In this document: positions 1 through 64,000 of the stretch, one piece after another | How positions within the stretch are numbered: the first letter of the stretch is position 1 | Layout: each line of letters begins with the position of its first letter | Source: a virus | Reading direction: 5' to 3' (one strand) | Length of the DNA: 64,000 nt | IMG/VR virus record: IMGVR_UViG_3300019762_000006 | Location: 25,999-89,998 of that record | Position numbers and translations under genes: made by a program | The notes under the pieces: generated by a model | The model's database searches: none | What the model was told of the DNA's origin: nothing | Seen by the model: the letters and a program-made list of their open reading frames with translations, nothing else

Positions 1-2
1 AC

Positions 3-659
3 TTAGAAGTGCAAAATGTGGGTCCTGGTGGAAATACTCCATCCTTTGAAATACGTGCCGATGGTACTGCAGGTGAGCATGTATTAGGAGTAGGCAATGG
101 TGTAAATATATATGGAAGTAGTATATATGGTGGCGACATATCAGGTTCAGCAATAACTGGAGGTACTATTACAGGTACAACTGGGAGTTTTAAAGGCGAG
201 CTTACATTAAGTAAACTTGGTAATTCGGATGTTACCATAAGTGATGGATCCTCGTATATACCAGCAATAGCATTTGATACAGTTACAAGTAATTTGAGTG
301 TGTCTGGTGGAGGTGGTGGAACTACCTCTAGCATCTATGTTAGTAAACCTATCCGTAACCACACATCTTTTCTATTCTTAGGAAATCTGAACGTAGTTGC
401 TTATGATACTAGTGAAGCTGGGGATACTACAGCTATCGGGTTTGTACACTACAGTGTTGATAATGGAGCGTCGTGGGTACTTATAGGTGCCTCAGGTGCT
501 GGGTTATTATCAGAAGGTCTTGTGCATAAGGCAGTATCAGGTGTTATGGTTCCTTCTACTGGCACTAACTTAAAAATACGTGTGACTTTAACCGTAGATG
601 GAGAGGCCGGTACGTTAGCCCTCAATAATGGGAGTTTGATGATATCAAATTTAGGGTAA
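3..659 (+). CDS. Tail appendage / host-specificity-like protein, C-terminal part
   Basis: The reading frame is open to the left edge, so only the last 219 or so codons are present and the true start lies outside the window. The visible part is rich in Gly, Ser and Thr, with a stretch of short repeats (GSSIYGGDISGS, then GGTITGTTG) of the kind that forms beta-helical or collagen-like shafts. A compact beta-rich C-terminal domain follows. This is typical of tail fibre or receptor-binding proteins and of the C-terminus of J-like proteins. It leads the late gene run that ends in the virion RNA polymerase, which fits a particle protein. The function is inferred from composition and position; no diagnostic motif is visible. 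Confidence 0.55.
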   Translation, partial: LEVQNVGPGGNTPSFEIRADGTAGEHVLGVGNGVNIYGSSIYGGDISGSAITGGTITGTTGSFKGELTLSKLGNSDVTISDGSSYIPAIAFDTVTSNLSVSGGGGGTTSSIYVSKPIRNHTSFLFLGNLNVVAYDTSEAGDTTAIGFVHYSVDNGASWVLIGASGAGLLSEGLVHKAVSGVMVPSTGTNLKIRVTLTVDGEAGTLALNNGSLMISNLG

Positions 660-674
660 CCAAAAGGAAAATAA

Positions 675-725
675 ATGTTAGTAACAGTAACAAATGTAGA
701 ACTAGCTGGAATAGCGAGTGACTAA
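675..725 (+). CDS. Micro-ORF (16 aa) coupled to next virion gene
   Basis: A 16-codon frame starts 8 bases after an AAAAGGAAA ribosome site, and its TAA stop overlaps the ATG of the following gene (TAATG). It could be a genuine micropeptide, a translational-coupling leader, or the remnant of a longer gene. I do not recognise it. Confidence 0.35.
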   Translation: MLVTVTNVELAGIASD

Positions 726-2503
726 TGAAAGAACCACAAATTGATATACGACAGACAGCAGTACAGCAACATATAAACAGAGTAGGATTTAAGAACAAGT
801 TTCTAAGACTTTGGGGAGATAACGGTATAGCCCTTAGTGGTAGACATATATACTATCCAGATATGGAATTCAGAAATGTAAAGCTATTTAAGTTTCTGAA
901 CATGTATGAGGATCTAAAGGAGTCTACAAATAATATGAAAGGTGTAGAATCTGCTTGGATATACTTAAACCCAGAAAAAATGAAATCCTCAGATTTGACT
1001 GAAGAGCTGTTAGTACAGACCTTAGAGTTTAACATACCTAACGGTGTGTATAGCATAACTGTAGCTCCTAAGGTAAGGCTAGTCAAAAGGAAATTCGGTG
1101 GGATATTTGGTACTACAACAGTAACTGAAGAAGGCCCTGATACTTTAGGTATACTAAGTGATACATATGTAAATGGGGATGGGACTATAGACCATAAGGT
1201 ACTAGGCGAATACATCAAAGATAACTACACCACATTAGTGTCAGACTATATAATAGACCCTAATAGTACTCCTGAGGAGGATTCTGAAAGTATAGAAGTA
1301 GAAACAGCTAATTTGGTGGCTATGTACGCTTTAGGAGGTTCAAATGGGTTCAGTGTAGAAGTTACAGGAATGACTTACACTTTTTCGGAATCTGCCAAAA
1401 TAGTGAAACAAGATAATGGTACTTCAGTTAGCTACCCGTATCGTACTAAGGCTTTGAATATAGAGATGAAAATAGAACAGATTGGCGCTATAGGAGAAGA
1501 TGACCCTATAGTACAAAAAATAGTTGCAAAATATAATGAACTTGAAGCATTGGATGAAGCTAAAAATGCAACGAATTCGTCAGTAGATAGCGCACTTAGT
1601 AAAGTATCAGAAAAAACTGATGAGATATGGGTGAATGGTCTGATGAGGCTTGACATATTTAGTGCCCAAGTCCTGAAGACCAAAGATTTAGTTCCTATAA
1701 TAACTGGCTCAATAGATACAGGCTACCAAAAGAAAAAAGCAAAATGGTATAGCAAATTACTTTCAATTATAGTACTAGTAGTAGCAGTATACTTGACAGC
1801 AATTTCTGGTGGAAGTTTGGCACCATTAGCTAAAGTGGCATTAGTAGCTACCGTTGCTACGTTAGCTGTTACTGTTACCAGTGTAGTTCTAACTGCATGG
1901 GGAGACTATGCAGGAGGAGCATTCGCAGGTAAGCTATCGCAAGGATTAGGTAAAATATCTGCTATAGTAGGATTCCTAAATCTGGCAAATATAGCAGTTA
2001 ACGCACTACGAACAGCTGCTACGGAAGGTGCCAAACAAGCAGCTGCTCAAGAGCTTGGTAAGCAGGCCACTGAAGTTACAGCTGCAGAGTTAGTTACTTA
2101 CCAAGCAAGTAGGTCTCTATTAGACACAATAACCCAAACAGCTGCTGAGCTATTTAAAAATACGGGAGGTAACTTCCTAAGCACAAAGCAAGGATTGACA
2201 ATAACTAACAAAGTGTATGGTATGTACACAAAAAACAAGTTAGAAAAGCTGTCCTCGAAGCTTGAATCAGCAGAGACTAAAGAAGCGAGTTACGCTGAGT
2301 TAGAGGAGCAGATGAGATCAAAAGACATTAGTAAAGAATTTATAAAAGCTGGAGCTGAAGTGCTAACTGATAGTATAGATGACCCCTATGACAACATATA
2401 CAGTGGTTGGTCTACCAATATGCATTCAGGCAATATACAGAAGACTAGTTGGAAATGGAATAGGACTGGTGCGAAGGACGGCTTAAGGAATGATAAGATA
2501 TAA
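725..2503 (+). CDS. Virion structural protein with central hydrophobic segment
   Basis: This 592-residue protein sits in the late operon three genes upstream of the virion RNA polymerase, the position where N4-like phages place medium-sized virion proteins. The N-terminal half is a soluble mixed fold. Residues about 340-395 are strongly hydrophobic and alanine/valine rich, enough for one or two membrane passes or a buried helical hairpin. The last 130 residues are charged and helical. The start overlaps the stop of the preceding micro-ORF. A protein that crosses the host membrane during DNA ejection is one possibility. The assignment as a particle protein rests on position, and I recognise no catalytic motif. 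Confidence 0.6.
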   Translation: MKEPQIDIRQTAVQQHINRVGFKNKFLRLWGDNGIALSGRHIYYPDMEFRNVKLFKFLNMYEDLKESTNNMKGVESAWIYLNPEKMKSSDLTEELLVQTLEFNIPNGVYSITVAPKVRLVKRKFGGIFGTTTVTEEGPDTLGILSDTYVNGDGTIDHKVLGEYIKDNYTTLVSDYIIDPNSTPEEDSESIEVETANLVAMYALGGSNGFSVEVTGMTYTFSESAKIVKQDNGTSVSYPYRTKALNIEMKIEQIGAIGEDDPIVQKIVAKYNELEALDEAKNATNSSVDSALSKVSEKTDEIWVNGLMRLDIFSAQVLKTKDLVPIITGSIDTGYQKKKAKWYSKLLSIIVLVVAVYLTAISGGSLAPLAKVALVATVATLAVTVTSVVLTAWGDYAGGAFAGKLSQGLGKISAIVGFLNLANIAVNALRTAATEGAKQAAAQELGKQATEVTAAELVTYQASRSLLDTITQTAAELFKNTGGNFLSTKQGLTITNKVYGMYTKNKLEKLSSKLESAETKEASYAELEEQMRSKDISKEFIKAGAEVLTDSIDDPYDNIYSGWSTNMHSGNIQKTSWKWNRTGAKDGLRNDKI

Positions 2504-2540
2504 TAGAGACAAAATAGAATAAAAGTAATAGGAGATAACT

Positions 2541-3062
2541 ATGACAGAAAAAGAAATGCAAGCAATACTTGCTAATCAAACAGGACGTGACGAGTATACG
2601 GATTTGGGATTTAGTAAAAACGGGCTGATAGCACCTAATAGTAGTGCATTAGCCGGACAGTTAGTCACTACGCAGCCTACAACAACTTTGGGTAATCCTG
2701 GACTATCTGGAACTGTGGGGACAGAAACAACATCCCCATTGCTACAAGAAGGTGGATATGTGCCAAATCTTAAGTTCGATGCGAATAGTAATGTGACAGG
2801 TGTGGATACTACTACAGGAATTGGGTTAAATGCCCCTGTAGGTACAGGTAACTCGGATGCATCGTGGTTCTCAGAAAATAAGGATATGCTAAGTGCTGGG
2901 TTGGGATTAGGTCAACTAGGTTTAGGTGTACTAAATTACAATGCAAATAAAAAACAGTTAGAAAGTGACTTGGCTACAGCACAACAAGCTAGACAACTAG
3001 CACTGGCAAGAGCTGCTAATAAAACTGGGATTCAAAACAAGTTCCAATCGGTATGGAGTTAA
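2541..3062 (+). CDS. Small internal virion protein (putative)
   Basis: This 173-residue protein is preceded by a TAGGAG ribosome site and ends one base before the next gene. The first 115 residues are low in charge and rich in Gly, Thr and Asn. The C-terminus has an amphipathic leucine-glycine stretch followed by an alanine/glutamine-rich helix. This resembles internal core or ejection proteins of podoviruses. Position in the late operon, two genes before vRNAP, agrees with that. No enzymatic signature is seen. Confidence 0.5.
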   Translation: MTEKEMQAILANQTGRDEYTDLGFSKNGLIAPNSSALAGQLVTTQPTTTLGNPGLSGTVGTETTSPLLQEGGYVPNLKFDANSNVTGVDTTTGIGLNAPVGTGNSDASWFSENKDMLSAGLGLGQLGLGVLNYNANKKQLESDLATAQQARQLALARAANKTGIQNKFQSVWS

Positions 3063-3063
3063 T

Positions 3064-4392
3064 ATGGCAATAGATTTAACAGGTGGTATAAGTAGCGCGT
3101 TATCTGATACCTTTAATAGGTTCAATCAAGACGACTTAAACAAGAAAGCAGAACTGGCTAAACAAGAACAGCTTAAGTATGTGAGAGATAGAAATGCTGT
3201 GCTAGATGCACAAAATAAACAGCTATTCGATATGAAAATAGCTGAAGCGAATAGGCTAAAACAACAAGACAATAGACTTGGTGAAATAATGGGTAAGCTT
3301 AGTAACACAACAGCAGAACAAGTAGTGAGTACTCCTGGAAATGCTAATGAAGTTGCTGCTCAACAAGGGCTGAACCAAAGAGTAGACCAAAGATTACAAA
3401 ACTATAAGCAGAATCAAGACAATAAATATACAGATAACTTGTTTGCTGCATTAGATGCACAAAATGAGGCTCTAATGAATGTTAAAGAAGGCATTATGTT
3501 GTCTAAACCCAAAGACCCTAGAAGTACTGGGTACACTGTAAGTCCTGTGAAAGGTACAAGTAATGAAGTGTACACTACTACTGAAGGGGAAAGACTAACA
3601 TTTGACCCTGAAAGTGCGGTTGGTAAACTGCTGTACGGAAAGAATACTGGTGGAGGATATGAACAAGTAACTCCTGTTAATGCGGTAGTTGGCGGTGAAG
3701 AGGCCAAAAAGGCTACAGCAGAGATGGAAAGAATAAAAGCTGAAGGGCCTAAATTCAACGATAAGCGTATTGAAGCAATAAACAGTAGCAGAGTAGACGT
3801 AGATAAATTAGTTAAACCCTCAAAAGAGATAAAGAATGTGAAACTTACTAAAGATGAGTGGGCCCAGAATGCATACAATATAATTGCTAGTGACCCAACA
3901 TTGTCTGGAAGTGCCAAAGCTAAAGCAATAAACTCCCTAAACACTCAAGCAGAGTTGCTATTTGGTAAAAGTAAAGAAGCTACCTATGACCAAATATTCA
4001 AGGCAAAGAAAGCTATAAAAGAAGAAGCTGATGCTAGACAGACAAGTACAGCAATTGCTAGAGACTTAAATATAAGAATACCTAATGGTATGTCAGGCAA
4101 ATCTGCGTTAGACTATGTGAAAAATACTGAGGCGTATAAGACGCTAGGAGATAAGAAAAAGTATAATAAATATGGTGCAGGGCCAGAAACTCTAAAGGCT
4201 TACGATAGTGGACTTGGTACTATAGACTCAGATGACCAAAAGAAAATTGAAAAAGCTGCGGCCAAAGCTAAGCTTACGGATAAAGATTTGGCTAGTATAA
4301 TAACAACTATGAATACTAAGGACTTAACTCCTAGATTCAGTGGTAATGTTACTGAAGATGTACTAGACTACATAAATAGAACTTCTAAATAA
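3064..4392 (+). CDS. Internal virion / ejection protein (putative)
   Basis: This 442-residue, very hydrophilic and mostly helical protein is rich in Lys, Gln, Asn and Ala. It has likely coiled-coil character in residues about 20-80 and 90-140. It starts one base after the previous stop and immediately precedes vRNAP, a place occupied in N4-like genomes by virion proteins. Such gene pairs often encode core proteins that leave the capsid with the DNA. Nothing catalytic is recognised. The function is inferred from position and composition. Confidence 0.5.
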   Translation: MAIDLTGGISSALSDTFNRFNQDDLNKKAELAKQEQLKYVRDRNAVLDAQNKQLFDMKIAEANRLKQQDNRLGEIMGKLSNTTAEQVVSTPGNANEVAAQQGLNQRVDQRLQNYKQNQDNKYTDNLFAALDAQNEALMNVKEGIMLSKPKDPRSTGYTVSPVKGTSNEVYTTTEGERLTFDPESAVGKLLYGKNTGGGYEQVTPVNAVVGGEEAKKATAEMERIKAEGPKFNDKRIEAINSSRVDVDKLVKPSKEIKNVKLTKDEWAQNAYNIIASDPTLSGSAKAKAINSLNTQAELLFGKSKEATYDQIFKAKKAIKEEADARQTSTAIARDLNIRIPNGMSGKSALDYVKNTEAYKTLGDKKKYNKYGAGPETLKAYDSGLGTIDSDDQKKIEKAAAKAKLTDKDLASIITTMNTKDLTPRFSGNVTEDVLDYINRTSK

Positions 4393-4448
4393 TGCTATAA
4401 GGTATGTTATGTTAAAATAGTTAAAATATACAACTATAAGGACATAAC

Positions 4449-7400
4449 ATGCCAACTCAAGAAGAACTTCTAAACGCTGTATTCGTAAATACAAATAACA
4501 CACCAAAACAAACAAATAATTCACAATATGTATACGATGCAGATACACTATACCAAAATGGTAATGGGTACAGAGTAGAAGGGATAGATGCTCCTGAGAT
4601 GCCATCCTATGCACTAAAGCAAGAAAGAATTGCAAAGGCACTAAAAAGCAAGCTTGGAAGATTCGTTAGTAAAGCAACAGCTGGAGAAGCTGCTAAACTA
4701 GAAGCTGAACTAAGTACACTGAACTTCAATGGGATTGACTCAGGATTCCAAGAAACAAGCTTTAATGACAATCAACTACAACCTACTTACCAAGAAACTC
4801 CACAATCCGATTCAAAAGGGGTATATGGGAGAGATATACTCAATAACCCAGCATACCAAAATGAACTTGTGGCTAAAGGATATGCAATACCTGCGTTTGA
4901 TAACCAGACACCAGAAGGTCAAGCACTAATGCTAAATGCAAAGAAACAAAAGCTTGGGCTTTGGGCAGATCCGGAATATGCTGCTGAAATGGAAGCAGTG
5001 GCCAATAAAAGAGGTACTAGTACAGTAGAAGAGATACCTGAATACAATATACTAAGGGGCGTGGGTTCTGCTGGATTAGATGTAGCAGCTAAGGTTGGTG
5101 GACTGATTGGTGAAACTATTGAGTCTGCTGGTGAAGGAATTGGAGTAGATGCTGTTAAAAACAGCGGAACAGCATTGCAAAATGCCTTTACAGAGTTCCA
5201 AAGAAAACAGTATGGTAAAGAGATAACTGGGTATGTAAGTAGAAATGTAGATGAGCTTAGCGCTGAAATAGACGATACAATAAAAAAAGATGGATACATG
5301 TCTGCAATAGCTAAGGCTGTGACAGACCCAAGATCACTGGAAGTACTTGCAAATAGTGTGCCTGAAATGATAGCACTTGCGGCTAGTGTTGGAGGTATGG
5401 CTGTAGCGAATGTGAACAATAACATAAATATGGCCGAAGCTGAATTAGGTAGAAAATTAGACACAAAAGAAAAGGTGTTGAGTGCTAGTGCTAGTATAGT
5501 TGGTACGTACATGGATAGATTTGGTGACAAATTGGCACTTAGTGGGATGAATCCTACTAAAGAAGCACTAAAGACTGTGATAAATAAAATGAGCCAAGAA
5601 GGTAAAAATACACTTAGTAAGAAGTATGGTAAAGAGATACTTACAATAAGTTCTGCTCCACTTAGACTAGCTAGTGCAGGTGCTATTGAAGGATTGACTG
5701 AAAAAGGTCAAACAATGCTAGAAACTGCTGCACAAACTCCTAGAGTATTCGAGGAAGGATTTACAAAAGAAGAACTAGATGAATCCAATGTTGCTGGTGT
5801 ACTTGGGGTTACTATGGGTACACAAATGGCAAGTCCAAAAGTTGTTTATGATGTAGCTACGAAAACAGTGCCAAGTCTTCCAAAGGCTAGTAAAGATATA
5901 CTAGAACGAGCTACAGAGACAGAAGCACAACGTAAAGTAAGAGAAACTACTGAAGTAAGTGCTCCAATTAGAGAGGCTGCAATAGACAGTACACTAAAAG
6001 GTGACACAGACAGTGTGGTAAAATCAGCTGAGGAGATGCATGGTAAATTAGCTAAAGAGTTAGATGGAAGTGCTCCAAAGAAGTATACATACAATGTGGT
6101 ACTATCAAATGCACTGAATAGAGCACACGAGTCGAATGATGACACAGCAATAGCTAATGTGTACAAAACAATTGGTGATTTAAATAACCGAAAAGATGTA
6201 GACTTCAAAGCATCTGAAATGGTAGATAGTAGAATGTACGAAGCTACTAAGGAGTTTCTGGACTTAGTCAACAAAAATGACTTAACAGCAACAGATAAAA
6301 TGGAAGCAATAAACTTAGGTAAAAAGATAGGTGAGAATGCTACTGAACAAAGTGCTAGTAAAAGTAACATACTAACTGAAGTAAGATTGATGAAAGAGCA
6401 ATTGGAAAAAGAGAAAAAAAGCTTAAAGTCAGTTAAAGGCTCAGAAGACTTTGGTGGACCAATAGATAAGCTAATGAAAATAGTAGATGATTACTTAGAA
6501 AATAGAGATGCTGAAAAAGTGAATGCTCAAGTAATGGACTTAGGGTACATAGAATTGGATCCCACAAGTGGTGTACTAAAAGCAGATCCAAATAGACCTG
6601 GGTTACGTGTATATGCTAAAGAGCTAGAAAAACAGATGCTAAACCCTAACACTAATAAGAACTTACTAGATAAAAAAGTAGTTGCTAGTGGACAAGTAAC
6701 AATACCAAAGCTAGCTAAATTTGCTAAGAGTAGACTAGATAAACTAAATCCATACAAAGATAATTCTGCGTACCAAACAAGCTCATTACTAAACACACTC
6801 AAGGCCGAAAATGAACAAATGAGTAACACAATAGTAGAACTAGTGAAGATTGCTAGTAAATTAGAAATAGACAAAGAAATAAAAGATAAGTATGTAGCAA
6901 AGCTAAAAGAAGCTGGTAAAAGTGCTGTAGAAGCAAATAAAGAGATGCTAAGAAGAGAAAAGTTAATAAATGACACAACTAAACCAAGTGGAAATGGACA
7001 ACTTGCGTTCCAAGTAGACCCAGATGGTACTGAATCAATAAGACTGGTAAGTGGTGAAAGTAACACAAAAGTTGCTGATGTAGTAGATGGTAAAGTTGTG
7101 CCAATTGCACAAGAACAGAATGCGGAACAAGTTGCAGATAAACCTCTAAGTAATGCTTCAATAGTTGAAAAAGCTCCAACTAAAGAATCAATGAAAGAAG
7201 AGGGTGTAAGAAATGCTAAAAATGTGACAACTGCACCAAAGCCAAAGCAAACAGTAGTGCAATGGTTAACAGCACAACTGGATGAAATGGTTGATAACCA
7301 AAAAAAGACAATGGTAGAAGCTGCTAAAGAAATAAATGACTACTTAAGTGCACAAGGATTAGATAAAGATACAATTACTAAGTACAATGTAATACTTAGA

Positions 7401-10400
7401 AAGCTGGTAAAAGATAGAGTGGATGAAAAGAAAACTCCTCTGAATAAAGTAAGAGCTAGGGTATCAGAATTGGATACAGAACTAAGTAAGCTAGTTGAAA
7501 ACGTTGAGGATATGAATATGCTAGTACACGTAAAAGAGTACTACAAAAGAAAACTTGGTGAAGTACAAGCTGAAAGAACTACATTGAATAAGGTGCTTGA
7601 TAGAATGGAGGCAGAACTAACTAAGAGAACTGGTACAAATAGAGTAAGCAAGTTAAGAGAGCTTGCTGACAAACTAATAAAAGGTATGGTAAGAGCACTA
7701 CAAGAAGTTAAAAAAAGAATAAATCTAGTAAACGCTGAGCACGATAGATTAACATCAGAGCTAAATGAAATATCAACAATGATAAAAACAATTGAAGAAG
7801 AATACATAGGTACAGTAGAACCCGAGATAGAGACTAGACAAACATCAATAGGAGAAATAACAAGATATGAAGATAGTGCTTATGGACCTATGGTAGAGCT
7901 TGGTAACAAAAGAGTAAATGCTAGAAGAACCCTAAGTCCAACAGGTAAGGTAGTACAAAGTCCGTCAAGTGCGTTGAATGATGCAATGGAAGTACTAAAA
8001 CAGGATAAAATAGAAGAGTTGAATGCAGAATTAACAGAACTTGCTAGTGAAGGTATAACAAGCTTAGGAGCTAAAATACTAAAAAGAAACCTAGAAAACT
8101 TCCCAATAGTGTCTCCAGTACATAAAATACTTACTAGTGGGTATGATAGTGTATTCGGAAAGCTAGAAGGAAATATATTCAAAGATGCTGATAAATTACT
8201 AGAAGTGTTACCAAAAGGATTCAAAGACTTCTTTGCGTCAGACAAAGAGAATGAACAGGCACTAATAGATAACTTCCAAACAATGAGCAAGTATATAGAA
8301 AATACTAAAATTGGAGATATAAAAATTGGTTCAAATAGGATTAGTAAACATATAGATCAATTTGGATTGGTAATGAACCAAAAGCTTGGGTTTGTGCCAA
8401 TTGAAAGACAACTAATAGTTGGTGACAGAGTAAAGATTGGTGAAACAACATACTTAATAGGTAAAATAGAAGGAGATAAAGCTACTGTAACAATCCCAGG
8501 TAAGAAAGGTACAAGCACAAAGAAACTAAGTGAGTTCCAATCAGTTAGAGAGAAACAGCCTGAATCGTTTCCAGTAGATATAATAGAACTAATAGGAACT
8601 GTGAAAGATGATAAACTGGAGATAGATGAACAAACTGAAACAATACTAAAGTTCTACACAGCTAAGATGGTAACCGATACACAAGCTATGATTGGTAAAA
8701 TACTAAGCTTCGATGAATCAGAAATGGGACTGTACTTAGGTATCACAGATCCAGATGAACAGATAAAAGTCAAACAAGATGCACAAAATGGTTTGGTAAA
8801 TTCTGCAAGTGTACGGTCAGATATAGGGAATGAAGTATACCAAGCACTAGGAATAAAGTTAACAAAGAATACTCCTGAGTTTACTGAAGAATCACTAACA
8901 TCTGCGTTAGGTGTACTAGTACAAGCAATAGCAGTAGATAATGGTACAATGTCAATGGATAAGCTAACTGCAGAGAAGAATACAAACTTGATACAAGTAA
9001 ACAGAGCAGCAGTAGATAAAGCACTAGAAGTAGATGGTAGAGGTACTGAACAATTAGCAAAAGCGATGAGTAAACTACAGTACTTGAATGAAGCTAGAAA
9101 TAGACCCCTACCAAAAACTGCAAAGCCTAAGCGTAAGACTAGTAGAAATGTAATGAATACAAAAATACCTATGGATGCATTGAATAACGATAAACTGAAT
9201 GATATGGAACAAATAGCATATACAATTAGTCCTAAACTACAAATGTGGTTGGCTATGGATGAAACAGAAGCATTGAAAGCCAGAGGATACGTAGAAGTTG
9301 AGTCTGCTGGTCTGCATATAAGTGAACAAGATGCACAACAAGCCAGAAATGATAAATTGGTAAGAGAATGGGAAATACTTAAGATATTTGCTCAAGCAAC
9401 AAAGAATAAAAAGTTTTACTTAGATTGGGGTCAAACAGTAAGTGGTAGATTCACAATACTAAATGACATACAGTACCAAGAAAGTAAACTGCATAGAGAG
9501 TTTGTGGTAGCAGACAATAGCACAGAGACAATAGATGTAAATGATGCTGATTCAAGACAAATGTTGGAAGCTAGCATACTACAAGGGTTAGACATGGACC
9601 CAGATAAGTTAAGTACAGAAACAGCTAGTGCTAACTTCAATAAACTGTTCAAAGTAACAGATAAAGGAATTGAGGTAACTGAAAAAGGGGCAGTAAAAAC
9701 AGCATATGAAGCATTGAGAGCTGGTAAGGTAGATGCGGATGCAATGGCAGAAGTATTTGCTGATTCAGAGGGACATCATGGTATAAGCTCAATAGAGTTG
9801 CTAGTAGATTGGAACAAAGCAATAGTAGATGGTACTACACTAGAAACACACGCTAACTTAGAAATTGATGCGATAACAAGTGGTATGATACTAACATTAC
9901 TACAAATAGGTACAGATAAAGCAATAGAACTTGCTGAAAAAGGTGGAATATATACGGCTGATAGAGCAAAAGAACTAGAAGCATATGTAAAACATTGGTT
10001 GGGTGATGTAACATTTACTCCAGGAGCATTGATTGAAGCTGGTAAGAAACACGCATCAGCAATTGAATCTGGTACAGATAAAAAGTTGCTAAAAGGACAA
10101 GAAACTAACTTACAAAGTGATACAGTATTCAAAGACCTGTACTCAACAATTGGGGTTGGGATGATTGAAGAAGTTCAAACATATAAAGAGAGATTACTAG
10201 CAAAATCGGATAAGACTGAGTCTGAAATGAAACAACTTGCAATGTTAAATGAGATCGGAGAGTTGAACTTAAAGAATATCCGATCAATTGCAAAGAGTCC
10301 TGTAATGGTATACATATACGGAGCAACAGTAAACTCAATTAAGAAAAAGTTAACATACTCACTTGGAATAGATACACTAGTTAAGACAATAAAGAAAGCT

Positions 10401-12002
10401 AGTAAACTACTAAAAGAGGGAAAAGATGCTGGTAAAGAGTTGGGGTTTGTAGATATGTATATACCAAACAAAGTGTACAAAGATAGATTCGGTGGTAAGA
10501 TTGCAGATAATATGCCAGAGTGGAAAAAGTTGCTACACTTAGATATAGATAGTGGCACAATAAAAACAGTAGGAGATGTGATCAATGCAACATTTGGAAC
10601 AGCAATTGAAACAACATTCGATAGTAGACTAGGATTCGTAGATAGAAATAGGGATGCAGTAAAAACCCTAGAAATAATAGCGTTCGAAGCATACCAAGTA
10701 AGACTGGCCGAAGAAGTAGAAAACTTGCTAAATAGTAGATACGGGGAAGCAAAGCATGAAGGTGAGTCCTACAAAATAAGTAAAGATGACTTGGTAAACA
10801 TAAACAACAAACTGACTGCACAAGGGTATGGGCATGACATCGTATGGGATGAAGCAGGTAGAGATAGAGTAAACCAAACACTTAACAAGACTGGTACTAA
10901 AGGGGGATTACATTCAAGTAGTGTGACAGTTGGTGACACAAAAGTTGGAGGGCAGATAAAACAGAATAAAGCAATAGTAAATACAGGTGCTGCATCAACA
11001 ATACCAATCCATGCAATAGATGGTAGGATGATACTAGAAACACTAAATAGAGAATTAAAAGGTCCGCTAAAGGGTAAATACCATGGTGGGAATGTGTATG
11101 ATGCTGTAGTGCTAAGTGCTAACAAAGCAATGCTAACAGACACAGCAGACTACTACAATAAGAATATGATTGAAATAGGGTTCAGTAGATCAATAGTAGC
11201 AGACCAAATGGCCCTAGTAGAGAATATGCTAAGTACAATGAGTGACAAACAAAAAGTAAAGATGTTCAATAGATTAGGTCTAAGACCTGAAGGAGATACT
11301 AGAGAAGACTTTACAAAAGAAGTAAACAGACTTCACTTAGGAACTGGTAAAATGCTGGAGAGACTAGAATTAGCTGAAACAACGAATAAGGAAAGATTAG
11401 TAAATAGTGGTAAAGAGTACATGTCTGGACATCTGTACCAAATGGGTTCAGGAGTAGTAAATATACCTGCTAGTGAGGTAAGAGCTAAAGAGTTCCCAGC
11501 AATAACAACACTTAAAACAATGCTAGAAAATAAGATGATTGCTGATAGAAAACAAACAGCTGAGGAATTTGCTAGTAAGACAACAGGACAGCCAGACTAT
11601 GTGCTAAACTTGTATGATATAACACAGAATACACAAGTTAAGTCAAAAGCAAATATAGCACAAATGGTGAATAAAGGCGATAAGCTAAAAGTTAGTGATA
11701 ACTTAACAGAATCTCTAGGTAGCAAAGATACAGTTGAAATAGTAGGTTCAGTTGGTAGTGAGTTAAACAATAGTCAAAAGTGGTGGTTAAATAATATGAA
11801 AAATAATATACTTGCATCAGATGCTGGTATAGTAGCTAATAGCAATACATCAGAAAAGACAATGAGTGAATCAGGTAGAGAGCTAATTGAGGGTGTGTGG
11901 GTTAAACAAAAAGAAGCTAAAAACAAGCTAGAAAAAGATATAATAACTCCAAGTGAAGCATTCAAAAAGAATGTAAATAACAAGATAGAATGTAAGGAAT
12001 AG
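4449..12002 (+). CDS. Virion RNA polymerase (N4 type), with N-terminal SNase-like domain
   Basis: A 2517-residue protein. The polymerase core shows the T7/N4 single-subunit motifs: TxxGR (TVSGR, residues 1663-1667), motif A (EIDAITSG, probable catalytic D1807), motif B (R1945, K1949, Y1957, G1958 in AKSPVM..YIYG) and motif C (IHAIDG, D2191). Motif B spacing (4 and 8) and the gap between the two Asp (384) are close to those I recall for N4 vRNAP. It should be packaged in the capsid, injected with the DNA, and transcribe early genes. Residues about 26-175 look like a staphylococcal nuclease fold: D32, R42, D47, E50 and R128 fit the catalytic set. The middle (about 200-1240) is long and helical. 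The roughly 1400-residue C-terminal domain expected from N4 is absent here and is encoded by the next gene. Ile codons are overwhelmingly ATA. Confidence 0.9.
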   Translation: MPTQEELLNAVFVNTNNTPKQTNNSQYVYDADTLYQNGNGYRVEGIDAPEMPSYALKQERIAKALKSKLGRFVSKATAGEAAKLEAELSTLNFNGIDSGFQETSFNDNQLQPTYQETPQSDSKGVYGRDILNNPAYQNELVAKGYAIPAFDNQTPEGQALMLNAKKQKLGLWADPEYAAEMEAVANKRGTSTVEEIPEYNILRGVGSAGLDVAAKVGGLIGETIESAGEGIGVDAVKNSGTALQNAFTEFQRKQYGKEITGYVSRNVDELSAEIDDTIKKDGYMSAIAKAVTDPRSLEVLANSVPEMIALAASVGGMAVANVNNNINMAEAELGRKLDTKEKVLSASASIVGTYMDRFGDKLALSGMNPTKEALKTVINKMSQEGKNTLSKKYGKEILTISSAPLRLASAGAIEGLTEKGQTMLETAAQTPRVFEEGFTKEELDESNVAGVLGVTMGTQMASPKVVYDVATKTVPSLPKASKDILERATETEAQRKVRETTEVSAPIREAAIDSTLKGDTDSVVKSAEEMHGKLAKELDGSAPKKYTYNVVLSNALNRAHESNDDTAIANVYKTIGDLNNRKDVDFKASEMVDSRMYEATKEFLDLVNKNDLTATDKMEAINLGKKIGENATEQSASKSNILTEVRLMKEQLEKEKKSLKSVKGSEDFGGPIDKLMKIVDDYLENRDAEKVNAQVMDLGYIELDPTSGVLKADPNRPGLRVYAKELEKQMLNPNTNKNLLDKKVVASGQVTIPKLAKFAKSRLDKLNPYKDNSAYQTSSLLNTLKAENEQMSNTIVELVKIASKLEIDKEIKDKYVAKLKEAGKSAVEANKEMLRREKLINDTTKPSGNGQLAFQVDPDGTESIRLVSGESNTKVADVVDGKVVPIAQEQNAEQVADKPLSNASIVEKAPTKESMKEEGVRNAKNVTTAPKPKQTVVQWLTAQLDEMVDNQKKTMVEAAKEINDYLSAQGLDKDTITKYNVILRKLVKDRVDEKKTPLNKVRARVSELDTELSKLVENVEDMNMLVHVKEYYKRKLGEVQAERTTLNKVLDRMEAELTKRTGTNRVSKLRELADKLIKGMVRALQEVKKRINLVNAEHDRLTSELNEISTMIKTIEEEYIGTVEPEIETRQTSIGEITRYEDSAYGPMVELGNKRVNARRTLSPTGKVVQSPSSALNDAMEVLKQDKIEELNAELTELASEGITSLGAKILKRNLENFPIVSPVHKILTSGYDSVFGKLEGNIFKDADKLLEVLPKGFKDFFASDKENEQALIDNFQTMSKYIENTKIGDIKIGSNRISKHIDQFGLVMNQKLGFVPIERQLIVGDRVKIGETTYLIGKIEGDKATVTIPGKKGTSTKKLSEFQSVREKQPESFPVDIIELIGTVKDDKLEIDEQTETILKFYTAKMVTDTQAMIGKILSFDESEMGLYLGITDPDEQIKVKQDAQNGLVNSASVRSDIGNEVYQALGIKLTKNTPEFTEESLTSALGVLVQAIAVDNGTMSMDKLTAEKNTNLIQVNRAAVDKALEVDGRGTEQLAKAMSKLQYLNEARNRPLPKTAKPKRKTSRNVMNTKIPMDALNNDKLNDMEQIAYTISPKLQMWLAMDETEALKARGYVEVESAGLHISEQDAQQARNDKLVREWEILKIFAQATKNKKFYLDWGQTVSGRFTILNDIQYQESKLHREFVVADNSTETIDVNDADSRQMLEASILQGLDMDPDKLSTETASANFNKLFKVTDKGIEVTEKGAVKTAYEALRAGKVDADAMAEVFADSEGHHGISSIELLVDWNKAIVDGTTLETHANLEIDAITSGMILTLLQIGTDKAIELAEKGGIYTADRAKELEAYVKHWLGDVTFTPGALIEAGKKHASAIESGTDKKLLKGQETNLQSDTVFKDLYSTIGVGMIEEVQTYKERLLAKSDKTESEMKQLAMLNEIGELNLKNIRSIAKSPVMVYIYGATVNSIKKKLTYSLGIDTLVKTIKKASKLLKEGKDAGKELGFVDMYIPNKVYKDRFGGKIADNMPEWKKLLHLDIDSGTIKTVGDVINATFGTAIETTFDSRLGFVDRNRDAVKTLEIIAFEAYQVRLAEEVENLLNSRYGEAKHEGESYKISKDDLVNINNKLTAQGYGHDIVWDEAGRDRVNQTLNKTGTKGGLHSSSVTVGDTKVGGQIKQNKAIVNTGAASTIPIHAIDGRMILETLNRELKGPLKGKYHGGNVYDAVVLSANKAMLTDTADYYNKNMIEIGFSRSIVADQMALVENMLSTMSDKQKVKMFNRLGLRPEGDTREDFTKEVNRLHLGTGKMLERLELAETTNKERLVNSGKEYMSGHLYQMGSGVVNIPASEVRAKEFPAITTLKTMLENKMIADRKQTAEEFASKTTGQPDYVLNLYDITQNTQVKSKANIAQMVNKGDKLKVSDNLTESLGSKDTVEIVGSVGSELNNSQKWWLNNMKNNILASDAGIVANSNTSEKTMSESGRELIEGVWVKQKEAKNKLEKDIITPSEAFKKNVNNKIECKE

Positions 12003-12004
12003 AT

Positions 12005-15000
12005 ATGGGTTGTTCAGCACAAGATCAAATAGCAGGCTACAAAACAATAAATAAAAAGTTAAGAGAATTAAATCCAAATGTAGATCCAATAGGACTGCAG
12101 TTTGGTATAAACAAGTACTGGCTAGGCTTAGAAAATAATATAATGACTGATGCTGAAAAAGATGTATACAACACATTAGTAAAGCAAACAGAAGGGATAG
12201 CATTAATAAACTTAGGCGGAACTAAACAATTGCAAGAACAGTTGGTGTTCGTTAAAGACATAGGTAAAGAGTATGTAATACATTTAGAAAGTGGTAAAAA
12301 CTACACATTCGAAAAAGGTAAAGCACAAAGTAATCCAACAAGAGCTGGTAGAACAGTAATGATGCCTGCAATGGAATTGACTAAAACATATCAAAATTCT
12401 GTAAAAGGTAGTGACCAAAACACACAAATAGGAGAAACTGAAGCAGATAAATTCATAGAACAAGAAGTAATAGATCTAGGCACAACACTAACAGATAAGT
12501 TCATGGAAATGGCTGAGATGAATCAGGAAAGTTCAGGGTTAAAAGAACTAAGAAACAAAATGAAGATAATTGGTGAGTATGAAGTAAAGATAAATGAGTA
12601 CAATGCAAGAAATGAAGAAGCTCCAGCAAAGTTAATGGAAGACTACAACAAAACCTACGATGAGGCTGAAGCAATACAAGCAACACTGACAGAGTTTGAA
12701 GTACTGACATCAACTGTGTTAAATACATACCAAGTAACAATGACTAATTTAGGCACTGGTGAACTAAAGATGCAAATGTTTGAGAATGCAAATAGCCAAA
12801 CTGCGGCATCTATAGATTTGCGAACAAATGAAATGAAAGCTAGATGGAATAAAATGTCAAGAATAACAAACTTGAGTGAAGCGTTCCTACATGAGATAAA
12901 CCACAAGATGTCAAGTCACGTGTTCGATGCAAATGTACAACTAACAAGACTAATGAAAGACTTGCGAGATAGTGCAATAAATAGTGGTGTAACCTATGAA
13001 CTGTTTCTAGACAAGATTGCTGATCCAACAGAACAAGAAATAGAAATAGCAAAGATGAAGTTTAAGTATGTGTTTGACAAAACAGCAGATATAGAAGAGT
13101 TCTACGCATATGCAACAACAAATGAGCAAGTATACAATGCGATAAAAGATGTGAAGATATCAATACCGCTAATAAAAGACCTTGAAATAGACCCTAGTAA
13201 ACCAAGCTCAATAAAAAAGGTACTAAATGCACTAATAAAAACAGTAAATACAATATGGACAACGCTAAGTGGAAGAGGAAAACGTGGTGGTCAACTAGTA
13301 GCAGAAATGGTAACAACAATAGCTAAACTAGATGCAGAAATGATGCAACAAAAAATGGTAGATGAGAATGAACAGCCTGGAGTAAGTAGCTACGCAAGAG
13401 CTAAAATGAATAGCATAGATGAGCTAATAGAACCTGTGGTAAAGAAAGTGGGAGATTGGTCAGAGAAGTTAAGTGAAGCTGGACCAAAAGATGTAAGTAA
13501 GCAAATAGCCAAAATACCAGTACTAAATGAACTAATGAATACTGGAATAACCCAATACTTGTGGAGAGCGGTAACGCAAGATACAACAACAGAGGATGTG
13601 GCAGATATGTACGCAGTGTTTAGACATAGTAAGCAAGTGGTAGAGAAACATACAGCAGACATTAGAAATGGGGTTAAGTCAGTAGCAACTGAAATGTTCA
13701 AAGACACAGACAAAACAACAAAAGACGCAATAACAAAAGTAGTACTAAGTGGAGATATGGCACAGTTCACAGCAAGTGAGATACAAGAGTACCTAAATGA
13801 GCCTGCTAAAATACAAGAAGAAATAGAAAAGCTAACAAAAATAGTACATTTGGGAGCAAGTAAAGAACTAGTAAAAAGTAGGGATAAGCAAATAGATGGA
13901 CTAGCTGAGTACTTAGTAAGTGGTAAAACAGTAGCACATGATCAACAAATAAATGCAAATAATATAGCAGCAAATATGCAAATAGCGCATAGAGTGCCAA
14001 AAAGAAAGATGCCTGAAAGACCAAGTAAAGAATTAATCGATACGATAGATAAAATAGTGTCCCTAAAAGTGCTCCAAAAGTCCGATGAAGTACACACTAA
14101 AGCAATAAAAGAGTTGGTGTCTAATAAAGACGGAGTAGAATTGCTAGATAAAACAATAAATATGTATAGAGGATACATAGATAACATGAGAGCAGATGCA
14201 ACAATAGATGCACATGATCCAATACCAAAAGGATACACAAGACCAGCAGATGGACTGCTAAGATACGAGTTAATCCCTGAAGATGAAGTAAAAGCTCAGG
14301 AAAGTGTGCTAATGAGATTGGTAAATGATAAACCGTACACAATAGTAGAAGGTAAAAAATACTACTTAATGACGGGTAGAACTAAGTCAGTAGGGTTCAG
14401 TGAAGGTGCTATTGGGTTAATATCACATACAACTGAAGGTATACCCCTAAGTTCACTAATAAGAAAAAACAATGAAATGAAAGGAAATAAAGGACTAATA
14501 GATGGGGAACTAAGAGCTAAAACAAAACAGATAGTAGAAGCAATTAGAAATTCAAAAAATGGTAGAATAAATAAGTTTGCAATGATAGAAGGACAAACAC
14601 TAGTACCAGTGTACAACCACAGAAATGAGATAGTAGACTACAGAATACAGTTGAATAACCTAGAAAAAGAGATGTACTTGCCAGATAGAGAAACAGAGAT
14701 AGAAGATATACTAAGTAACACATTCAGTAGAAGTATAAAAACTTCACTAACAGCCACAGAGAACAAAAGAGTGGTAGATACAATAATAGAAAACAGTGGT
14801 AGAGGAGTACTAGAAAATCCAGATGACTACGTGCTAGTAGAAGAATATACTGAAGAAGATAAAATGAATGGTGTTAAGCGTGAAAAAAGGCATGATAGAT
14901 GGGAATACTTACCAGACCACACAAAAGACTACATATATCAAAGAACTAGCAATAAAGGTATACTAGTACACAAAGACTTCGTAGAATTAATGACTGGTGA

Positions 15001-16009
15001 AAAAGATGTGACGATTGGGAACTTTGCAAAGTTTGGGTTTGATATGAAACAACACCCTGTAGCAAAAGCTAGATTAATGGCATTGGAAGCCTATATAACT
15101 GAAATACTAAGCTATGTGAAGCAAGCAATGGTTGTGCTAAATGGGGATATACTAGTTGGTAACCAAGTGAGTAATGCAATGGTAGCAGCAAGTCACGGAA
15201 TAAACCCAGTAAAATACACTAAAAAGTTCAAACAGAGATGGCAACAATTAAATGACTACAATGAAAAAGTACAAATGTTATCAGAGTTAGAAGTTAAGCA
15301 AATGGCTGGTGAAAATGTTGGGTTAGAGATAAGACAACTGAAGAAACAGTTAGAAGGTAATATATGGGATGAATTGGTAAAAGATGGTCAATACACTGCG
15401 TTAGTGGAAGACGTAAATATAGAAGCTAAACTAGATGGACAAATTGCAACAATGGTACAACAACAAATAGATAAAAGTAACTTCAAAGGAATAATAGAAG
15501 GAGTTAGAAATGGTCTGTATATAGATAAAACAACAGCACTGTATCAAACAATGGCAAAATCAGTACACTATGGTGATGCGATAACAAGACAAATAATAAA
15601 AGAAGAATTGGAAGAAAAAGCAATAAAGAGAGAAGGAGAGTTAACAGAAGATGTAAAAAAAGATATACTAAACTACCTAGATCAGTTGCTAGTAAACTAC
15701 GGATACACAATGAACCGGTGGTGGAAGTACTCAGAGAGAGTGGGAGGGTTGTTCTTTATGCGATACTACATGGGACAAGCAAAAGCTATAATGAGTATGG
15801 CAAAAAAGAGTCCAACAAGGACAGCACTACTGCAAGGTGTGCAAAAAGTGACTGGTGTGGATATAGCAGACCCAATAGACACATATACCAATAGTGGTAT
15901 AGATGGAGTAACTTATAGGCATATGTTTACAGAAGCTCCTTACTTATTAGCAGAACCTAACATACTTGATCTTATACCCGACATGTCCGCGGCATTTGTA
16001 ATGAGGTAG
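12005..16009 (+). CDS. vRNAP C-terminal domain as separate protein; HExxH peptidase-like motif
   Basis: A 1334-residue protein that starts two bases after the vRNAP stop, in another frame, with an AAGGAA ribosome site at 11994-11999. Its size matches the C-terminal domain that is part of the single N4 polypeptide. It therefore probably rides in the particle with the polymerase and assists packaging or ejection. Residues 296-300 read HEINH inside a helix-like context, followed by DIEEFYAYATTNE near residue 362. This is the HExxH plus downstream EEF(x)AY...TN arrangement of gluzincin-like metallopeptidases found in large phage and plasmid polyproteins, with E364 or E365 as the possible third zinc ligand. 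The last codons use C-rich triplets unlike the rest of the gene (see the cassette downstream). Peptidase activity is inference. Confidence 0.75.
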   Translation: MGCSAQDQIAGYKTINKKLRELNPNVDPIGLQFGINKYWLGLENNIMTDAEKDVYNTLVKQTEGIALINLGGTKQLQEQLVFVKDIGKEYVIHLESGKNYTFEKGKAQSNPTRAGRTVMMPAMELTKTYQNSVKGSDQNTQIGETEADKFIEQEVIDLGTTLTDKFMEMAEMNQESSGLKELRNKMKIIGEYEVKINEYNARNEEAPAKLMEDYNKTYDEAEAIQATLTEFEVLTSTVLNTYQVTMTNLGTGELKMQMFENANSQTAASIDLRTNEMKARWNKMSRITNLSEAFLHEINHKMSSHVFDANVQLTRLMKDLRDSAINSGVTYELFLDKIADPTEQEIEIAKMKFKYVFDKTADIEEFYAYATTNEQVYNAIKDVKISIPLIKDLEIDPSKPSSIKKVLNALIKTVNTIWTTLSGRGKRGGQLVAEMVTTIAKLDAEMMQQKMVDENEQPGVSSYARAKMNSIDELIEPVVKKVGDWSEKLSEAGPKDVSKQIAKIPVLNELMNTGITQYLWRAVTQDTTTEDVADMYAVFRHSKQVVEKHTADIRNGVKSVATEMFKDTDKTTKDAITKVVLSGDMAQFTASEIQEYLNEPAKIQEEIEKLTKIVHLGASKELVKSRDKQIDGLAEYLVSGKTVAHDQQINANNIAANMQIAHRVPKRKMPERPSKELIDTIDKIVSLKVLQKSDEVHTKAIKELVSNKDGVELLDKTINMYRGYIDNMRADATIDAHDPIPKGYTRPADGLLRYELIPEDEVKAQESVLMRLVNDKPYTIVEGKKYYLMTGRTKSVGFSEGAIGLISHTTEGIPLSSLIRKNNEMKGNKGLIDGELRAKTKQIVEAIRNSKNGRINKFAMIEGQTLVPVYNHRNEIVDYRIQLNNLEKEMYLPDRETEIEDILSNTFSRSIKTSLTATENKRVVDTIIENSGRGVLENPDDYVLVEEYTEEDKMNGVKREKRHDRWEYLPDHTKDYIYQRTSNKGILVHKDFVELMTGEKDVTIGNFAKFGFDMKQHPVAKARLMALEAYITEILSYVKQAMVVLNGDILVGNQVSNAMVAASHGINPVKYTKKFKQRWQQLNDYNEKVQMLSELEVKQMAGENVGLEIRQLKKQLEGNIWDELVKDGQYTALVEDVNIEAKLDGQIATMVQQQIDKSNFKGIIEGVRNGLYIDKTTALYQTMAKSVHYGDAITRQIIKEELEEKAIKREGELTEDVKKDILNYLDQLLVNYGYTMNRWWKYSERVGGLFFMRYYMGQAKAIMSMAKKSPTRTALLQGVQKVTGVDIADPIDTYTNSGIDGVTYRHMFTEAPYLLAEPNILDLIPDMSAAFVMR

Positions 16010-16032
16010 TTAAGGGAAAATTAAGAAAGTTA

Positions 16033-16041
16033 TGCTATAAT
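16033..16041 (+). promoter_or_regulatory. Extended -10 host-type promoter for the RHH/endonuclease cassette
   Basis: TGCTATAAT is an exact extended -10 element of bacterial sigma70 promoters, 29 bases upstream of the RHH start codon. No good -35 box is seen, as is usual for the extended class. It gives the cassette its own promoter inside a late operon. A matching element precedes the second cassette. Confidence 0.55.
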
Positions 16042-16069
16042 TGGAGTACTAAATAAGAAAGGTGTTCCA

Positions 16070-16249
16070 ATGTACAAACAAAATAAACCAGTAAGAGTAG
16101 GTATGACAATTAAATCAGACTTACTAAAAGAAATGAAAGACTACTTAAAACAAGTAAATGAAAACAAGTCACTAAAATACGTAAGTCAGTCAGAGTTTGT
16201 AAATGAGGCAATTGCTCAGCTGTTAAATAAGGAGCTGGGAGATGCGTAG
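16070..16249 (+). CDS. Ribbon-helix-helix regulator of homing cassette 1
   Basis: A 59-residue basic protein too short for routine gene lists. The N-terminal strand (PVRVGMTIKSDL) followed by two helices (LLKEMKDYLKQVN, then SQSEFVNEAIAQLL) is the Arc/CopG/MetJ ribbon-helix-helix pattern, so it probably binds DNA as a dimer. It overlaps the endonuclease start by 8 bp, giving translational coupling. A 59-residue homologue in the same arrangement lies at 31935-32114. The likely role is repression of the cassette promoter just upstream, or guidance of the endonuclease. This role is inferred from fold and position. Confidence 0.75.
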   Translation: MYKQNKPVRVGMTIKSDLLKEMKDYLKQVNENKSLKYVSQSEFVNEAIAQLLNKELGDA

Positions 16250-17126
16250 GTTGACAACAGAAGAATGGATAGAGAAAGCTATAAAAGTTCATGGTAATAA
16301 GTATGACTATAGTAAAGTGAACTACATAACAAATAACACTAAAGTAATAGTTATTTGCCCAATACATGGAGAAATAGAACAAGTGCCACGAAGTCATCTG
16401 GCTACTGTTGGGTGCCAGAAGTGTGCTAATAAAACAAAGCTGGCTAAAGAAGAGTTTATAGAGAGGGCAATAAAAGTACACGGAGATGTATATGATTATA
16501 CTAAGACTGTTTATAAAAATACATATTCGAAAGTGCTCATAACCTGCCCAATACATGGTGACTGGGCACAACTCCCAATGGGTCATCTACAAAGTAGAGG
16601 CTGTCCTAAGTGTGCTATAGAAAGCAGAGTTGCGAAAAACTCAAAAACTACAGAGCAGTTTATAGAGGAAGCTAAGAAAGTGCATAATAGTAAGTATAAC
16701 TATACTAAAGTAGAGTACGTAAATCATAAAGAAAAAGTAATCATAATATGCCCAGAGCATGGAGAGTTTATGCAAAGTCCAAACAGTCATTTAATAGGTA
16801 AAGGATGTCCAAGCTGTGCTGTTACCGGGTTCGATAAAACTAAACCAGGACTGCTATACTACTTAAAAGTAACACTAGAAGATGGTAAAGAGTTGTATAA
16901 AATCGGGATCACCAATAGGTCTGTGAATAGAAGGTTTAATCCAACAGAGTTAAAAAAGATAAAAGTGATAAAAGTAGAAGAATTTAAGTCAGGTAAAGAT
17001 GCTTGGGATAAAGAAAGAGGGATACTAAGTAAGTATAAAGAGTACAAGTACATAGGTCCAGATGTGCTGGACTCAGGCAATACTGAATTGTTCACAGAGA
17101 ATGTAATGGCACTAAAATTGAATTGA
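16242..17126 (+). CDS. Free-standing homing endonuclease: zinc-ribbon repeats plus GIY-YIG (T5orf172/MUG113-like)
   Basis: A 294-residue protein. Three tandem modules (about residues 1-60, 65-122 and 130-190) each read YDYSK..Y......CPIHGE..Q...HL...GCPKC, a DUF723-like zinc ribbon of about 60 residues thought to bind DNA. The C-terminal 100 residues carry YYLKV...LYKIGITNRS..RRF and a downstream KERG, which matches the GIY-YIG nuclease core of the T5orf172/MUG113 group. It overlaps the RHH gene by 8 bp. Homologues occur at 32107-32988 and inside intron 2. It lies exactly at the 3' end of the vRNAP unit, next to a displaced copy of the vRNAP tail, so it has most likely homed into that gene. 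Confidence 0.8.
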   Translation: MRRLTTEEWIEKAIKVHGNKYDYSKVNYITNNTKVIVICPIHGEIEQVPRSHLATVGCQKCANKTKLAKEEFIERAIKVHGDVYDYTKTVYKNTYSKVLITCPIHGDWAQLPMGHLQSRGCPKCAIESRVAKNSKTTEQFIEEAKKVHNSKYNYTKVEYVNHKEKVIIICPEHGEFMQSPNSHLIGKGCPSCAVTGFDKTKPGLLYYLKVTLEDGKELYKIGITNRSVNRRFNPTELKKIKVIKVEEFKSGKDAWDKERGILSKYKEYKYIGPDVLDSGNTELFTENVMALKLN

Positions 17127-17161
17127 TACCAAGTCTAAATGCTGCTTTCGTCATGCGTTGA
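17123..17161 (+). pseudogene. Displaced C-terminal remnant of the vRNAP C-terminal gene
   Basis: Read in frame from 17123, these 39 bases encode LIPSLNAAFVMR and a stop. The gene ending at 16009 ends LIPDMSAAFVMR and a stop. Nine of twelve residues agree although most codons differ. The simplest reading is that the cassette at 16010-17122 inserted near the end of the vRNAP gene, supplying a recoded replacement tail and pushing the original tail downstream. Too short for certainty, but the match and its position right after the cassette are striking. Confidence 0.65.
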
Positions 17162-17227
17162 TGGGTCATTAGACTCCTCACGCCAGTACAAGAATATGAT
17201 TAATGCTACTAATGCTACTACTTCCAT
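17135..17227 (-). CDS. Small single-pass membrane protein (30 aa)
   Basis: The frame starts after a strong AGGAGG ribosome site at normal spacing. Residues 2-16 form a hydrophobic segment (VVALVALIIFLYW) followed by an acidic tail. It is the last gene of the minus-strand run and overlaps the end of the preceding membrane gene. It could be a spanin- or holin-like accessory, but nothing proves that. Confidence 0.5.
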   Translation of the reverse strand: MEVVALVALIIFLYWREESNDPSTHDESSI

Positions 17228-17379
17228 AAGGGCCTCCTCTTAAGAATGTGCCTAATAGCAGGTAAGCAAAAATAGATTACTAAACCAACGAATAGAACTA
17301 CAATAAGCTGGAATGCATAGAATCCGGCAACAATAATAAGTATACAAACAAGAGCTAGTAAGATATCTCTGAAACTCAT
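17218..17379 (-). CDS. Small membrane protein (53 aa)
   Basis: The chosen ATG overlaps the TGA of the upstream gene (ATGA) and follows a GAGG-type ribosome site. A longer frame exists but has an unnatural Cys-rich start. Two hydrophobic segments (about 6-24 and 26-42) precede a basic tail. It forms a pair with the next membrane protein upstream. A holin/antiholin role is possible but unproven. Confidence 0.5.
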   Translation of the reverse strand: MSFRDILLALVCILIIVAGFYAFQLIVVLFVGLVIYFCLPAIRHILKRRPLWK

Positions 17380-17606
17380 TTGAGTAACCTCATAAGGTTT
17401 GGCGGATAAATAAATAGGTAAATAGATACAATAAATGAAGCAATCATGCCTACATAAATTCCACCCTGACCGGCAATAGAAAATAAAGCACATATGCTGA
17501 TAAATATAGCTAAGTCAAGTATGCCGTCCTTCTTACGATTGTGGGTGAGCTTGTAAATAATAAAAATGAAATTCAGTGCTGTAACAATGCCTACAATAAC
17601 TAACAT
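17376..17606 (-). CDS. Membrane protein, holin-like (76 aa)
   Basis: GGAGGA precedes the ATG. Three hydrophobic segments (about 2-19, 30-47 and 50-67) are separated by a short basic loop. Size and topology fit class I holins, and it sits in a cluster of tiny membrane proteins beside the late genes. No lysozyme or spanin gene is next to it in this window, so holin remains a guess. Confidence 0.5.
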   Translation of the reverse strand: MLVIVGIVTALNFIFIIYKLTHNRKKDGILDLAIFISICALFSIAGQGGIYVGMIASFIVSIYLFIYPPNLMRLLK

Positions 17607-17608
17607 AC

Positions 17609-17983
17609 TTAAATCCTCCCAATTGAGCGGTAATGTAACAACTCATCCAGTAATTTAGTCCCTAGTTCGCTGTGTGTATATGCTAATGAGTAAGCAACAG
17701 ACTCAATAGCCTTTGGGGACTCTGACAGACGCTCAATAAATTGTTCAGACATACCGTTAGGTTGGTGTGATAACCATTCTGCCACATCATATGCAAAACT
17801 ATCAGTAGATTGTACTAAATTGAGTGCATCCTCGTAAGATACATTAGATAAAGCAAACTGCTCAATAGTTGTGTATTCTGAGTTATCTAATATATGTTCA
17901 ATAAGATCAGATTCATCTACTTCTGAGATAAATCCTCCCTCAAATTCCAATGTCTGTTCATAGTCCTGTATAAATAGGTTCAT
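17609..17983 (-). CDS. Hypothetical acidic protein (124 aa)
   Basis: A 124-residue soluble, acidic, mostly helical protein preceded by AAGGAATTAAT. It ends two bases before the next gene. Residues 75-115 resemble a helical repeat, but I do not recognise a family. Confidence 0.6.
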   Translation of the reverse strand: MNLFIQDYEQTLEFEGGFISEVDESDLIEHILDNSEYTTIEQFALSNVSYEDALNLVQSTDSFAYDVAEWLSHQPNGMSEQFIERLSESPKAIESVAYSLAYTHSELGTKLLDELLHYRSIGRI

Positions 17984-18069
17984 ATTAATTCCTTAAAATA
18001 ATAAAATTGGTAACTAAGTACAACCCTCCGTAGAGGGCTGAGTTAATTACGTGTGTATAGTAGTTTCTG

Positions 18070-18261
18070 CTACCACCACCCGAAAACTACTCCTAGTCCG
18101 TGGAACCAGCCTACAGGAGGTACTATTGCACCTGCCACTAGAAGTAGATACTTTTCTGTTTGAAAGCAATATACTAAATGGTATATAAATGGTCCTAGAG
18201 CTGCCAACAGTCCTACAATCCACATACTTATAATAGCTACTAGAGAAGATAAGTTATTCAT
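18070..18261 (-). CDS. Small membrane protein (63 aa)
   Basis: Two hydrophobic segments (about 5-30 and 38-58) and a C-terminus rich in Gly and Trp (PPVGWFHG, GVVFGWW). Ribosome site AAGGAATTAAT. The start is one base after the upstream stop. Likely inner-membrane; unknown role. Confidence 0.5.
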   Translation of the reverse strand: MNNLSSLVAIISMWIVGLLAALGPFIYHLVYCFQTEKYLLLVAGAIVPPVGWFHGLGVVFGWW

Positions 18262-18262
18262 A

Positions 18263-18721
18263 TTAATTCCTTTGGTCCAATAATTTTTGCAATTCTGCTT
18301 CAGGTCCTACAAAGCCTTCTGGCTTCATAAGCTTACCTGCAGAATCAACTTGTTTGTTAACTAGCTTAGCATTATTAAACTGCATAACTATGTTAAGTGC
18401 TTTGGTAATTTGCTGTGCATCTAGACCAAGTTTAGCCATAGATCCAATAGCATAAACTACTGCATCACATGCTTTGTCTAGTCTATCTACATCAGATAAT
18501 TCATAATTGTAATTTGCTTGAGATACTATTTCCCTAGAAATCTCTTTTGCATCAGCCACTTCACTTCCCATATTCAACTGCATAGCCAAATAAGGTAAAG
18601 TGTTATGTCCTTCAAGAGCTTCCTCAATTTGAAATGAAGATTCTAAAAAGTCGTCATAGGGTTTCTCTAACAGTCCTGCGTCCTTGTTGTACTTAACTAT
18701 TGATTTAATTGGATTAAGCAT
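18263..18721 (-). CDS. Hypothetical protein (152 aa)
   Basis: A soluble helical protein with no recognised motif. Its ATG overlaps the TAA of a 13-codon micro-ORF (TAATG). That coupling supports the start. Confidence 0.6.
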   Translation of the reverse strand: MLNPIKSIVKYNKDAGLLEKPYDDFLESSFQIEEALEGHNTLPYLAMQLNMGSEVADAKEISREIVSQANYNYELSDVDRLDKACDAVVYAIGSMAKLGLDAQQITKALNIVMQFNNAKLVNKQVDSAGKLMKPEGFVGPEAELQKLLDQRN

Positions 18722-18762
18722 TACTTTTTACCTGGCTTCTTAGTTTTTGATTTACATGCCAT
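18721..18762 (-). CDS. Lys-rich micro-ORF (13 aa)
   Basis: MACKSKTKKPGKK is preceded by TAGGAGCTTAAT and ends in a TAATG overlap with the next gene. Such tiny Lys-rich frames may be real micropeptides or coupling leaders. The evidence is only the ribosome site and the overlap. Confidence 0.35.
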   Translation of the reverse strand: MACKSKTKKPGKK

Positions 18763-18763
18763 A

Positions 18764-19141
18764 TTAAGCTCCTAGCATTTGTTTAAGTCTTGCTAACTTA
18801 AGCATAGTGTCTGCTTGATCTGGTGTGATGTCTGTGTCTTTAGATAAGGTATTGTTTATAACTTCATCAATTAGCTTTAAGTTGTGACAGTGAATGCAGT
18901 AATCCTCATCTGGATCTACTTCAGACTCGTCTAAAGACTGTAGATAGTCCTCTGTGATATGAGGTTCACATTCGTATAGCTCAGTTGGATTTACCATAAA
19001 GAATATAGTACCTTCAGTGTCCTGGATATACTCGTATCCCTCACCGTACGCATACTCTGCGTCTGCTGCAAATAAAATTTGTTGTTTCTTAGTTGCTTCT
19101 GGTCCACCTGAGAATCCAGATGTGTAAATAAATTGTCCCAT
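18764..19141 (-). CDS. Hypothetical protein with CxxC motif (125 aa)
   Basis: Starts with a short Gly-rich segment. It contains a CIHCHNL motif near residue 88 that could bind metal, then a helical tail. The 5' side carries the 32-base promoter-like element at 19147-19180, so a transcript may begin here. The family is unknown. Confidence 0.6.
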   Translation of the reverse strand: MGQFIYTSGFSGGPEATKKQQILFAADAEYAYGEGYEYIQDTEGTIFFMVNPTELYECEPHITEDYLQSLDESEVDPDEDYCIHCHNLKLIDEVINNTLSKDTDITPDQADTMLKLARLKQMLGA

Positions 19142-19146
19142 AAAAT

Positions 19147-19180
19147 TCCTTTTAAAGTTGGGTTTGGTTCTGCACTAAGT
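19147..19180 (-). promoter_or_regulatory. Conserved promoter-like element (copy 1)
   Basis: On the minus strand it reads CTTAGTGCAGAAC, then an A/C-rich run, then CAACTTTAAAAGGA ending in the ribosome site. A near-identical copy lies at 38219-38250 upstream of an unrelated gene. The shared TTAGTRCAGAAC core reappears in shorter form near 28811 and 30775. It may be a promoter for a phage RNA polymerase. This is inference from repetition and position. Confidence 0.45.
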
Positions 19181-19183
19181 GCA

Positions 19184-19354
19184 CTACTCTTCTATCTGTA
19201 TATGTTCAATGTTTCCCAACGGGTACATCTTGGTTAAGGTTCGACTGTTGTGTTGGTCGTCAATGACTACAAGAAAGAAGTTGCTAACAAACTCGTATGA
19301 TGTAACATTTGTGTAACACTTCCTATCTTCAGCAAAACTGATCTTTACTACCAT
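19184..19354 (-). CDS. Hypothetical small protein (56 aa)
   Basis: A 56-codon frame with a strong AAAGGAG ribosome site eight bases before ATG. It has alternating hydrophobic strands (EFVSNFFLVVID) typical of a small beta protein. It lies between DHFR and the next transcription unit. Family unknown. Confidence 0.6.
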   Translation of the reverse strand: MVVKISFAEDRKCYTNVTSYEFVSNFFLVVIDDQHNSRTLTKMYPLGNIEHIQIEE

Positions 19355-19379
19355 AATTCTCCTTTCCTAGCAATTATTG

Positions 19380-19898
19380 CTATGTGATGTTTTCTTTATT
19401 TGCTAGTGTACGTGTATACTTAACATAAGTCCAGTCTGGAGAATTTATACCTTTAGTAATGACTGCTGTGCTATTACGCTCCCACTCAGATCCGATTGTT
19501 GGGAAGTAAGTGTCTGCTTCACCAGTCCAGTCCATATGAGATATATGAAGTTCCTCTGCTAATGGTAAAGCTTGCTCGTAGATTGAGGCTCCACCAATAA
19601 TGAATACTTCGTCACAACCGAACCCTTTCGCTTCAGCTATAGCTGCAGTTAAGGAAGGTTTGACAGAATGGGCCAGATTGAATTTAGGATGCCACTTATC
19701 TTGAGATGTAATGACAATATGAGTTCTGTCAGGTAAAATACCGGGTAGTGATTCAAATGTCTTACGTCCCATAATAATTGGTTTGCCTAAAGTAAGTTGC
19801 TTGAAATGTTCCAAGTCCGACTTAGACTTCCAGAGAAGTTGGTTATTCAGTCCTATCTCGTTGTTCTTGCCTATTGCTGCTATTACGTTAATTTTCAT
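19380..19898 (-). CDS. folA: Dihydrofolate reductase
   Basis: A 172-residue protein of normal DHFR length. It has the N-terminal INVIAAIGKNNEIG substrate/cofactor strand, the LLWK and DLEHFKQLT helix, and the GKPIIMGRKTFESLP motif that binds NADPH. FIIGGASIYEQAL forms the second cofactor loop. It reduces dihydrofolate to tetrahydrofolate, regenerating cofactor for thymidylate synthase encoded just upstream in the same run. The ATG overlaps the stop of a 28-codon ORF. Confidence 0.93.
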   Translation of the reverse strand: MKINVIAAIGKNNEIGLNNQLLWKSKSDLEHFKQLTLGKPIIMGRKTFESLPGILPDRTHIVITSQDKWHPKFNLAHSVKPSLTAAIAEAKGFGCDEVFIIGGASIYEQALPLAEELHISHMDWTGEADTYFPTIGSEWERNSTAVITKGINSPDWTYVKYTRTLANKENIT

Positions 19899-19981
19899 AA
19901 ATTAAACTCCTTAGTAAACTTTTCTCTGCTCATCTTAAGACTATCACGTTCCTCTTTAGATTTCTTTGAGAGTTCTTTCAT
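19895..19981 (-). CDS. Hypothetical basic peptide (28 aa)
   Basis: Starts after AGGAAAAG and ends in an ATGA overlap with DHFR. Lys/Glu-rich and helical. Probably translated, because the overlap and the ribosome site are both good. Function unknown. Confidence 0.45.
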   Translation of the reverse strand: MKELSKKSKEERDSLKMSREKFTKEFNL

Positions 19982-19990
19982 CTTTTCCTG

Positions 19991-20086
19991 TTAAACATAC
20001 CAAAAATCCGTACTAACAGAACAATCAGGGATTTTACTGAAATCTGGCAGCGGTTTATAGGAGTCCAGTTTGGAGTCACCACTCAT
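19991..20086 (-). CDS. Hypothetical small protein (31 aa)
   Basis: The ATG overlaps the TGA of thymidylate synthase (ATGA). The 31 residues include [10 protein letters not shown] and end in DFWYV. No family is known to me. Translational coupling is the main support. Confidence 0.45.
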
Positions 20087-20982
20087 ACTGCCATCTCCGC
20101 TTTAATAGTAGGATGTGGGTCATATCCAGTAAGTGTGAATGAATCCATAGTGAAGTCGTCAAGACAAGTGATGTTTGGGTCAAGTGTCATAGTTGGTAAT
20201 GGTCTAGGCTCTCTGCTGAGCTGTAGCTTACACTGTTCAACATGATTAGAGTAAATGTGCACATCACCGCCCGTGTAGATTAGTTCACCAAGTTTTAGAT
20301 TACATACTTGCGCTACCATCATAGTTAATAATGCGTAACTAGCAAGGTTGTACGGTAAACCTAATAGGACATCAGTTGATCGCATATGAAACATACAGGA
20401 TAACTTACCGTTAACTACATAGAACTGAAACCCATAGTGACATGGGGGTAAAGCCATATCGTCTATTTCTGCTACGTTCCATGCAGATACGATATGTCTG
20501 CGTGAGTCTGGATTGGTCTTGATTGACTCAATAACCTGTGCTATTTGGTCTATATTAAATATCTCAACAGTTTCTCCTTCAACAGCATCAAAACCAATTC
20601 TAACTTGTGGAGTCTTTCTCCATTGTCTACCATACACAGGACCAAGTTCCTTGACTAAGTCAGTATTCTCGTAGCCTAGGTCTTTTCCTTGAGCGTCTGC
20701 ATTAGCTGTCCAGATAGTTTGCTTACCAATTAATTGCTCTCTTGGTAAACCGTACTGAATCTCTGCTAATCTACGCTCGTCAGTTGAACCTTCTAGGAAC
20801 CACAGTAACTCTGCAATAATGCCTTTAGTGAACATTTTCTTAGTTGTGACTAGTGGAAAACCTTCTGCTAAATTAAATCGCATTTGTGCCCCAAACATAG
20901 ATATAGTGCCTGTACCAGTTCTGTCAGATTTAACAGTTCCGTGTTCAAGTACTTCTCTAATCAGGTTGTGATATTGTTTCAT
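20083..20982 (-). CDS. thyA: Thymidylate synthase (ThyA type)
   Basis: A 299-residue protein. N-terminal DRTGTGT and FPLVTTKK motifs, [11 protein letters not shown], then [21 protein letters not shown], the active-site [12 protein letters not shown] with the nucleophilic Cys, and [17 protein letters not shown]. It converts dUMP and methylene-tetrahydrofolate to dTMP and dihydrofolate, working with the DHFR downstream. Its start lies inside the end of the MazZ-like gene (26 bp overlap), so it is likely coupled. Confidence 0.95.
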
Positions 20983-21355
20983 GTTGTTCCTTTAAGTTTA
21001 GTTGTCTAATTCTTTCTTGTTCAAAATGTAACAAAAATGCCACATTTGTAATAGCATGAGATAAATGAGTCTTTGAGCTTTCTTTGTCAAATGTTTCGCC
21101 TGAACGATAAGCTTCCAGATGTCTATATAAAGCATCTAGATAGCGCTCTTCTCCGTTATGAATCGTTTGCCAAGAATTTGCCGCATACTTCTCTGCACCA
21201 AATGTAAGTATATCAGCTATGGCCTTAATGGCTATAGGAGGCACTAAAGAATAGCGTAACTTGCCTGTATCATGTTTGGGAGATATACCTGCGGCGAGTT
21301 TCTCATCTTTACAAAGATGACAAGTTTCCATCGGTTCGCATATACATGTATCCAT
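20957..21355 (-). CDS. dATP/dGTP pyrophosphohydrolase-like (MazZ/DUF5664, MazG-like)
   Basis: A 132-residue protein. After a Cys-rich N-terminus ([14 protein letters not shown]) comes [41 protein letters not shown] and [14 protein letters not shown], the pattern of the DUF5664 family related to MazG. MazZ members hydrolyse dATP and dGTP to monophosphates in phages that use 2-aminoadenine. Others occur in phages without that modification. No PurZ is seen here, so nucleotide-pool cleaning or regulation is the safer inference. It lies between thyA and nrdB. Confidence 0.7.
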
Positions 21356-22449
21356 TATAACATACCCTCCCAGTCTTCAGCAGTAACATCAGTATCAACT
21401 ACTCCAAGTAAATAATTACCTGAAGTCTTTTCCTTCTGTGCTGTTTGAATAGAAGAAGGTCTGGTGTACTTATTGGCCCACATACATGGATTAGCAATCT
21501 TCTCTACTATTGGTTCCTGCCCAACTTGAGTCATAACTGAGTGCAAGTTAGAAGTAACATACTGCTTAAGAATCTTGTTGTTTACACCAAGTAACTGTAC
21601 TTCATCTGTGTAACAATAGTCAATCCAGTCAAAGTCTGCTTCGAGCGCATCTCGGTAAAGTTGGTCAATAGCAGCTGAGTTCTCGTGGAATATGTAAGCC
21701 CATTCAGGATCCTTTCGGAGCCTGTTAAGTAAGTTGATAGTCATGGCATAATGCAGATACTCATCTTGTGCTATTTTGCTGATGATATCTGCAGTAACTG
21801 AAAATAGTCCGTTCTCCTTAAAAGCAAAACTAGTAAGGAATGAAGACTTAAACAGTACTGCCTCAAGTATGTTTAATGCAAACAAAGACTTGACAATAGA
21901 AATTTTATGAGCTTCTATGTCATAATCTGCAGATTGCAACACCATACGTGCATTATGCTGGATAGTATCCTCAAAACATGCAACAATTGACTCAGCTCGT
22001 TTAAGAATTGCTGGGTTAACCATGATATCATCAAAGATGGCTTTAGCATCAACTGGCAATCCTTTAAGGATGTCTGCATAAGACTGTGAGTGAATGTTCT
22101 CCTCAAAGAATGCATGCTGGTACCACCAACTAGCAAGTTGAGGATTAGTTGTGATTGGTATAAATACTTCAGCAACTGATCTAGCAGCAAGAGAGTCCAA
22201 TAAAGTTTGGAACTTAAGGTTCTTCATGTAAAGCGCTTTTAAAGCCTGCTCACATCCTACATAGTCCTTACCATCCTTAGATGGTGAGAAATCTCCAGAA
22301 AACCATATCTTCCCAATAGCATTTGCTGTAGATTTGCTAATGTGTGGTTCGATTGATAAATCCAATCTAGATATATTACGACCAGTACCAAGAAACAAAG
22401 GTTGCTTGGCAAAGTCAATTGGGTTTGGGTTGAATAAGTGGTTACTCAT
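21355..22449 (-). CDS. nrdB: Ribonucleotide reductase class Ia, small subunit
   Basis: A 364-residue protein of the R2 family. Iron ligands are visible in FFEENIHSQSY and in QDEYLHYAMT, both ExxH helices of the four-helix bundle. It forms the di-iron tyrosyl radical used by NrdA to make dNDPs. Its start overlaps the end of a 95-residue ORF by 8 bp, and its stop overlaps the start of the next gene. Confidence 0.93.
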   Translation of the reverse strand: MSNHLFNPNPIDFAKQPLFLGTGRNISRLDLSIEPHISKSTANAIGKIWFSGDFSPSKDGKDYVGCEQALKALYMKNLKFQTLLDSLAARSVAEVFIPITTNPQLASWWYQHAFFEENIHSQSYADILKGLPVDAKAIFDDIMVNPAILKRAESIVACFEDTIQHNARMVLQSADYDIEAHKISIVKSLFALNILEAVLFKSSFLTSFAFKENGLFSVTADIISKIAQDEYLHYAMTINLLNRLRKDPEWAYIFHENSAAIDQLYRDALEADFDWIDYCYTDEVQLLGVNNKILKQYVTSNLHSVMTQVGQEPIVEKIANPCMWANKYTRPSSIQTAQKEKTSGNYLLGVVDTDVTAEDWEGML

Positions 22450-22729
22450 TAATATACTCCTTCCATAAGTCGGTACTATAAACTACTTTATAGTCATTGC
22501 TAGTGTCTTCTAAAGCCTCAACTTGAAAAGAGTCTGCATCAAACCTAGTTGGATTTGGCCCAGAAGGAACACAGTCTGACATGGCAAGAACCAGGTCTTG
22601 ATCTGACAACGTATCCAAATAGTCTTTAGCAAATCTAACCTCTTCTTCCACTGATAGGTTAGAAGGCATTTCAATATTTACTAATCCTTGTTTAAGAAAT
22701 CTAACTGTTCTAAACGCTGCAGCCCCCAT
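22442..22729 (-). CDS. Hypothetical protein between nrdA and nrdB (95 aa)
   Basis: AGGAGG precedes the ATG, which lies inside the end of nrdA. It has a short basic N-terminus then an acidic region (SVEEEVRFAKDYL). Position suggests a role connected with ribonucleotide reductase, but no family was recognised. Confidence 0.6.
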   Translation of the reverse strand: MGAAAFRTVRFLKQGLVNIEMPSNLSVEEEVRFAKDYLDTLSDQDLVLAMSDCVPSGPNPTRFDADSFQVEALEDTSNDYKVVYSTDLWKEYINE

Positions 22730-24920
22730 CTTGGCATCCTCCTATTTGTTGTTCCTGTTCATCAGGCAGTTTGGTGTTTTGATAGTATCTACCTTTAAGA
22801 CCGTAGTATTTAGCAAAAAATAAATCTGCTATAACATCCTTAGCTCGTACTTTACCATTGTGCCACTCTGGGTTGTAGAAAGTGTTTGCTGAGATGCCCT
22901 TATCGATCCATTTCTGAGTAACTGCTACATGCTTGATAAATTCCTTGTTAATGTCTCTATCATACACAAAATCATACTTATCGGCTAATCTAGTACAATC
23001 TGGTGCAAATTGTTTATAATTAGTTCCAGATTTGTCCTTGATAGTCAGTAAGTTCCGTATAGGCTCAAGCCCAGTAGTTTGGTTACTTGGTCCTGCTGAG
23101 GTTTCTGCTGGAGGTACCATAGATAAACCTACGTTGTACATTCCAAACTTCTGGATTTGCATGTCAAGCCAATCCCAATCACAATAAGTACTTGGTGTAC
23201 ACAACTCGTCCACAGTACGTTTGTACCTATGAATTGGTAACAACTTATTGTGATACTCAAATCCTGGTGCAGCACCTAATTCCTTTGCAAGTTCCATAGA
23301 CGCCACATGTAAATAGAATGAAAAATGCTCCATCCATTTGTTGTGAGATTCCAGTGCTTCAGGTTGACCATATCTCCAACCGTTGTTAGCAAGCCAAAAT
23401 GCATGGTTAGACAGGCCAATTCCAATATCACGATAGTGTGCTACATAAGCATTAGCTTGTGATGTTGGGTGAACCTGTCGTTGCATAATATGAGACTGCG
23501 CTCTAACTAGTAAATTAGTTACATGAGGTAAACGCTCTTCAGATACTACACCCTGATTAGCATTACCAAGTACACATACACCAATATCTGGTGAATCTGG
23601 TTTGTAAGTCTGTAAAGGCTCAATACCAGTCATGTATTCGATACATATATTAGCCATAGTAATCGGTCTAGTAATATGAGAATTTGCGTTCATCTCGTCA
23701 ATATTCATTGGATAGTAAGATGAAGTCTCAGTAGATTCAACAGCAACTAAACGAGTCCAAAAGTCTTGGGCATCAATTTGTGCTGAATAAAGTTCCTGTG
23801 CTTCACATTCTTCGTAATATTCAGTAAATGCTTTAACATCTGCCGAATAGAACAATTCAAGTAGCCTTGGAGCTGCTCTAGTAGAGAATAATGAAATGAC
23901 TCCACCAGACTTGGCTCTGTCATAGACCAATTGGTTAAGCTTAATACCATATGATAAATCATTGATTCGGTCCTCAACAGGCATACGTGGTGACTTCAAT
24001 GCAAAAATAGATTCGATTTCTGGGTCGAAGAAGTTTACATAACCTGTAGCTGATCCTCTACGCCCATTCTGTGAAGCTTTCTGAATAATTGCGTCTATAG
24101 ACTTTAGAATTGGTAATTTTCCTGAATGCTTAATTTTACCATTCTTTACCAAATCTCCAATAGAGGCTACGTCTGCAATATCATCTCCAACTCCAGCAGA
24201 AGATACTGTATGAAGCAATAAAGCTCCATCAGTAGCTTCCCAAGAGTCAATGTTATCGCCCATGCGAATTATGATACAAGATGCATAGTCAGTTGAGTCC
24301 GTACGAAGTGCTCGCATCTCTGGAGAAGGCAAAGTAATTTCGTATGTCGACAATGCATTGTAGTAATCAATAATGTACTGAGTTGGATTAATATGGTAAT
24401 CTCTAAATGTATCAATAGCAACTGCCATAAATATAAATTGAGGTGTTTCGTATTTACAAACTCCATAACCGTTAACTAATGCGTCCAGACCTGAACTAGT
24501 AAATGTAAAATCTCTAGAATGGTCAATAGTTGATTGTAGTGCTTTGTAGTCAATTCTCGGATAATTAAGTACATTGGCTGAATAATGTCCAGCTTGTACT
24601 CTATCAGCTAAGAAATCGACTAACTGAGGCACATGTACAGAGTTAAATACTCGCTTGTAAAGACGTTGCAGTTTAAGGTTCCTAGCGACTGTATCATAGT
24701 TTGGGTTCCGTAAGTCTGCTAAATCATCACAAGTTTTAATAAATATGTCTGTAATGTAGCTAGTGTGAATACCGTTAAAGAAGTGTAAGTTTGACTGTAC
24801 TTCAATATCTGATTGGGAAACTCCGGGTAAATCCCCAATAGCCCACTCAAGACTTGCTGAAGCCTTTGATAGGTCTAGTGGTTCTGAAGTTCCGTCGTGC
24901 TTAATAACGTTAATTTGCAT
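22710..24920 (-). CDS. nrdA: Ribonucleotide reductase class Ia, large subunit
   Basis: A 736-residue R1 protein. ASCIII near residue 216 holds the first redox Cys. NICIEYMTG supplies the N-x-C-x-E radical site. The extreme C-terminus CQDGGC is the redox pair that re-reduces the active site. The N-terminal ATP-cone (first 90 residues) is short and only partly recognisable. It reduces ribonucleotides to deoxyribonucleotides with NrdB for phage DNA synthesis. The ATG overlaps the TAA of a 54-residue membrane protein. Confidence 0.93.
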   Translation of the reverse strand: MQINVIKHDGTSEPLDLSKASASLEWAIGDLPGVSQSDIEVQSNLHFFNGIHTSYITDIFIKTCDDLADLRNPNYDTVARNLKLQRLYKRVFNSVHVPQLVDFLADRVQAGHYSANVLNYPRIDYKALQSTIDHSRDFTFTSSGLDALVNGYGVCKYETPQFIFMAVAIDTFRDYHINPTQYIIDYYNALSTYEITLPSPEMRALRTDSTDYASCIIIRMGDNIDSWEATDGALLLHTVSSAGVGDDIADVASIGDLVKNGKIKHSGKLPILKSIDAIIQKASQNGRRGSATGYVNFFDPEIESIFALKSPRMPVEDRINDLSYGIKLNQLVYDRAKSGGVISLFSTRAAPRLLELFYSADVKAFTEYYEECEAQELYSAQIDAQDFWTRLVAVESTETSSYYPMNIDEMNANSHITRPITMANICIEYMTGIEPLQTYKPDSPDIGVCVLGNANQGVVSEERLPHVTNLLVRAQSHIMQRQVHPTSQANAYVAHYRDIGIGLSNHAFWLANNGWRYGQPEALESHNKWMEHFSFYLHVASMELAKELGAAPGFEYHNKLLPIHRYKRTVDELCTPSTYCDWDWLDMQIQKFGMYNVGLSMVPPAETSAGPSNQTTGLEPIRNLLTIKDKSGTNYKQFAPDCTRLADKYDFVYDRDINKEFIKHVAVTQKWIDKGISANTFYNPEWHNGKVRAKDVIADLFFAKYYGLKGRYYQNTKLPDEQEQQIGGCQDGGCSV

Positions 24921-25084
24921 TAGTGCTCCTTTGGCTTAATAAATGAAATCCCCAATAGTACTACAATAGCTACATAAGGATAAAATGTTTCAGCACTTAC
25001 AGCATACCCTATTAGGATACCATTAACAAAATCATATCTGTTGTATGATATCTCGGATAAATAGGAGTGTAACTTAGAAAACAT
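24920..25084 (-). CDS. Small membrane protein (54 aa)
   Basis: The frame overlaps the HU stop on one side (TAATG) and the nrdA start on the other (TAATG). One hydrophobic segment (about 34-50, FYPYVAIVVLLGISFI). Tight double coupling supports translation. Function unknown. Confidence 0.55.
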   Translation of the reverse strand: MFSKLHSYLSEISYNRYDFVNGILIGYAVSAETFYPYVAIVVLLGISFIKPKEH

Positions 25085-25347
25085 TACTGATTTAAAGCAC
25101 GTTTGAAGGGTGCTGAAATGCTGAACTTAACTAAGTTAGTTGAATAAGGCTTACCAGTTGTTGGTGCTAAACCAGATCTTTTAGTTGGTTTAAATGTTCC
25201 GAAATCAGTACCTAATGATACTTCGTTACCTGCTACTAATTCGGCTTTAATAATATCCTTAATTCCGTCAAGAATTCTGTTTGCTGCTGCTTTGCTACCT
25301 ACTTCGTTGTGGTTTGCAAGTTCTTCAATAAATTGTTGTTTAGTCAT
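25084..25347 (-). CDS. HU/IHF-family DNA-binding protein
   Basis: An 87-residue protein with the helix-turn-helix dimer body (TKQQFIEELAN...AAANRILDGIKDIIKAELVAG), the NEVSLGTDFGTF beta sheet and an arm region ending in GKPYSTNLVKFSISAPFK. It has HU length and order. It should bend and coat phage DNA, aiding replication or packaging. Preceded by an AAAGGAG ribosome site. Confidence 0.88.
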   Translation of the reverse strand: MTKQQFIEELANHNEVGSKAAANRILDGIKDIIKAELVAGNEVSLGTDFGTFKPTKRSGLAPTTGKPYSTNLVKFSISAPFKRALNQ

Positions 25348-25396
25348 ATTTGACTCCTTTAAATTAGATCTAGTTTTATGACATAGTGGTCAAATA

Positions 25397-25864
25397 TTAT
25401 TGCTGATATATAAAGTAGTCAGTTCCGTTAATAGTTTCTTGGTATTCGTCTCCATTACAACGGTTTAAGGCGTAACCTCTACCGTCCTGAGAGTAGTATG
25501 ATACACAGGCATCAATATCAAAGTATTGTCTATAATACGCGGGTATTTCTGTTAGTACTATATCATTTACATAGGCAATATAATATTCTTCTGTGGCTTC
25601 GTCTGCTTCATCATCAGTTAGTACTAAATAATTCTCTGATTCGTAGTCAGATAAACAGTCCTCGTAATGTTCTCCCGTGTGTTCCATAAGTGCGAATACT
25701 TTCTCTGTGTCTTCATCTAAAGATTCCAGTATATTGCTCTCATAAAATCCTGCTAATCTTGTGTCATTATTCATAGATTCTGTAGCTTCTCGCATTTGCC
25801 ATACAAAGAACTCTTCATGCAGTTCTAGTTCTGTTATAATGCTTTCAATTTGTTCTGTCGTCAT
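25397..25864 (-). CDS. Acidic hypothetical protein, possible DNA mimic (155 aa)
   Basis: Very acidic, with many Asp/Glu and Tyr. The C-terminal half has a pattern (EIPAYYRQYFD, SQDGRGYALNRCNGDE, NGTDYFIY) common to a widespread phage protein family often labelled antirestriction-like. The strong negative charge would suit a DNA mimic that blocks host enzymes, but that is inference. It sits between HU and ligase. Confidence 0.6.
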   Translation of the reverse strand: MTTEQIESIITELELHEEFFVWQMREATESMNNDTRLAGFYESNILESLDEDTEKVFALMEHTGEHYEDCLSDYESENYLVLTDDEADEATEEYYIAYVNDIVLTEIPAYYRQYFDIDACVSYYSQDGRGYALNRCNGDEYQETINGTDYFIYQQ

Positions 25865-25867
25865 ATA

Positions 25868-26959
25868 TTATTCCTTCGGTGTTCCATCAGATTCACACGC
25901 ACGAGTGCTAATAAAAATGGGCTTAAGCGGTATTCCGACTTTACTGTAAGTCTCAAACTCAATAGTTGCCCATTTATTAACAAAGCTGTGAGGGTCAATA
26001 GATGCCCAGTACTCTTTAGTTCCCTTAGGTTTAGCCTTAAAGAACTGTTCACCAACATTCAATACAAATACTGGAAGGCCGTTCTTGTCAAGTTCAAAAG
26101 AAGCAATTAAGAACTCTTTAGAAAGAACTTTCTTGTACTTAAATTGATCAGAAGATCTAATATTGTGTTTATACAACCCGTCCAAGTTCTTGATAACTGT
26201 CCCTTCTAAGTTTTCCGCCATACATTGGTTGTAATGGTTTTCAATGTCTTCATGTGAGTTACACTTAACACCAATTAAAAATCCAACATGGGGTAGTGAG
26301 GGATGTCCAATTCTTTCTAAAGCTCTATATAAAGTTTCTAACATCATTCTTCTATACTCATAATCTTCTGCAGAATCACAGATATCAAATATATTAAATG
26401 TTAATCTAGGTGACATTTTGTTAGTTTTCTTAACAGCCGATTGAATATCTTGTAAATGCTCTCCGTGAATATACAACTCACCATTAAGCTCATTAGAAGG
26501 TAATTCATCCATTAAGTCATGAATAAATGTTTCTAAATGTGGTATTGCTGGATAAACTTCTCCGCCTCTTGAATAAATAGTAAGTTTGCCATCCACTCGT
26601 TTGTAAATTGCGTTTACTCCATTAAGCTTTGGTGTACTTACACAAGGAAACTTAATATTCTTTAGTTGGTCTTGGTAAGACTTTACTTTCATAGGTAAAC
26701 TAACAGTAACTGGAGCTGCTTTGTCATATGAATAGCCAGACTTAATCTTCTTAGTCACTAATGCTTCCGCTTCTAATTGGGCTTGCTGTTCAGGTGTAGT
26801 TTCGTTTGCACGTCCAAGATTTTTCCCAGTACACTTAGTGATTTGCGTTTGCATTTTACCGCCAAGTTGTCCGTAAGTACAGATGAATGAATCTCCTTGC
26901 ACTTCGATAGACCATTGCTGAATAGCGGAAGTCTTAGTTGTTTTGTATAATGTCGTCAT
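25868..26959 (-). CDS. ATP-dependent DNA ligase with N-terminal WGR-like domain
   Basis: A 363-residue protein. Residues 1-75 resemble a WGR domain (QQWSIEVQGDSFICTYGQLG). The nucleotidyltransferase domain begins near 105 with motif I TPKLNG, where K111 would be adenylated. Position 113 is Asn instead of the usual Asp of KxDG. LNGELYIHG is motif III, and EGTVIKNL is motif IV. The C-terminal part is the OB fold. It seals nicks during replication. Its start lies inside the end of the helicase gene upstream. Confidence 0.85.
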   Translation of the reverse strand: MTTLYKTTKTSAIQQWSIEVQGDSFICTYGQLGGKMQTQITKCTGKNLGRANETTPEQQAQLEAEALVTKKIKSGYSYDKAAPVTVSLPMKVKSYQDQLKNIKFPCVSTPKLNGVNAIYKRVDGKLTIYSRGGEVYPAIPHLETFIHDLMDELPSNELNGELYIHGEHLQDIQSAVKKTNKMSPRLTFNIFDICDSAEDYEYRRMMLETLYRALERIGHPSLPHVGFLIGVKCNSHEDIENHYNQCMAENLEGTVIKNLDGLYKHNIRSSDQFKYKKVLSKEFLIASFELDKNGLPVFVLNVGEQFFKAKPKGTKEYWASIDPHSFVNKWATIEFETYSKVGIPLKPIFISTRACESDGTPKE

Positions 26960-28418
26960 ATAGTTCCTTTAAATAATTTGCATTTATTAGTTTATGTCTA
27001 TGCCTTGTGATTGAGACAAAGTATAAACATAACTCAGCTCTACGGTCTTCTTCAGTACCTTTAAAACTCTTTGATAATGCGTCTTTAACTGCTTTATCCA
27101 TATCTGGGTCAAGTTCGATAATATCCCGAGTGGATCCCTTAGAGGTATGGGCAGTCATAAGTTGTAAATCACAAGGTGTCTTTTGATGCTCTTCTGCACT
27201 TTCAGATGCTGCAATAATATCTTCTTTACCAAACTTAAACATAAGTTGGATAGAAGAATATGTAGCTGTGTCTAAATTATCCAAGTTCAATAGGTAGTTG
27301 TATAATCCAATGCGTTCCCTAGTTGATTGGGGTAATCTACCATAGGAATCAACCATCTCCTGGAATGGCTTAAGTTCTGGATTCTTCTGTGCGAACCCTG
27401 GTTTAGCATAAATAACAGCCAATGGTAATTGAAACATATGCTTAAGCTTAAGTTTGCTAGACAGATGGTAAGGTGTTCCACATTTGTTAAGTTCAATCAT
27501 CTTTGCAATTAGTGAAGCATTAGTACGAGTTAAATAAGCTTTAGTAACTGGTTTGACATCTTCTGGATAAACCATACCTTCAAATATTGCATCAGATTCC
27601 AAATGCTTACGTAAGAATGCTTGAATAGCTGGAGCATAAGATTGGTCAACTCTAAAAGATTGCGATAAATGAAGCACTTTGGCTTCTGGGAATCTTGAGA
27701 ATCCATCAATAAGCTTCATAAAGCTAAATATACGCTGATTCTGGTCTCCAACTAATACTTTCTGAGTTGCTGGAATTGCTTGTATAATGTCCAATGCCAT
27801 CGCTGACATATCCTGAGCTTCGTCAATAAGTAATCTATCTACTGGTTTAAGTTTAATAGTACCACGCATAACTAGTATGTGAAATAGCTTAAGATAAAAT
27901 GAATGGGTAATAGCCATCTTACCAGTTGCCATCAGATTAAGAATTTGCTTAACTGCTGGAATTAGGTTGAACTGAAATGAGTCATCCTCAATAGATACTA
28001 CATAAGAGTCTACATTGAGAAATCCTGACAAACAATACTCGTCAATAATTCTGAGAATTTCTGGGTCTTTACCAAAAGGCCTACGAACAGTCTTTGGTAT
28101 GTCCATCCAAGTTAGGTACTTTTTAAGAGTTCCTAAATTGTAAGCTCCTCCTACTGTGTATGAATAAGCAAATGAATGCAAAGTTGAAACAGTTGCGTTA
28201 GTTGAAAAGGCTTGCTTAGCTTCTTTAGAAGCCATGTTACCAAACACCAAATAACGTACAGAAGCTTTGGGTTCTATTCGTTTGTAACGTGCTATTGCTT
28301 CAGTAAGGCTTGTAGTCTTTGAAGCACCTGCTGTAGCTCGGATTGCTAGTTCAGAGTTAGTTGGGTTTGCAATCTCTTCAAAGATTTCTAATTGTTGGTC
28401 AGACCAAGTAAATGACAT
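26934..28418 (-). CDS. UvrD/Rep-like superfamily 1 DNA helicase
   Basis: The chosen ATG has a good AAAGGA site; a longer in-frame start lies in the previous gene. 494 residues. Walker A is ATAGASKTTS (Ser in place of the last Gly). Walker B is LLIDEAQD, motif III GDQNQRIFSF, and motif V/VI region MTAHTSKGS and ITRHRH. A 3'-5' or 5'-3' unwinding role in replication or recombination is likely. It overlaps both neighbours, ligase included. Confidence 0.85.
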   Translation of the reverse strand: MSFTWSDQQLEIFEEIANPTNSELAIRATAGASKTTSLTEAIARYKRIEPKASVRYLVFGNMASKEAKQAFSTNATVSTLHSFAYSYTVGGAYNLGTLKKYLTWMDIPKTVRRPFGKDPEILRIIDEYCLSGFLNVDSYVVSIEDDSFQFNLIPAVKQILNLMATGKMAITHSFYLKLFHILVMRGTIKLKPVDRLLIDEAQDMSAMALDIIQAIPATQKVLVGDQNQRIFSFMKLIDGFSRFPEAKVLHLSQSFRVDQSYAPAIQAFLRKHLESDAIFEGMVYPEDVKPVTKAYLTRTNASLIAKMIELNKCGTPYHLSSKLKLKHMFQLPLAVIYAKPGFAQKNPELKPFQEMVDSYGRLPQSTRERIGLYNYLLNLDNLDTATYSSIQLMFKFGKEDIIAASESAEEHQKTPCDLQLMTAHTSKGSTRDIIELDPDMDKAVKDALSKSFKGTEEDRRAELCLYFVSITRHRHKLINANYLKELYDDIIQNN

Positions 28419-28741
28419 TGGAGTTCCTTTGGTGATTTGTGAGTACTTACTTTCCATAGAAAGAGGTCTCTATTAAAAACAGGTAAAAATTCTGTATGAA
28501 TCCACTCAATAAGTTCTGGTGTAACTTTAGTGTTAGCTGTATTATGCCACTTAAAATGTGTTGGGCGTTTGCCACCTCTACTAATACCTCTAATAGATTG
28601 CAGAGGATGAACATGTACAGATGGTATATTTTCAGGCCAAAAGAGTTCAATATAAGGAATAGTATTCTGGTCAAACACATTAAAAGTATATTTATTAAAT
28701 GCCTGTTGCGTAAAAGGGTGTTTATCTGTAGTTAGAGTCAT
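28388..28741 (-). CDS. Hypothetical protein (117 aa)
   Basis: A soluble protein with His- and Trp-rich patches (HVHPLQSIRG, HFKWHNTANT). Ribosome site AAGGAACTTAT. Its end overlaps the helicase start. It is the first gene after a 328-base noncoding stretch. No family recognised. Confidence 0.6.
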   Translation of the reverse strand: MTLTTDKHPFTQQAFNKYTFNVFDQNTIPYIELFWPENIPSVHVHPLQSIRGISRGGKRPTHFKWHNTANTKVTPELIEWIHTEFLPVFNRDLFLWKVSTHKSPKELQCHLLGLTNN

Positions 28742-29069
28742 ATAAGTTCCTTGTGAATAGTTTGGAAGTGCTTAGGGCAGTACTGTGGAAAAAAATTAAA
28801 ATTCAGTACTACACTAAACACTCTAATGGTTTGGTGTCATTAGGTTAAAGTCCTTCACGATGACGGCACGCACTACCTAAGATGATGTTTCCTAAGTAGT
28901 AGACTTCGATATATATCTGGAGATTCCCATTAAAGATTTAAGTCTATTAATTGTAGTTAGACTGGGAGTAACTAACTCACCAAAGAATGTACTGGTACCG
29001 AGCCGACATGTTTCAGTCAATAAAGTTGTGACCTTTATAAAGCGTTCGTAATGCACTCATTGCTAAGTT
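28742..29069. other. Noncoding region with hairpins
   Basis: No gene is seen on either strand. On the minus strand it holds several stems: CTAATG/CATTAG near 28831-28851, AGTACTG/CAGTACT near 28780-28810, and TAAAG/CTTTA near 29025-29040. A TTAGTGTAG motif near 28811 resembles the promoter-like core at 19147 and 38219. It probably holds the leader and promoter of the helicase-ligase unit. Confidence 0.4.
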
Positions 29070-29092
29070 AAAACACTCCCGAAGGAATGTTT
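29070..29092 (-). terminator. Rho-independent terminator (UUCG tetraloop)
   Basis: On the minus strand AACATTCC and GGAGTGTT pair (8 bp, one G-T) around a TTCG tetraloop, followed by TTTTAAC. It begins right after the stop at 29095, ending the transcript of the SSB gene cluster. Confidence 0.75.
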
Positions 29093-29094
29093 AA

Positions 29095-29418
29095 TTATTC
29101 TGCTTCAGGCTCAACATACTCATTAGTAGGTTGTTCAGTAGGTTCTTCTATAACCTCTGGCTCAAGTGATTTAATTGGTCCAGTAGGTGCTGTTTCTCTA
29201 GGCTGTTTCAAGATAACTTGAGTTGCTCCAGATTCGTCTGTATCGCCTAATGTAATGTTAGTAAACTCTGGGAATTGTGGGAACTTACCTTCTAATAAAG
29301 GATTAAGTGCTCGTTTAATTGCTGCAGAAGATTCTGGATCTGATAATGCTTCAGCAATAAGTGTGTTTAATTCAGTTTTGTTAAGACTCAGTGAGATTTG
29401 TTGTTTTGTAATTTCCAT
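29095..29418 (-). CDS. Hypothetical protein with acidic C-terminal tail (107 aa)
   Basis: The ATG with AAGGAAAG is preferred over an upstream in-frame start. The N-terminal half is helical. The last 30 residues are Pro/Glu rich and end EPEAE, an acidic tail. It is the last gene before the terminator, in the SSB operon. Function unknown. Confidence 0.6.
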   Translation of the reverse strand: MEITKQQISLSLNKTELNTLIAEALSDPESSAAIKRALNPLLEGKFPQFPEFTNITLGDTDESGATQVILKQPRETAPTGPIKSLEPEVIEEPTEQPTNEYVEPEAE

Positions 29419-29440
29419 TTGTTGGGCTTTCCTTATGTAT

Positions 29441-29650
29441 TTAATTTGATTGATCATTTGAGATCACCATAGATTTGTCTAGTTCAATAAGTGCTTTTCT
29501 AAGTTCAACTGACATAGAGTCAATAAGCTTAGAACAATCTCTAATAACTTTACTAGAGTCCTTGCTAGTACATACTAAATGTGCTGCAATTGCCCCAAGA
29601 GTTCCTTCAAGAACTTCCTGGTACTTTGTTAGAACTTCTGGTTGTGTCAT
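29441..29650 (-). CDS. Hypothetical helical protein (69 aa)
   Basis: A small mostly helical protein with AAGGAC ribosome site. It overlaps the end of the upstream gene by 4 bases (ATGA). No motif recognised. Confidence 0.6.
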   Translation of the reverse strand: MTQPEVLTKYQEVLEGTLGAIAAHLVCTSKDSSKVIRDCSKLIDSMSVELRKALIELDKSMVISNDQSN

Positions 29651-29967
29651 TGACTGTCCTTATTAGATGATAGCTCTCTGCCATTCACTTGTCCTTCTGA
29701 ATCAAAGGACTCAATAATACAAGCATTTGGTACAGTAGTTAAAGCTTCTGCAATAGCATAAGTTCCGTCTGAATTACGTTGTTGAGTTGTTACTTGAACA
29801 ACCACAGAAGTTCCTGCTTGCATAGCTTTGGTAGACTTCATCCATCCCTCGGCTTCAGAAGAAGCTTTAGAGATGAGCTTGAAAGTGTCCCCATTACCCC
29901 AGAAAATAATGTCTTTGATGATCTTGCTTGCACCATTAGAACAAGTGTTGTGTAAAAACTTCCCCAT
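29647..29967 (-). CDS. Hypothetical protein adjacent to SSB (106 aa)
   Basis: A beta-rich 106-residue protein. Its ATG overlaps the SSB stop (TAATG), so it is probably coupled to SSB. Residues 40-70 (MKSTKAMQAGTSVVVQVTTQ) suggest a small beta barrel. No family was recognised. Confidence 0.6.
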   Translation of the reverse strand: MGKFLHNTCSNGASKIIKDIIFWGNGDTFKLISKASSEAEGWMKSTKAMQAGTSVVVQVTTQQRNSDGTYAIAEALTTVPNACIIESFDSEGQVNGRELSSNKDSQ

Positions 29968-30728
29968 TAGAACACGTCTTCATCAATTGTTTTCTTAGCT
30001 ACTGCGTCCTGAGTAGTTGGTACTTGACCCGCTCCCTTGATAAGTTGTAACTCTTGAATACAAATCTTGTTGTTTTTGTTCTTGTATTCAATACCGGCAT
30101 TTGCTTTAGCTGCTGTAATAGCCGCTTCGATTGCAACTGGTTCAGTCTTACCTGCATCTACTTCTGCCTGAGATAACTTAGCTTTAGTAAATAATGCTGA
30201 CATATTAAGTTCTTGGTTTCTCCAAGCTTTCTTACCATCTGCATCAAGTGTAACTAAGTAAGACGAAATACCAGTAAATTCTTTACCAATAAGTGTTTGC
30301 CATCTTTCTACATTCTTAGTACCTGCTTTAGCAAAAGTTACAGTACCAGCTGTGATACCTGCCCCAAATTGAGATGCGTCTAAGCCACAAATTTTCCATA
30401 AATTGTTAATTTGACCAATAACTCTTAAGTTGTCGTATTCTGCATTCTCATCATCTAAGTGTACTTTAACACCGTTTACTGAGTATTCTCCAGCTTTAAC
30501 GATTCCGTCTTTGTCTTTACCAACTTTTTGCTTTAAGAATCCAGTCCAGTCGATTGTTTTGCCTTCTGCGTCTTCACATTTAAGGTAGAATCTTTGGTTA
30601 TCTATTTCGTATGCATCTACGATTGTTAATAAATGTGCTCCATCTAAATTGATTTTAGTACCAGTTTTTCCTAGTTTTTCTTTGTCTTTCTCCGACATAT
30701 TATTAATTGCATTCATAATAATTGACAT
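29967..30728 (-). CDS. Single-stranded DNA-binding protein (N4 gp45-like, putative)
   Basis: A 253-residue protein near the size of N4 SSB. The central region is beta-rich (AHLLTIVDAYEIDNQRFYLKC, then YDNLRVIGQINNLWKICG) and the end is acidic, IDEDVF, like the protein-binding tails of SSBs. Location beside replication genes agrees. The N4 SSB has little general similarity to others, so the call depends on size, tail and context. Confidence 0.6.
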   Translation of the reverse strand: MSIIMNAINNMSEKDKEKLGKTGTKINLDGAHLLTIVDAYEIDNQRFYLKCEDAEGKTIDWTGFLKQKVGKDKDGIVKAGEYSVNGVKVHLDDENAEYDNLRVIGQINNLWKICGLDASQFGAGITAGTVTFAKAGTKNVERWQTLIGKEFTGISSYLVTLDADGKKAWRNQELNMSALFTKAKLSQAEVDAGKTEPVAIEAAITAAKANAGIEYKNKNNKICIQELQLIKGAGQVPTTQDAVAKKTIDEDVF

Positions 30729-30769
30729 ATTATATTTCCTTTATAAAAATTAAAATTGTTCCAGCTAAA

Positions 30770-30781
30770 TGCTGCACTAAG
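30770..30781 (-). promoter_or_regulatory. Promoter-like TTAGTGCAG motif before SSB gene
   Basis: ACTTAGTGCAGC on the minus strand lies about 40 bases before the SSB start and matches the core of the elements at 19147 and 38219. Candidate phage RNA polymerase promoter. Confidence 0.35.
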
Positions 30782-30810
30782 TACGTAAAATTGCAGTTTA
30801 AGACAGGCTG

Positions 30811-31032
30811 TCAAATTGCTCTAAGAGCTCCAATAATTGCTTCTATTTGTCCTTCAGTACAAGACCTAAGTAAATGTTTAAGTCGTTTGCCGTTAGAGTC
30901 TAGTGATTCAGATATATCAATATCTGTAGCATCCTCTACAAGTTCTTCAAATTGCTTACGAGTTAGATTAAGCACATAACCCGGCTTTGGAGATAATTCA
31001 GTCATCAGTTCACGGATTTGTTTGTTATTCAT
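30811..31032 (-). CDS. Hypothetical protein (73 aa)
   Basis: A helical protein with the pattern TRKQFEELVEDATDIDISE followed by SNGKRLKHLLR. I recall a small domain of this form in phages and defence-related proteins, but cannot name it safely. Good AGGAAAAC ribosome site. Confidence 0.6.
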   Translation of the reverse strand: MNNKQIRELMTELSPKPGYVLNLTRKQFEELVEDATDIDISESLDSNGKRLKHLLRSCTEGQIEAIIGALRAI

Positions 31033-31234
31033 TATTGTTTTCCTTCCTATTTTCTAAAGTTGCCTGTATTCTATCTATTAAATTACTGTCTAACACCTTT
31101 TCAGGCCTACAAATAGGCTTTATTGAAGATAAACTCATTAGATAATCTTTATAGTGAGTAGCGTATTTAGTTAACTGTTTATTATGTGCATTAACTAAAT
31201 AAATAATGTGTTCTGCTATTGCTGAATCTGTCAT
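31025..31234 (-). CDS. Hypothetical protein (69 aa)
   Basis: A basic, helical protein that overlaps the next gene by 8 bp. AAAGG ribosome site. No recognised motif. Confidence 0.55.
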   Translation of the reverse strand: MTDSAIAEHIIYLVNAHNKQLTKYATHYKDYLMSLSSIKPICRPEKVLDSNLIDRIQATLENRKENNNE

Positions 31235-31235
31235 G

Positions 31236-31778
31236 TTAAACCTTTAATTTATCAAAAATAGTGTAGATAAAGTCTTCGTGTTCTTTATGTAAGTTTATCT
31301 TAGCTTTATTTGCTTCATAGTACTTTTCTGCAGTATCTCCAAATTTGTAACCCATAGCAGTCCAGTCAACTAGCATATGAACTAAATAACGTTCAACTAA
31401 TCCTGGTTTTGTATTAATATCCTCTGATGGTAAGTTGTTAATAAACTCACAATGATGTTCATTGTTTGTATAATGATGTTCCCAGGCCTTTTTGAAGTTT
31501 GAGTTGTCTTCATTACTTGGTATATGTAGTGGAAAAAATTTATCACGGTATTGTGTAAACTCCTCAGCACTAAATTTGCTAACATCGTGATAACAAATTT
31601 CTTGACGTAGTTTGTGCCACGTACAGTCGTCACCAACCCAAGGCATTCCATCACAAGCTTCAGATAGTTCCTGAAAAGCTTTTCTAATATTGTTGAAATG
31701 CTCTTCAAGATAATCTAAATATGCTCTAGTTCTGTCAATGTATTCTTGACCTACCATATGTTTCTGCTCAATAAACAT
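31236..31778 (-). CDS. DUF5662-like protein, HD-type metal site
   Basis: A 180-residue protein. YHDVSKFSAEEF and WEHHYTNNEHH supply paired His/Asp residues, and HMLVDWTAMGYKFGDTAEKYY is a conserved C-terminal signature of DUF5662, which is common in phages. An HD-like phosphohydrolase on nucleotides is a possible activity, unproven. The start follows the stop of a 26-residue ORF by one base. Confidence 0.7.
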   Translation of the reverse strand: MFIEQKHMVGQEYIDRTRAYLDYLEEHFNNIRKAFQELSEACDGMPWVGDDCTWHKLRQEICYHDVSKFSAEEFTQYRDKFFPLHIPSNEDNSNFKKAWEHHYTNNEHHCEFINNLPSEDINTKPGLVERYLVHMLVDWTAMGYKFGDTAEKYYEANKAKINLHKEHEDFIYTIFDKLKV

Positions 31779-31779
31779 A

Positions 31780-31860
31780 TTACCAACCTTTCAATAACAA
31801 ACAATTATCTGCTGTTATAGCAACTTCTTTATGTTCGTAAAGTACTTTATATATAAACAT
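31780..31860 (-). CDS. Hypothetical peptide (26 aa)
   Basis: A 26-codon frame with AAGGAATTTATT ribosome site, ending one base before the DUF5662 gene start. Sequence begins MFIYKVLYEHKEV. The coupling supports translation. Function unknown. Confidence 0.45.
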   Translation of the reverse strand: MFIYKVLYEHKEVAITADNCLLLKGW

Positions 31861-31895
31861 AATAAATTCCTTTTAAGTTAAAATTAATGTTAATG

Positions 31896-31904
31896 TGTTA
31901 TAAT
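31896..31904 (+). promoter_or_regulatory. Extended -10 host-type promoter for cassette 2
   Basis: TGTTATAAT is an extended -10 sigma70 element 31 bases before the second RHH gene, mirroring the element before cassette 1. It points against the surrounding minus-strand genes, so the cassette has independent expression. Confidence 0.55.
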
Positions 31905-31934
31905 TAGTGTAATAAAATACACAAAGGATAACAC

Positions 31935-32114
31935 ATGATAAAAAAGCAAAAACCTATTAGAGTTCATGCAACAATGGATCCAAAATTGATCCAGCAGATG
32001 AAAGATTACTTACAACAAGTAAATGATGACAAAACTTTAAAGTACGTTAGTCAATCTGAGTTTATTAGTGAAGCAGTTAACCAATTACTTAATATGGAAT
32101 TAAACAATGAGTAA
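31935..32114 (+). CDS. Ribbon-helix-helix regulator of homing cassette 2
   Basis: A 59-residue protein homologous to the one at 16070-16249. Shared cores include KYVSQSEF and the LLN(K/M)EL end, plus the RV....I/MDPKL strand. Again it overlaps the endonuclease gene by 8 bp. Ribbon-helix-helix fold inferred from the strand-helix-helix pattern. Likely autorepressor of the cassette. Confidence 0.75.
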   Translation: MIKKQKPIRVHATMDPKLIQQMKDYLQQVNDDKTLKYVSQSEFISEAVNQLLNMELNNE

Positions 32115-32988
32115 AAAACTTACTACGGAGGAATTCATACAACAATCACAAAAAATTCATGTGTACAAATACACTTATTCTAATACTGTATATACAGGTG
32201 CTGCTAATAAAGTCATCATTACATGTCCTAAGCATGGCGACTTTGAGCAGACTCCTCATAATCATAAACAAGGTAAAGGTTGTAGAGCTTGTGCTAATGA
32301 GTCCCTTGCCGAAGATAGAAAAGACTCAATAGATAAAGTAATTCAAAACTTCAAGGCTGTGCATGGTGATTCGTATAAGTACAATAAAATCCAGTACAAA
32401 AATGCCCAGACTAACGTTACAATTACATGTCCTGTGCATGGAGATTTCGAACAAGCTCCTACAAGCCATTTAGCAGGAAGAGGATGCCCTGAATGTGGTA
32501 CTGAAAGGATGAAATCAACACAAGAAGAAGTCTTATTAAAATTTAAATATGCTCACAGAGACAGGTATAAATATGATAAAGTGATTTATAACAATATGAA
32601 TACTAATGTAAGCATAATCTGTCCAGAACATGGCGAATTTACACAAAATCCTGACATTCATATGAGAGGTCATGGATGTCCAAGCTGTTCTAAATCAGGA
32701 TTTGACAAAAAGAAACCTGCAATACTATACTATCTAAAAGTAACAACAGATGATAATCAAGAGTTATACAAAATTGGAATAACAAATAAATCTGTGAATG
32801 AACGGTTTAGCTTAACAGACCTAAAGAAAATTGAAATAATTAAACAAGAAGAATTCAAATCAGGTCAAGATGCTTTAGATAAAGAAACTGAGATTAAACG
32901 AAGGTTTAAAGAATTTCAGTATAAAGGGCCTAACATACTCCAAAATGGAAATACTGAATTATTTACAGTAGACCTATTTAATTTATAA
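32107..32988 (+). CDS. Free-standing homing endonuclease, cassette 2: zinc ribbons plus GIY-YIG
   Basis: A 293-residue paralogue of the protein at 16242-17126. It has three zinc-ribbon modules (CPKHGDFEQTPHNH, CPVHGDFEQAPTSHL, CPEHGEFTQNP) and the C-terminal YYLKVTTDD...LYKIGITNKSVNERF nuclease. Its end overlaps the 3' end of the convergent RecA-like ATPase by 6 bp. It probably homed into or beside that gene. Codon choice (mixed ATT/ATA for Ile) is closer to its neighbours than to cassette 1. Confidence 0.8.
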   Translation: MSKKLTTEEFIQQSQKIHVYKYTYSNTVYTGAANKVIITCPKHGDFEQTPHNHKQGKGCRACANESLAEDRKDSIDKVIQNFKAVHGDSYKYNKIQYKNAQTNVTITCPVHGDFEQAPTSHLAGRGCPECGTERMKSTQEEVLLKFKYAHRDRYKYDKVIYNNMNTNVSIICPEHGEFTQNPDIHMRGHGCPSCSKSGFDKKKPAILYYLKVTTDDNQELYKIGITNKSVNERFSLTDLKKIEIIKQEEFKSGQDALDKETEIKRRFKEFQYKGPNILQNGNTELFTVDLFNL

Positions 32989-33720
32989 GTCTACTACTTT
33001 TTCATCTTCAATTTTTGCCTTCCTTGTAAGAATTCTTTCTAAGTCTCCAACGGACTCTCTTACAAATTTGAATCCGCCTTCAACTAGTTTAGTTTTAGTT
33101 GTATTTGATTCGTCAAATACATCTGCTGTGTATTTGAATGCTCTATCTTCCATAACTGTTTCAACAACTGTGCTGAACGACTCCTCAATAATGTTAGTAT
33201 GCTCTTTACCTTTGGTAGTAACATATCTCTTAGAGTTTGGTGCCATACCAACTCTAGGAGGGTAGTGTGCAGTAACATATGTAAACTTTCCATATGTAAG
33301 AGTTGCAGACTTAATACACTCAAGAATCTGTGTGATTGCATTGTTATATGCGTTCCAAACATCGTATCCAGAGAAGTGTTTAGCTGCCCATCTATTGAAT
33401 AGTTTAGTCATAAGTGTAAATGTATCAACTAACAGTCTATCTACTCTGTCGTCAGATAGCACTGTAATGATACGTTGTTCAATCTTGTCAACCATTTCGA
33501 TATCTTCAATATCAAATTCGTGCCATACTTTGAGGAACTCTGAATCATCTTCTGAGATTGATTTGCCGTCAAAATTGAATATATAAGTTCGCTTCTTATC
33601 TGCTAAGCTAAGTTGCCCGAATGCAAAAGTTTTACCAGAACCTGTCTCAGATGCTAGTAACACTGGGTAGTGACTAGTTAATTTCTTACGTTCAACTAGT
33701 GCTATGTTTTCTAAAGTCAT
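32983..33720 (-). CDS. RecA-like ATPase (Sak4-type)
   Basis: A 245-residue protein with Walker A ASETGSGKTF at about 23-32 and Walker B-like DRLLVDTFTL near 95. It has the size and order of the small RecA-fold ATPases called Sak4 that promote single-strand annealing with phage SSB. It sits among replication genes. Its 3' end meets cassette 2 head on. Confidence 0.75.
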   Translation of the reverse strand: MTLENIALVERKKLTSHYPVLLASETGSGKTFAFGQLSLADKKRTYIFNFDGKSISEDDSEFLKVWHEFDIEDIEMVDKIEQRIITVLSDDRVDRLLVDTFTLMTKLFNRWAAKHFSGYDVWNAYNNAITQILECIKSATLTYGKFTYVTAHYPPRVGMAPNSKRYVTTKGKEHTNIIEESFSTVVETVMEDRAFKYTADVFDESNTTKTKLVEGGFKFVRESVGDLERILTRKAKIEDEKVVDL

Positions 33721-34502
33721 AAATACTTCCTTCGTGATTTAATAAAATTTATAACCCTTCGGTATACTGAATCAGTATCCTTGGGCACCAAAAATGAACG
33801 GTTAAGATGTAAAATAACCTGTTCAATTAGCTTGTCGTCTGCCCCACGTTCAACTAAGTTGAATGCTGCGGACAATAAGTAACGGGTACGGTTGCCACTA
33901 ATTGCGGTTGAGTACGACTGAAATTCGGTTAGAATCTCTGTAAGATCCAATGAAGAATCTAGTTGACGTACTTCTTTCTCTTCCTCTGGTAACAAATAAT
34001 CGTCAACGACTAATGGCTGTCCATGGGAAGATACCACAATAGAGTTTGCGTAACTATAAAACTTCTGTGAAGGACGTTCTGATGCGTTATCCAGATCAGT
34101 TATAAGTCCAAGTGTCCGAATTCCTATAACTAGTCTGCGATACTCCTTAGAGTTCACCTCCCGATCCAAAGGTAATAGCACACGATACTTAAATAGATTC
34201 TGGGTGTCACTTGTTGTCCCTAAAATACACTCCAAGTCCTCCAATTGCAACTCTGCTAAGCGTGAATGAATGTCTGTAGATGTATAATCTATGTCAATTA
34301 CTACAAACTTAGCGGGTCCGCAAATGTTGTAAAGTCCCTGCTCGTGTCCCAAGAACTTAAATGGGTTGTACATATAGTCCTTCGATAATAAATAGACTAA
34401 ACTTCTAAAAGTACATCGCATATGCTTAGTAAAAAACTTAATGTCCTCTCGTTCGTCCTTTGTGAAGTCGGGCAATGGTCTAATTGATAAGGTTACTTGC
34501 AT
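33717..34502 (-). CDS. Archaeo-eukaryotic-type primase-like protein
   Basis: A 261-residue protein. FVVIDIDYTS offers the DxD metal motif, KYRVLLPLDRE the conserved Arg/Leu strand, and ERPSQKFYSYAN the third motif of AEP/prim-pol proteins. C-terminal helices follow. It probably makes primers, together with the DUF3987-like ATPase encoded two genes upstream. It overlaps the ATPase gene by four bases. Confidence 0.65.
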   Translation of the reverse strand: MQVTLSIRPLPDFTKDEREDIKFFTKHMRCTFRSLVYLLSKDYMYNPFKFLGHEQGLYNICGPAKFVVIDIDYTSTDIHSRLAELQLEDLECILGTTSDTQNLFKYRVLLPLDREVNSKEYRRLVIGIRTLGLITDLDNASERPSQKFYSYANSIVVSSHGQPLVVDDYLLPEEEKEVRQLDSSLDLTEILTEFQSYSTAISGNRTRYLLSAAFNLVERGADDKLIEQVILHLNRSFLVPKDTDSVYRRVINFIKSRRKYL

Positions 34503-34723
34503 GGTTCAAAAGAATTACATCCAAAAGTTGTAAAGTTAGCTTTTGGGTCAATCTGAAGTATGCTGTCTTGTACAGAGCATCCACAATAATCATGTCTACA
34601 GTTATCACAGATTTGGTGTTTCTTCAATAATTCAAAAGTATCAACTGCAATAACTTGTTCGCGATAAGTTGCTGGTTCTAGTCCCAAATTCTTTAAATGT
34701 TTAAAAATCTCTTGTCTATCCAT
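34493..34723 (-). CDS. Cys-rich small protein, possible zinc ribbon (76 aa)
   Basis: The ATG after AAGGAAACAG is preferred over a longer frame. CDNCRHDYCGC in the middle and CNSFEPC at the end give six Cys that could bind zinc. It lies between primase and the large ATPase. Function unknown. Confidence 0.6.
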   Translation of the reverse strand: MDRQEIFKHLKNLGLEPATYREQVIAVDTFELLKKHQICDNCRHDYCGCSVQDSILQIDPKANFTTFGCNSFEPCK

Positions 34724-34733
34724 AACTGTTTCC

Positions 34734-37013
34734 TTATAAGTTTGCGAATGGTTCAATAAGATATGTATGCTTAGTCTGCTCATCAATAGATTTGATAAGA
34801 GACGAGTTTACATTATCAACAAAGTTTAACAGCCTATCGTCTGGTACATAGTGAACTCGCATATCGTAAACAATAGTTGCGAATAGCAGAAGTGGATTAG
34901 ATGACGCATCTAATGCATCAATCAGTAATTGCTTGTTCTCTAATATGTCGTCGTTCAAGTACTTGTTAATAGCTGCTGTAGTAGGTTTAGAATCTGCTTT
35001 GATAGATAGTAAGGGAACATCACCGCCTGAAGCCAGATTTGCCAATACTCCACTAATGTCAAATAACTTAGCAGGTTCAGTTGCTTGTAAAACAGTTGCA
35101 TCCTTGTAACCGTAATAAAGCATGTCAAATTCGCAATGTTCAGGCAATACACGAAGCATAAGTTGATTAGCAATAGACAATGCTATAAACTTATATTCAG
35201 ATTGCTTAACAATTGAATTAACAGGAAGAATCAAAGTAAAAGCGTGTTTGTTACTTGGGTCCTCACTAGTTGCTATAAAATGGTGTGTTGCAGATAAATA
35301 CTTGTTAATCATGTCCATAGACAGGAATGAGTGTTCAACACGTAAGGCAATGAACTTACTAGTATCCTCTACAAATGGGTTAAATGTTGCGTTCAGGCTT
35401 AACATCTTCCCAAGTGCACTAATAGGCTTGTTAGAAGATATGTTGTGAATTGGGGACTCAGTGATATGGCCAGGAATTGCCTTATATGAGTACTCCCCAT
35501 CCAGATTCTTTACAACGGGCACAAATACAAAGGCATTTGATTTCTCGTTATAAGATACAGTTGCTATTCCCTCAAGTTTACTGTTAACAGGTTTTAAAAA
35601 GTTCTCTAAAGATGCTTTGTTTAGCTGTTTAACATTTATGTATCCTCTAGTAATTGCTTTATCGATTGGTAAAGTATTATCAAAAAATCCTTGTTGCCAA
35701 TCGTTAATAAATAACTCATAGTCCTTCAGTTCTAATGTTTTAGCAAATCTGGTAAGGTGTTGTGCCGTATAATCACAAAAGTAAATTGCTGCTTTAAGAG
35801 TATCTGCATCAATAACTCGTTTGTTCTGTGCTAATGCCCAAACAGCTGCAATACGTCCCATTTTAAATGCTCTACCAGACATTTCAATGCCTTCTACAGA
35901 ATCCCCATCCTTGAGCAATAAATACTTAGATAAATCCTGTGTGTAAGACTTGTAGTCATCGTACACTACAGAGGCTTCCTCGTCGAACATAACTACAGGA
36001 TCTGCAATAGTTGACTTAACACATTTAACAAAATGTGTATTCAGTCGTTCAGTGTACTCTTTAAGAATCACTCTAGAATTTGCTTGAATTTCCCTACGTT
36101 CTGCTGGAGATTTGGGAATATACTCGTTCTCAAATTCCTCTGCTGCGTTACTAAATACAATCGATACTCTACGAGCGAGTGAAGTAGTGAGCATAGGAAT
36201 TAGTAATTTCTGCACATTCCCTTCAGTATAGAATGGGGCTGGACTAGAAATTCCTAATAGATTTGGGAACATATCGTCAACCGATTCCTCTTTAGAGTCC
36301 TCAGTCTTGAATTCAGGTGCTACAGATTTACCCATATCGTATAGAGTAGAAAATAGTTCCAATACATCTACGATCTTAGAGTTAGACTGTACAGCTAAGC
36401 CAAGTTCAGATGCAAAAAGAGACTTGACACCAAATGAAGTCTTTGCCATACGGTTAAGTGATGTTGTAAGACCTCCTCTAGTAGATGCTAAAGAAGTAAT
36501 AGCTATCTCAGGCTTATCTATAAGATGTTGGTAATCTGTATATACCACCGAATTCTCGTCCAAATCTGGTGTAGTCTTCTTAGCATCCCTAATATATCTA
36601 CTTCTAGCTTTGTCTTCCAGTTCAATACTATGTTGCTTCTCAATAAAGTCTATAGCTGATGCTGCTGCTTTACTAAGAGCTTGGTAAGTACTATCTTTAC
36701 CTGATCCAGAACGACTAATAATCATAGAGTATGTGTTAATACCTATATAATCGTCTGAGTAAATTGGGTCGTTAATGTGTGGTCTAAGTTGACCAAACAT
36801 GTGAGACAATACAAAATTGGATACTGCTACAGCAGAAATATTGCTAAATGCTGGCGTTTTAGCAGTTGCTAATTTCAACATATCCTGCATAACTTGGGGT
36901 AATACTGTAGTGTCAAATTGGTTCATGTTACGATTCTGTAAAAACTCTAAGTCCTCCTCATACTGTGCTATGAGTGACTTGAGTTTAGATAGAATCTGTT
37001 CTTCAGTTGTCAT
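34734..37013 (-). CDS. DUF3987-like replicative ATPase/helicase (N4 gp43-like, tentative)
   Basis: A 759-residue protein. Walker A in ISRSGSGKDST (about residues 103-113). A YTDYQ.....ALAS...GL region and DMFPNLLGISSP strand follow, in the style of DUF3987 ATPases that accompany primases in phages and satellites. It probably unwinds or primes DNA together with the AEP-like protein. It lies between polymerase and primase genes, as N4 gp43 does relative to its polymerase. Confidence 0.65.
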   Translation of the reverse strand: MTTEEQILSKLKSLIAQYEEDLEFLQNRNMNQFDTTVLPQVMQDMLKLATAKTPAFSNISAVAVSNFVLSHMFGQLRPHINDPIYSDDYIGINTYSMIISRSGSGKDSTYQALSKAAASAIDFIEKQHSIELEDKARSRYIRDAKKTTPDLDENSVVYTDYQHLIDKPEIAITSLASTRGGLTTSLNRMAKTSFGVKSLFASELGLAVQSNSKIVDVLELFSTLYDMGKSVAPEFKTEDSKEESVDDMFPNLLGISSPAPFYTEGNVQKLLIPMLTTSLARRVSIVFSNAAEEFENEYIPKSPAERREIQANSRVILKEYTERLNTHFVKCVKSTIADPVVMFDEEASVVYDDYKSYTQDLSKYLLLKDGDSVEGIEMSGRAFKMGRIAAVWALAQNKRVIDADTLKAAIYFCDYTAQHLTRFAKTLELKDYELFINDWQQGFFDNTLPIDKAITRGYINVKQLNKASLENFLKPVNSKLEGIATVSYNEKSNAFVFVPVVKNLDGEYSYKAIPGHITESPIHNISSNKPISALGKMLSLNATFNPFVEDTSKFIALRVEHSFLSMDMINKYLSATHHFIATSEDPSNKHAFTLILPVNSIVKQSEYKFIALSIANQLMLRVLPEHCEFDMLYYGYKDATVLQATEPAKLFDISGVLANLASGGDVPLLSIKADSKPTTAAINKYLNDDILENKQLLIDALDASSNPLLLFATIVYDMRVHYVPDDRLLNFVDNVNSSLIKSIDEQTKHTYLIEPFANL

Positions 37014-37204
37014 TTACTATCCTTTGTAATTATCTGTGAGAAAATATGAGCATATCTTAAATATTCTGAAGGTGAATTAAATACATGCCAAGTTGCTTTA
37101 ACAGCAAATGTGTTAGCTATTGCACTTGCTTTGTCTTCGCCTAAATGTAACTTAGAATCTTTAATTACAATGTATATAATTTTGTACACATGTTCAGTTG
37201 TCAT
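37010..37204 (-). CDS. Hypothetical protein (64 aa)
   Basis: A small helical protein overlapping the next gene by four bases (ATGA). No motif recognised. Confidence 0.55.
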   Translation of the reverse strand: MTTEHVYKIIYIVIKDSKLHLGEDKASAIANTFAVKATWHVFNSPSEYLRYAHIFSQIITKDSK

Positions 37205-37652
37205 TAACTGCCTTTAAAATTGAATCTAGTTGTATCTCTAAGTAGCAAATACCATCACGCATAACTTTGTTGTACAATTGCTTCTTGTTTAAAGACACTC
37301 TATACGCTTTAAGATCACGTTGTGTTGCAAATTGAGGTTCGTAGTTCAGCATAGTTGCTAATTTAGTAATGTAGTTAAACATAGCTTCATCAGAACCATT
37401 CAGTGTAGGCTGTGCTAAGCTATTGTAAAGTACTACAAAGTCAGTTGGTGAACGCATACAGAGGTGTTCGTTAGTTACTATGAAGGGAGATTCAATAGTA
37501 CATTTATCAAATGAGCCCTGTTCAAGTTTAGCTTGACACTCGTCTAGTTTCTGTTTAAGGTTTTTATTTGTCTCTGCTAAAATTTCATCTGGGTATGTTG
37601 GTTTGCTTGAAATAAGTTCGTCGTATTCTTCTTGGGTTAATATGTATTGCAT
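37194..37652 (-). CDS. Hypothetical protein (152 aa)
   Basis: A mixed helical protein, unknown family. It overlaps the following gene by 11 bp and follows the upstream stop by one base. AGGAGATTAACATG-type ribosome site. Confidence 0.6.
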   Translation of the reverse strand: MQYILTQEEYDELISSKPTYPDEILAETNKNLKQKLDECQAKLEQGSFDKCTIESPFIVTNEHLCMRSPTDFVVLYNSLAQPTLNGSDEAMFNYITKLATMLNYEPQFATQRDLKAYRVSLNKKQLYNKVMRDGICYLEIQLDSILKAVNDN

Positions 37653-37653
37653 G

Positions 37654-38211
37654 TTAATCTCCTAATTTGTGATAAATTGTTTCTCCGTTAGAGAAATGTC
37701 CAGTCACTCCATATGGAGTTGACACTTGTGTGAGTAAAGACTCAATGTGTTGTATTGCTTCCGACTCAATTGATTCCAATTTGGTTTGTAATCTAGAGCC
37801 ATGCAAAGCCCAAATTCCTGGTTTGATATCGTAATACTCTAGGTCCTCTTCAAGTTTTGATATAACATCAGTTGTATTCTCGTAATAATCACACCCATCT
37901 ATTAACCATTCAAACTCGTAATCCAAATTTGCTGCTTCGTAATATCCAGATCTAATAAATATATTGATGCAGTACGTAAAATTAAGGTTAAGGTAGTTTA
38001 GTTCCCAGTCTATTGATCCAATAGAACTAGAGGGAAAACTTCTAAGTTCCTCATTTGAATTAAGTGAATCGTCTGGTTCAAAGTTTGAGTCCACCTCCTG
38101 TAACCAATTGCCGATATATTCCTGGCATTCGTCCCATAAATCTTGATCTTCTCCGTAATCAATTACATAAGTTGCTTGTGCATTCGCCGTATGAAAATTA
38201 GATGTTCCCAT
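37654..38211 (-). CDS. Acidic hypothetical protein (185 aa)
   Basis: An acidic, aromatic protein (many Tyr/Trp/Glu) starting MGTSNFHTANAQ. The first gene of a transcript: the 32-base promoter-like element at 38219-38250 runs directly into its ribosome site. Function unknown. The charge pattern would suit a DNA mimic or host-takeover role, which is speculation. Confidence 0.6.
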   Translation of the reverse strand: MGTSNFHTANAQATYVIDYGEDQDLWDECQEYIGNWLQEVDSNFEPDDSLNSNEELRSFPSSSIGSIDWELNYLNLNFTYCINIFIRSGYYEAANLDYEFEWLIDGCDYYENTTDVISKLEEDLEYYDIKPGIWALHGSRLQTKLESIESEAIQHIESLLTQVSTPYGVTGHFSNGETIYHKLGD

Positions 38212-38218
38212 TGTAAAT

Positions 38219-38250
38219 CCTTTAAAGTTGAGTTAAGTTCTGTACTAATT
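38219..38250 (-). promoter_or_regulatory. Conserved promoter-like element (copy 2)
   Basis: Minus-strand ATTAGTACAGAAC, A/C-rich run, CAACTTTAAAGGA: matches the copy at 19147-19180 at nearly every position. It sits directly before a gene and after a long noncoding stretch, as a promoter would. Confidence 0.5.
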
Positions 38251-38648
38251 AAATAAGAGATAAAATCTACTATTTAATAAGTACACTAAGTAAAAATAGT
38301 CTGCCATGTTAGCCTTGCACTAACTACGTTCTCAACGCTATACAGTTAAGCATAGACTTATACGCTATTCAGGCCACATAAAATGGTACCCATACACTGG
38401 TTGTGCTCAACACCACTTGCTAGTCCAGGAAAGCTAAATTAGCTTACTGCAGTATGAGGTAAAATTAATTGTTGTACATTAGTAGGATTTGCACCTACGT
38501 TTCCTCGGTTACACTGCCCTAACCGCTAGACGATAAATTGGGACTTGAACCCAAGTTTGTGAGTTGAGGTGACCTAACTACTAGTCGATAATGTACATAA
38601 ATTAGGCGAGACTCCTAAGAATCAGCCTAAGTTTTGAGGTCCTTTAAA
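38251..38648. other. Noncoding region with tRNA-like structure on the minus strand
   Basis: No protein gene is visible. On the minus strand, 38475-38595 is closed by a perfect 7-bp stem (TACATTA/TAATGTA). It contains two similar D-arm-like units (CGACTAGTAGTTAGGTC and CGTCTAGCGGTTAGGGC), a classical T-arm (TTGGG TTCAAGT CCCAA) and a second T-arm-like hairpin (GTAGG TGCAAAT CCTAC). Further 5-bp/7-nt hairpins occur at 38607-38623 and near 38308-38324. No unit has a proper anticodon arm, so I call these tRNA-like or degenerate, not tRNAs. Confidence 0.35.
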
Positions 38649-39035
38649 TCAATAAGGATTACCTCTGAATAAATTGAAGTACCAAGGTTGTAAACTGTAA
38701 ATATAGTCCTTGAGGTTCTGTAGCTCTCTTGAAGGGTTAAAAGAATCAACCTTGTATTCTTCAATAGGTATACAGTAGCTATCAAGAACTCCTGATAAGT
38801 TCCCATAAGTTGGGTCATGATAGGTGCCGTCATTCAACTTTACTACAAAGTGAGCACATCCCAGGTCGTCAGAGAAAATCTGCATAACTCCAATAATAGA
38901 GCACACCATTTTTGGATTCCTCAAAGCGTAAGATAGTGCATTTGCGTGACACCTCTGGTTGCCAAGATACTTGCCTTTAGGCGTACACTTGATAATCTCT
39001 TTGCACTTAAGTGCGGTTGGTATTAGTCCTGCCAC
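38649..39035 (-). CDS. Putative papain/transglutaminase-fold protein (128 aa)
   Basis: Starts at GTG after AAAGGATTAAT. NQRCHANALSYAL has a Cys at a helix start, AHFVVKLNDG a His on a strand, and YHDPTYGN an Asp, the order and spacing of a Cys-His-Asp triad. Small phage proteins of this shape exist, but their function is unclear. It overlaps the polymerase stop closely. Catalysis is inference. Confidence 0.55.
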   Translation of the reverse strand: MAGLIPTALKCKEIIKCTPKGKYLGNQRCHANALSYALRNPKMVCSIIGVMQIFSDDLGCAHFVVKLNDGTYHDPTYGNLSGVLDSYCIPIEEYKVDSFNPSRELQNLKDYIYSLQPWYFNLFRGNPY

Positions 39036-39036
39036 A

Positions 39037-41178
39037 TTAATCCTTTAAATTTTCTAATTTGTCAACAATTGTTGCTAAATCAGCATTGTTTGGTAAAGTT
39101 ACCATGTCTTTTTGATTGTATCCAATGTCTGCTTCTGCTCTAAGATGAACAGTTTGGTCAATTAGGAAATCTGGTACCATAGTTGCAATAAGGTTGTCGT
39201 TAACCCATTTAATTGCTTGTGGATTGTCATCAATCTCGTAGTACAAAGCGTCATGTATGATGTTAAGTCCCAAAATATTATGTGGATTGCCTTGCTCTAA
39301 GTAAAGTTGTCTAAACTTAGTTGCTGCTATAAGAGTTAGATCAGAGTATCCTTGGAAGTTGGCATTGTTAAGTGCTAATAAATCTCCCTTTGGATTGCTT
39401 GAGTAAACTCGTAGACCCCAGTTGAGGTGTAAATATCCTTGTTCCTGAGATGTTGGGATTACATAGTCTTCTTTGAAGGCTGTAACACCAGGGTATAGTT
39501 CACCATGGTATCTATCAAATATTTCTTGTGTAATACTTCCACCCTTAGAATCGTCTGGAAAGCCTCCATAGGCCAATTTGAACGTACAAGGCTTACTGTC
39601 TGAACGTAAATTAGATGCATCCTTGTTAGAGTCAGTTAAGTCGTAACATAACTTGTTGTACTCAATTGTATTATTAAATGGCACTTCTGTAAGTTCTTCC
39701 CAAGATTCCTTGTAAAATATGGTACTATGTAAAGTATGCATATCCCACATAAGACCTGTTTCTGGATCAGGACTAAGCAACTTAATAGTAGTTTCATCTT
39801 TAGTAAGACAGGCATTAATGTGGTTTTCTAAACCGTTATAATCTACTGCTACCAGAATACGTCCTGGAGGTGCTACAAACATAGACTTAACTGTTTTACC
39901 ATAAACTCTATGCCCAACCGGTTGTGTAACCCCGTTAGCTCCCATTTGGTGCTTCATTGGGGCTTCAATCTTGTCACCACCAGCCTTACCTGAAAGTCTG
40001 CCTGTAAAAGTTCCCATGAGCCGAAGTGCATAGTGTAGTCTACCATCATAAGTTGATCCGTAATACTTTGGTATATACTGAGTAATCATGTTCTTCGACT
40101 GTGCTATTTCAAGATAAAGTTTAATAACTCGTTGAGGCTCTCCTATAGCTGTGTGTGACAGTTCTTTAAGAACACCAGAACTGAACGACATCTCACCAGT
40201 ATCTTTAGATACAATTGGTGAAACTAATCCAAAACTAATCCACATCTGTTTGAGTTGTTGGTAATTCCAAGGATTAAATCCAAGTTGTACGTACTTCCCA
40301 GGATTGTTAATCTTGTCAATACGATTGGCTGCTGTATTCTGTCTAAGACATTCGGCTTCTTCGTAACGTGCTGATAAAGACACAATGTATGGATGGTTAA
40401 ATTGCTTAGCAAATAAAAGTTTAGCAATGGGTGTGTACATAGACTTCAAGTCTGCAGCAGAAACTTTGTCAAATGTTGTACCATCTGCATAATTAACAAT
40501 CCAAGTTCGCATTGCTACATTGTTCTTGTAACCTGCATATTTAGGATGTTTTAGCGACTTGTAAACAGGTGCTAAAAACTTTTCAATACGAGCTTTGTCA
40601 ATAACTGACTGAAATTCAGAGACAATAGGTATGGCATTAATTGTTTCTAAAGTCCTCTTGTTAAATTCTGTAACTTCTGATTCAAGTTTGGTAACTTTAG
40701 ATAAGTCAATTGCTTGTCCATTATGCATCATTTCAACAATTACAGGAATAGCAGGTTTAATAATAAATTCGTAATAGTAACGTTGGTTGAATCCTTCAGT
40801 GTTGTGCCTAGGCTCTGAAGTTGGCATAATCCAATGATCTGGATGTGCTGGTTCTGTGTCGTATTTATCCCAAGCCAACTTAGTTGCCATTGGATCAATC
40901 CCTGCATACTTAATAAGTGCTAAATTGTACTTTGTTGGATCTCCAGTACCAACATACTTAAGATTGGTAACTGTGTGATTCAACTCTGTATCGTATAAAT
41001 CAAATGAAGACTTGTCTTTAGCCCAATCCTGATACAATGTTTTAGCAATCGGTTTAAGACCAGATATACGCTTCTGTGAATCCACATTGTTGTTGTAAAT
41101 TGCTGCTAATAGTTGGGAATCTTCTACATCCTTTGGTAGTTTGCCTGTGTGGTACTTAATAAATTTTAAATCGAATAA
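39037..41178 (-). CDS. DNA polymerase I-type (family A), exon 2
   Basis: The coding sequence continues from exon 1 after removal of the intron, starting LFDLKFIKYHT, which completes the exonuclease II motif. In the 887-residue spliced protein, motif A is VAVDYNGLE (D620), motif B SKPCTFKLAYGG (K703, Y711) and motif C IHDALYY (H816, D817), all as in family A replicases. The spliced length is close to N4 DNA polymerase. Without splicing, a GTG at 41085 would open a 682-residue protein lacking the exonuclease. Confidence 0.9.
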   Translation of the reverse strand, partial: LFDLKFIKYHTGKLPKDVEDSQLLAAIYNNNVDSQKRISGLKPIAKTLYQDWAKDKSSFDLYDTELNHTVTNLKYVGTGDPTKYNLALIKYAGIDPMATKLAWDKYDTEPAHPDHWIMPTSEPRHNTEGFNQRYYYEFIIKPAIPVIVEMMHNGQAIDLSKVTKLESEVTEFNKRTLETINAIPIVSEFQSVIDKARIEKFLAPVYKSLKHPKYAGYKNNVAMRTWIVNYADGTTFDKVSAADLKSMYTPIAKLLFAKQFNHPYIVSLSARYEEAECLRQNTAANRIDKINNPGKYVQLGFNPWNYQQLKQMWISFGLVSPIVSKDTGEMSFSSGVLKELSHTAIGEPQRVIKLYLEIAQSKNMITQYIPKYYGSTYDGRLHYALRLMGTFTGRLSGKAGGDKIEAPMKHQMGANGVTQPVGHRVYGKTVKSMFVAPPGRILVAVDYNGLENHINACLTKDETTIKLLSPDPETGLMWDMHTLHSTIFYKESWEELTEVPFNNTIEYNKLCYDLTDSNKDASNLRSDSKPCTFKLAYGGFPDDSKGGSITQEIFDRYHGELYPGVTAFKEDYVIPTSQEQGYLHLNWGLRVYSSNPKGDLLALNNANFQGYSDLTLIAATKFRQLYLEQGNPHNILGLNIIHDALYYEIDDNPQAIKWVNDNLIATMVPDFLIDQTVHLRAEADIGYNQKDMVTLPNNADLATIVDKLENLKD

Positions 41179-41221
41179 CGTTTACATTCAACACAAGTCG
41201 TTAGTTCGTGCCGGTTCTCGT

Positions 41222-41332
41222 AACTCAAATAATAAACACACAGGCTCGGACATTCTCCGAGATTCCACAGGTCTTATAAACGCCCAGACTTCCTATTATG
41301 TTAGACGACTCTGTGTGTTTATTATTTGAGTT
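41222..41332. repeat. 22-bp perfect inverted repeat in the intron 3' region
   Basis: 41222-41243 (AACTCAAATAATAAACACAC plus AG) is the exact complement of 41311-41332, separated by 67 bases. In the RNA it would make one long AU-rich stem, probably a P9-type extension that brings the 3' splice site near the core. Confidence 0.75.
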
Positions 41333-41518
41333 AATTGAACTCCTACATGTTTCCATGCAGACTAGACTATATCAACATCCACGTGGGATGGAATCCGTTT
41401 CGGACCACTTGGCCCTACTCCCATTTCAGGGATAGTCGTTAGGCTTTTACAGCAAAATAAATTTGCTGATTTAGCACGGTAGGTTGCCCTCGCCATAATG
41501 CGTTAGGGGTTTCCCCGT

Positions 41519-42298
41519 TTAGGATTCTTTAGACATAGGATTGCTCCTATGAATGCCTTTATAATCAGATAGAATTTTAAGAGAGGTTTTATTAGTTGGT
41601 AAAACAACTTCCTCTTCTTGCAACACACCGTTAATTGTATTTGGTAAGTCTAATATACTAATAAAGTAATCATAGGCTTTTGCTGCTTCTAAAGCAGTAG
41701 TATAAGAACCTATTCTGTATGACTTGTATTCAAATCTTACATTTGCCCACCATAAAGCATCGTGAACTTTAAAAACTCCTCTATACCCAGAAGTATTATT
41801 AGATCGTAATTGCCTTGTATTGGCGGCTTGTACAGACATTGATGTGAATCTACAGTTAGATGGTTCATAATTCCCATCATTATCTTTTCTATCAATAGAA
41901 AGGCCTTCTTTCCACAAGGGTTTAGCCCATTTAAAGAAAGTCTCAAAAGATTCTTCCCATTCAGAACACATAGTTATGTTTTTATCCAAATAGCTGATAT
42001 GCCTCTTACCTTTATCACTTTTTACCTTAGATTTAGTATCAGCCCAAACTCTATATAAAGGATGGTCTCGATTAGCTTTCTTAAGACAAGTGCCATTACA
42101 CTCTTTACAGTACAATTGGTTTTTAGCCTTAGTAGTGACAACAGCCTCAAATGAGTTATTGCACATAGTGCACTCAAATAAAGCCATCCGAACCTTTTTA
42201 TAGTAATTTTCTGTAGGCTTTTTCATACCTAAATCTTGTAAGATTTTCATCTTAAATTCCTCTTGTATTAGAGGTTTTAACGGTTTTTGTTTTCGCAT
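41519..42298 (-). CDS. Intron-encoded HNH homing endonuclease with AP2 domain
   Basis: A 259-residue protein. The second ATG has the better distance to AAGGA. An N-terminal zinc ribbon (CTMCNNS ... CKECNGTC) is followed by an HNH-type core (LSIDRKDNDGNYEPSNCRF) and an AP2-like DNA-binding domain (SGYRGVFKVHDALWWANV, GSYTTALEAAKAYD). This is a common homing enzyme architecture in phage introns. It should cut intronless polymerase genes at the exonuclease II site. Confidence 0.88.
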   Translation of the reverse strand: MRKQKPLKPLIQEEFKMKILQDLGMKKPTENYYKKVRMALFECTMCNNSFEAVVTTKAKNQLYCKECNGTCLKKANRDHPLYRVWADTKSKVKSDKGKRHISYLDKNITMCSEWEESFETFFKWAKPLWKEGLSIDRKDNDGNYEPSNCRFTSMSVQAANTRQLRSNNTSGYRGVFKVHDALWWANVRFEYKSYRIGSYTTALEAAKAYDYFISILDLPNTINGVLQEEEVVLPTNKTSLKILSDYKGIHRSNPMSKES

Positions 42299-42364
42299 AA
42301 TCATTCCTTAATAAATGTATGGTACAATTATGCCAAAATGTTGCTTAATATCTGATTAATTTCA

Positions 42365-42886
42365 AGCGTTGTGCCAGACCTGCCTGAGATCTGTTGTAAC
42401 TAGCCAATTAAGCACATAGTCACGTATCTCAGTATTTGGAAATACGATAACAGTAGACTTAAGTAAATTCCATCCAATAGACAACATAGTCAATGGGTTG
42501 AAATGTGGTAAAGTAAGGTTGTGTGCTTCAAAATCTACTGCAACTGTATGGAAATCTGCATCGTAACGTGCTAACCATCTAGCTGCAACATCCAATTCGT
42601 CACAAAAATGTACAATTGGTTCAATATACTGGGATGCTACCACCTCTGCGATAACTGAGACATCTCCACAGTCCTCTACTCGCACTATAGAATCATCCTT
42701 AATCCCCCAATAATCTGTGACTGCTGGTGTGGACAGTCCGTGAATCTCATATCCTAAATCGGAGTACGGTAACTCGTGGATAAGCTTAAGTTCAAACTCT
42801 GCTTCTGACACATCAAATCTGGTTAATAGTTGGTGTCTAATAGACTCCTCGTAGTTCTCAGGCAATTCGGTTAATAGTATTGTCAT
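42365..42886 (-). CDS. DNA polymerase I-type (family A), exon 1 with 3'-5' exonuclease start
   Basis: 174 codons ending at the intron. VAVDFEAHNL holds the DxE exonuclease I motif (D118, E120), and the last residues VWHNA begin exonuclease II. Unspliced, it would stop one codon later. With exon 2 it yields 887 residues. Ribosome site AAGGAACACC. The gene order with SSB and primase nearby agrees with an N4-like replication module. Confidence 0.9.
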
Positions 42887-42894
42887 GGTGTTCC

Positions 42895-43320
42895 TTAATA
42901 AGATATTTTGTCTAATTCTGTTTGTACAGGTTCTGTAAATCCATAGTTCTTTAACGCAGTCTCAAATAAATTTATTCTCGTTTGTTTATTTTTTAGCATA
43001 TAATAAGGACATTGCTTAAGATCTTCTAAAGATTGTTTTATAATATTTATGTCTTCTTGAGATTCTAAGGCTATTATGTCAACTTTTGAATTACCTGAAG
43101 CACCTGTAAAACCTCTTAATATGTGGCCATTGCCATGCTTAGGTAAAAGATTAAAGTATCTGGCTAATGAAAGGTCTATGTTAATAACTCTATCTAATAA
43201 ATATCTTGGCAAATCATTAATATGTATAACTAAATCATAATCCGATTCTTCAGTATTAATTCCAAGTGCTCTAGAGCCAATTAATGTATGTGGTATGTCC
43301 AGTAATTCCTGTAATTCCAT
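42895..43320 (-). CDS. Nucleotidyltransferase-like protein (141 aa)
   Basis: LIGSRALGINTEESDYDLVIH (residues about 13-33) is the GS...D(x)D motif of the minimal Pol-beta nucleotidyltransferase fold. Only a small C-terminal helical part follows. Similar motifs occur in two other proteins of this window (52304-53074 and 56872-57378). The substrate is unknown; nucleotide or protein AMPylation are both conceivable. Confidence 0.7.
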   Translation of the reverse strand: MELQELLDIPHTLIGSRALGINTEESDYDLVIHINDLPRYLLDRVINIDLSLARYFNLLPKHGNGHILRGFTGASGNSKVDIIALESQEDINIIKQSLEDLKQCPYYMLKNKQTRINLFETALKNYGFTEPVQTELDKISY

Positions 43321-43323
43321 AAA

Positions 43324-43719
43324 TTACTCCTTATTATCAATTATCCATTGACAAGCTTTGAAGATTGCTTCTGGTTCTGTTGCTATTCCAAATTCAAAAT
43401 GCACTCTTCCTTGATTTATTTTAGAAGTTGCATTTACACTTGTTCTCTTGCAAACAATACATTGCCATTCTCCAAATCCATGTATATTCTCGTTCCATGT
43501 AATTAGTGTTAGCTTTTTGTTATATGCCCACTCTTTACATTTAGTAGCTAATTCAGATAATGATGTTATTAAAAAATCATTATCTGAATCTTCACATATT
43601 ACAGCCCATCCACAGAACTCCATATTTAATATTCTAATGTCATCTAATCGTTTTAATTTTAAAATTTTAAAACCATAAACCTCACTTAATAACTCTTTAT
43701 TTAATATTTCATTTTTCAT
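43324..43719 (-). CDS. Hypothetical protein (131 aa)
   Basis: A mixed alpha/beta protein with Cys residues at CIVCK and aromatic strands. Follows the terminator at 43871 and intergenic hairpins, so it probably opens a new transcript. Family not recognised. Confidence 0.6.
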   Translation of the reverse strand: MKNEILNKELLSEVYGFKILKLKRLDDIRILNMEFCGWAVICEDSDNDFLITSLSELATKCKEWAYNKKLTLITWNENIHGFGEWQCIVCKRTSVNATSKINQGRVHFEFGIATEPEAIFKACQWIIDNKE

Positions 43720-43870
43720 ATTTATTCCTTTAATTTATAAACTTACTAGAATCAGTAGTGTCACCATATCACTAGTTCTTAACTACTGACTCCATAAATT
43801 TATTGCTTTGCGTATAATTCCTGTATATGCTACGTTGTTACGGTTTTGTACTTGTTAGATTTTGTTCGTA

Positions 43871-43917
43871 AATAAAAATAGCCCGACAGAGGCACTTCAA
43901 TGAGAGGTGTCCGAGCT
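43871..43917 (-). terminator. Rho-independent terminator
   Basis: On the minus strand AGCTCGGACA pairs with TGTCGGGCT (one bulge, one G-T) and continues into a lower stem, followed by ATTTTTATTT. It closes the small-ORF cluster at 43921-44097 and separates it from the gene starting at 43719. Confidence 0.75.
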
Positions 43918-43920
43918 TGG

Positions 43921-43962
43921 TTAATTAAATTCAATATCATCTTCTGATACTTGGTCAAGCAT
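43921..43962 (-). CDS. Micro-ORF (13 aa), possible frameshifted tail
   Basis: MLDQVSEDDIEFN overlaps the end of the upstream micro-ORF by 8 bases. The acidic end resembles SSB-type or adapter tails. It may be the true C-terminus of a 43-residue protein broken by a frameshift near 43956. Confidence 0.35.
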   Translation of the reverse strand: MLDQVSEDDIEFN

Positions 43963-44044
43963 ATGCAGTAAATGTAGTATTAGGCAATTCTTCAGTAAAA
44001 TGAATGTATTCAATGACATCAGGTTGTAATTTGTAAAATGTCAT
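43955..44044 (-). CDS. Micro-ORF (29 aa)
   Basis: Begins MTFYKLQPDVIEYI. Its ATG overlaps the TGA of the 18-residue ORF upstream. Natural amino acid composition and overlap support translation. It stops near 43955, where a shift would join it to the next frame. Confidence 0.4.
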   Translation of the reverse strand: MTFYKLQPDVIEYIHFTEELPNTTFTAYA

Positions 44045-44097
44045 TGGCCTACCCAAGTCCAACCTACTGTGTAATGCTCGTCTGTTTGTGAGTACAT
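44041..44097 (-). CDS. Micro-ORF (18 aa)
   Basis: MYSQTDEHYTVGWTWVGQ follows an AGGGA site and ends with an ATGA overlap to the next micro-ORF. Function unknown. Confidence 0.4.
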   Translation of the reverse strand: MYSQTDEHYTVGWTWVGQ

Positions 44098-44104
44098 TCG
44101 ATCC

Positions 44105-44284
44105 CTAATTAAAAGTTAAATAACCTTGATTTACGGCAATACGATACATAACTAAAATTTCTGGTACCATATTTTGTTCAACTAATTCCTCAAACAAATC
44201 TTCAAGTAGGTACTCTGAATTAATGAGTTGTTCAAGTGCTTGTCTGCGTTGTCCGTTAATAATTGATTCGATAATCTGTTCCAT
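44105..44284 (-). CDS. Hypothetical protein (59 aa)
   Basis: The ATG is chosen over an upstream TTG. It starts two bases after the nuclease stop. Helical and acidic. It ends six bases before the micro-ORF cluster. Unknown. Confidence 0.55.
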   Translation of the reverse strand: MEQIIESIINGQRRQALEQLINSEYLLEDLFEELVEQNMVPEILVMYRIAVNQGYLTFN

Positions 44285-44286
44285 AA

Positions 44287-45264
44287 TCAATCCTCTATTG
44301 GTATATACTGGTCACAAACGTTTTTAAACTTGCAGTATCCACATAACATATACTTCGGCTCAACCACTATTTCAACATCTCCGGGTCTACCCTTAGCCAT
44401 GATAAAGTCTGATAATTCAGCAGCTGAAGAACATTTAGAGCCTCTAACAGTTGCCATCTTACCAGTGCTACCCATTCGTTGCAACTTCCATTCTCCTTCT
44501 CTATACCCTCGTTCCTCGTTAGAACATAGTGGTAAAGTATCATCTGCAAGGTGTTGCTTAAGTATAGCTACTTGGTTAAATAGGAATTCCTCTACTTGCT
44601 CCATTGGAAACAGTGGAAAAGTAACTTCTTGGTCAACTGTGTATTTGCCCATATCAGACCCATTGTTCAATGAGAATAGGATAGAACCGTAAGGTTTAAC
44701 TTCTGGATCGTTTAGTAAATACCTGTAAATAGAGAGTTGTGCAACAAATTTAAAATAAGTTGGTACATTTAAGTACATTTCTTCCATAGTCCATTCAGGT
44801 TGTAGTTTCTCTTTATCCTCAATTAACTTCTTAATGTTGTAATTTGATACGTGTTTAAGATCCTTGATTTGCTTGTTTGGCGTTAATACATCAAATTCTC
44901 CTGAAATCTTCCAATCATTAACTGCCCGTTCAACTCGTTGTTCACAAATGTATCCTGAGTTGTGTGCGTTAAGTGCTTGAGTTAATCCCTCATGCATTGC
45001 TGTTCCCTTAGAGGACGCTAGTAAATTAGATACATCTTGTAAACCTGTTTCAGGATATTTGATAGCAAGTAGTACTTTACGTAATGGCCCAATAATTGAG
45101 GTAGTAGAAACTTTCCCTTCCCTAGGAGGGTTCCCACTATATAGTGTTGAATGGTATGCAGCAAATACTGCTAATTCAAATGGTACTTTGTGTTCGTTGG
45201 TAAATGTAACACCATTGATCGTAATATCTGTAGTGTTCTGTGCTGATTGTGCGATTGTGCTCAT
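44287..45264 (-). CDS. RecB/Cas4-like PD-(D/E)XK nuclease with Fe-S-type Cys cluster
   Basis: A 325-residue protein. GTAMHE, GEFDVLTPN and QIKDLKHVS form the HxxE / D / DxK nuclease core (residues about 90-150), followed by QLSIYRYLL. The C-terminus CGYCKFKNVC resembles the Fe-S Cys group of Cas4/AddB proteins. It is probably an exonuclease used in recombination or host DNA breakdown. Ribosome site AAGGGACATAAC. Confidence 0.8.
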   Translation of the reverse strand: MSTIAQSAQNTTDITINGVTFTNEHKVPFELAVFAAYHSTLYSGNPPREGKVSTTSIIGPLRKVLLAIKYPETGLQDVSNLLASSKGTAMHEGLTQALNAHNSGYICEQRVERAVNDWKISGEFDVLTPNKQIKDLKHVSNYNIKKLIEDKEKLQPEWTMEEMYLNVPTYFKFVAQLSIYRYLLNDPEVKPYGSILFSLNNGSDMGKYTVDQEVTFPLFPMEQVEEFLFNQVAILKQHLADDTLPLCSNEERGYREGEWKLQRMGSTGKMATVRGSKCSSAAELSDFIMAKGRPGDVEIVVEPKYMLCGYCKFKNVCDQYIPIED

Positions 45265-45875
45265 GTTATGTCCCTTAATAAATTGGTTAAAGTAGTGTTA
45301 AACTCTGATAGTTGCTGTTTTGCTTTTTCTAATTTAGAGTCTTTACATTTAAAATAATCTTGTAGCAAAAATGCGTTTGGGTTGTGATTTTTTAAGTATA
45401 GCTGTGCTACTGCGTCAGTATTACTAAATATCTTAGCTTCCTTTATGTCCCAATTTGACACATTAAAGGAAGTTGGTTTAAGTACATCAAATAAATCTGA
45501 AATTTTATAAAACTCCGCTAAATTTGATGGTGATAGGTGTATCCTACTTTTGTAGAATTGAAATACTTCTTGCACATTATCAAGTGTAACTTGACTTAAT
45601 TTAAAAAGATTGCGTGCAGTCGCTTCTACGGAATTCGTAATACCTTTTCTAATAGGACTTGCTGAGCCATCATAGGTCATTGCTTTGGTAATTAAGATAA
45701 AAGCATGTACTTGTGTCTGAGGATGTTCTTCCCCTTTCACATTGTACCTCTTTAAATTATTAGACATGTCGTATACTAACTTAATAAAGTCGTGTACAGG
45801 TTTCTTAAGTCCTTTAAGAGTCTCTAATTTAGCTAAAAGTACTTTGTACTTAAACTCGTCAATTGCTTCTGTCAT
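45261..45875 (-). CDS. Hypothetical helical protein (204 aa)
   Basis: The ATG after AAAGGAC is preferred. Its end overlaps the nuclease start by four bases. A helical, Lys/Leu-rich protein without a motif I recognise. The location suggests a partner of the nuclease. Confidence 0.6.
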   Translation of the reverse strand: MTEAIDEFKYKVLLAKLETLKGLKKPVHDFIKLVYDMSNNLKRYNVKGEEHPQTQVHAFILITKAMTYDGSASPIRKGITNSVEATARNLFKLSQVTLDNVQEVFQFYKSRIHLSPSNLAEFYKISDLFDVLKPTSFNVSNWDIKEAKIFSNTDAVAQLYLKNHNPNAFLLQDYFKCKDSKLEKAKQQLSEFNTTLTNLLRDIT

Positions 45876-45978
45876 TTGGGGTCCTTTGGTTTGAATTTGT
45901 CTATACATACAAGTAGCTAAGGTAGCTAATCTAATCTATAGGCTCCTAGGTTATCAGCCTAGGCTACGTACAACTCTG

Positions 45979-46197
45979 TTACGTACAGAGTCTTCGACGT
46001 ATCGGTGGTAAACGAGTAGTTTGGGATGCCCTTATCACTACCAAGGTTACTGCAGCTAAATGGCACAGTTCATACAACTTCCGGGGGTTTGCGTCGTATA
46101 GTGTCCATGCTTTTTGAGCAAGTAGTTTACTAGTTTTATCATCTGATGATTGTTGTAGCTGTCTTAGTATGGATGCCATCTCTTCTTGTAATGTCAT
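45979..46197 (-). CDS. Hypothetical protein (72 aa)
   Basis: Starts at an ATG right after the stop of the previous gene. A helical N-terminus is followed by a basic C-terminus (IRRRLCT). Downstream lies a palindromic stretch (CCTAGG...CCTAGG, and ACTCTGT/ACAGAGT stems) that may end or regulate the transcript. Confidence 0.5.
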   Translation of the reverse strand: MTLQEEMASILRQLQQSSDDKTSKLLAQKAWTLYDANPRKLYELCHLAAVTLVVIRASQTTRLPPIRRRLCT

Positions 46198-46377
46198 TTA
46201 ATAATTACTCGCCTCTTTTTTAGTTTCTTCTTTTAATTTACGTCTTGCTTTTTTGTTAAGCCTATTACCCTTACCTACGTGGCTATTTTTAGTTTTACCT
46301 CTTGAACGATTACAGCAAGGACACTTAAATCCTCCTGGTCCAATATCCTTGAACATGTAGTGTTTAAAAGCATCCAT
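46198..46377 (-). CDS. Small zinc-ribbon protein (59 aa)
   Basis: The ATG overlaps the MBL-protein stop (TAATG). CPCCNRSRGKTK gives a CxCC motif and the tail is very basic (KKARRKLKEETKK). Likely nucleic-acid binding. Confidence 0.55.
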   Translation of the reverse strand: MDAFKHYMFKDIGPGGFKCPCCNRSRGKTKNSHVGKGNRLNKKARRKLKEETKKEASNY

Positions 46378-47102
46378 TATACTGCCTGCCAATTTCCGTC
46401 AAATGGTGCGTCGTTATGGTACCAGTTGATAGCGTCCAATACTTCTGGAGAGTATAATCTACTTGTGTCTCCGTGGCATGCATGTACTTGTGAGCCTTCA
46501 CAATCCCAACTACTAAAGTCGTGGAAGATTTTGTAAGAGATGTTTCTGTCCAGAATATCTTTAATAGTTTTTGTGATTTTCGAAGTGGCTTTTGTGTCGC
46601 CTGATATAAACACTACTGCACCTGTACGAGGATTTGTAAGAGTTAGTCCGTAACATGTTGTATGGTGATAACAGTGGGATACTAGAGAATCTAGGCCTAT
46701 CATTCCTTCTTTCACAAAAGAATATAGTCTGCAGACAGATACAATAGGTGCATAGACATACTCTCCATTTTCTAACTTAAAGTTAGTCTTTTTAAGCACC
46801 TCTTCTAATGCGTGAAACACTTCTGTATGTGCATATACTTTAGTGGTAATACCGTTGACAAAGTACTGGTAGTATAATAGCGTTTTAAGGCTTCCCACGT
46901 GATCGTCATCCATGTGACTGATGTAGATAGAGTCTAGTTTCTTTAGGTCAATATCTCCTGTTTCGTCCTGTCCACGTAGTTCAGAGTATATTGAGTACCC
47001 ACAGTCGAATAGTAAGTACTTGCCTTGGTTTTCGATTAGGAATGAGCTATTCGGCATTTTAGGGTTGAATGCTCCACCGTTTCCTAGTTGTTTAATTGTC
47101 AT
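46377..47102 (-). CDS. Metallo-beta-lactamase-fold hydrolase (241 aa)
   Basis: The ATG after AAGGAATTAAC is chosen. SSFLIENQGKYLLFDCG and the SHMDDDHVG motif (HxDxDH) show the MBL zinc site. Later FISGDTK offers the Asp ligand, and there are further His. Phage homologues are often annotated as phosphoesterases or nucleases. Activity is uncertain. Confidence 0.8.
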   Translation of the reverse strand: MTIKQLGNGGAFNPKMPNSSFLIENQGKYLLFDCGYSIYSELRGQDETGDIDLKKLDSIYISHMDDDHVGSLKTLLYYQYFVNGITTKVYAHTEVFHALEEVLKKTNFKLENGEYVYAPIVSVCRLYSFVKEGMIGLDSLVSHCYHHTTCYGLTLTNPRTGAVVFISGDTKATSKITKTIKDILDRNISYKIFHDFSSWDCEGSQVHACHGDTSRLYSPEVLDAINWYHNDAPFDGNWQAV

Positions 47103-47103
47103 G

Positions 47104-47343
47104 TTAATTCCTTTTGAATAGTGGTTCAGTATTAGAGTCGTATGGCTGAGCGTCATCTAAGTTTTTAAAAGCATATGATGTTACTTTCTTTAGGTTACCA
47201 CATTTTATACATTCGTGTGTAAGTACATAGTTGTGTATAGGTTCTATATCATGTGGACTGTTTCCCCAGTGAGTACCATGCCCAATAAAAGTTCGGTTAG
47301 TAGGTATGTAGCTGTGAATACAGAATAGTCTTTTCCAGTTCAT
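47104..47343 (-). CDS. Small zinc-binding-type protein (79 aa)
   Basis: The ATG after AAAGGAC is chosen. LFCIHSY near the start and CIKCGN near residue 60 resemble a widespread phage family of Cys/His small proteins (W..LFC.H.....C..CG). Function unknown. Confidence 0.6.
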   Translation of the reverse strand: MNWKRLFCIHSYIPTNRTFIGHGTHWGNSPHDIEPIHNYVLTHECIKCGNLKKVTSYAFKNLDDAQPYDSNTEPLFKRN

Positions 47344-47424
47344 TTGTGTCCTTTGGTAATGTATTTGCGAAAGTAGCATATACTCTCGGAGATATATTAG
47401 GTATGTTCTTAGCTGATTTATAAA

Positions 47425-47940
47425 ACACAAGCCTAGGGACTTAAACCCTAGGATTTGATACCTAACTATATGTTCCAGATTTTATCAATTCACTGTCTAG
47501 CTTAGGTGCGTCTCTGTGGACCAACCACACCGCCCCGCAGGACAGTATGAGATGCGAACTCATTATTCCGCCACTTGTGTTCGCAAAGGCACAAATCCCG
47601 AAGGATAAGACACCACTTGTTCATACCGAAAGTCCTAATAGGTGGACTCTCTTATAAGTTTGCAACGCTGTTTCAAATTGCTCTCGGCTTTGCTTATCAT
47701 CGCGCCGGCCCGCATCTTCAGCTGTAGGCCTAACTGTCACCGTCTATTATCTCGGTTAACTCCGATTCCTCTTTTAGCGTCTTATCACCATCGGTTGGCT
47801 GTTAATCAGGATGACGGACTGTCTTTAAGGCGAAGTCATTCCTTGTTGGCTAAATACCACCTTCCCCGTTGATAGGAAAAGCCCTGCGTTCCTTACACTC
47901 AGCTCCGGCAGGACTTCTACCATACTTTGTTCTTGTCATA
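47425..47940 (-). ncRNA. Candidate large structured RNA / tRNA-like region
   Basis: This part of a 690-base gene-poor stretch is richer in GC than its surroundings. It has many strong minus-strand stems: AGTCCTGC/GCAGGGCT (47880-47914), CTTTTCC/GGGAAGG (47860-47880), ATCC-TTCG-GGAT (47596-47607), TGTGG/CCACA (47515-47529), ACTGTC/GACAGT, and a 7-bp closing stem ACACAAG/CTTGTGT (47425-47580) around T-arm-like hairpins ATGAG TTCGCAT CTCAT and CCTAGGG TTTAAGT CCCTAGG. No proper tRNA can be folded. Small open frames exist (47850-47939, 29 aa with good AAGGAG; 47502-47624, 40 aa). It could be a phage structured RNA, a decayed gene, or both. Confidence 0.3.
47850..47939 (-). CDS. Possible micro-ORF (29 aa)
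   Basis: MTRTKYGRSPAGAECKERR begins after an AAGGAG site at a good distance. Downstream in the same frame coding-like stretches continue between stops, so it may be the start of a decayed gene. It overlaps the structured region. Confidence 0.25.
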   Translation of the reverse strand: MTRTKYGRSPAGAECKERRAFPINGEGGI

Positions 47941-48037
47941 AGAACTCCTTGTTGTGTTGTATTTATACTGCAATAACAGCCCGAAGGTCAACTAAGTCAG
48001 TTGCTAACACCAACACCAAGGTTGGATTTGAGATATT

Positions 48038-48280
48038 CTAAATAATGTGCTTGTAAGTGGTTCGATTGTTACGTTTTGTAGTATACCAATCAACTAATTC
48101 AGTAGTAGTTCGATAAACATGCGTACGAGTAAACTGGCAATAGAAGACTATGCCAAGTGGAATCAAGCTACCAGGATTGAGTTGAGTGTCTAAAGTCCAC
48201 CTAGAACGAAGTTGGCCATTACGTGGTAAGACTTCGATGGCATAACGAATAGCTAATTTCTTCAACTGTTGTGTGGTCAT
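48038..48280 (-). CDS. Hypothetical basic protein (80 aa)
   Basis: Basic, with RNGQLRSRWTLD and beta-strand content. ATGA overlap with the upstream stop. Unknown. Confidence 0.55.
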   Translation of the reverse strand: MTTQQLKKLAIRYAIEVLPRNGQLRSRWTLDTQLNPGSLIPLGIVFYCQFTRTHVYRTTTELVDWYTTKRNNRTTYKHII

Positions 48281-48891
48281 GGATGCTCCTGTAAATTGGA
48301 TGGAAGTGTTCCTCTAAACGGTTCACAAAAGGAAATGCCATATTGTGTGCAACGTAAATCAATAGAGAAGTGCCCTGTAGCTGAATTATTTTCTTCATAT
48401 CGGCCTAATTGAGGAAGTTCTTCCTTACTGTTGTAAAACCAACACCATTCACTAGGTTGAGGGGCCCAACTAGTATGAGTATCAGAATTATATTCATGAT
48501 GAGATTTCCACTGAAATATGTGACCATCAGAATGGCGAAGGAAATCACCAACTTTAAACTTAGGTTCATCAGGTTTGATACGTAAGTCACTAATACATAG
48601 TGTCTCAATAGGCTCTTCTTTTGTAAATACTAAATCAGTATAGTCAAAACTCGAATCTATGCTATAGGGTTTTGCTTGAATGATCTTCCCTTCAGCTAAA
48701 CTCTTCCTAAATTCTACGTACTCGTCGTCGATAACAATAATTGGGTTATCACCTATAGTGAAATCAAAGTTATCTAATGGTTGCCATTGATGTAAAGTTC
48801 CGTCAGGAGCTTTACGAGTAAATAACAATTTGCCTTCCTCAAGGTAATGGTCGAATTCTGATTTGTATTTTTTAATTAGTTCTTTATTCAT
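48277..48891 (-). CDS. Hypothetical protein (204 aa)
   Basis: A soluble beta-rich protein with many Trp and Phe, containing KVGDFLRHSDGHIFQW, a strand-turn of SH3 type. AAGGATTAAG ribosome site. Family unknown. Confidence 0.55.
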   Translation of the reverse strand: MNKELIKKYKSEFDHYLEEGKLLFTRKAPDGTLHQWQPLDNFDFTIGDNPIIVIDDEYVEFRKSLAEGKIIQAKPYSIDSSFDYTDLVFTKEEPIETLCISDLRIKPDEPKFKVGDFLRHSDGHIFQWKSHHEYNSDTHTSWAPQPSEWCWFYNSKEELPQLGRYEENNSATGHFSIDLRCTQYGISFCEPFRGTLPSNLQEHP

Positions 48892-48894
48892 TTC

Positions 48895-50712
48895 TTAATC
48901 CTTTTGTAATAGGTTGCAGTACTTAACAAACTCACTTCTGCTAAATGAGTTTCTGCTAATGTCCTGTAGTATTTGTTTTTCATTATCTTTGGTAATATAC
49001 TTAGAAACATAGTACACCATCCCAGGTTTCAGTCCAAGGAACTCACAAATATGTACCATTTTTGACTTAATAAGCTTCTTAACAAACCCAGAATTTGGAG
49101 TATCCCACTTAATCATTGGTAATACTGCATTCAATTGGTTGTTAACTGCTACATTTGGTAGCTTAGGCATTGCTGCATTACTAAGTATTTGAAACTTAGT
49201 TGGACCAAAGAACTTACAGGCTTCCTCGTAAAGTTCCTCTGATGAAGCAAATTGCATAATCTTGTAGTTAGGCTTAGTAACATCATCAAATAATGCTAAT
49301 GCTTTCATATGCTCCCTAGAGAACAAAATAGTAACTGTATTAATAAGTGCTAATTCATCATACACTGGAATCATCTCAGATGGTTGATGTAAAGTCTTGA
49401 TATCATAAGCAGTTACACATCCACAAGGACACTTCTGGTACTTACTAACAAGTCCTAATCCAGCATCTTTGGTCTTGTACTTAAATTCCCAAGAAGGGTA
49501 TGGCTGTTCACAAGGATTGCCTTCAACAACTCGGTAATTCCCAATGAATGGGTTTGACTGATGGTGATATGGTTGCTTACCGTCACACTTAACTACTATA
49601 GGTTCACCTTTGCAAGATTCCATACAGTAGTAAAGTTGCATAGGGTCGTTTCCATATTGTTCTAAGCACTTCTCACGACATGAATGTTTAGGCTTCTTCC
49701 AAGTATTATCATAAGGATTTACTTTGTTTAACATTCCTGAGTAATCGTATACAATAGCCTCTTTATCTCCACACTTGGTGGAGGCTCTGAAAACTGATTG
49801 AAGAAATAAAGAATGTATTTTTGTAGGCAATAAATACACTATTGTATCAGCTGAAGGAATATCAACTCCAACAGTTAATATCCTACAGTTTACAATAATT
49901 CCGTTTGATGTATTATCAAACCAGTCTCTAACTTCTTCCAATTGCTTAGTAGAAAGTTTAGAATGGATTCCTTTAACGTTTGGAGAGTTGAATCGTTTAA
50001 CAATTCGTTCTGTAGTCTCAATAGAATTGGTGTACATAATGGTTTTATGTTTAGTAGACCAATGATACTTTAAATCATCGTGGTAAGTCATGTTAATTAA
50101 ATCTGTTTTATTAATAATTCTATCAATATCCTCGTTTAAGTAGTCTCCTTGTTTAACTTTTATAGAAGCTTCATCAGATAACATGTTCCCAAGAATTCTA
50201 AATGATGTCTTAGCTAAGTAACCTTGCTCAATCAGTTCCTTAATAGTAATAAACTCTAAAACCTTATCAAACTCCTTAGATAAAAAAGTATTATTTGGTC
50301 TTAGAGGAGTTCCGGTAAAGAACACTCTGGTACACGATAACTTACGAATTTCTTTAACTATATTGGTGTTAAATCTCATATGAGCTTCATCAATACACAC
50401 TAAATCGTACTCACTTAAATCAATGTCTCTTCGTTGAAGGGTTTGAAAAGTTCCTAGATGGATGTGCTTTGAGTGATCGAATTCTTTACCCGCTAATATA
50501 AAAGTATACTGAGACTCTTCATAGTATCCTGCTAATTGTAAGATAACGTGTCTTATTCCAACTAGTATGAGAACTTTGCCTTTAGGATGGTGTTTATCAA
50601 TAATTCCTTTTAAAATTGGAGATTTTCCGCTACGCATAGGAGAAATTACCAAATTGGATTTGTTTATAGCTATATTATCAATATACTCTTCTTGATAAGG
50701 TCTGTACTGCAT
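48895..50712 (-). CDS. SF2 DNA helicase (N4 gp42-like, putative)
   Basis: The ATG after AAAGGATTTAAT gives 605 residues. Walker A is SPMRSGKS (about 27-34), the DEAH-type box CIDEAHMRF, motif III FFTGTPLRPN, and motifs V-VI GVDIPSADTIVYL and FLQSVFRAS. A Cys-rich insert (SCREKCLEQYG...YYCMESCKG) around 335-365 could bind zinc. It probably unwinds the replication fork. N4 encodes a helicase in this neighbourhood. Confidence 0.85.
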   Translation of the reverse strand: MQYRPYQEEYIDNIAINKSNLVISPMRSGKSPILKGIIDKHHPKGKVLILVGIRHVILQLAGYYEESQYTFILAGKEFDHSKHIHLGTFQTLQRRDIDLSEYDLVCIDEAHMRFNTNIVKEIRKLSCTRVFFTGTPLRPNNTFLSKEFDKVLEFITIKELIEQGYLAKTSFRILGNMLSDEASIKVKQGDYLNEDIDRIINKTDLINMTYHDDLKYHWSTKHKTIMYTNSIETTERIVKRFNSPNVKGIHSKLSTKQLEEVRDWFDNTSNGIIVNCRILTVGVDIPSADTIVYLLPTKIHSLFLQSVFRASTKCGDKEAIVYDYSGMLNKVNPYDNTWKKPKHSCREKCLEQYGNDPMQLYYCMESCKGEPIVVKCDGKQPYHHQSNPFIGNYRVVEGNPCEQPYPSWEFKYKTKDAGLGLVSKYQKCPCGCVTAYDIKTLHQPSEMIPVYDELALINTVTILFSREHMKALALFDDVTKPNYKIMQFASSEELYEEACKFFGPTKFQILSNAAMPKLPNVAVNNQLNAVLPMIKWDTPNSGFVKKLIKSKMVHICEFLGLKPGMVYYVSKYITKDNEKQILQDISRNSFSRSEFVKYCNLLQKD

Positions 50713-50713
50713 A

Positions 50714-51109
50714 TTAAATCCTTTCAAGCAACTTACCCAAACTACTAAGTTCTTGTTGGAGTTGTTGCTGTTTCTCTATTAGCTTCTGTTTGTTTAGACA
50801 TAAATCTAAAATATAAAGTAAAGCCACTAATAAGGTAGGTTTATTACTGTTAAAAGGTTTATTGCCTTGTACAATAGCAATCGCTTCATTAATTATAGTG
50901 CTTCCAAAAGAAACTTCATTCTTTTGATTTCCGGCGATAATAAATGTGCCAGTAACTAACTTAGAAAGTTCTAGTTGTGACCTTATCCTATCAATAGCAA
51001 TACTTGGAGTCATTCTCACTAAATTTTTAAATTCTTCAAATTTTATGTGAAAAGAAGCTGACCAATTATCAAAGTAATTTAAGTCAGATAAAGAGGTTGT
51101 TGTAAACAT
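50714..51109 (-). CDS. Hypothetical protein (131 aa)
   Basis: Helical with a coiled-coil-like end (QKLIEKQQQLQQELS). It overlaps the next ORF upstream. Lies one base from the helicase start. Unknown, perhaps a helicase partner. Confidence 0.5.
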   Translation of the reverse strand: MFTTTSLSDLNYFDNWSASFHIKFEEFKNLVRMTPSIAIDRIRSQLELSKLVTGTFIIAGNQKNEVSFGSTIINEAIAIVQGNKPFNSNKPTLLVALLYILDLCLNKQKLIEKQQQLQQELSSLGKLLERI

Positions 51110-51384
51110 AGCAAAGGTTCCTTATAGTATGAGATAATATCTTCATTAAGAACACAAGTAGTCTCTTGGGTCCAATAAATTTCTTGTGTAACATGATTAA
51201 TGAATACAACTTCCCCTTGAATAACATAGGCATTTTTTGGGTTGTTTTTAGAGATGATTAATTGAGAATATTCTCCAACTAAGTTAAAAAACTCTAATAA
51301 GGCTTCATCTAATTCCACTAAAGCGTAAATATCTCCAGCAGGCAAGTAATTCCAGGTTACTTCACAGTATTCAATATGAGTCAT
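51079..51384 (-). CDS. Hypothetical protein (101 aa)
   Basis: Mixed alpha/beta; AGGAGAAAC ribosome site. Overlaps the neighbour by 31 bp. Unknown. Confidence 0.5.
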   Translation of the reverse strand: MTHIEYCEVTWNYLPAGDIYALVELDEALLEFFNLVGEYSQLIISKNNPKNAYVIQGEVVFINHVTQEIYWTQETTCVLNEDIISYYKEPLLCLQQPLYLT

Positions 51385-51396
51385 AAAGAGTTTCTC

Positions 51397-51888
51397 CTAA
51401 AGTAGTTTGTGTTTAAATAGTTGCTTAAATATGATGTTCTTGTATTTGTATTCTTTAGTACGTTTATCAATTTGCATAAGTTCTGCATAGGACAGTACAT
51501 CATTGTATTTGTCTATAATACGCTGTTTATACTTAGATTTATGCACTATGGATCTTTCGTACTTACCTATCAATTCTTCAATATCTCCCCAATATGCTTG
51601 TAAAACCTTATTAGGTTTGGTAGATAACATAGGTAATTCATATACAGTACCTGTAAACTGCTTTAGCAGATTGTATGTTTGTTTTCCTGTAGTTACTGAA
51701 TAATGCTTGATAGACTTGTCAATAAATAATATGTTAAAGTCCGTATTTAGTTTAGCCAATAAAGAGTTATAAGAACATAATTTATTACCGGTAAAAGACA
51801 TAGATTCAGTCCGGTTGTGTCCACTATCTGTAGACTGATTTAAGTATGCTGAAATTAGTGCGCTATTATTTGCGTATCGTTGGCTCAT
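51397..51888 (-). CDS. Hypothetical basic protein (163 aa)
   Basis: Basic and Lys/Tyr-rich toward the C-terminus. First gene after the hairpin element 51902-51948. No motif recognised. Confidence 0.55.
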   Translation of the reverse strand: MSQRYANNSALISAYLNQSTDSGHNRTESMSFTGNKLCSYNSLLAKLNTDFNILFIDKSIKHYSVTTGKQTYNLLKQFTGTVYELPMLSTKPNKVLQAYWGDIEELIGKYERSIVHKSKYKQRIIDKYNDVLSYAELMQIDKRTKEYKYKNIIFKQLFKHKLL

Positions 51889-51901
51889 GGTAATCCTTTG
51901 G

Positions 51902-51948
51902 TATCAATTCACTAAACTACACTAAGATTAGTGTAGTCTATCAATTGA
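51902..51948 (-). promoter_or_regulatory. Hairpin control element (copy 1) flanked by TCAATTGA/TTTAGTGAATTGATA
   Basis: A perfect 9-bp stem (ACTACACTA/TAGTGTAGT) with a 4-nt loop, 51916-51937, is framed by TCAATTGA and AGTGAATTGATA on the minus strand. The same arrangement recurs at 53095-53145. AGTGAATTGATA also appears alone near 47480. It stands directly before a start codon region; promoter, operator or processing site are possible. Confidence 0.5.
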
Positions 51949-51950
51949 AC

Positions 51951-52304
51951 TCATTCATAAATTGTGACTGTTTTTTGTTTTGGAAAAACTTCTTTAACTG
52001 TGTTTTCTATGTAATCATAGTCACAGCCATTGAATGAGTAGTAGGACCATTCAGCTTTGAAGAATTTGTCGCCAAGTCTGATAACTGAGTAACAATACTC
52101 ACCTTCACCTTCACCGCCACCTTTGTACTCCATGCGTTCGTAGTCATTTTCTTCTTCTAGTTTTTTAAAAAAGCTATAACCAGCATCGTCTTTTACTTCT
52201 AAGTAGTCATCCACATAGTCTTCGAATAGTGCTACTATTACGTTACTAACATGTTTTGTTTCACATACGTCTACTATTTCTTGTATTTCTTTTGGTAAAC
52301 TCAT
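51951..52304 (-). CDS. Acidic hypothetical protein (117 aa)
   Basis: Acidic with a Gly-rich EYKGGGEGEGEYCY loop. Start shares a base with the stop of the upstream gene. Unknown. Confidence 0.55.
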   Translation of the reverse strand: MSLPKEIQEIVDVCETKHVSNVIVALFEDYVDDYLEVKDDAGYSFFKKLEEENDYERMEYKGGGEGEGEYCYSVIRLGDKFFKAEWSYYSFNGCDYDYIENTVKEVFPKQKTVTIYE

Positions 52305-53074
52305 TAATTGTCCTTTGTTGCCTCTAAGGCATATTTAAAATAATTGTACTCCGGTTTTACAAAGTACTCCATGTTCATTACTATGAATTCCGTAGCCCAT
52401 CCTTTAGTTAAAGTTGTAATAGTTTTCTTGAGAGCTTTCATATAAGCTTGTACCCAAGACCATTTACCTTTAACACTAGGATTGACTAACCATCGTTCAA
52501 TAGCAATCACCGTAATTTCTTCTCTAAACATACGAACTTGTTGATCGAATGGAAGTAAATCGAACTTACCTTTGTCTATTAGTACGTCCGCACCATCGAC
52601 TAAGCATTGCTTATAGATAGGTTCGTTAGGATAAGCTACCTGCTCATGTAACCAATCATGGTCATATACATAAGGTATATTATCCGTAAAGAACTCTTGC
52701 TTTTGTTTGTTTAGAGAGAGAAAAGACTTATCACCTAATTTGGTTTTCCAGTATTCGACTAATGCGTCATACAGAGGCTTATGCAATACACATCCGTGAT
52801 GCTTAAGTGTAAGCAAATCTAGTTTGTGTTTATCCCAATTTGGATTATCCCATCCTAAATGGCTACACTTAATAGTGTATAAGCTGTTCAATGTAGCTAC
52901 CCAATTGCCCTCTAAGTAAGTACACTCTACAAGAGAGAGTATTTCTATTGGTATGGTTTTGTAGTCGAAACCTTTACGTGGTGTAAATACTGAGTTTGTC
53001 CAGATATCAATGTCTAAAGGTTCTCTGCATGCTATTCTACTGCCCATTGCTGAGCTGCCTACTACTAGTTGCAT
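52304..53074 (-). CDS. Nucleotidyltransferase-like phage protein (256 aa)
   Basis: VVGSSAMGSR followed by LDIDIWTN gives the GS ... DxD nucleotidyltransferase motif at the N-terminus, with a helical C-terminal part. Similar proteins are frequent in large phages. Opens after the second hairpin element. Substrate unknown. Confidence 0.65.
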   Translation of the reverse strand: MQLVVGSSAMGSRIACREPLDIDIWTNSVFTPRKGFDYKTIPIEILSLVECTYLEGNWVATLNSLYTIKCSHLGWDNPNWDKHKLDLLTLKHHGCVLHKPLYDALVEYWKTKLGDKSFLSLNKQKQEFFTDNIPYVYDHDWLHEQVAYPNEPIYKQCLVDGADVLIDKGKFDLLPFDQQVRMFREEITVIAIERWLVNPSVKGKWSWVQAYMKALKKTITTLTKGWATEFIVMNMEYFVKPEYNYFKYALEATKDN

Positions 53075-53094
53075 AATTGCTCCTTTGGATTAAA

Positions 53095-53145
53095 TATCAA
53101 TTCACTAGACCACACCGAACTTGTCAGTGTGTGGTCCATCAATTG
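53095..53145 (-). promoter_or_regulatory. Hairpin control element (copy 2)
   Basis: Stem GACCACAC/GTGTGGTC (8 bp, 13-nt loop, 53108-53136) with the same flanks as copy 1: TCAATTGAT before and CTAGTGAATTGATA after it on the minus strand. It lies directly upstream of the nucleotidyltransferase gene. The stem sequence differs but the flanks are the same. Confidence 0.5.
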
Positions 53146-53291
53146 ATTTCTTGTTCAAAAGTTTAGGTCTATTAACAGTGATAAACTGATGTGAACTCTA
53201 GACTAATATGTTATATTCGTTTACGATCTGCTCTTTCAAATCCTATCATTCAGGCATGCAGCTTGAGGGCGTATGGTTACATTTCACCCGA

Positions 53292-53741
53292 TTAAATATG
53301 AAAATATACTTGCATTAAATGTTCTTTACCGAACTTATCTATAATACCTTGGTCAAGTGATTTGAATGCCTGTAGTCTATCCGCATAGATTGTGTTCTCT
53401 GCAATTAATTCAAATATTTTTGGTATGTCCCTAATTAAGTAGTAAGTATGTCCTAAGGCTTTAAGTTTAGCTTCTATTTCTACTTGTTCTGGGCTTTGTT
53501 TACCGCCTTTAGGACGTTTGAATTCAAGGTTAAGCAACTTACATTTTGGTAAATAAATAGTTAAGTCTTGGATCCCAGTTTCCATACCCTCACGCTTTGC
53601 TTGTGCGATAATACGTGACTTCTGCTCAACTGAAAGTCCTTCCAAAGAAATTCCATTAAGAGATAAATTAAGCACAAACTTAGGGTAAAAATCCCTAAGC
53701 ATCGCTACTGCTGTTTGTTGTAAAATTGATTCACTATTCAT
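53292..53741 (-). CDS. VRR-NUC domain nuclease (149 aa)
   Basis: GIQDLTIYLPKCKLLNLEFKR gives the D...ExK core, followed by SPEQVEIEAKLKALGH and YLIRD, the signature of the VRR-NUC family. These small nucleases cut branched or flapped DNA in phages. GAGGAG ribosome site. Confidence 0.85.
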   Translation of the reverse strand: MNSESILQQTAVAMLRDFYPKFVLNLSLNGISLEGLSVEQKSRIIAQAKREGMETGIQDLTIYLPKCKLLNLEFKRPKGGKQSPEQVEIEAKLKALGHTYYLIRDIPKIFELIAENTIYADRLQAFKSLDQGIIDKFGKEHLMQVYFHI

Positions 53742-54213
53742 TTGCGTACTCCTCTAATTCTTCTATTGTATATCCAATATCCAATAAAAGTTTAACTTTG
53801 TCTTCATGCTCTGTTTTCCAATCTTCATCTTCAAATATCCAAGCTAAAGATTCAAGGAAATACTGGTTGTTATTTAAATAATTTGCATGCTCAACTGAAT
53901 AGTATACTGTAAAAATATCATCTACAATACAACCTTCTTTATAGGTTACCAATTTAAAGAAAGAAGACCCGTTCTCAGAATCCATAAATGTTCCAGATAA
54001 TTCAAAATTGGACACTAATCTTTCAAAGAACACTTGGTCGGCTTGCCAGCGTCCACTTCCGTATATAGTTAGTGTACAGTTTTTGGAATCTGGTATAAAT
54101 TCCTTCTCTACTAATGGGATGTTCTCAAAGTTTGATTTTAAATAGTCAATTACCCCCGCAAGTTTAAATGGGTGTCCAGTGAGAATTACTTCACAATCGC
54201 TCCAATTAGCCAT
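53734..54213 (-). CDS. Hypothetical protein (159 aa)
   Basis: The ATG after GGAGG is preferred. It overlaps the next gene by 8 bp at both sides. Contains ILTGHPFKLAGVIDYLKSN and an acidic end. Possibly related to a phage family of YubB-like ferredoxin-fold proteins, by the GxWQAD-like motif. Uncertain. Confidence 0.55.
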   Translation of the reverse strand: MANWSDCEVILTGHPFKLAGVIDYLKSNFENIPLVEKEFIPDSKNCTLTIYGSGRWQADQVFFERLVSNFELSGTFMDSENGSSFFKLVTYKEGCIVDDIFTVYYSVEHANYLNNNQYFLESLAWIFEDEDWKTEHEDKVKLLLDIGYTIEELEEYANE

Positions 54214-54394
54214 CCGATTCCTCCATAAGATATTTAAACTTTTCTGGCAAGTATGAATCACATAAGTTAAGTGAGTAAGTCTTGATCAGTTGTTTAGCAT
54301 CTTCTTCAGTTTCACATAATAAGAAAGCATCTCGCATAGAGTCGTATGCATAGTCTATATCAGGTTCAAGTGAAGACTCTTTATAAAAGTTCAT
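54206..54394 (-). CDS. Hypothetical protein (62 aa)
   Basis: Small, acidic helical; GGGAGG ribosome site. Overlaps neighbours on both sides. Unknown. Confidence 0.5.
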   Translation of the reverse strand: MNFYKESSLEPDIDYAYDSMRDAFLLCETEEDAKQLIKTYSLNLCDSYLPEKFKYLMEESDG

Positions 54395-55370
54395 CTAAGA
54401 CCTCCCTATATAACTTTGCACTGTTGTGCATATTTTCCAAATGTGCTTTATATGCTGGGTCTTTTAAGTGTTCTCTAATCTCTTCTATGAAATATTGGTA
54501 TACTTCATTTGGTGTTTGCTTATTTACAACCGATAACACAATCATAGAACTAAATAATGCAGATGTTTCTTGTTTACTAGCAGAAGGCTGTCTAGGAACT
54601 CCTGTAATAAATGGTTTATAATCCGAATCTCTTTGATCCCAAACTGATTCATAAGAAGGCACATTATAAGTTCTAGCTAAATATCTTAGTTCCAGTCTGG
54701 ATAAAACCATATATTTAGATTTTGTTAAACTCTCTAAATCTGGTAAAGGATAAGCCAATATACTTTGAAGATTTATTGAAGGTTCCTTACAAATACTGAA
54801 TATGGCATCTAAGAATTCACTTCTAATATCCGATTCAAAATCTCTAATTTGTTCTATATACTTAAGCGCTTCAGTTGATTGCATCTTCTTCAAAGTTGAC
54901 AGATAATGTTTAAAAATAGTTAAAGACATTAAGTTAGGCTCTAAATTCTTTACAGGTTTCTGTGTGCCTGAGTTAGCTCTGACTTTGTTCCACAAGTATT
55001 TGCTAATGTATGGTTTAGGGTCTGGTATGTTTGCAATTATGTGATGGTCTGGTTTGAATTTATCCTCTATAGAATATTCACCCCTTATATAGTATGAGTG
55101 GCCTATACTCTTTCTATGTGTTATTGAACAGTTAGCAATATTATTACTTAGTAATGCTGGAATACTGTCTCTGATCCCGTACTTTTGTGCATGTGTATTA
55201 AAAGTAATGTAAGCTAATTCTGCTTTGAGTAGTTTAGCATAAATGCATTGTGTGTTGTTTATATCCTCTTCCACTTTTTGACCAGTTCCTGAATAGAGTA
55301 ATTCTCTAAATTCTGTAAAGTCTGGTTTAAGTTCAATAATTTTCTGTGCTATATCTTGTATAGTGTACAT
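54381..55370 (-). CDS. Hypothetical protein (329 aa)
   Basis: A 329-residue helical protein without a known motif. It follows the vWA gene in the same direction, so it may belong to that unit. AAGGAATTAC ribosome site. Confidence 0.55.
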   Translation of the reverse strand: MYTIQDIAQKIIELKPDFTEFRELLYSGTGQKVEEDINNTQCIYAKLLKAELAYITFNTHAQKYGIRDSIPALLSNNIANCSITHRKSIGHSYYIRGEYSIEDKFKPDHHIIANIPDPKPYISKYLWNKVRANSGTQKPVKNLEPNLMSLTIFKHYLSTLKKMQSTEALKYIEQIRDFESDIRSEFLDAIFSICKEPSINLQSILAYPLPDLESLTKSKYMVLSRLELRYLARTYNVPSYESVWDQRDSDYKPFITGVPRQPSASKQETSALFSSMIVLSVVNKQTPNEVYQYFIEEIREHLKDPAYKAHLENMHNSAKLYREVLDELL

Positions 55371-55424
55371 GTAATTCCTTAATAAGTATATAAGAACATA
55401 TATAAAATATGCTCTAATAAGCTT

Positions 55425-55445
55425 AAGCAGGAATAAATCCTGCTT
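55425..55445 (-). terminator. Hairpin after vWA gene (terminator-like)
   Basis: AAGCAGGA/TCCTGCTT pair perfectly (8 bp) around a 5-nt loop directly at the vWA stop. The T-run is weak, so it may only slow transcription or stabilise the RNA. Confidence 0.45.
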
Positions 55446-56853
55446 ATTGCATTGTTATATCTGCAGCACCAGTTAATCCGACTGGATTGTTAACTGGGCT
55501 TAAGAATGTTGTTGATAGTTGTTTAAGCTTTGGAAACATAGCCCAAGATTCTGGGATATCTGAAAAATTGTCACTAAAGCTAATGTATATAGTCTTTGTT
55601 GGATCAATTACTTTAGTTTCCAGTTTAGAGTTAATGTTTGCAAATACGTCTCTGTGTGAAGTACCTCCAACAGCAAATCTGTATGCAAGGGCTTGTACAA
55701 AGTCTGGGTTAGTACTAATATCAAAATCAGACTCTAGTAAGAACTCTTTAACTACTTCAGTGTCATGCACTAATACAAATAATTGAGTAATCTTCTTAGA
55801 GTGTTTTTCAAATAAATATAGTAACTTCTGGAGTCCTTCTGTAGACACAGACCCAGAATGGTCAACTGACAGTATAACTGAAAGTTTGTTGTCTTGGTAC
55901 TTAGCTTTAGGTGCTTTGAATTTATGTCTGTAAGTAATATTTAAACTAGACCATTCTGATTTGAATGAATTAGTCATATAAAATACATCACGCTCAAACT
56001 TTGCTGCCAGTTTCTTAAACCATCCAGTCTTCACTTTCTTAGCTTTAAAGAACTCTTCAAAGATAGATGCTGAACCTCCACCTTTAGCCATAGTTGCTAA
56101 GTGAGTTGAAATGGATTCCCCTAAATTGGTTGTTAATGCCTCATCTGGATCAATTGGGTTATCTGTAGAATCAAATACTTCATTAGACCACTCGTCGTAG
56201 CTAAATTGTTCATCTAGTTTGATTGGTGCAGCTTTAGCAGTTGGGTCGAATTCGATAAGCTCTTTAACAATATCCATCTCTGATTTGCCATCATAAGAGA
56301 CATTGTAAGATTGACCTAATAGGATTTTGTCCAAGTTTTTAATTTGTGTATTTTCAAATAAGCTTTTAAGAGTGCTGTTAACTGAATAATTGCAGGCTAC
56401 TTGGCTAAGTTGATAATGTGAATCTACAGAAATGCTTGGGTTACAATGCTTAATTATTGCAGACATCATATTATAATGTGTCTTAGTATTCATTAATCTA
56501 GTGAGTTTCAGGGCCTCTCGCATATATAAATAAGCAAAGAACTCTGGGTGTTTCTCAATAGCTTTGTAAATTTTGTTAAGTTGACGTTCACTCTTGTAGA
56601 AGAATGCTATATAAACTTGTGATGCATCATCATGTTTGATGTAGGCATGTACAAATTCTCCTAATGCATTTAGCTTCTTACTTGGTTTTGGTTGATCTGT
56701 GATGTGTCTAAGTTCAACTTTAAGAGGTAAAGTTGTGAATAGATTAACAATCATAGAAGACGATTTTTTAAGTCCACAAAGAAGGTTAGTATTCTTTGCC
56801 ACTTCCTTGAATATAAAATGCGATGCATTATATAAAAATTCTGTTTTGTTCAT
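55444..56853 (-). CDS. vWA-domain protein (DUF2201/CobT-like)
   Basis: A 469-residue protein. The last third holds SVDHSGSVST, the MIDAS motif DxSxS of von Willebrand A domains, then VHDTEVV and GGTSHRD, which complete the metal site. The N-terminal part is helical. Such proteins pair with MoxR-type AAA ATPases as chaperone-like metal/complex loaders. N4-like phages have both genes adjacent, here with a nucleotidyltransferase-like gene between them. Confidence 0.8.
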   Translation of the reverse strand: MNKTEFLYNASHFIFKEVAKNTNLLCGLKKSSSMIVNLFTTLPLKVELRHITDQPKPSKKLNALGEFVHAYIKHDDASQVYIAFFYKSERQLNKIYKAIEKHPEFFAYLYMREALKLTRLMNTKTHYNMMSAIIKHCNPSISVDSHYQLSQVACNYSVNSTLKSLFENTQIKNLDKILLGQSYNVSYDGKSEMDIVKELIEFDPTAKAAPIKLDEQFSYDEWSNEVFDSTDNPIDPDEALTTNLGESISTHLATMAKGGGSASIFEEFFKAKKVKTGWFKKLAAKFERDVFYMTNSFKSEWSSLNITYRHKFKAPKAKYQDNKLSVILSVDHSGSVSTEGLQKLLYLFEKHSKKITQLFVLVHDTEVVKEFLLESDFDISTNPDFVQALAYRFAVGGTSHRDVFANINSKLETKVIDPTKTIYISFSDNFSDIPESWAMFPKLKQLSTTFLSPVNNPVGLTGAADITMQ

Positions 56854-56871
56854 GGTAATTCCTTTAGTATG

Positions 56872-57378
56872 TTAACATGGAGTATCTGTGATACCAACTT
56901 TGTTTATAATCTCTGTGAATGCTTGAATACGAATTTCCTTATCTTTTAATAAGGATCCTTTAGTAAACTTCATAAGTGCATTCAATTCCTTAAATTTATC
57001 TAGTATTATACTGTTATAATCAGAATAAACAAATAAATTTATACAAATTTCTTCATTTGAATCTGTATAGTACCAATACTTAATAATTTGTATCAAAGGT
57101 CCCCAAATGGTTGCTTGATCATACTCAAGAAATGGATCATCGTCAAATTCAGAGTACTCAGATAAATCGTATCCAGGTTTACCTCCATCTCTAGATTCGT
57201 TCCCAGGATCTTTGATGAAATCTGTGGATTGGTAATCCTCTGCCAACTCCCAATCAGGTAAGTCCTTTTCTAATATAACAATATCCCAATCAGATTCCTC
57301 TGTGAAACAGTTAAATGCTCTAGAACCTGTTAAAACTCCAAATGGAAGTATTGACTCAAGATAGTAGTTTGGTACCAT
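56872..57378 (-). CDS. Nucleotidyltransferase-like protein (168 aa)
   Basis: VLTGSRAFNCFTEESDWDIVI is the GS...D(x)D motif. Acidic loop DDPFLEYDQ follows. Located between vWA and AAA genes. Third such protein in this window. Confidence 0.65.
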   Translation of the reverse strand: MVPNYYLESILPFGVLTGSRAFNCFTEESDWDIVILEKDLPDWELAEDYQSTDFIKDPGNESRDGGKPGYDLSEYSEFDDDPFLEYDQATIWGPLIQIIKYWYYTDSNEEICINLFVYSDYNSIILDKFKELNALMKFTKGSLLKDKEIRIQAFTEIINKVGITDTPC

Positions 57379-57387
57379 AGTAAGTTC

Positions 57388-58387
57388 CTAAATTAAGTAT
57401 TCTTGTGCTCTGTCCATAAGTATTGGAAGGTGCTCAAATTTTAAGTTAGATGTCTTATCCAAAGATACTTGAGATGTGTTTGCATAATTTGCTGATAATT
57501 TTGGGTTTGACATAATTGTATCAATAATAAATTGTATACCATCTGTAAGCTTAATACTATTGTCAATATATCTTGTATATACTTCTCCAAGTACAAATCC
57601 AACAAAAGTTGATTGTTCAATATTAGTCTCTAATAAGTTCATCAAGTAAATTCCATCATCAAGTGTGTTAATAAAATTAACAATGTATGAATAAATAGTT
57701 GAGTCAATTGGCTCTCTTTTAGATAAATCAACTAACTCCCTAGACTTGACTGTATTAGTAAAGTCAATTGCTGCGATATACGCTATATGTGTTTGAAATG
57801 CTCTAGAAACTTCTTTAGAAACTTGCATTCCAGCTAATTTATAACCTAATTGGGAAATCTCTGATTCAGAGTAGTAAGAAAGTTCTGCTGCAATTGCAGA
57901 CCAAGCTCTAGCTGTTGCGTATCCAATAACTCCAGTAGTTTCTTCCTCCATACAATTATGAGGTTTGCTCTTTAAGAAAGAGGCCACCAAGTAATGCAGT
58001 CGTTTACCGTAATTCTCGAACCAGTAATCAAAGTTGAATTCAATCTCTAATATTGCCATACGATTACGTACTGCTGAATTAATCCCACTAAAACCTGCTG
58101 ATTCAGAATTGTTCATTGTAAGAACAATTGCAATATTGTCAGATAGTTTATAGTTTCCTAATCTACGTTCGAGTAGTAAACCATAAAAGTATGCTTGCAA
58201 ATGTGGTGAAACCATGTGGAAATCGTCAATAAGTAGTACAGTTGGTTTATCAGCTGCTAATCTGATAGCTTTTGCTACCATCTCTGGAATTGACCAAACA
58301 GTTGCTAATGGTTTAGAACCATCCAGCGAATTCGTTTGGTATTGATCAGCAGCTACAGTATCCGGAAGCGTTATGTTCAGTAAGGTT
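57388..58387 (-). CDS. MoxR-type AAA+ ATPase, exon 2
   Basis: Walker B is VLLIDDFHMVSP, sensor 1 VLTMNNSE, then arginine-finger-like AVRNRMAILE. Spliced to exon 1 it makes a 400-residue protein, a normal MoxR length. The exon begins with one base of the codon split by the intron (frame read ...TLLNITLPDT). It should act with the vWA protein. Without splicing an internal ATG at 58281 would start a protein lacking Walker A. Confidence 0.85.
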
Positions 58388-59764
58388 CGTTAATACCTTA
58401 CCCGTCAAAATGAATTGACTGCTATAGCTCACGCCATAGACCAGACTATATCTTCATCTTTATTGAGACCTAGTACATCAATATTAAAACATTCTGATTC
58501 ACCACCTTTAGCAAAGAACTTTGGTCCTTTATAACGGTGGTTGGAATGTGTTTTTAGAATACGTTGTTCCTCAAGATATGCTTCTTTACCAGTTTGGTAG
58601 ATAGTACTCTTAAGTATTGTGTATTGTAAATTTTTCTCAGTGTTAAATCGTTTTTTAATACCTCTTGATTCAAGAGTTATTCCAATCTTGTAAGCATTAA
58701 AAGCTGGAAAATACAGATAGTATAAGATCGTAGGTTCATTAAAATATTTAGCACGCTTACGATTCTCTCCACAAATTTGACAACCATTGCCGTTTAAATG
58801 ATCACTGGCAGTTTGTGTAAAGTCCCCGTGATAAGGACAAGTAATAATTAACTTGTATTTACCACGAATATAAATAGACTTAGAATAGTCATATTTATTA
58901 CCATGTGTATTTCGTGCCCTTAAAATGAACTCTTCTTTAGTTAATACATTAACATCAGTAGAACCACACTTTGAGCAACCATGCCCTCTTAAGTGGTCTG
59001 CTGGTTGCTGTTCAAATTTGCCGTGAATTGGACAAATGATTGTCACTTTTGTATTGGTGTTTATGTAATTGACTAAAGAGTAATCGTATACTTTATTATG
59101 TATTTGATTGGCTTCTGATATAAAATCATCAGTTGATTTACGTCTAATTTTGGATCTATTAATAACTGCACACTTAGGACATTTCCTATTTAAGTTGAAA
59201 TGGGCATAAGGAGTTTGTAAAAACTCTCCATGTTCAGGACAATTGATAATAATAGGGTTATCCACCCCCAGTATAAACTGATTTGGAGTAGTCATAGTAA
59301 GTATGTGTAGTTGCTATTTGCTCTAAAAGACTATTATACTTTTTAATAGCTGAGTGTTTTTGTTTAATATTTGATGTATCTAATTCCATATAAATTCCTT
59401 AAATAATATTGTAACTTAAGTACGCTTAAATGTTCATTAGATAAACTAGGTTTAAAGATGTCCCCTATTTCCACCCACTTGGGTGTACGTGCAAATGCAC
59501 TAGTCGTTGAACCTTCTCCATATGTTCCCACTTAGGAGCTTGGCTGCTGATTGTCTTATAGTAAACTGTTTTCAAACATTCATATCGTGATTTCTCCGAT
59601 ATTGTAGTAGTTTACCTTAAAGAGGTTCCAGCAATTAAAGGGATTGCTACTATACGTCACCGTATAGCGAGGCCTGCAATAAATTACTATTAGTGTTATA
59701 CATTAATTAATACTATCATTTGTGTATTCTCATCACATTAATTAAATTATATTTTTATAGATTT
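58388..59764 (-). other. Group I intron in the AAA ATPase gene
   Basis: 5' splice after ...CAATTTAT and 3' after ...TTAACG restores 401 codons. The core is easy to see: AATTGCTGGAAC (P4), ACAATCAGCAGCC (P6), GTTCAACGACTA (59501-59512 side of P7) and AAGATATAGTCT (58443-58454). The last lies inside the end of the endonuclease frame. The ORF fills the P8 loop, as in the T4 td-type introns. Ends are inferred. Confidence 0.85.
58429..59389 (-). pseudogene. Intron-encoded zinc-ribbon/GIY-YIG endonuclease, frameshifted
   Basis: Starts at the ATG with AAGGAATTTAT (59389). The first 43 codons end in a stop after YDYSKSVYTGGG. The remainder (58429-59295, CPEHGEFLQTP...) continues one frame away. Deleting one G in the minus-strand G5 run (59265-59269) joins them as YTGVDNPIII and restores the first zinc ribbon. 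It is homologous to the free-standing enzymes at 16242 and 32107, with C-terminal YKIGIT. Either a dead gene, a programmed frameshift, or a sequencing error in a homopolymer. Confidence 0.75.
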
Positions 59765-59967
59765 ATAAATTGACCTGAAAGTACTTCGTGAGTCAAACAG
59801 GGAGCCGATTCAGTTGCTATGTTCATTCCAAGTTCAGTAGCAATAAGTGCGATTGTAGTAGATTTACCCGTACCTGGGACACCTGCTACACATATTGGTG
59901 CTACTGAAGCTCCGTCTAATTGTGCTTGTATGTTTCGTGTAATAATTAATTGTTCGTTTGTTGTCAT
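59765..59967 (-). CDS. MoxR-type AAA+ ATPase, exon 1
   Basis: 67 and two-thirds codons holding Walker A GVPGTGKST (residues 29-37) and the first helix. The frame stops three codons past the intron boundary if not spliced. With exon 2 the protein reads ...LSGQFITLLNITL. ATPase of a MoxR/vWA pair. Confidence 0.85.
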
Positions 59968-59968
59968 G

Positions 59969-60190
59969 TTATTCTCCGTAGTTTAATGTGTTCGTATCTG
60001 GGCTAGTAAATAGTAAAGTCTTATTCAGATTAGTATAAATTCGTTTGTTATAGTTGTCATATTGTATAGGTTGTTCAGTTACAGGTTCAATAGTTCCTGT
60101 ATAGGGGCTTACTTCGTCTTTAGCTATTGTATAGACTTTAACAGTTCCACCCTTTGCTTTGTATTGTTCGATAAGTTCTTCATCTGTCAT
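59969..60190 (-). CDS. Hypothetical protein (73 aa)
   Basis: Strong AGGAGG ribosome site. Charged, with TVKVYTIAKDEVSP strands. Ends one base before the AAA gene. Unknown. Confidence 0.6.
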   Translation of the reverse strand: MTDEELIEQYKAKGGTVKVYTIAKDEVSPYTGTIEPVTEQPIQYDNYNKRIYTNLNKTLLFTSPDTNTLNYGE

Positions 60191-60258
60191 TGTTAGTTCC
60201 TCCTTAAAAATTTTTGTAAGATTAGTTAAGCCACCAGATTAGTGGTGACTTTGTAATG

Positions 60259-60654
60259 TTACTGTTTGTCTATGTACTTGTCTGCTTTATCTAAAGCTTT
60301 ATCAAATAGTTTGTTAATCTTATTTAGTTTACCTTCTGGGGATTCAATACTTTCCATAATAGTTGGTGCTGCTACTAACAGTAGAAAAGTCTTTTTATCA
60401 GGTATTAAATTAGATATTAGTATAAATACTACTAATACCATTGGAATAATCCATCGTAACTTTCCAAACCTTACCCAAGGAGACTTTGACACGTGCCAAC
60501 AAGATTCCTTATTAGAGCTATCATATAGGCTGTCTTGACTCCAAGCAAATGATAATCCAGCAATTGATGCTATTAATAATATGCTCCACAACACAGTCCA
60601 ACCACCTTCAGGATATATCCCATAAAGGTAAATTAATAATTGTTCATTGGTCAT
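60259..60654 (-). CDS. Membrane protein (131 aa)
   Basis: Hydrophobic segments about 17-38, 65-84 and 90-106, with a charged C-terminal tail predicted helical (KINKLFDKALDKADKY). Inner-membrane protein of unknown role. Confidence 0.55.
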   Translation of the reverse strand: MTNEQLLIYLYGIYPEGGWTVLWSILLIASIAGLSFAWSQDSLYDSSNKESCWHVSKSPWVRFGKLRWIIPMVLVVFILISNLIPDKKTFLLLVAAPTIMESIESPEGKLNKINKLFDKALDKADKYIDKQ

Positions 60655-60656
60655 TA

Positions 60657-63062
60657 CTAAGATACTGTTGTGAATTGATGTTTGATTTTGCTTGCTTTAC
60701 CAATTGTATATGGTACAACTTTTGCATTTGGATGTGCTGCAATTAGAGTTACTAAATGTGCTTGTGCATCTGCGTTTGCCGATTTTCCCCTAAATCTTTT
60801 AGTTTCCAATAGCATGTTGTCTGCTGAGTAATAATCTGCAATAATTGCTGGTCTAAGTTTGTAATCTGATTTAGGCTTACTAGCTTTTGCTACTGTGTTA
60901 ATTTCTTGTCCGTTTACTTTAATTGAAATATCTGTCATAATGTTTTCCTTTGGAGTTGTTGTTTCTGATGTTTCTGTTGTTGCTGCTGAAGCACAAATTG
61001 GGCTTGATATAAATTTGAATCGTTCTAAAAAAGGTCTTTTTTGTAAAGAGGAGAACCCATTTTTAAAATAGATATAGTGGTTTACTTTACTTACTGTAAT
61101 AATTTCACCAGCTTCACCAGCTTGGCTAGTCTTTTTACGTTCCCACTTAGATCCTACTTCTATAAGCTCTGCAGGTTCGACTAATTCAAAGTTAGTGTAG
61201 TGAGAGAAGAAATCTGGTTTGTAATATATATACTCATTATCATAACGAGTACCTAGTACTGTATGAGTAGCACCTACTACTCTTCTGCCGCAACCCCCTG
61301 GCTTAAGTACTCTTACTATGTCACCTTTTTTAAATGGGTTTTTCATTGGTTCTTCCTTTATTAGTTGTATCTCTTCGGGTTCTTCTATGTTATCTTCGTA
61401 GGCTAGTAATTCTTCCCATGTGAGGATCATGTAGTCGTTGTCTTCGTAGTAAGTTTCAATTCCGTGACTTGCGTATGAGGTATTACTACCTATGCATTTA
61501 GTACTGCTGGTAATACAAATATAGTATGAGATGTCACCAGGATTGTACCCTCCACATTCATGTGCCCTGTCTACAATAGCTTGAGCTAGTGGAATTGAGC
61601 CGAAAGTCTTAACTACTATGTTGTTATGGACTAAGAATGATAAGTCGATTTTATCAAGTCTAGACTTGAAGTAATTATACTGATGATTGTAACCTTCAGA
61701 ACTAGTAGGATCAAAGTCTTCCCAGTAGTTATGATAATGGTCAGCTATACTGGTTACTGATTCTCCTACCTTACGTATAATATCAGGTATAACACATGTA
61801 GCCTTAGTTACGTCTGTAAACTTGAAAACAGAATCATCATGTACCCATTTTTTATAGATAGGATAGCCTGGCTTTACCATGTTGTTGGTAGTTTCTTCCT
61901 TTATTAGCCTTGGGCGTTTTTCTGGTTTTATAGGTTTTTCTATTACCATACGAGGATATTCTTCTTTAGAGGATTCAGGAAACACATCTTCGTAATATAC
62001 TTTTAAGCAGTGATCCATTTTCTGTTCATACCAATTGTAGTATGGCCCTCCTGACATATCAGGATAAACATAAAGATTATCTAGTGTCTTCGGAGGACCA
62101 TCATCACCTACAAAATCAAATATTTTTATGTGCTCTGCTTCAGTCCAGTTACTTCCATCACGTTTACTAAAAGCCAGGTCGTGTAATTTAGGCTGTTTAC
62201 TATACTGTTTGATGAAGTCGACTAGTGTGATTGTTTTTGTACGTTTGCTTCCAGCTATCCAGTCCCCTGTCGAATAGTAACACGAACTCCCCTCTCCTCT
62301 AAGAAAGCTAGAACCTGGTTCATATCCCATAACTTGTCCGTTGTCCAGTAGTACTTGTCGTAATCTAAGTCTATCAGCTAGTGAGGTATCTTCGATGTTG
62401 ATCACATGGTCTGTTATTTCCATAGTTTGTTCCTTTATAGGTGGTTCAGTAGGACTAGTAACTTCTTCGTAGAGTTTCCAAGTTAAGCCTAATGTCCACG
62501 GATAACCGTTTGTGTTAGATACCCATATATTTGGACCTTCCACCTTAGTAATAGTTTCTATATCTCCTGCTTTATGATTGCCTTCATTAGGGAGTGTTTC
62601 TTTAAGAGCAATTACTCTATCCCTTACTTTTGGTAATGGTTGTGCTAAAGATTGTTCAGCAGTCTCTTCTTGGCAGAGTACTACAAAACCATCACGCTCG
62701 TATCCCATAATGTTCCAATTATAAGCCGTGGTAAATGAATTGTAGATACACATCTCTTTAATTGTAGTAATATCTCCCGCTTTAAAGGCACAGTGAGCTG
62801 AGTCATCTATACATATAATACTGTCTCCTACTTTAGTTTCAGAGATTGGTCTTGTTTCAATAACTTTGAAACCATGACCTGATCCGTACCGCCCGGTATC
62901 TCCATTGTCATCTACTATAATAGTACATTTAGAATTACCTACTTCTAGTACTATATAAGGCTTGTCCTTAGTTCTGTTCTTGTTAGTACGTGGCAGCTTT
63001 GTCCAAACCACTATATCGCCCGCTATTGGCACGTAGCCTTTAGGTTTATATTTGTAATTCAT
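60657..63062 (-). CDS. Multi-module protein with SH3/KOW-like repeats; apparent in-frame fusion of five genes
   Basis: An 801-residue frame. Modules start at residues 1, 214, 395, 573 and 709. Each internal start is an ATG preceded by a perfect AAAGGAA/AAGGAAG ribosome site that is read as K-E (IKEQTM, IKEETTNNM, IKEEPM, PKENIM). The starts are at 62423, 61880, 61346 and 60938. Modules 1 and 4 share GDIV(V/R)..K and following beta strands like KOW/SH3 domains. Linkers are rich in P, E, T. Either five separate proteins are also made, or gene boundaries have been lost. Function unknown. Confidence 0.65.
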   Translation of the reverse strand: MNYKYKPKGYVPIAGDIVVWTKLPRTNKNRTKDKPYIVLEVGNSKCTIIVDDNGDTGRYGSGHGFKVIETRPISETKVGDSIICIDDSAHCAFKAGDITTIKEMCIYNSFTTAYNWNIMGYERDGFVVLCQEETAEQSLAQPLPKVRDRVIALKETLPNEGNHKAGDIETITKVEGPNIWVSNTNGYPWTLGLTWKLYEEVTSPTEPPIKEQTMEITDHVINIEDTSLADRLRLRQVLLDNGQVMGYEPGSSFLRGEGSSCYYSTGDWIAGSKRTKTITLVDFIKQYSKQPKLHDLAFSKRDGSNWTEAEHIKIFDFVGDDGPPKTLDNLYVYPDMSGGPYYNWYEQKMDHCLKVYYEDVFPESSKEEYPRMVIEKPIKPEKRPRLIKEETTNNMVKPGYPIYKKWVHDDSVFKFTDVTKATCVIPDIIRKVGESVTSIADHYHNYWEDFDPTSSEGYNHQYNYFKSRLDKIDLSFLVHNNIVVKTFGSIPLAQAIVDRAHECGGYNPGDISYYICITSSTKCIGSNTSYASHGIETYYEDNDYMILTWEELLAYEDNIEEPEEIQLIKEEPMKNPFKKGDIVRVLKPGGCGRRVVGATHTVLGTRYDNEYIYYKPDFFSHYTNFELVEPAELIEVGSKWERKKTSQAGEAGEIITVSKVNHYIYFKNGFSSLQKRPFLERFKFISSPICASAATTETSETTTPKENIMTDISIKVNGQEINTVAKASKPKSDYKLRPAIIADYYSADNMLLETKRFRGKSANADAQAHLVTLIAAHPNAKVVPYTIGKASKIKHQFTTVS

Positions 63063-63078
63063 AGATGTCCTTTATAAG

Positions 63079-63483
63079 TTAGCTTCTTAGTTCAGCAAGC
63101 TCTGCTTCTAGTTCTTTCTTAGAGGCTTTAGTTAAAGCTTTTTCATCTTTAGCAAGTAATGCTTCTTCTACTTTAAGTATTCTAGCTTGTTTAGCTTTTA
63201 AGCCTTCTTTAGCAGAAGCAAGTTCCTGCTTGTAAGCAACTATGTATTCGATAATAGCAATTTTTACATCAGCATCTATGTTAGTTGTCGTCTCTTTAAC
63301 TACCAAGCTTTTTCTTGGGGTAGCAGCTTTCTCCTCAAGCACTGTTGTAGAGATAGAGTCTAAGCTAATACCTCTAGCAGATGTTAATGGAAGATCAAAT
63401 AGGTCTTCAGCAGTTAAGTCACCTCTTGGGGACGCAAATCTAAGTTTATTTTGTGTAGAATATGCGAATGGGTCTTTAATCAT
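63079..63483 (-). CDS. Conserved phage coiled-coil protein (134 aa)
   Basis: N-terminal NKLRFASPRGDLTAEDLFDLPLT pattern followed by a helix-rich Lys/Glu tail with heptads. This protein type is widespread in tailed phages, function unknown. AAAGGAAAC ribosome site. Confidence 0.65.
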   Translation of the reverse strand: MIKDPFAYSTQNKLRFASPRGDLTAEDLFDLPLTSARGISLDSISTTVLEEKAATPRKSLVVKETTTNIDADVKIAIIEYIVAYKQELASAKEGLKAKQARILKVEEALLAKDEKALTKASKKELEAELAELRS

Positions 63484-63493
63484 TTTGTTTCCT

Positions 63494-64000
63494 TTAGAAT
63501 GTAATGATGTAAGGTCTGTTGTCAGCTCTTACGTTTAGTTCGTTTCTAACTGTCGAGTTGAAACCAAGGCCAGATACTTGAGAGTCAGAAGCAGGGCATT
63601 TAAGCTGAGCTCCTAAGGTCTCGAATACTTTACGGTGTTTGATGAGTTCAGGTTTTAAGTCTTCGTTATAAAGACCTCTGATGCTGTCTGGATTCTTACA
63701 CTGGTCTAATAAGAAGAAGTAGTGTTTAGAACCGACTTTGTTGTCATCCCAGAAGTTCGGAGATAGACACATAGCAGATACCTTGTGGTACGAGTTAGTT
63801 GTAATACTCCACATAGGCTTACCAGGAGCAGTAGATGTTGTACCGTCCATTGACTTTGTAATTTTGATGTCGCCATCTTTAACTACTACAGTAGCTATAG
63901 AAACATCGGTAATTACTCTGTTAGGGTGTGAGTACTCATGGATAGTACCATTGATTTCAATTTCTGCAGTGAAGCCTCTTCTGTTATTACCAGAGAAGTC
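63494..64000 (-). CDS. Conserved phage protein, 5' end beyond the window
   Basis: The frame is open to the right edge. The visible 168 residues include GFTAEIEINGTIH strands and FWDDNKVGSKHYFFL. It pairs with the coiled-coil gene downstream. The start is not in the window. I recall similar gene pairs in other phages, without a function. Confidence 0.6.
   Translation of the reverse strand, partial: DFSGNNRRGFTAEIEINGTIHEYSHPNRVITDVSIATVVVKDGDIKITKSMDGTTSTAPGKPMWSITTNSYHKVSAMCLSPNFWDDNKVGSKHYFFLLDQCKNPDSIRGLYNEDLKPELIKHRKVFETLGAQLKCPASDSQVSGLGFNSTVRNELNVRADNRPYIITF

What the first reader, a model, noticed from the sequence alone, without database searches (positions are those of the whole stretch)
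12880..13115. Zinc-metallopeptidase signature in the vRNAP C-terminal protein
HEINH (296-300) plus DIEEFYAYATTNE about 65 residues later match the HExxH...EEF(x)A layout of peptidases found in large phage/plasmid polyproteins. A protease injected with the polymerase could act in ejection or on host targets.
Basis: partly seen in the sequence, partly recalled or inferred. Interest (0 to 1): 0.7.

Follow-up and report, generated by a model that had tools for sequence, protein, structure and literature searches.

The report
Split phage polymerase with end cysteines
The flagged zinc-protease site is real and belongs to a domain that nearly all virion RNA polymerases of N4-like phages carry; its protein also turns out to be one segment of a polymerase that this and about 25 related phages encode in two or three pieces, each with a lone cysteine exactly at the end that meets the next piece, as if the pieces were stapled into one thread for injection.

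Summary
In detail: HEINH is residues 296-300 and the third ligand is E365 (not E364). The metal-site residues are conserved in almost all relatives of this domain, and AlphaFold2 gives a zincin-type topology. A zincin in N4-like vRNAPs is already published (Iyer 2017). New here: these vRNAPs have two tandem zincin positions. N4 keeps the first (Z1). The window keeps the second (Z2), which in N4 is a decayed remnant at the start of its C2 domain. Of 127 non-redundant vRNAP systems, 126 keep at least one HExxH.

Following the protein further gave a larger finding. Intact vRNAPs are cysteine-free, as is known. In the window and its relatives vRNAP is encoded as two or three polypeptides. At 37 of 37 junctions Cys lies within 7 residues of the upstream C-terminus and within 10 of the downstream N-terminus. 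76 of 78 cysteines in 100,317 residues sit there; none of 45 free chain ends has one. The tree needs at least five changes between intact and split. I propose that disulfides join the pieces tail-to-head into one ejectable thread, released by reduction in the cytoplasm. The bond, the release and the zincin's activity are untested.

The parts
4449..12002 (+). vRNAP polypeptide 1 (2,517 aa): N-terminal domain plus T7-like RNAP domain; its only cysteine is residue 2515, third from the C-terminus (..NKIECKE*)
   Evidence: phrog_2206 hit; RNAP profile hit, about residues 1423-2481; Cys count
8715..11891 (+). T7-like single-subunit RNAP domain (motif A ..EIDAITSG, motif B RSIAKSPVMVYIYG)
   Evidence: alignment A3 and HMM hit
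11991..11993 (+). TGT codon of Cys2515, the tail cysteine of polypeptide 1
   Evidence: sequence
11994..11998 (+). AAGGA, Shine-Dalgarno-like site 6 nt before the ATG of polypeptide 2 (stop TAG at 12000-12002)
   Evidence: sequence; same arrangement in L011
12005..16009 (+). vRNAP polypeptide 2 (1,334 aa): C-terminal domain carrying the zincin; its only cysteine is residue 3 (MGCSAQ..)
12011..12013 (+). TGT codon of Cys3, the head cysteine of polypeptide 2
   Evidence: sequence
12635..13327 (+). zincin-like domain Z2 (profile match, residues about 211-441)
   Evidence: HMM, alignment A4, AlphaFold2 block pLDDT mostly 82-94 in the core, best structural match N4 vRNAP 9pnr residues 2373-2592, Z 8.6
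12890..12904 (+). HEINH, residues 296-300: two metal-ligand His and the general-base Glu
13097..13099 (+). E365, candidate third metal ligand (EEFYAYATTN)
725..4392 (+). three genes upstream (592, 173 and 442 aa), all without cysteine; the 173- and 442-aa genes are in the place of N4 gp52/gp51 (ejection proteins)
   Evidence: Cys counts; N4 gp50-52 also have none; assignment to gp51/gp52 by position only, no PHROG match

Best explanation
The 1,334-aa protein is the separately encoded C-terminal domain of an N4-like virion RNA polymerase (shown). Residues about 211-441 form a zincin-type metallopeptidase domain, Z2, with H296, H300 and E365 as metal ligands and E297 as general base (conservation and predicted fold shown; metal binding and activity inferred, about 0.85). 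Z2 is the second of two tandem zincin positions in this enzyme family; N4 kept the first and lost the second (supported by profile and structure comparison). The two polypeptides each carry one cysteine, at the two ends that face each other. I infer (about 0.75) that these form a tail-to-head disulfide once the virion is outside the reducing cytoplasm. Polymerase and C-terminal domain then travel through the tail and the oxidising periplasm as one covalent thread and are separated by reduction in the new host's cytoplasm. In N4 the C-terminal domain inhibits the polymerase, so reduction could also switch the polymerase on (speculative, about 0.3). Because the zincin is kept even where the polymerase/C-terminal boundary is already a gene boundary, its main job is probably not to cut that linker. 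Action after injection, on co-ejected or host proteins, is the most likely role (about 0.5).
For: Zincin: E297, H300 and F366 invariant and H296, E365 at least 90% conserved in 42 divergent rows. Z1 or Z2 intact in 123 of 127 C-terminal ORFs, and three of the four exceptions (L150, L184, L185) carry an HExxH on their middle polypeptide. AF2 topology. Weak matches of relatives to SprT-like, Peptidase_M91, ATLF and 'putative zincin' DUF3267 models. Z2 position: an HMM built without N4-clade members hits the N4 clade about 200 aa after Z1 (domain E-values about 1e-5 to 1e-24); hhalign 99.3% for N4 about 2418-2638 and no signal in the rest of C2; best structural match of the window model is N4 9pnr 2373-2592. 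Staple: 37/37 junctions with Cys, 76/78 Cys at junction ends in 100,317 aa, 0/45 free ends. Intact enzymes: 10 Cys in 347,426 aa versus 1.12% in neighbouring genes. At least 5 changes between intact and split on the RNAP tree. Pairs persist when unrelated genes lie between the pieces (L160, L208, L218). Breaks that look like frameshift or nonsense errors lack the cysteines. Splits at NTD|RNAP and RNAP|CTD boundaries correspond to the disordered linkers of N4, 907-1007 and 2102-2123 (PMC12633501).
Against: No disulfide, zinc or cleavage has been measured. All split examples are metagenomic; no cultured one was found and none in genome contigs. Classical zincins did not appear among the Foldseek hits of the 450-aa model, and Z 8.6 to N4 is modest. 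The modelled N4 remnant is all-helical, without the sheet, so part of the N4-Z2 match is to the region after the active-site helix. 21 of the 25 split rows form one clade, so the junctions are not independent and the binomial figure (about 1e-164) is naive. The split set for one search was assembled after the pattern was seen; the HMM-defined set is the fairer test. One contig (L078) has no zincin and one intact enzyme (L118) ends in SCDC.
Confidence: 0.75

Rival explanations
1. The terminal cysteines are a side effect of translational coupling: overlapping stop, Shine-Dalgarno and start signals force certain codons at gene junctions.
For: Most junctions are tight (gaps of about -13 to +12 nt) and tails such as LKEGC overlap an AAAGAAGG-type ribosome site.
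Against: Ribosome-site overlap explains Lys/Glu/Gly, not Cys; the head Cys at position 2-10 is outside any such site; the Cys pair persists where unrelated genes separate the pieces (L160, L208, L218).
Confidence: 0.04
2. The cysteines serve something other than a tail-to-head bond: homodimers, attachment to another virion protein, metal binding or lipidation.
For: A single Cys can do any of these; vRNAP is present in several copies per virion (PMC12633501); L118 ends in SCDC with no following piece.
Against: Polarity: middle pieces have one Cys at each end, free chain ends none (0/45), and the counts match a linear chain.
Confidence: 0.17
3. The gene splits are sequencing or assembly errors in metagenomes.
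For: Some breaks in the data look like errors: L015, L114, L123, L141, L130, L135.
Against: The genuine junctions have stop, ribosome site and start, are shared by relatives at 59-63% identity (window, L010, L011), and carry cysteines that the error-type breaks lack.
Confidence: 0.02
4. The zincin is a self-processing protease that cuts the giant polyprotein (model of Iyer et al. 2017).
For: Proposed for polyvalent proteins; the P1 DdrB precedent cited there.
Against: N4 vRNAP is packaged unprocessed (same paper). The zincin stays intact in lineages where the RNAP|CTD boundary is already a gene boundary.
Confidence: 0.25
5. HEINH...E365 is a structural remnant without catalysis.
For: Z1 or Z2 is lost or decayed in many lineages, once by a clean 218-aa difference between two 96% identical Vibrio phage enzymes.
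Against: At least one intact HExxH in 126 of 127 systems; HExxH plus acidic third ligand in nearly all Z2-lineage members.
Confidence: 0.1

Closest known systems
Phage N4 vRNAP gp50, C1 zincin-like domain (PDB 9PNR; Bellis 2025, PMC12633501)
   Same: Same giant enzyme, same order NTD-RNAP-CTD; HExxH plus NEFxAW site; no cysteines in the intact form
   Different: N4's intact zincin is at position Z1; the window's is Z2, which in N4 (about 2391-2592, start of C2) has lost all ligands; N4 is one polypeptide
Zincin-like MPTase of polyvalent proteins (Iyer et al. 2017, PMC5512222)
   Same: HExxH helix, glutamate in a second helix, three-stranded sheet; [quoted passage not shown]
   Different: Two homologous positions with reciprocal decay, and location on a polypeptide separate from the RNAP, are not in the passages read
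Vibrio phages phi 1 and VCO139/JA-1 vRNAP
   Same: Intact Z2 with HELVH...HEFVALGLTN
   Different: Single polypeptide; phi 1 also has Z1
T7 ejection protein gp16 and other internal core proteins
   Same: Large protein ejected through a narrow channel and refolded in the host (from general knowledge)
   Different: No head-to-tail cysteine pairs known to me; not tested here
Interchain disulfides and split inteins in general
   Same: Ways of joining separately made polypeptides
   Different: No intein domain was matched; here lone terminal cysteines occur serially in a linear order

Membership tests
N4-like (Schitoviridae) virion RNA polymerase | T7-like RNAP motifs followed by a large C-terminal domain, downstream of the ejection genes | tested here: met
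   phrog_2206 on both ORFs; RNAP motifs in A3; gene order
N4-like (Schitoviridae) virion RNA polymerase | single polypeptide of about 3,500 aa | tested here: not met
   2,517 + 1,334 aa in the window; split also in L010 and L011. It works like, and is homologous to, the N4 enzyme but is a two-chain form
N4-like (Schitoviridae) virion RNA polymerase | no cysteine residues | tested here: not met
   one Cys per polypeptide, both at the junction; otherwise none
zincin-like metallopeptidase (polyvalent MPTase group) | HExxH plus downstream glutamate ligand, conserved in homologues | tested here: met
zincin-like metallopeptidase (polyvalent MPTase group) | three-stranded sheet, active-site helix, second helix with Glu | tested here: met
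   AF2: strands 193-200, 207-211, 216-221; helix 230-249 (HEINH at 236-240); helix 303-312 (E at 305); model numbering = residue minus 60
zincin-like metallopeptidase (polyvalent MPTase group) | match to a curated peptidase family or a solved zincin | tested here: inconclusive
   only sub-threshold SprT-like/M91/ATLF hits in relatives; M48 chain 3c37 at E=0.59; no zincin among the Foldseek rows shown
zincin-like metallopeptidase (polyvalent MPTase group) | zinc binding and peptide cleavage | not testable with these tools
   needs protein
disulfide-linked split chain (proposed) | one Cys on each facing end, none at free ends | tested here: met
   37/37 junctions, 0/45 free ends
disulfide-linked split chain (proposed) | covalent S-S bond in the virion | not testable with these tools
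   needs virions and non-reducing gels or mass spectrometry

The most novel reading that the evidence does not exclude
Giant injected enzymes of this phage group are built as a train of separately encoded segments coupled tail-to-head by lone cysteines. The disulfide couplings form outside the cell, hold the train together through the tail and periplasm, and open in the host cytoplasm, so that the redox step both uncouples the inhibitory C-terminal domain and switches on transcription. This would be a redox-released covalent thread, a way of moving giant enzymes through a narrow channel for which I know no precedent.
Probability: 0.5. Interest if true: 0.95.

Novelty: new variant of a known kind. 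Interest (0 to 1): 0.86.

Why it matters
How a 380-kDa polymerase passes a channel of about 35 angstroms is an open question; its freedom from cysteine was noticed years ago and explained as a need to avoid disulfides (PMC3715699, PMC2784036, PMC3915230). The split enzymes are the exception that makes this testable: cysteine is allowed only where a bond between pieces would be useful. The pattern predicts linkage, order of ejection and a redox trigger, all checkable on virions. The two-position zincin gives the start of the N4 C2 domain, reported as without structural relatives, an evolutionary origin, and points to a natural pair (phi 1 versus VCO139) for finding out what the protease does.

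Tried and rejected
Pfam, PHROGs and PDB sequence searches with the single protein gave no peptidase family. Foldseek of the 450-aa model against PDB and BFVD gave no significant zincin; long helices dominate the hits, so this is no evidence against the fold. The first idea that the window's HEINH is N4's known HExxH was rejected: it aligns to a different position. L114 was first counted as a split with terminal cysteines and then rejected: a reading-frame slip creates ..DCCQV. L015, L123, L141, L130 and L135 breaks were set aside as frameshift or nonsense errors because coding continues in another frame or a close relative is intact. An IQ-TREE run did not finish; FastTree was used. A search of genome contigs found no relative. 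Papers: none found that describes split vRNAP or terminal cysteines, but subscription papers are mostly not in the library.

Full report
WHAT WAS ASKED. Both motifs are there: ORF 12005-16009 (1,334 aa), HEINH at residues 296-300 (nt 12890-12904), E365 at nt 13097-13099. About 0.026 HExxH would be expected by chance in this composition.

WHAT THE PROTEIN IS. Both this ORF and the preceding one (4449-12002, 2,517 aa) match PHROG 2206, virion RNA polymerase: the preceding ORF covers profile 1062-2033 and this one 2269-3378. tblastn finds 332 phage records, most of the listed ones annotated as virion RNA polymerase. The window is bases 25999-89998 of an 89,998-base virus record. So the enzyme that N4 makes as one 3,500-aa chain is here made as two. 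The same split, with the same ribosome site and start, is in L011 (59% identity); L010 (63%) is split a little earlier.

THE ZINCIN. In 42 aligned Z2-type segments E297, H300 and F366 are invariant and H296, E365, A368, T372 and N373 are at least 90% conserved; E364 varies. AlphaFold2 with that alignment gives block pLDDT mostly 82-94 for the core and the order long helix, three strands, helix with HEINH, helix with E365, the layout described for polyvalent-protein zincins (PMC5512222). Relatives give sub-threshold hits to zincin models: SprT-like in 6 of 42 (best 8e-6), Peptidase_M91, ATLF, DUF3267. Metal binding and cleavage are not shown.

TWO POSITIONS. An alignment of C-terminal domains showed two separate HExxH columns. 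Z1 is the N4 site (HELVH...NEFMAWGL, in the C1 domain of the N4 structure). Z2 is the window's site. Z1 and Z2 look homologous: each profile finds the other domain in many proteins, and hhalign of the N4 Z1 segment to Z2 gives 98%. An HMM of Z2 made without N4-clade members finds a Z2 remnant in the N4 clade about 200 aa after Z1, without HExxH (residues such as F,Q,T,T in place of H,E,H,E). hhalign gives 99.3% for the N4 segment of about 2418-2638 and nothing for the rest of C2 (the residue numbers printed in that output are offset because a lookup failed; 2118 is the first residue of the alignment). The best structural match to the window model is N4 9pnr residues 2373-2592, Z 8.6 over 179 residues, far longer than the next unrelated rows but modest in Z. 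The AF2 model of the N4 remnant is all-helical and matches the solved 9pnr 2391-2592 (Z 13.6), so the sheet has gone. Intermediates exist: L004 aligns over profile 12-228 with F,K,Q,N, and L103, L105 and L107 align over nearly the whole domain with degraded sites. Over 127 non-redundant systems: N4 clade 57 Z1 only and one without (L078); other intact 36 Z2 only, 5 Z1 only, 3 both; split 18 Z2 only, 4 both, 3 with EExxH in Z2, and these three have an HExxH on their middle polypeptide. Only L078, a contig fragment, has none. A clean natural case: Vibrio phages phi 1 and VCO139 have vRNAPs 96% identical over 3,030 aa, and the single large difference is a 218-aa stretch that is Z1.

THE CYSTEINES. 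Looking at the junction gave the main result. The 2,517-aa polypeptide has one cysteine, third from its end; the 1,334-aa polypeptide has one, at position 3. Intact vRNAPs have practically none: 98 of 103 non-redundant ORFs have zero, 10 Cys in 347,426 residues, against 1.12% in minus-strand ORFs of the same loci. The absence in intact enzymes is known and was explained by passage through tail and periplasm (PMC3715699, PMC2784036, PMC3915230). More split enzymes were fetched and their chains written out. In 26 loci representing 25 chains (L151 and L181 are two ends of one contig), all 37 junctions have a Cys within 7 residues of the upstream C-terminus and within 10 of the downstream N-terminus (for the one junction split between two loci the entry for L181 tests the downstream side only; the upstream tail, on L151, does end in Cys); 76 of 78 cysteines lie there; none of 45 free chain ends has one within 10 residues. 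Three-piece chains have a middle piece with Cys at each end, for example L154: 2,022 aa (Cys -3), 2,059 aa (Cys 3 and -1), 2,051 aa (Cys 3). One start codon (L151 middle piece) was taken as GTG.

CONTROLS. The chain set was assembled after the pattern was seen, so I also took every locus in which RNAP and C-terminal profiles hit different ORFs, blind to Cys. The exceptions without a Cys pair are L015, L114, L123/L222, L141 and the C-terminal break of L208. In L015, L114 and L141 coding continues in another frame; L123 has an in-frame stop where its near relative L124 is intact; the L208 break was judged from the overlap of the two ORFs only. The naive binomial figure ignores relatedness. On a FastTree of the RNAP domain (84 rows) the split label needs at least five changes on well-supported branches: one clade of 21 including the window, and L160, L208, L218 and L221 each among intact enzymes; several long branches make exact places uncertain. 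L160, L208 and L218 are split between the N-terminal domain and RNAP, with unrelated genes in between, and still have the pair; [quoted passage not shown] NTD|RNAP and RNAP|CTD boundaries are where N4 has disordered linkers, 907-1007 and 2102-2123 (PMC12633501).

HOW IT MOST LIKELY WORKS. Shown: split genes, lone facing cysteines, conservation of the zincin site. Inferred: after lysis the virion interior is no longer reducing and facing cysteines oxidise; segments leave the capsid as one thread; in the new cytoplasm the bond is reduced. In N4 the C-terminal domain slows transcription by the RNAP domain, so release could activate it; this last step is speculation. The zincin persists where RNAP and CTD are already separate genes, which argues against linker cleavage as its main task; N4 vRNAP is packaged uncut. 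I favour action after injection on co-ejected or host proteins.

NOVELTY. A zincin in N4-like vRNAP and the lack of cysteine are published. The second zincin position with its remnant in N4 C2, the recurrent splitting of the enzyme and the terminal cysteine pairs were not found in the literature searched. I file the whole as a new variant of a known kind; the coupling principle would be new in kind if the bond is shown.

Noticed in passing
L119 versus L127 (Vibrio phages phi 1 and VCO139): vRNAPs 96% identical over 3,030 aa except for one 218-aa stretch that is the Z1 zincin; a natural deletion or insertion.
   Followed up: partly
window 725-4392; L013 4512-17512 (N4): The genes upstream of vRNAP, including the ejection genes, are free of cysteine in both phages (window 592, 173 and 442 aa; N4 150 and 644 aa) while other window genes average 1.3%.
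   Followed up: partly
L078: A vRNAP with the Z1 zincin cleanly absent and Z2 degenerate: the only system seen without any zincin.
   Followed up: no
L118 5579-15838: An intact 3,419-aa vRNAP that ends in SCDC, the only intact one with terminal cysteines; its near relative L133 has none.
   Followed up: no
L203: An intact vRNAP with five internal cysteines, the largest exception to the cysteine-free rule.
   Followed up: no
window 16242-17126 (+), 32107-32988 (+), 58429-59295 (-): Three related Cys-rich proteins of about 290 aa with repeated DUF723/treble-clef motifs, two with a T5orf172 (GIY-YIG-like) end: probable homing-type mobile genes.
   Followed up: partly
window 4449-5060: The N-terminus of polypeptide 1 reads like a staphylococcal-nuclease domain (DADTLYQNGNGYRVEGIDAPE..LGLWADPEY); Pfam SNase E=0.0035, below its cut-off; relatives tested show no match.
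   Followed up: partly
L128 14126-15475: A UvrD_C_2 helicase-type domain match (E=4.8e-6, just under its cut-off) shortly before the Z2 zincin in a vRNAP.
   Followed up: no
L011, last about 200 aa of the ORF ending at 8998: An insertion (MTYAGIGSRQTSKETL...) absent from the window's polypeptide 1, just before the tail cysteine.
   Followed up: no
contigs behind L011, L094, L131, L143, L185, L177, L151/L181: Many split-vRNAP phages have contigs of 93-123 kb, larger than the usual 66-78 kb of the intact ones listed.
   Followed up: no

What the first reader, a model, noticed from the sequence alone, without database searches (positions are those of the whole stretch)
15900..17161. Homing cassette replaced the vRNAP tail and displaced the original
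The gene before the cassette ends LIPDMSAAFVMR; the 39 bases right after the cassette encode LIPSLNAAFVMR plus stop, with most codons different. The final codons of the upstream gene (CCC GAC ATG TCC GCG) are C-rich, unlike the gene. The element therefore seems to carry a recoded copy of its target's end, which keeps the target functional and resistant to cutting.
Basis: seen in the sequence. Interest (0 to 1): 0.85.

Follow-up and report, generated by a model that had tools for sequence, protein, structure and literature searches.

The report
Phage homing cassette swaps gene ends
In a virus of bacteria, a selfish DNA-cutting gene sits right after an essential polymerase gene, whose last 15 or so codons look like a foreign replacement, while the displaced original ending survives as a fossil on the far side; this way of spreading without splicing was known from fungi and yeast, and I found no earlier report of it in phages.

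Summary
The C-terminal virion RNA polymerase (vRNAP) gene (12005-16009) ends DLIPDMSAAFVMR*. A 1.1-kb cassette follows: extended -10 promoter, a 59-aa ribbon-helix-helix protein, and a T5orf172/DUF723 homing endonuclease. Bases 17123-17161 then encode LIPSLNAAFVMR*: 9 of 12 residues are shared, but 8 of the 9 shared codons that can vary (stop included) differ. No other tail in the window comes close (score 48 against 14).
The copy now in use is the odd one. Its last 16 codons are the most atypical stretch of the whole gene (0 of 1318 windows as low). The downstream copy keeps the gene's codon style and overlaps a conserved antisense ORF, so it looks like the displaced original. A cassette-free relative runs from the vRNAP end straight into that flank.
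A second case supports the mechanism. In a relative, a sister cassette in the opposite orientation sits at the 3' end of DNA polymerase. The native polymerase tail, recognised from cassette-free relatives, lies beyond the cassette, and a different tail is in use.
Best reading: a splicing-free homing element that replaces its target's 3' end, like fungal mitochondrial mORFs and yeast WHO elements. Cleavage, and resistance of the new tail, are inferred. I found no phage precedent in the open library.

The parts
12005..16009 (+). Target gene: C-terminal half of the split virion RNA polymerase (1334 aa)
   Evidence: PHROG 2206 virion RNA polymerase, E=3.5e-69, model positions 2269-3378 of 3406; tblastn to vRNAPs of N4-like phages
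15965..16009 (+). Replacement (foreign) 3' end of the target: LDLIPDMSAAFVMR-stop
   Evidence: Most codon-anomalous 16-codon window of the ORF, 0 of 1318 as low; rare codons start at 15965
16010..16069 (+). Cassette leader with an extended -10 promoter (TGcTATAAT, 16033-16041)
   Evidence: Same leader (AAAATTAA...TGnTATAAT) before the second window cassette and, as TGcTAAAAT, in L001; also in L009. Promoter function inferred
16070..16249 (+). Small ribbon-helix-helix protein, 59 aa; candidate regulator of the endonuclease
   Evidence: Pfam RHH_3 below the curated cut-off; 54-85% identical copies before three related endonucleases; a fifth, more diverged, in G011
16242..17126 (+). Homing endonuclease gene, 294 aa: three DUF723/CapR zinc-finger repeats and a C-terminal T5orf172 (GIY-YIG-like) nuclease domain
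   Evidence: Pfam DUF723 4.6e-10, CapR 1.2e-8, DUF4379 1.9e-6, T5orf172 2.7e-4, all above curated cut-offs; PHROG 681 endonuclease 9.6e-71; invariant Y206/Y207, YKIGIT, R231, E258 across five relatives
17120..17161 (+). Displaced original 3' end of the vRNAP gene: ELIPSLNAAFVMR-stop; its first bases supply the endonuclease stop codon
   Evidence: codons of LIPSLNAAF typical of the vRNAP ORF, P=0.60
17135..17227 (-). Conserved 30-aa antisense ORF (MEVVALVALIIFLYWREESNDPSTHDESSI) that overlaps the displaced tail; marks it as native flank
   Evidence: Position; homologous ORF directly after vRNAP in cassette-free L002; DNA alignment of the flanks
31872..32988 (+). Second copy of the cassette in the window (leader, RHH 31935-32114, endonuclease 32107-32988), convergent with the 3' end of a Sak4-like gene (32983-33720, -)
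   Evidence: Endonuclease 52% and RHH 58% identical to the first copy; target PHROG 124. No displaced tail seen here

Best explanation
The feature is a free-standing homing cassette (promoter, RHH protein, T5orf172/DUF723 endonuclease) that arrived next to the vRNAP gene and replaced that gene's 3' end. In the model the endonuclease cuts a cassette-free allele inside the last codons of the target. Repair copies the donor's version of the 3' end together with the cassette into the break, while the recipient's own cut-off 3' end is kept on the far side of the cassette. The result is an intact chimeric vRNAP with a foreign tail that no longer carries the cleavage sequence, the cassette, and an untranslated fossil of the old tail. 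Shown: duplicated tail, foreign codon use of the upstream copy, native flank around the downstream copy, cassette-free relatives, and an independent second instance at DNA polymerase in a relative. Inferred: cleavage site, resistance, repair route, role of the RHH protein.
For: Two tails of 9/12 identity, unique in the window. Upstream tail is the most codon-anomalous stretch of the ORF, downstream tail normal up to the part overlapped by an antisense ORF. The downstream tail is embedded in native flank: the antisense ORF and its DNA align with the sequence directly after vRNAP in cassette-free L002. The same cassette occupies the same place in L001. Independent case in G003 (L009/L115): a sister cassette of opposite orientation at the DNA polymerase 3' end; beyond it lie two pol tails that are the two best matches, 29/38 and 28/38, to the window's cassette-free pol tail among about 45,000 positions, while the tail in use scores 18/38. 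Cassette-free relatives carry the displaced type of tail in place: L138 DLATIEAKLATLAE*, L136 DLPTIVNKLATLKD*, L132 DIATIQAKLATLN*; the displaced copies in G003 read LAAIEAKLATLK and DLATIEAKLATLKD*. The nuclease belongs to a family of phage homing endonucleases. A related endonuclease in the same window lies beside a group I intron.
Against: No donor sequence with the upstream tail was found, and no cassette-free close relative of the window's vRNAP. L002's tail is nearer the upstream copy in amino acids, 6/13 against 3/13, and equal in DNA. L001 has the cassette but no remnant and no anomalous tail. Tail duplication is rare in the wider endonuclease family: one clear case in a scan of 92 genes, and the family member after the KP13-27 primase gene is plain intergenic. 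Cutting and resistance untested.
Confidence: 0.77

Rival explanations
1. Reverse polarity: the upstream tail is the original, and the downstream copy came in attached to the far end of the cassette from another phage.
For: L002 and L001 tails share D-[MIL]-S/G after LIP with the upstream copy.
Against: Codon anomaly sits in the upstream copy, not the downstream one. The downstream copy is overlapped by the conserved antisense ORF and aligns with native flank. In G003 the far-side copy is clearly the native tail.
Confidence: 0.1
2. Local duplication: the gene's end was duplicated in tandem first, the cassette later landed between the copies, and the copies diverged in place.
For: G003 has two nearly identical pol-tail copies (35/38) around a small ORF, so tail duplications without an endonuclease between them do occur.
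Against: Under in-place divergence the unused copy should decay, but it is the used copy that carries strange codons. 8 of 9 variable codons differ while 9/12 residues are kept. The same outcome at an unrelated gene makes a coincidence of duplication and insertion unlikely.
Confidence: 0.09
3. The cassette is an intron and the downstream tail is its second exon, giving an alternative C-terminus after splicing.
For: A related endonuclease elsewhere in the window lies by a group I intron.
Against: No Rfam match in 15850-17300 even at E up to 5. Only 60 nt of the cassette are non-coding upstream of the RHH gene, too little for a group I or II core. The upstream tail ends with its own stop at the homologous position.
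Confidence: 0.03
4. Chance resemblance of a random downstream stretch.
For: None beyond the short length.
Against: Score 48 against a next best of 14 among 2661 tails; stop codon in register.
Confidence: 0.01

Closest known systems
WHO elements of Torulaspora/Lachancea yeasts (Coughlan et al. 2020, PMC7282813)
   Same: Splicing-free homing element downstream of an essential gene (FBA1); homing replaces the gene's 3' end with a resistant allele and leaves the recipient's old 3' end beyond the endonuclease gene; repeated rounds build strings of 3' fragments; both orientations occur; zinc-finger DNA recognition.
   Different: LAGLIDADG/intein-derived endonuclease in yeast nuclei, with 3' fragments of about 400 bp, against a T5orf172 endonuclease in a phage with tails of about 45 bp and an RHH partner. 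Cleavage was shown there, not here.
Fungal mitochondrial mORFs (Allomyces atp6; Glomus atp6/atp9/cox2/nad3; Beaudet et al. 2013, PMC3630166)
   Same: Endonuclease ORF inserted at a gene's C-terminal end together with a foreign C-terminal segment; the native C-terminal segment stays downstream; amino acids conserved while DNA differs at silent sites (64-81% against 91-98%).
   Different: Mitochondrial, mostly LAGLIDADG (one GIY-YIG). The mORF is sometimes in frame with the gene; here it has its own promoter and an RHH gene.
T5orf172 homing endonucleases with CapR/DUF723 repeats in phages (ICP1 study, PMC10448857)
   Same: Same protein family and domain order; sit next to essential genes; free-standing or intron-linked.
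   Different: That paper, in the passages read, describes boundaries of exchange but no replaced 3' end with displaced original; ordinary members such as the one in KP13-27 are simply intergenic.
T4 seg/mob free-standing endonucleases and intronless homing (Edgell et al. 2010, PMC2988022)
   Same: Free-standing phage endonuclease genes beside essential genes; co-conversion of flanking sequence.
   Different: The T4 cleavage sites lie hundreds to thousands of base pairs from the endonuclease gene; no retained fossil of the recipient's gene end is described in the passages read.

Membership tests
T5orf172 (GIY-YIG-type) phage homing endonucleases | T5orf172 nuclease domain with CapR/DUF723 zinc-finger repeats | tested here: met
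   All above Pfam cut-offs; PHROG 681 endonuclease
T5orf172 (GIY-YIG-type) phage homing endonucleases | Conserved nuclease residues (Tyr pair, YKIGIT, Arg, Glu) intact | tested here: met
   Invariant in five aligned relatives, Y206/Y207, R231, E258
T5orf172 (GIY-YIG-type) phage homing endonucleases | Site-specific cleavage of a cassette-free allele and super-Mendelian inheritance | not testable with these tools
   Needs biochemistry or phage crosses
3'-end-replacing homing elements (WHO / mORF type) | Target gene keeps an intact, chimeric reading frame with a substituted 3' end | tested here: met
   ORF intact; last 16 codons most anomalous of the ORF
3'-end-replacing homing elements (WHO / mORF type) | Displaced native 3' end on the far side of the endonuclease gene | tested here: met
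   for vRNAP; for DNA polymerase in a relative
3'-end-replacing homing elements (WHO / mORF type) | Displaced copy matches cassette-free relatives better than the copy in use | tested here: inconclusive
   Met for DNA polymerase in G003; for vRNAP the only cassette-free relative is about 63% identical and not decisive
3'-end-replacing homing elements (WHO / mORF type) | Substituted 3' end confers resistance to the element's own endonuclease | not testable with these tools
   Only 21/39 nt shared between the tails, compatible with resistance
Yeast WHO family proper | Intein-derived LAGLIDADG endonuclease fused to a zinc finger, target FBA1 | tested here: not met
   Domains are T5orf172 and DUF723; target is vRNAP. 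It works like a WHO element but is not one
Group I/II intron-encoded endonuclease | Catalytic intron RNA around the ORF | tested here: not met
   No Rfam match in 15850-17300

The most novel reading that the evidence does not exclude
N4-like phages host a distinct, RHH-controlled class of splicing-free homing cassettes that invade the very 3' ends of essential replication and transcription genes in either orientation, swap in a donor tail that cannot be cut, and leave strings of old tails as fossils; a third independent invention of the WHO/mORF life style, with the gene end itself as the immunity determinant.
Probability: 0.5. Interest if true: 0.75.

Novelty: new variant of a known kind. Interest (0 to 1): 0.63.

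Why it matters
If true, phages use the same 3'-end-replacement homing that was thought peculiar to fungal mitochondria and to the yeast WHO/HO family. That makes the mechanism testable in simple phage crosses, explains abrupt sequence change at the ends of essential phage genes, and gives a genomic signature (odd-codon tail, cassette, old tail) for finding such elements and inferring their cleavage sites.

Tried and rejected
Closer relatives: two further vRNAP scans of the viral contigs returned only L001 and L002, the genome collection none, and a degenerate DNA search for LIPxxxAAFVMR found only an unrelated antisense hit. A family-wide scan for tail duplications around 92 endonuclease genes gave no other convincing case: high scorers were tandem endonuclease C-termini or AT-rich frames. 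G003 was missed by that scan and found by comparing DNA with cassette-free relatives. Codon anomaly was not found for L001's tail or G003's pol tail, so it is not a general marker. Structure prediction of the endonuclease gave locally confident domains (pLDDT 83, pTM 0.36), but the fold search was uninformative. Intron and intein readings were rejected (stop codons). The annealing-gene cassette (31872-32988) shows no displaced tail: its target ends VDL* like the cassette-free G003 gene. Literature searches for a phage precedent returned none.

Full report
OBSERVATION. The window is part of an 89,998-base virus record of an N4-like phage. The gene in question, 12005-16009 (+), is the C-terminal half of the virion RNA polymerase, which is split into two ORFs here (4449-12002 matches PHROG 2206 positions 1062-2033, 12005-16009 positions 2269-3378). 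It ends DLIPDMSAAFVMR*. After a 60-nt leader come a 59-aa ribbon-helix-helix ORF (16070-16249) and a 294-aa endonuclease ORF (16242-17126) with DUF723/CapR/DUF4379 zinc-finger repeats and a C-terminal T5orf172 domain. Bases 17123-17161 encode LIPSLNAAFVMR*, preceded by Glu where the gene has Asp. Nine of 12 residues and the stop position agree. Of the nine shared codons that can vary (L, I, P, A, A, F, V, R, stop) only ATA is unchanged. Among all 2661 13-residue tails before stop codons in the window the downstream copy scores 48 and the next best 14.

WHICH COPY IS THE ORIGINAL. Three lines point to the downstream one. First, codon use: in the last 16 codons of the gene CTT (twice), CCC, TCC, GCG and AGG are all rare in this ORF, and no other 16-codon window of 1318 is as anomalous. 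LIPSLNAAF in the downstream copy is ordinary for the gene (P = 0.60); only its last three codons are odd, and those are overlapped by an antisense ORF. Second, flank: the 30-aa antisense ORF at 17227-17135 overlaps the downstream tail by 27 nt. Its relatives lie directly beyond the vRNAP end in cassette-free L002 and beyond the cassette in L001, and the DNA aligns into the tail itself. Third, in L002 the vRNAP gene runs straight into that flank. Against this, L002's own tail (DLIPDISSIVRFN) is slightly closer to the upstream copy in amino acids (6/13 against 3/13; DNA equal), but L002 is only about 63% identical in vRNAP and both window copies share AAFVMR, which neither relative has. The right edge of the cassette lies at about 17118: the endonuclease stop codon is made from the first bases of the displaced tail in another frame. 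The left edge of the replaced segment lies near 15965.

A SECOND, INDEPENDENT CASE. A sister cassette (RHH 54%, endonuclease 52% identical) occurs in G003 (IMG/VR 3300005512_000005), facing the 3' end of its DNA polymerase gene. The polymerase ends ADLACLKNILTKLT*. On the other side of the cassette, on the polymerase strand, lies TTTAGCTGCTATTGAAGCTAAACTAGCAACTTTAAAGG (frame LAAIEAKLATLK), running to a TGA that overlaps the ATG of the next ORF, and at the end of that small ORF a second copy reading DLATIEAKLATLKD*. In about 45,000 positions of G003 sequence these two stretches are the two best matches (28/38 and 29/38) to the window's own cassette-free polymerase tail, while the tail in use scores 18/38. 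Further cassette-free relatives settle it: polymerase tails in place are DLATIEAKLATLAE* (L138, 74% identical), DIATIQAKLATLN* (L132), DLPTIVNKLATLKD* (L136) and DLQTIQEKLSTLKE* (L135, L137). The displaced stretches are therefore native polymerase tails, and the one in use is a substitute. The two old tails around a small ORF may record an earlier round.

ANATOMY. Five RHH-plus-endonuclease cassettes were seen: two in the window, one in L001 (same site after vRNAP, no remnant), one in G003 and one in G011. Their leaders share AAAATTAA and, in four of them, TGnTATAAT or TGnTAAAAT (by inspection). The substitute tail always lies on the target's side of the cassette core: 5' of it at vRNAP, 3' of it at the polymerase. 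It is therefore not a fixed part of the core, which fits co-conversion of a donor allele during homing.

MECHANISM. Proposed steps: the endonuclease cuts a cassette-free allele within the last codons; [quoted passage not shown] the second end is joined at or near the cut, so that the recipient's stub stays on the far side. The chimeric gene encodes nearly the same tail but lacks the cleavage sequence. The first-stage idea of a recoded, cut-resistant tail is thus plausible, but active recoding is not required: with this gene's codon use about 4 of 8 codons would match between independent alleles and 1 or fewer has P = 0.03 (0.03-0.09 over the codon tables tried). The structural results are shown; cleavage, resistance, the repair route and the RHH role are inferred.

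RIVALS. Reverse polarity, duplication before insertion, an intron with an alternative exon, and chance were considered. No catalytic RNA is detectable in the cassette, although a related endonuclease at 58429-59295 lies beside a true group I intron (59398-59691).

COMPARISON WITH KNOWN SYSTEMS. Fungal mitochondrial mORFs insert with a foreign C-terminal segment and leave the native one downstream, with silent-site divergence and near-identical protein (PMC3630166). Yeast WHO elements replace the 3' end of FBA1 with a resistant allele and push old 3' ends away (PMC7282813). The present cassettes work like these but are not members: the nuclease is of the T5orf172 family known from phages (PMC10448857), and the host is a phage. 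T4 free-standing endonucleases show co-conversion without a retained gene-end fossil in the passages read (PMC2988022). Library searches gave no phage precedent, but that library holds only open-licence papers. Ordinary members of the family, such as the one after the KP13-27 primase, leave the gene end untouched, and a scan of 92 family members found no other clear displaced tail.

VERDICT. A new variant of a known kind: 3'-end-replacing homing, apparently new for phages, with one strong case in the window and one strong independent case in a relative.

Noticed in passing
window 4449-12002 and 12005-16009: The virion RNA polymerase, a single giant protein in N4-like phages, is encoded as two ORFs in different frames; L002 has the same ORF start (MGCSAQDQ), so the split is conserved rather than a sequencing error.
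   Followed up: partly
window 57388-59967 (-): A MoxR-like ATPase gene is interrupted by a group I intron (59398-59691) with a related DUF723 endonuclease (58429-59295); in G011 the gene is intact and an RHH-endonuclease cassette sits just upstream of it.
   Followed up: partly
window 39037-42886 (-): DNA polymerase is split by an insertion with an AP2-type HNH endonuclease (41519-42304); the second exon resumes at LFDLKFIKYHTG before the annotated start. No intron RNA reached the Rfam threshold.
   Followed up: partly
L115 1870-2205 (-) (G003): Two 35/38-identical copies of the native polymerase tail flank a 93-aa ORF of unknown function, the second fused in frame to its end; possibly the fossil of an older round of tail displacement.
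   Followed up: partly
L113 606-3269 (-) (G003): A helicase gene (homologue of window 26934-28457) is split near the Walker A motif by another DUF723 endonuclease (2048-3022).
   Followed up: no
G002:C1:37930-38613: A shorter family endonuclease (about 230 aa, two zinc-finger repeats) whose reading frame holds one in-frame TGA in the search; possibly decaying.
   Followed up: no
window 17135-17227 (-): A tiny conserved antisense ORF (MEVVALVALIIFLYWREE...) with a likely membrane helix follows vRNAP in all three relatives compared; not annotated by ordinary length cut-offs.
   Followed up: partly
window 32950-33000: The junction of the second cassette with the Sak4-like gene contains an inverted repeat (GTAGAC...GTCTAC) spanning both stop codons.
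   Followed up: no

What the first reader, a model, noticed from the sequence alone, without database searches (positions are those of the whole stretch)
31896..32988. Second copy of the RHH/endonuclease unit, antiparallel to its neighbours
The second unit has identical architecture (59 aa RHH, 8-bp overlap, 293 aa enzyme, extended -10 promoter) but diverged sequence, and points against the surrounding replication genes. Two diverged units in one genome suggest separate homing events with different targets.
Basis: seen in the sequence. Interest (0 to 1): 0.75.

Follow-up and report, generated by a model that had tools for sequence, protein, structure and literature searches.

The report
RHH-coupled phage homing-endonuclease cassette
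A selfish two-gene cassette (a tiny DNA-binding protein plus a DNA-cutting "homing" enzyme) has landed at different places in a small group of uncultured phages; the enzyme type is well known, but its constant pairing with a small ribbon-helix-helix protein seems not to have been described.

Summary
Window 31935-32114 (+) encodes a 59-aa ribbon-helix-helix-like protein overlapping by 8 bp a 293-aa T5orf172/GIY-YIG nuclease with three zinc-finger repeats (32107-32988, +), preceded by TGTTATAAT and running against its neighbours. Unit 1 (16070-17126) has the same plan (RHH 58%, enzyme 51% identical). A third enzyme of the family lies in a group I intron (58429-59295, -).

Three more RHH+enzyme units exist in related uncultured phage contigs: five units at four sites. 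One shares the unit 1 site; one sits inside the 3' end of the DNA polymerase gene, with the polymerase tail displaced to its other side; one is head-to-head with an AAA-ATPase gene. In all held relatives with the unit 2 region the site is empty, without DUF5662 too. The two window units are old, separately placed insertions, not a recent duplication. About 100 family enzymes from other contigs lack this RHH; it was not found in cultured phages or the bacterial/archaeal genome collection.

Most likely: a mobile free-standing homing-endonuclease cassette whose RHH protein represses its own operon (inferred). Leader hairpins over the RHH start codon suggest T4-style translational delay. New variant of a known kind.

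The parts
31884..31904 (+). promoter-like element TTAATGTTAATGTGTTATAAT (extended -10 at 31896-31904)
   Evidence: same layout in the G001, G002, G005 units and unit 1; function inferred
31893..31936 (+). leader inverted repeat ATGTGTTAT (31893-31901) / ATAACACAT (31928-31936) with inner stem GTGTA/TACAC; 5' arm overlaps the -10, 3' arm reaches the RHH start codon, SD AAAGGA between
   Evidence: -13.8 kcal/mol, 0 of 200 shuffles as good; fixed window z -5.05
31935..32114 (+). RHH-like protein, 59 aa
32107..32988 (+). T5orf172/GIY-YIG endonuclease, 293 aa, overlaps the RHH gene by 8 bp
32224..32292 (+). zinc-finger repeat 1 (residues 40-62)
32428..32496 (+). zinc-finger repeat 2 (residues 108-130)
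32620..32688 (+). zinc-finger repeat 3 (residues 172-194)
32716..32976 (+). GIY-YIG (T5orf172/MUG113) nuclease domain, about residues 204-290
32983..32988 (.). TTATAA: shared stop codons of the enzyme (+) and of the convergent ATPase gene (-), six-base tail-to-tail overlap
16018..16041 (+). unit 1 promoter-like element
16070..16249 (+). unit 1 RHH-like protein, 59 aa
16242..17126 (+). unit 1 endonuclease, 294 aa
58429..59295 (-). third family enzyme, 288 aa as listed, without RHH, in the group I intron
59398..59691 (-). group I intron core (RF00028)
   Evidence: 55.9 bits, E 1.8e-11

Best explanation
Unit 2 is a free-standing homing-endonuclease cassette of two translationally coupled genes. 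The enzyme uses its zinc-finger array to choose a DNA target and its GIY-YIG domain to cut phage genomes that lack the cassette; repair copies the cassette in (variable placement shown; cutting and repair inferred from the family). The RHH protein binds the cassette's own promoter and limits how much nuclease is made (inferred). A leader hairpin over the RHH start codon would block translation on read-through RNA but not on RNA started at the cassette's own promoter, as in several T4-type homing endonucleases (suggested by sequence). The window's two units are separate old insertions.
For: Enzyme domains above their Pfam cut-offs and the KIG.T, R, E and GNTE positions conserved in all units. 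Five units at four sites. In G001 the unit interrupts the polymerase 3' end and the native tail lies displaced beyond it. Unit 2's site is empty in all relatives held; the G005 site is empty in the window and in G001. A family member sits in a group I intron. dN well below dS in both genes; RHH dN 0.09 against 0.46-0.49 in the zinc-finger part. Hairpins at unit 2, G001 and G002. Precedent: I-TevI autorepression and RBS hairpins (PMC2988022); T5orf172 zinc-finger homing genes (PMC10448857).
Against: No cutting, binding or mobility was measured. No RHH operator could be located: the promoter pattern is shared with an RHH-less enzyme and an unrelated gene. Unit 1's hairpin is weak in a fixed window (z -1.36) and the G005 unit has none. 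The unit 2 slot also gained DUF5662 and a 69-aa gene, so the exact insertion ends are unknown.
Confidence: 0.6

Rival explanations
1. The RHH protein is part of the targeting machinery: it binds DNA or the enzyme and helps place the nuclease, as RHH auxiliary proteins do for conjugative relaxases; it may repress its operon as well.
For: Conserved coupling in five units and strong conservation of the RHH. Relaxosome precedent exists in titles and abstracts retrieved.
Against: Unit 2 and the G001 unit sit at different sites but have the same predicted DNA-reading strand and the same promoter. A same-clade enzyme in G001 and about 100 relatives have no RHH.
Confidence: 0.2
2. The pair is a toxin-antitoxin-like or defence module: the RHH neutralises a harmful nuclease, or the nuclease attacks competitors.
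For: A small RHH gene ahead of a coupled effector is a common antitoxin-toxin layout (general knowledge). T5orf172 nucleases such as Odn can be turned against phage satellites (PMC10448857).
Against: Close enzymes exist without RHH, one of them in the same phage as an RHH unit; no PADLOC match; variable placement inside and beside essential genes fits homing.
Confidence: 0.1
3. The two units arose by recent duplication inside this phage.
For: Same architecture and promoter pattern.
Against: Closest RHH of each unit is in another contig (83%, 85% against 58%); unit 1 + G002 supported 98/97; synonymous sites saturated.
Confidence: 0.03

Closest known systems
T5orf172 homing endonucleases with CapR/DUF723 zinc-finger repeats (ICP1, T5-like and other phages; PMC10448857)
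   Same: Zinc-finger repeats plus GIY-YIG-type nuclease, next to or inside essential genes, expanded within a phage lineage, modular.
   Different: Here the enzyme is coupled to an RHH gene; the word 'ribbon' does not occur in that paper's main text.
T4 free-standing GIY-YIG seg genes and mobE (PMC2988022)
   Same: Intron-less mobile endonuclease genes between essential genes; some with own promoter and an RNA hairpin hiding the ribosome site.
   Different: Zinc-finger array instead of the T4 DNA-binding domains; a separate RHH gene is translated first.
I-TevI (T4 td intron; PMC2988022)
   Same: GIY-YIG nuclease; transcript hairpin excluded from RNA made at the nearby promoter; control at its own promoter.
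   Different: I-TevI represses itself with its own DNA-binding domain; here a separate protein is proposed to do it, which is unproven.
RHH plus relaxase operons (MobC/PcfF type)
   Same: Small RHH gene ahead of a DNA-cutting enzyme in one operon; autoregulation and recruitment are known there (abstracts).
   Different: GIY-YIG homing-type enzyme, no relaxase and no transfer origin sought or found.

Membership tests
T5orf172 zinc-finger homing endonuclease | T5orf172/GIY-YIG domain | tested here: met
   PF10544 24.6 bits (cut-off 20) and PF13455 23.5 (22.3); phrog_681 E 1.8e-68
T5orf172 zinc-finger homing endonuclease | CapR/DUF723-type zinc-finger repeats | tested here: met
   PF05265, PF21817, PF14311 above cut-off; three CxxHG...CxxC repeats
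T5orf172 zinc-finger homing endonuclease | variable presence next to or inside essential genes | tested here: met
   occupied and empty sites across six related contigs
T5orf172 zinc-finger homing endonuclease | site-specific cutting and biased inheritance | not testable with these tools
   needs enzyme assay or mixed infection
ribbon-helix-helix (MetJ/Arc/CopG) | strand-helix-helix fold and family profile match | tested here: inconclusive
   RHH_3 recurs but below cut-off in all five; Arc-like PHROG E 0.0012 for unit 1; model shows two helices after an extended start, pLDDT 67; no RHH structure among PDB matches except a weak 'Antitoxin' chain at E 1.6
ribbon-helix-helix (MetJ/Arc/CopG) | binds its own promoter | not testable with these tools
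   no operator located by sequence
I-TevI-type translational control | hairpin hides the ribosome site and its 5' arm is absent from RNA made at the near promoter | tested here: inconclusive
   layout present at unit 2, G001, G002; weak at unit 1; absent at G005; 5 of 103 control genes also pass
type II toxin-antitoxin | effector not kept without its partner | tested here: not met
   same-clade enzyme without RHH in G001 and many relatives without it

The most novel reading that the evidence does not exclude
The RHH protein is an integral second subunit of a two-protein homing system: it travels with the cassette, stays nearly fixed while the enzyme's target-reading fingers diverge, and both restrains expression and tethers or licenses the nuclease.
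Probability: 0.2. Interest if true: 0.65.

Novelty: new variant of a known kind. Interest (0 to 1): 0.45.

Why it matters
A homing endonuclease must spread without harming the phage that carries it. I-TevI does this with its own DNA-binding domain and an RNA hairpin. A cassette with a dedicated, conserved RHH partner would be a modular answer to the same problem: the target-reading fingers can diverge while regulation stays fixed. Occupied and empty sites in related contigs give concrete targets for testing.

Tried and rejected
A viral scan with the single enzyme sequence found nothing; alignment queries were needed. The RHH had no convincing relatives in cultured phages or in the genome collection (this scan finds only fairly close relatives). 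PDB fold search with the enzyme model gave nothing significant and the enzyme profile matched no PDB sequence. PDB hits of the RHH profile were mostly designed repeat proteins and nucleoporins over short stretches, ignored. Swapping between RHH and enzyme was suspected (nuclease-domain tree joins the G001 and G005 units 90/90) but not shown: AU p 0.12 and 0.19, synonymous sites saturated. No RHH operator was found: TTAAG-N10/11-TATAAT is shared with an RHH-less enzyme and an unrelated gene and is not above chance. Leader hairpin energy alone is not unusual for these genomes, so z-scores with start occlusion were used; the windows were chosen by eye and overstate unit 1. Toxin-antitoxin and recent duplication were considered and rejected.

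Full report
What is there. The 59-aa product matches ribbon-helix-helix families weakly but repeatedly and is modelled as two helices after an extended start. The 293-aa product is a T5orf172/GIY-YIG nuclease with three zinc-finger repeats. Unit 1 at 16070-17126 has the same plan. A third family member lies inside a group I intron that splits an AAA-ATPase gene: Rfam calls the intron, and the gene is uninterrupted in relatives such as G001, where ...ENLSGLPNE... matches the window's exons ...EVLSG and LPDT....

Relatives. The two RHH proteins aligned together brought in two viral contigs; a third unit was seen through its enzyme in G005 and confirmed with the five-row alignment. In all of them the RHH is followed by a family enzyme, with the same 8-bp overlap in G001 and G002 and a 1-bp overlap in G005. 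G002 (L005) carries the unit at the unit 1 site, after the same large structural-region gene. G001 (L004) carries it at the 3' end of the DNA polymerase gene. G005 (L113) carries it head-to-head with the AAA-ATPase gene. Of 109 family enzyme ORFs in the loci then held (some of them overlapping copies), only the four units then known had this RHH. A few others have an unrelated small DNA-binding gene just upstream: CcdA/RHH-like in L055, CopG-like in L016 (start uncertain), MerR-type in L037 and L058/L061. In 12 sampled cultured-phage loci no RHH gene ends near the enzyme start (in one, L125, the enzyme is broken and could not be judged); three carry a 59-aa membrane-like 'superinfection immunity' gene there instead.

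Mobility. In G001 the polymerase ends NNADLA-CLKNILTKLT, the last part read from the unit. The native kind of tail, intact in G005 (ADLATIEAKLATLAE) and the window (ADLATIVDKLENLKD), remains as LAAIEAKLATLKGNL on the other side of the unit. A caution: the neighbouring 93-aa gene of G001 ends in a near-copy of the same tail, so the event was not simple. At the unit 2 site the ATPase stop abuts a 76-78-aa gene in G001 and G003 (L091/G004 matches at the same place but its ORFs were not listed), a 63-aa then 76-aa gene in G005, and a 260-aa gene in G006. In the window that slot holds the unit, DUF5662 and a 69-aa gene. DUF5662 occurs elsewhere in G005, so the slot took more than one insertion or rearrangement. 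The ATPase C-terminus itself is intact in the window.

History. RHH identities are 83% (unit 2 with G001) and 85% (unit 1 with G002) against 58% between the window units; enzymes are 51-52% identical in all three comparisons. Synonymous sites are saturated or nearly so, while RHH dN is 0.09 and zinc-finger dN 0.46-0.49. The units are old, separately placed and under purifying selection. The RHH changes slowest and the fingers fastest, as expected if fingers read different targets and the RHH does a constant job (inference).

Mechanism. Shown: the two-gene cassette, its variable placement, the nuclease family, and selection on both genes. Suggested by sequence: a promoter just upstream, and a hairpin whose 5' arm overlaps the -10 region and whose 3' arm reaches the start codon. 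Fixed-window z-scores are -5.1 (unit 2), -3.8 (G002), -2.8 (G001), -1.4 (unit 1), 0.3 (G005); 5 of 103 control genes reach z -2 with an occluded start, and two of those five are themselves genes of this enzyme family. The T4 review describes such an arrangement for I-TevI, segB and mobE, and autorepression for I-TevI (PMC2988022). Inferred: RHH binding at the promoter and cutting of unit-less alleles. The predicted DNA-reading strand is identical in unit 2 and G001 (PIRVHATMDP), which share the promoter but not the site. That favours a promoter-reading role, but shared ancestry explains it as well.

Compared with known systems. The enzyme meets the sequence tests for the T5orf172 zinc-finger homing endonucleases (PMC10448857); the RHH coupling is the difference. 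A full-text search for homing endonuclease, ribbon-helix-helix and phage found five papers; from their titles and abstract openings, and the one searched further, none describes such a pairing. The library is incomplete, so novelty is provisional.

Noticed in passing
window 57388-59967 (-): AAA-ATPase gene split by a group I intron that carries the third family enzyme; predicted splice ...EVLSG/LPDT..., uninterrupted in G001 and G005.
   Followed up: yes
window 39037-42886 (-): The DNA polymerase gene is split between 42362 and about 41181 by an insertion carrying a 261-aa ORF (41519-42304) with a DUF4379-like zinc finger; probably another group I intron with a homing gene, not called by Rfam at its cut-off.
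   Followed up: partly
L086 3770-4456 (-) in G001: Same-clade enzyme of 228 aa with two finger repeats and no RHH, sitting two genes below the ATPase, with its own TGGTATAAT and a CCTTAATT/AATTAAGG hairpin before its start.
   Followed up: partly
L092 4556-4630 (+) in G005: An unrelated 162-aa gene has the same leader style (TTAAG-N11-TATAAT, then CCTTTGC/GCAAAGG arms over the -10 region and the ribosome site), so the style may be general in this phage group.
   Followed up: no
L113 1366-1560 in G005: The RHH-linked enzyme has a different N-terminal part (KLLQDLG...ECPIC...CRTCA) resembling that of HNH/AP2-type homing ORFs in the window (41519-42304) and in L092: possible domain shuffling.
   Followed up: no
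L122, L127, L128 1311-1490 (+): In Escherichia phages Bas82 and PJ16 and a Sashavirus, family enzymes antiparallel to tail genes are preceded (1-bp gap) by a 59-aa membrane-like 'superinfection immunity' gene.
   Followed up: partly
L037, L058, L061, L055, L016: Other viral contigs have a MerR-type, CcdA-like or CopG-like small gene just upstream of a family enzyme: possible independent pairing of such enzymes with small DNA-binding proteins.
   Followed up: partly
L004 5622-5903 (-) in G001: The 93-aa gene beside the G001 unit ends in a near-copy of the polymerase C-terminal tail (QDLATIEAKLATLKD), as if a short flank was duplicated.
   Followed up: no
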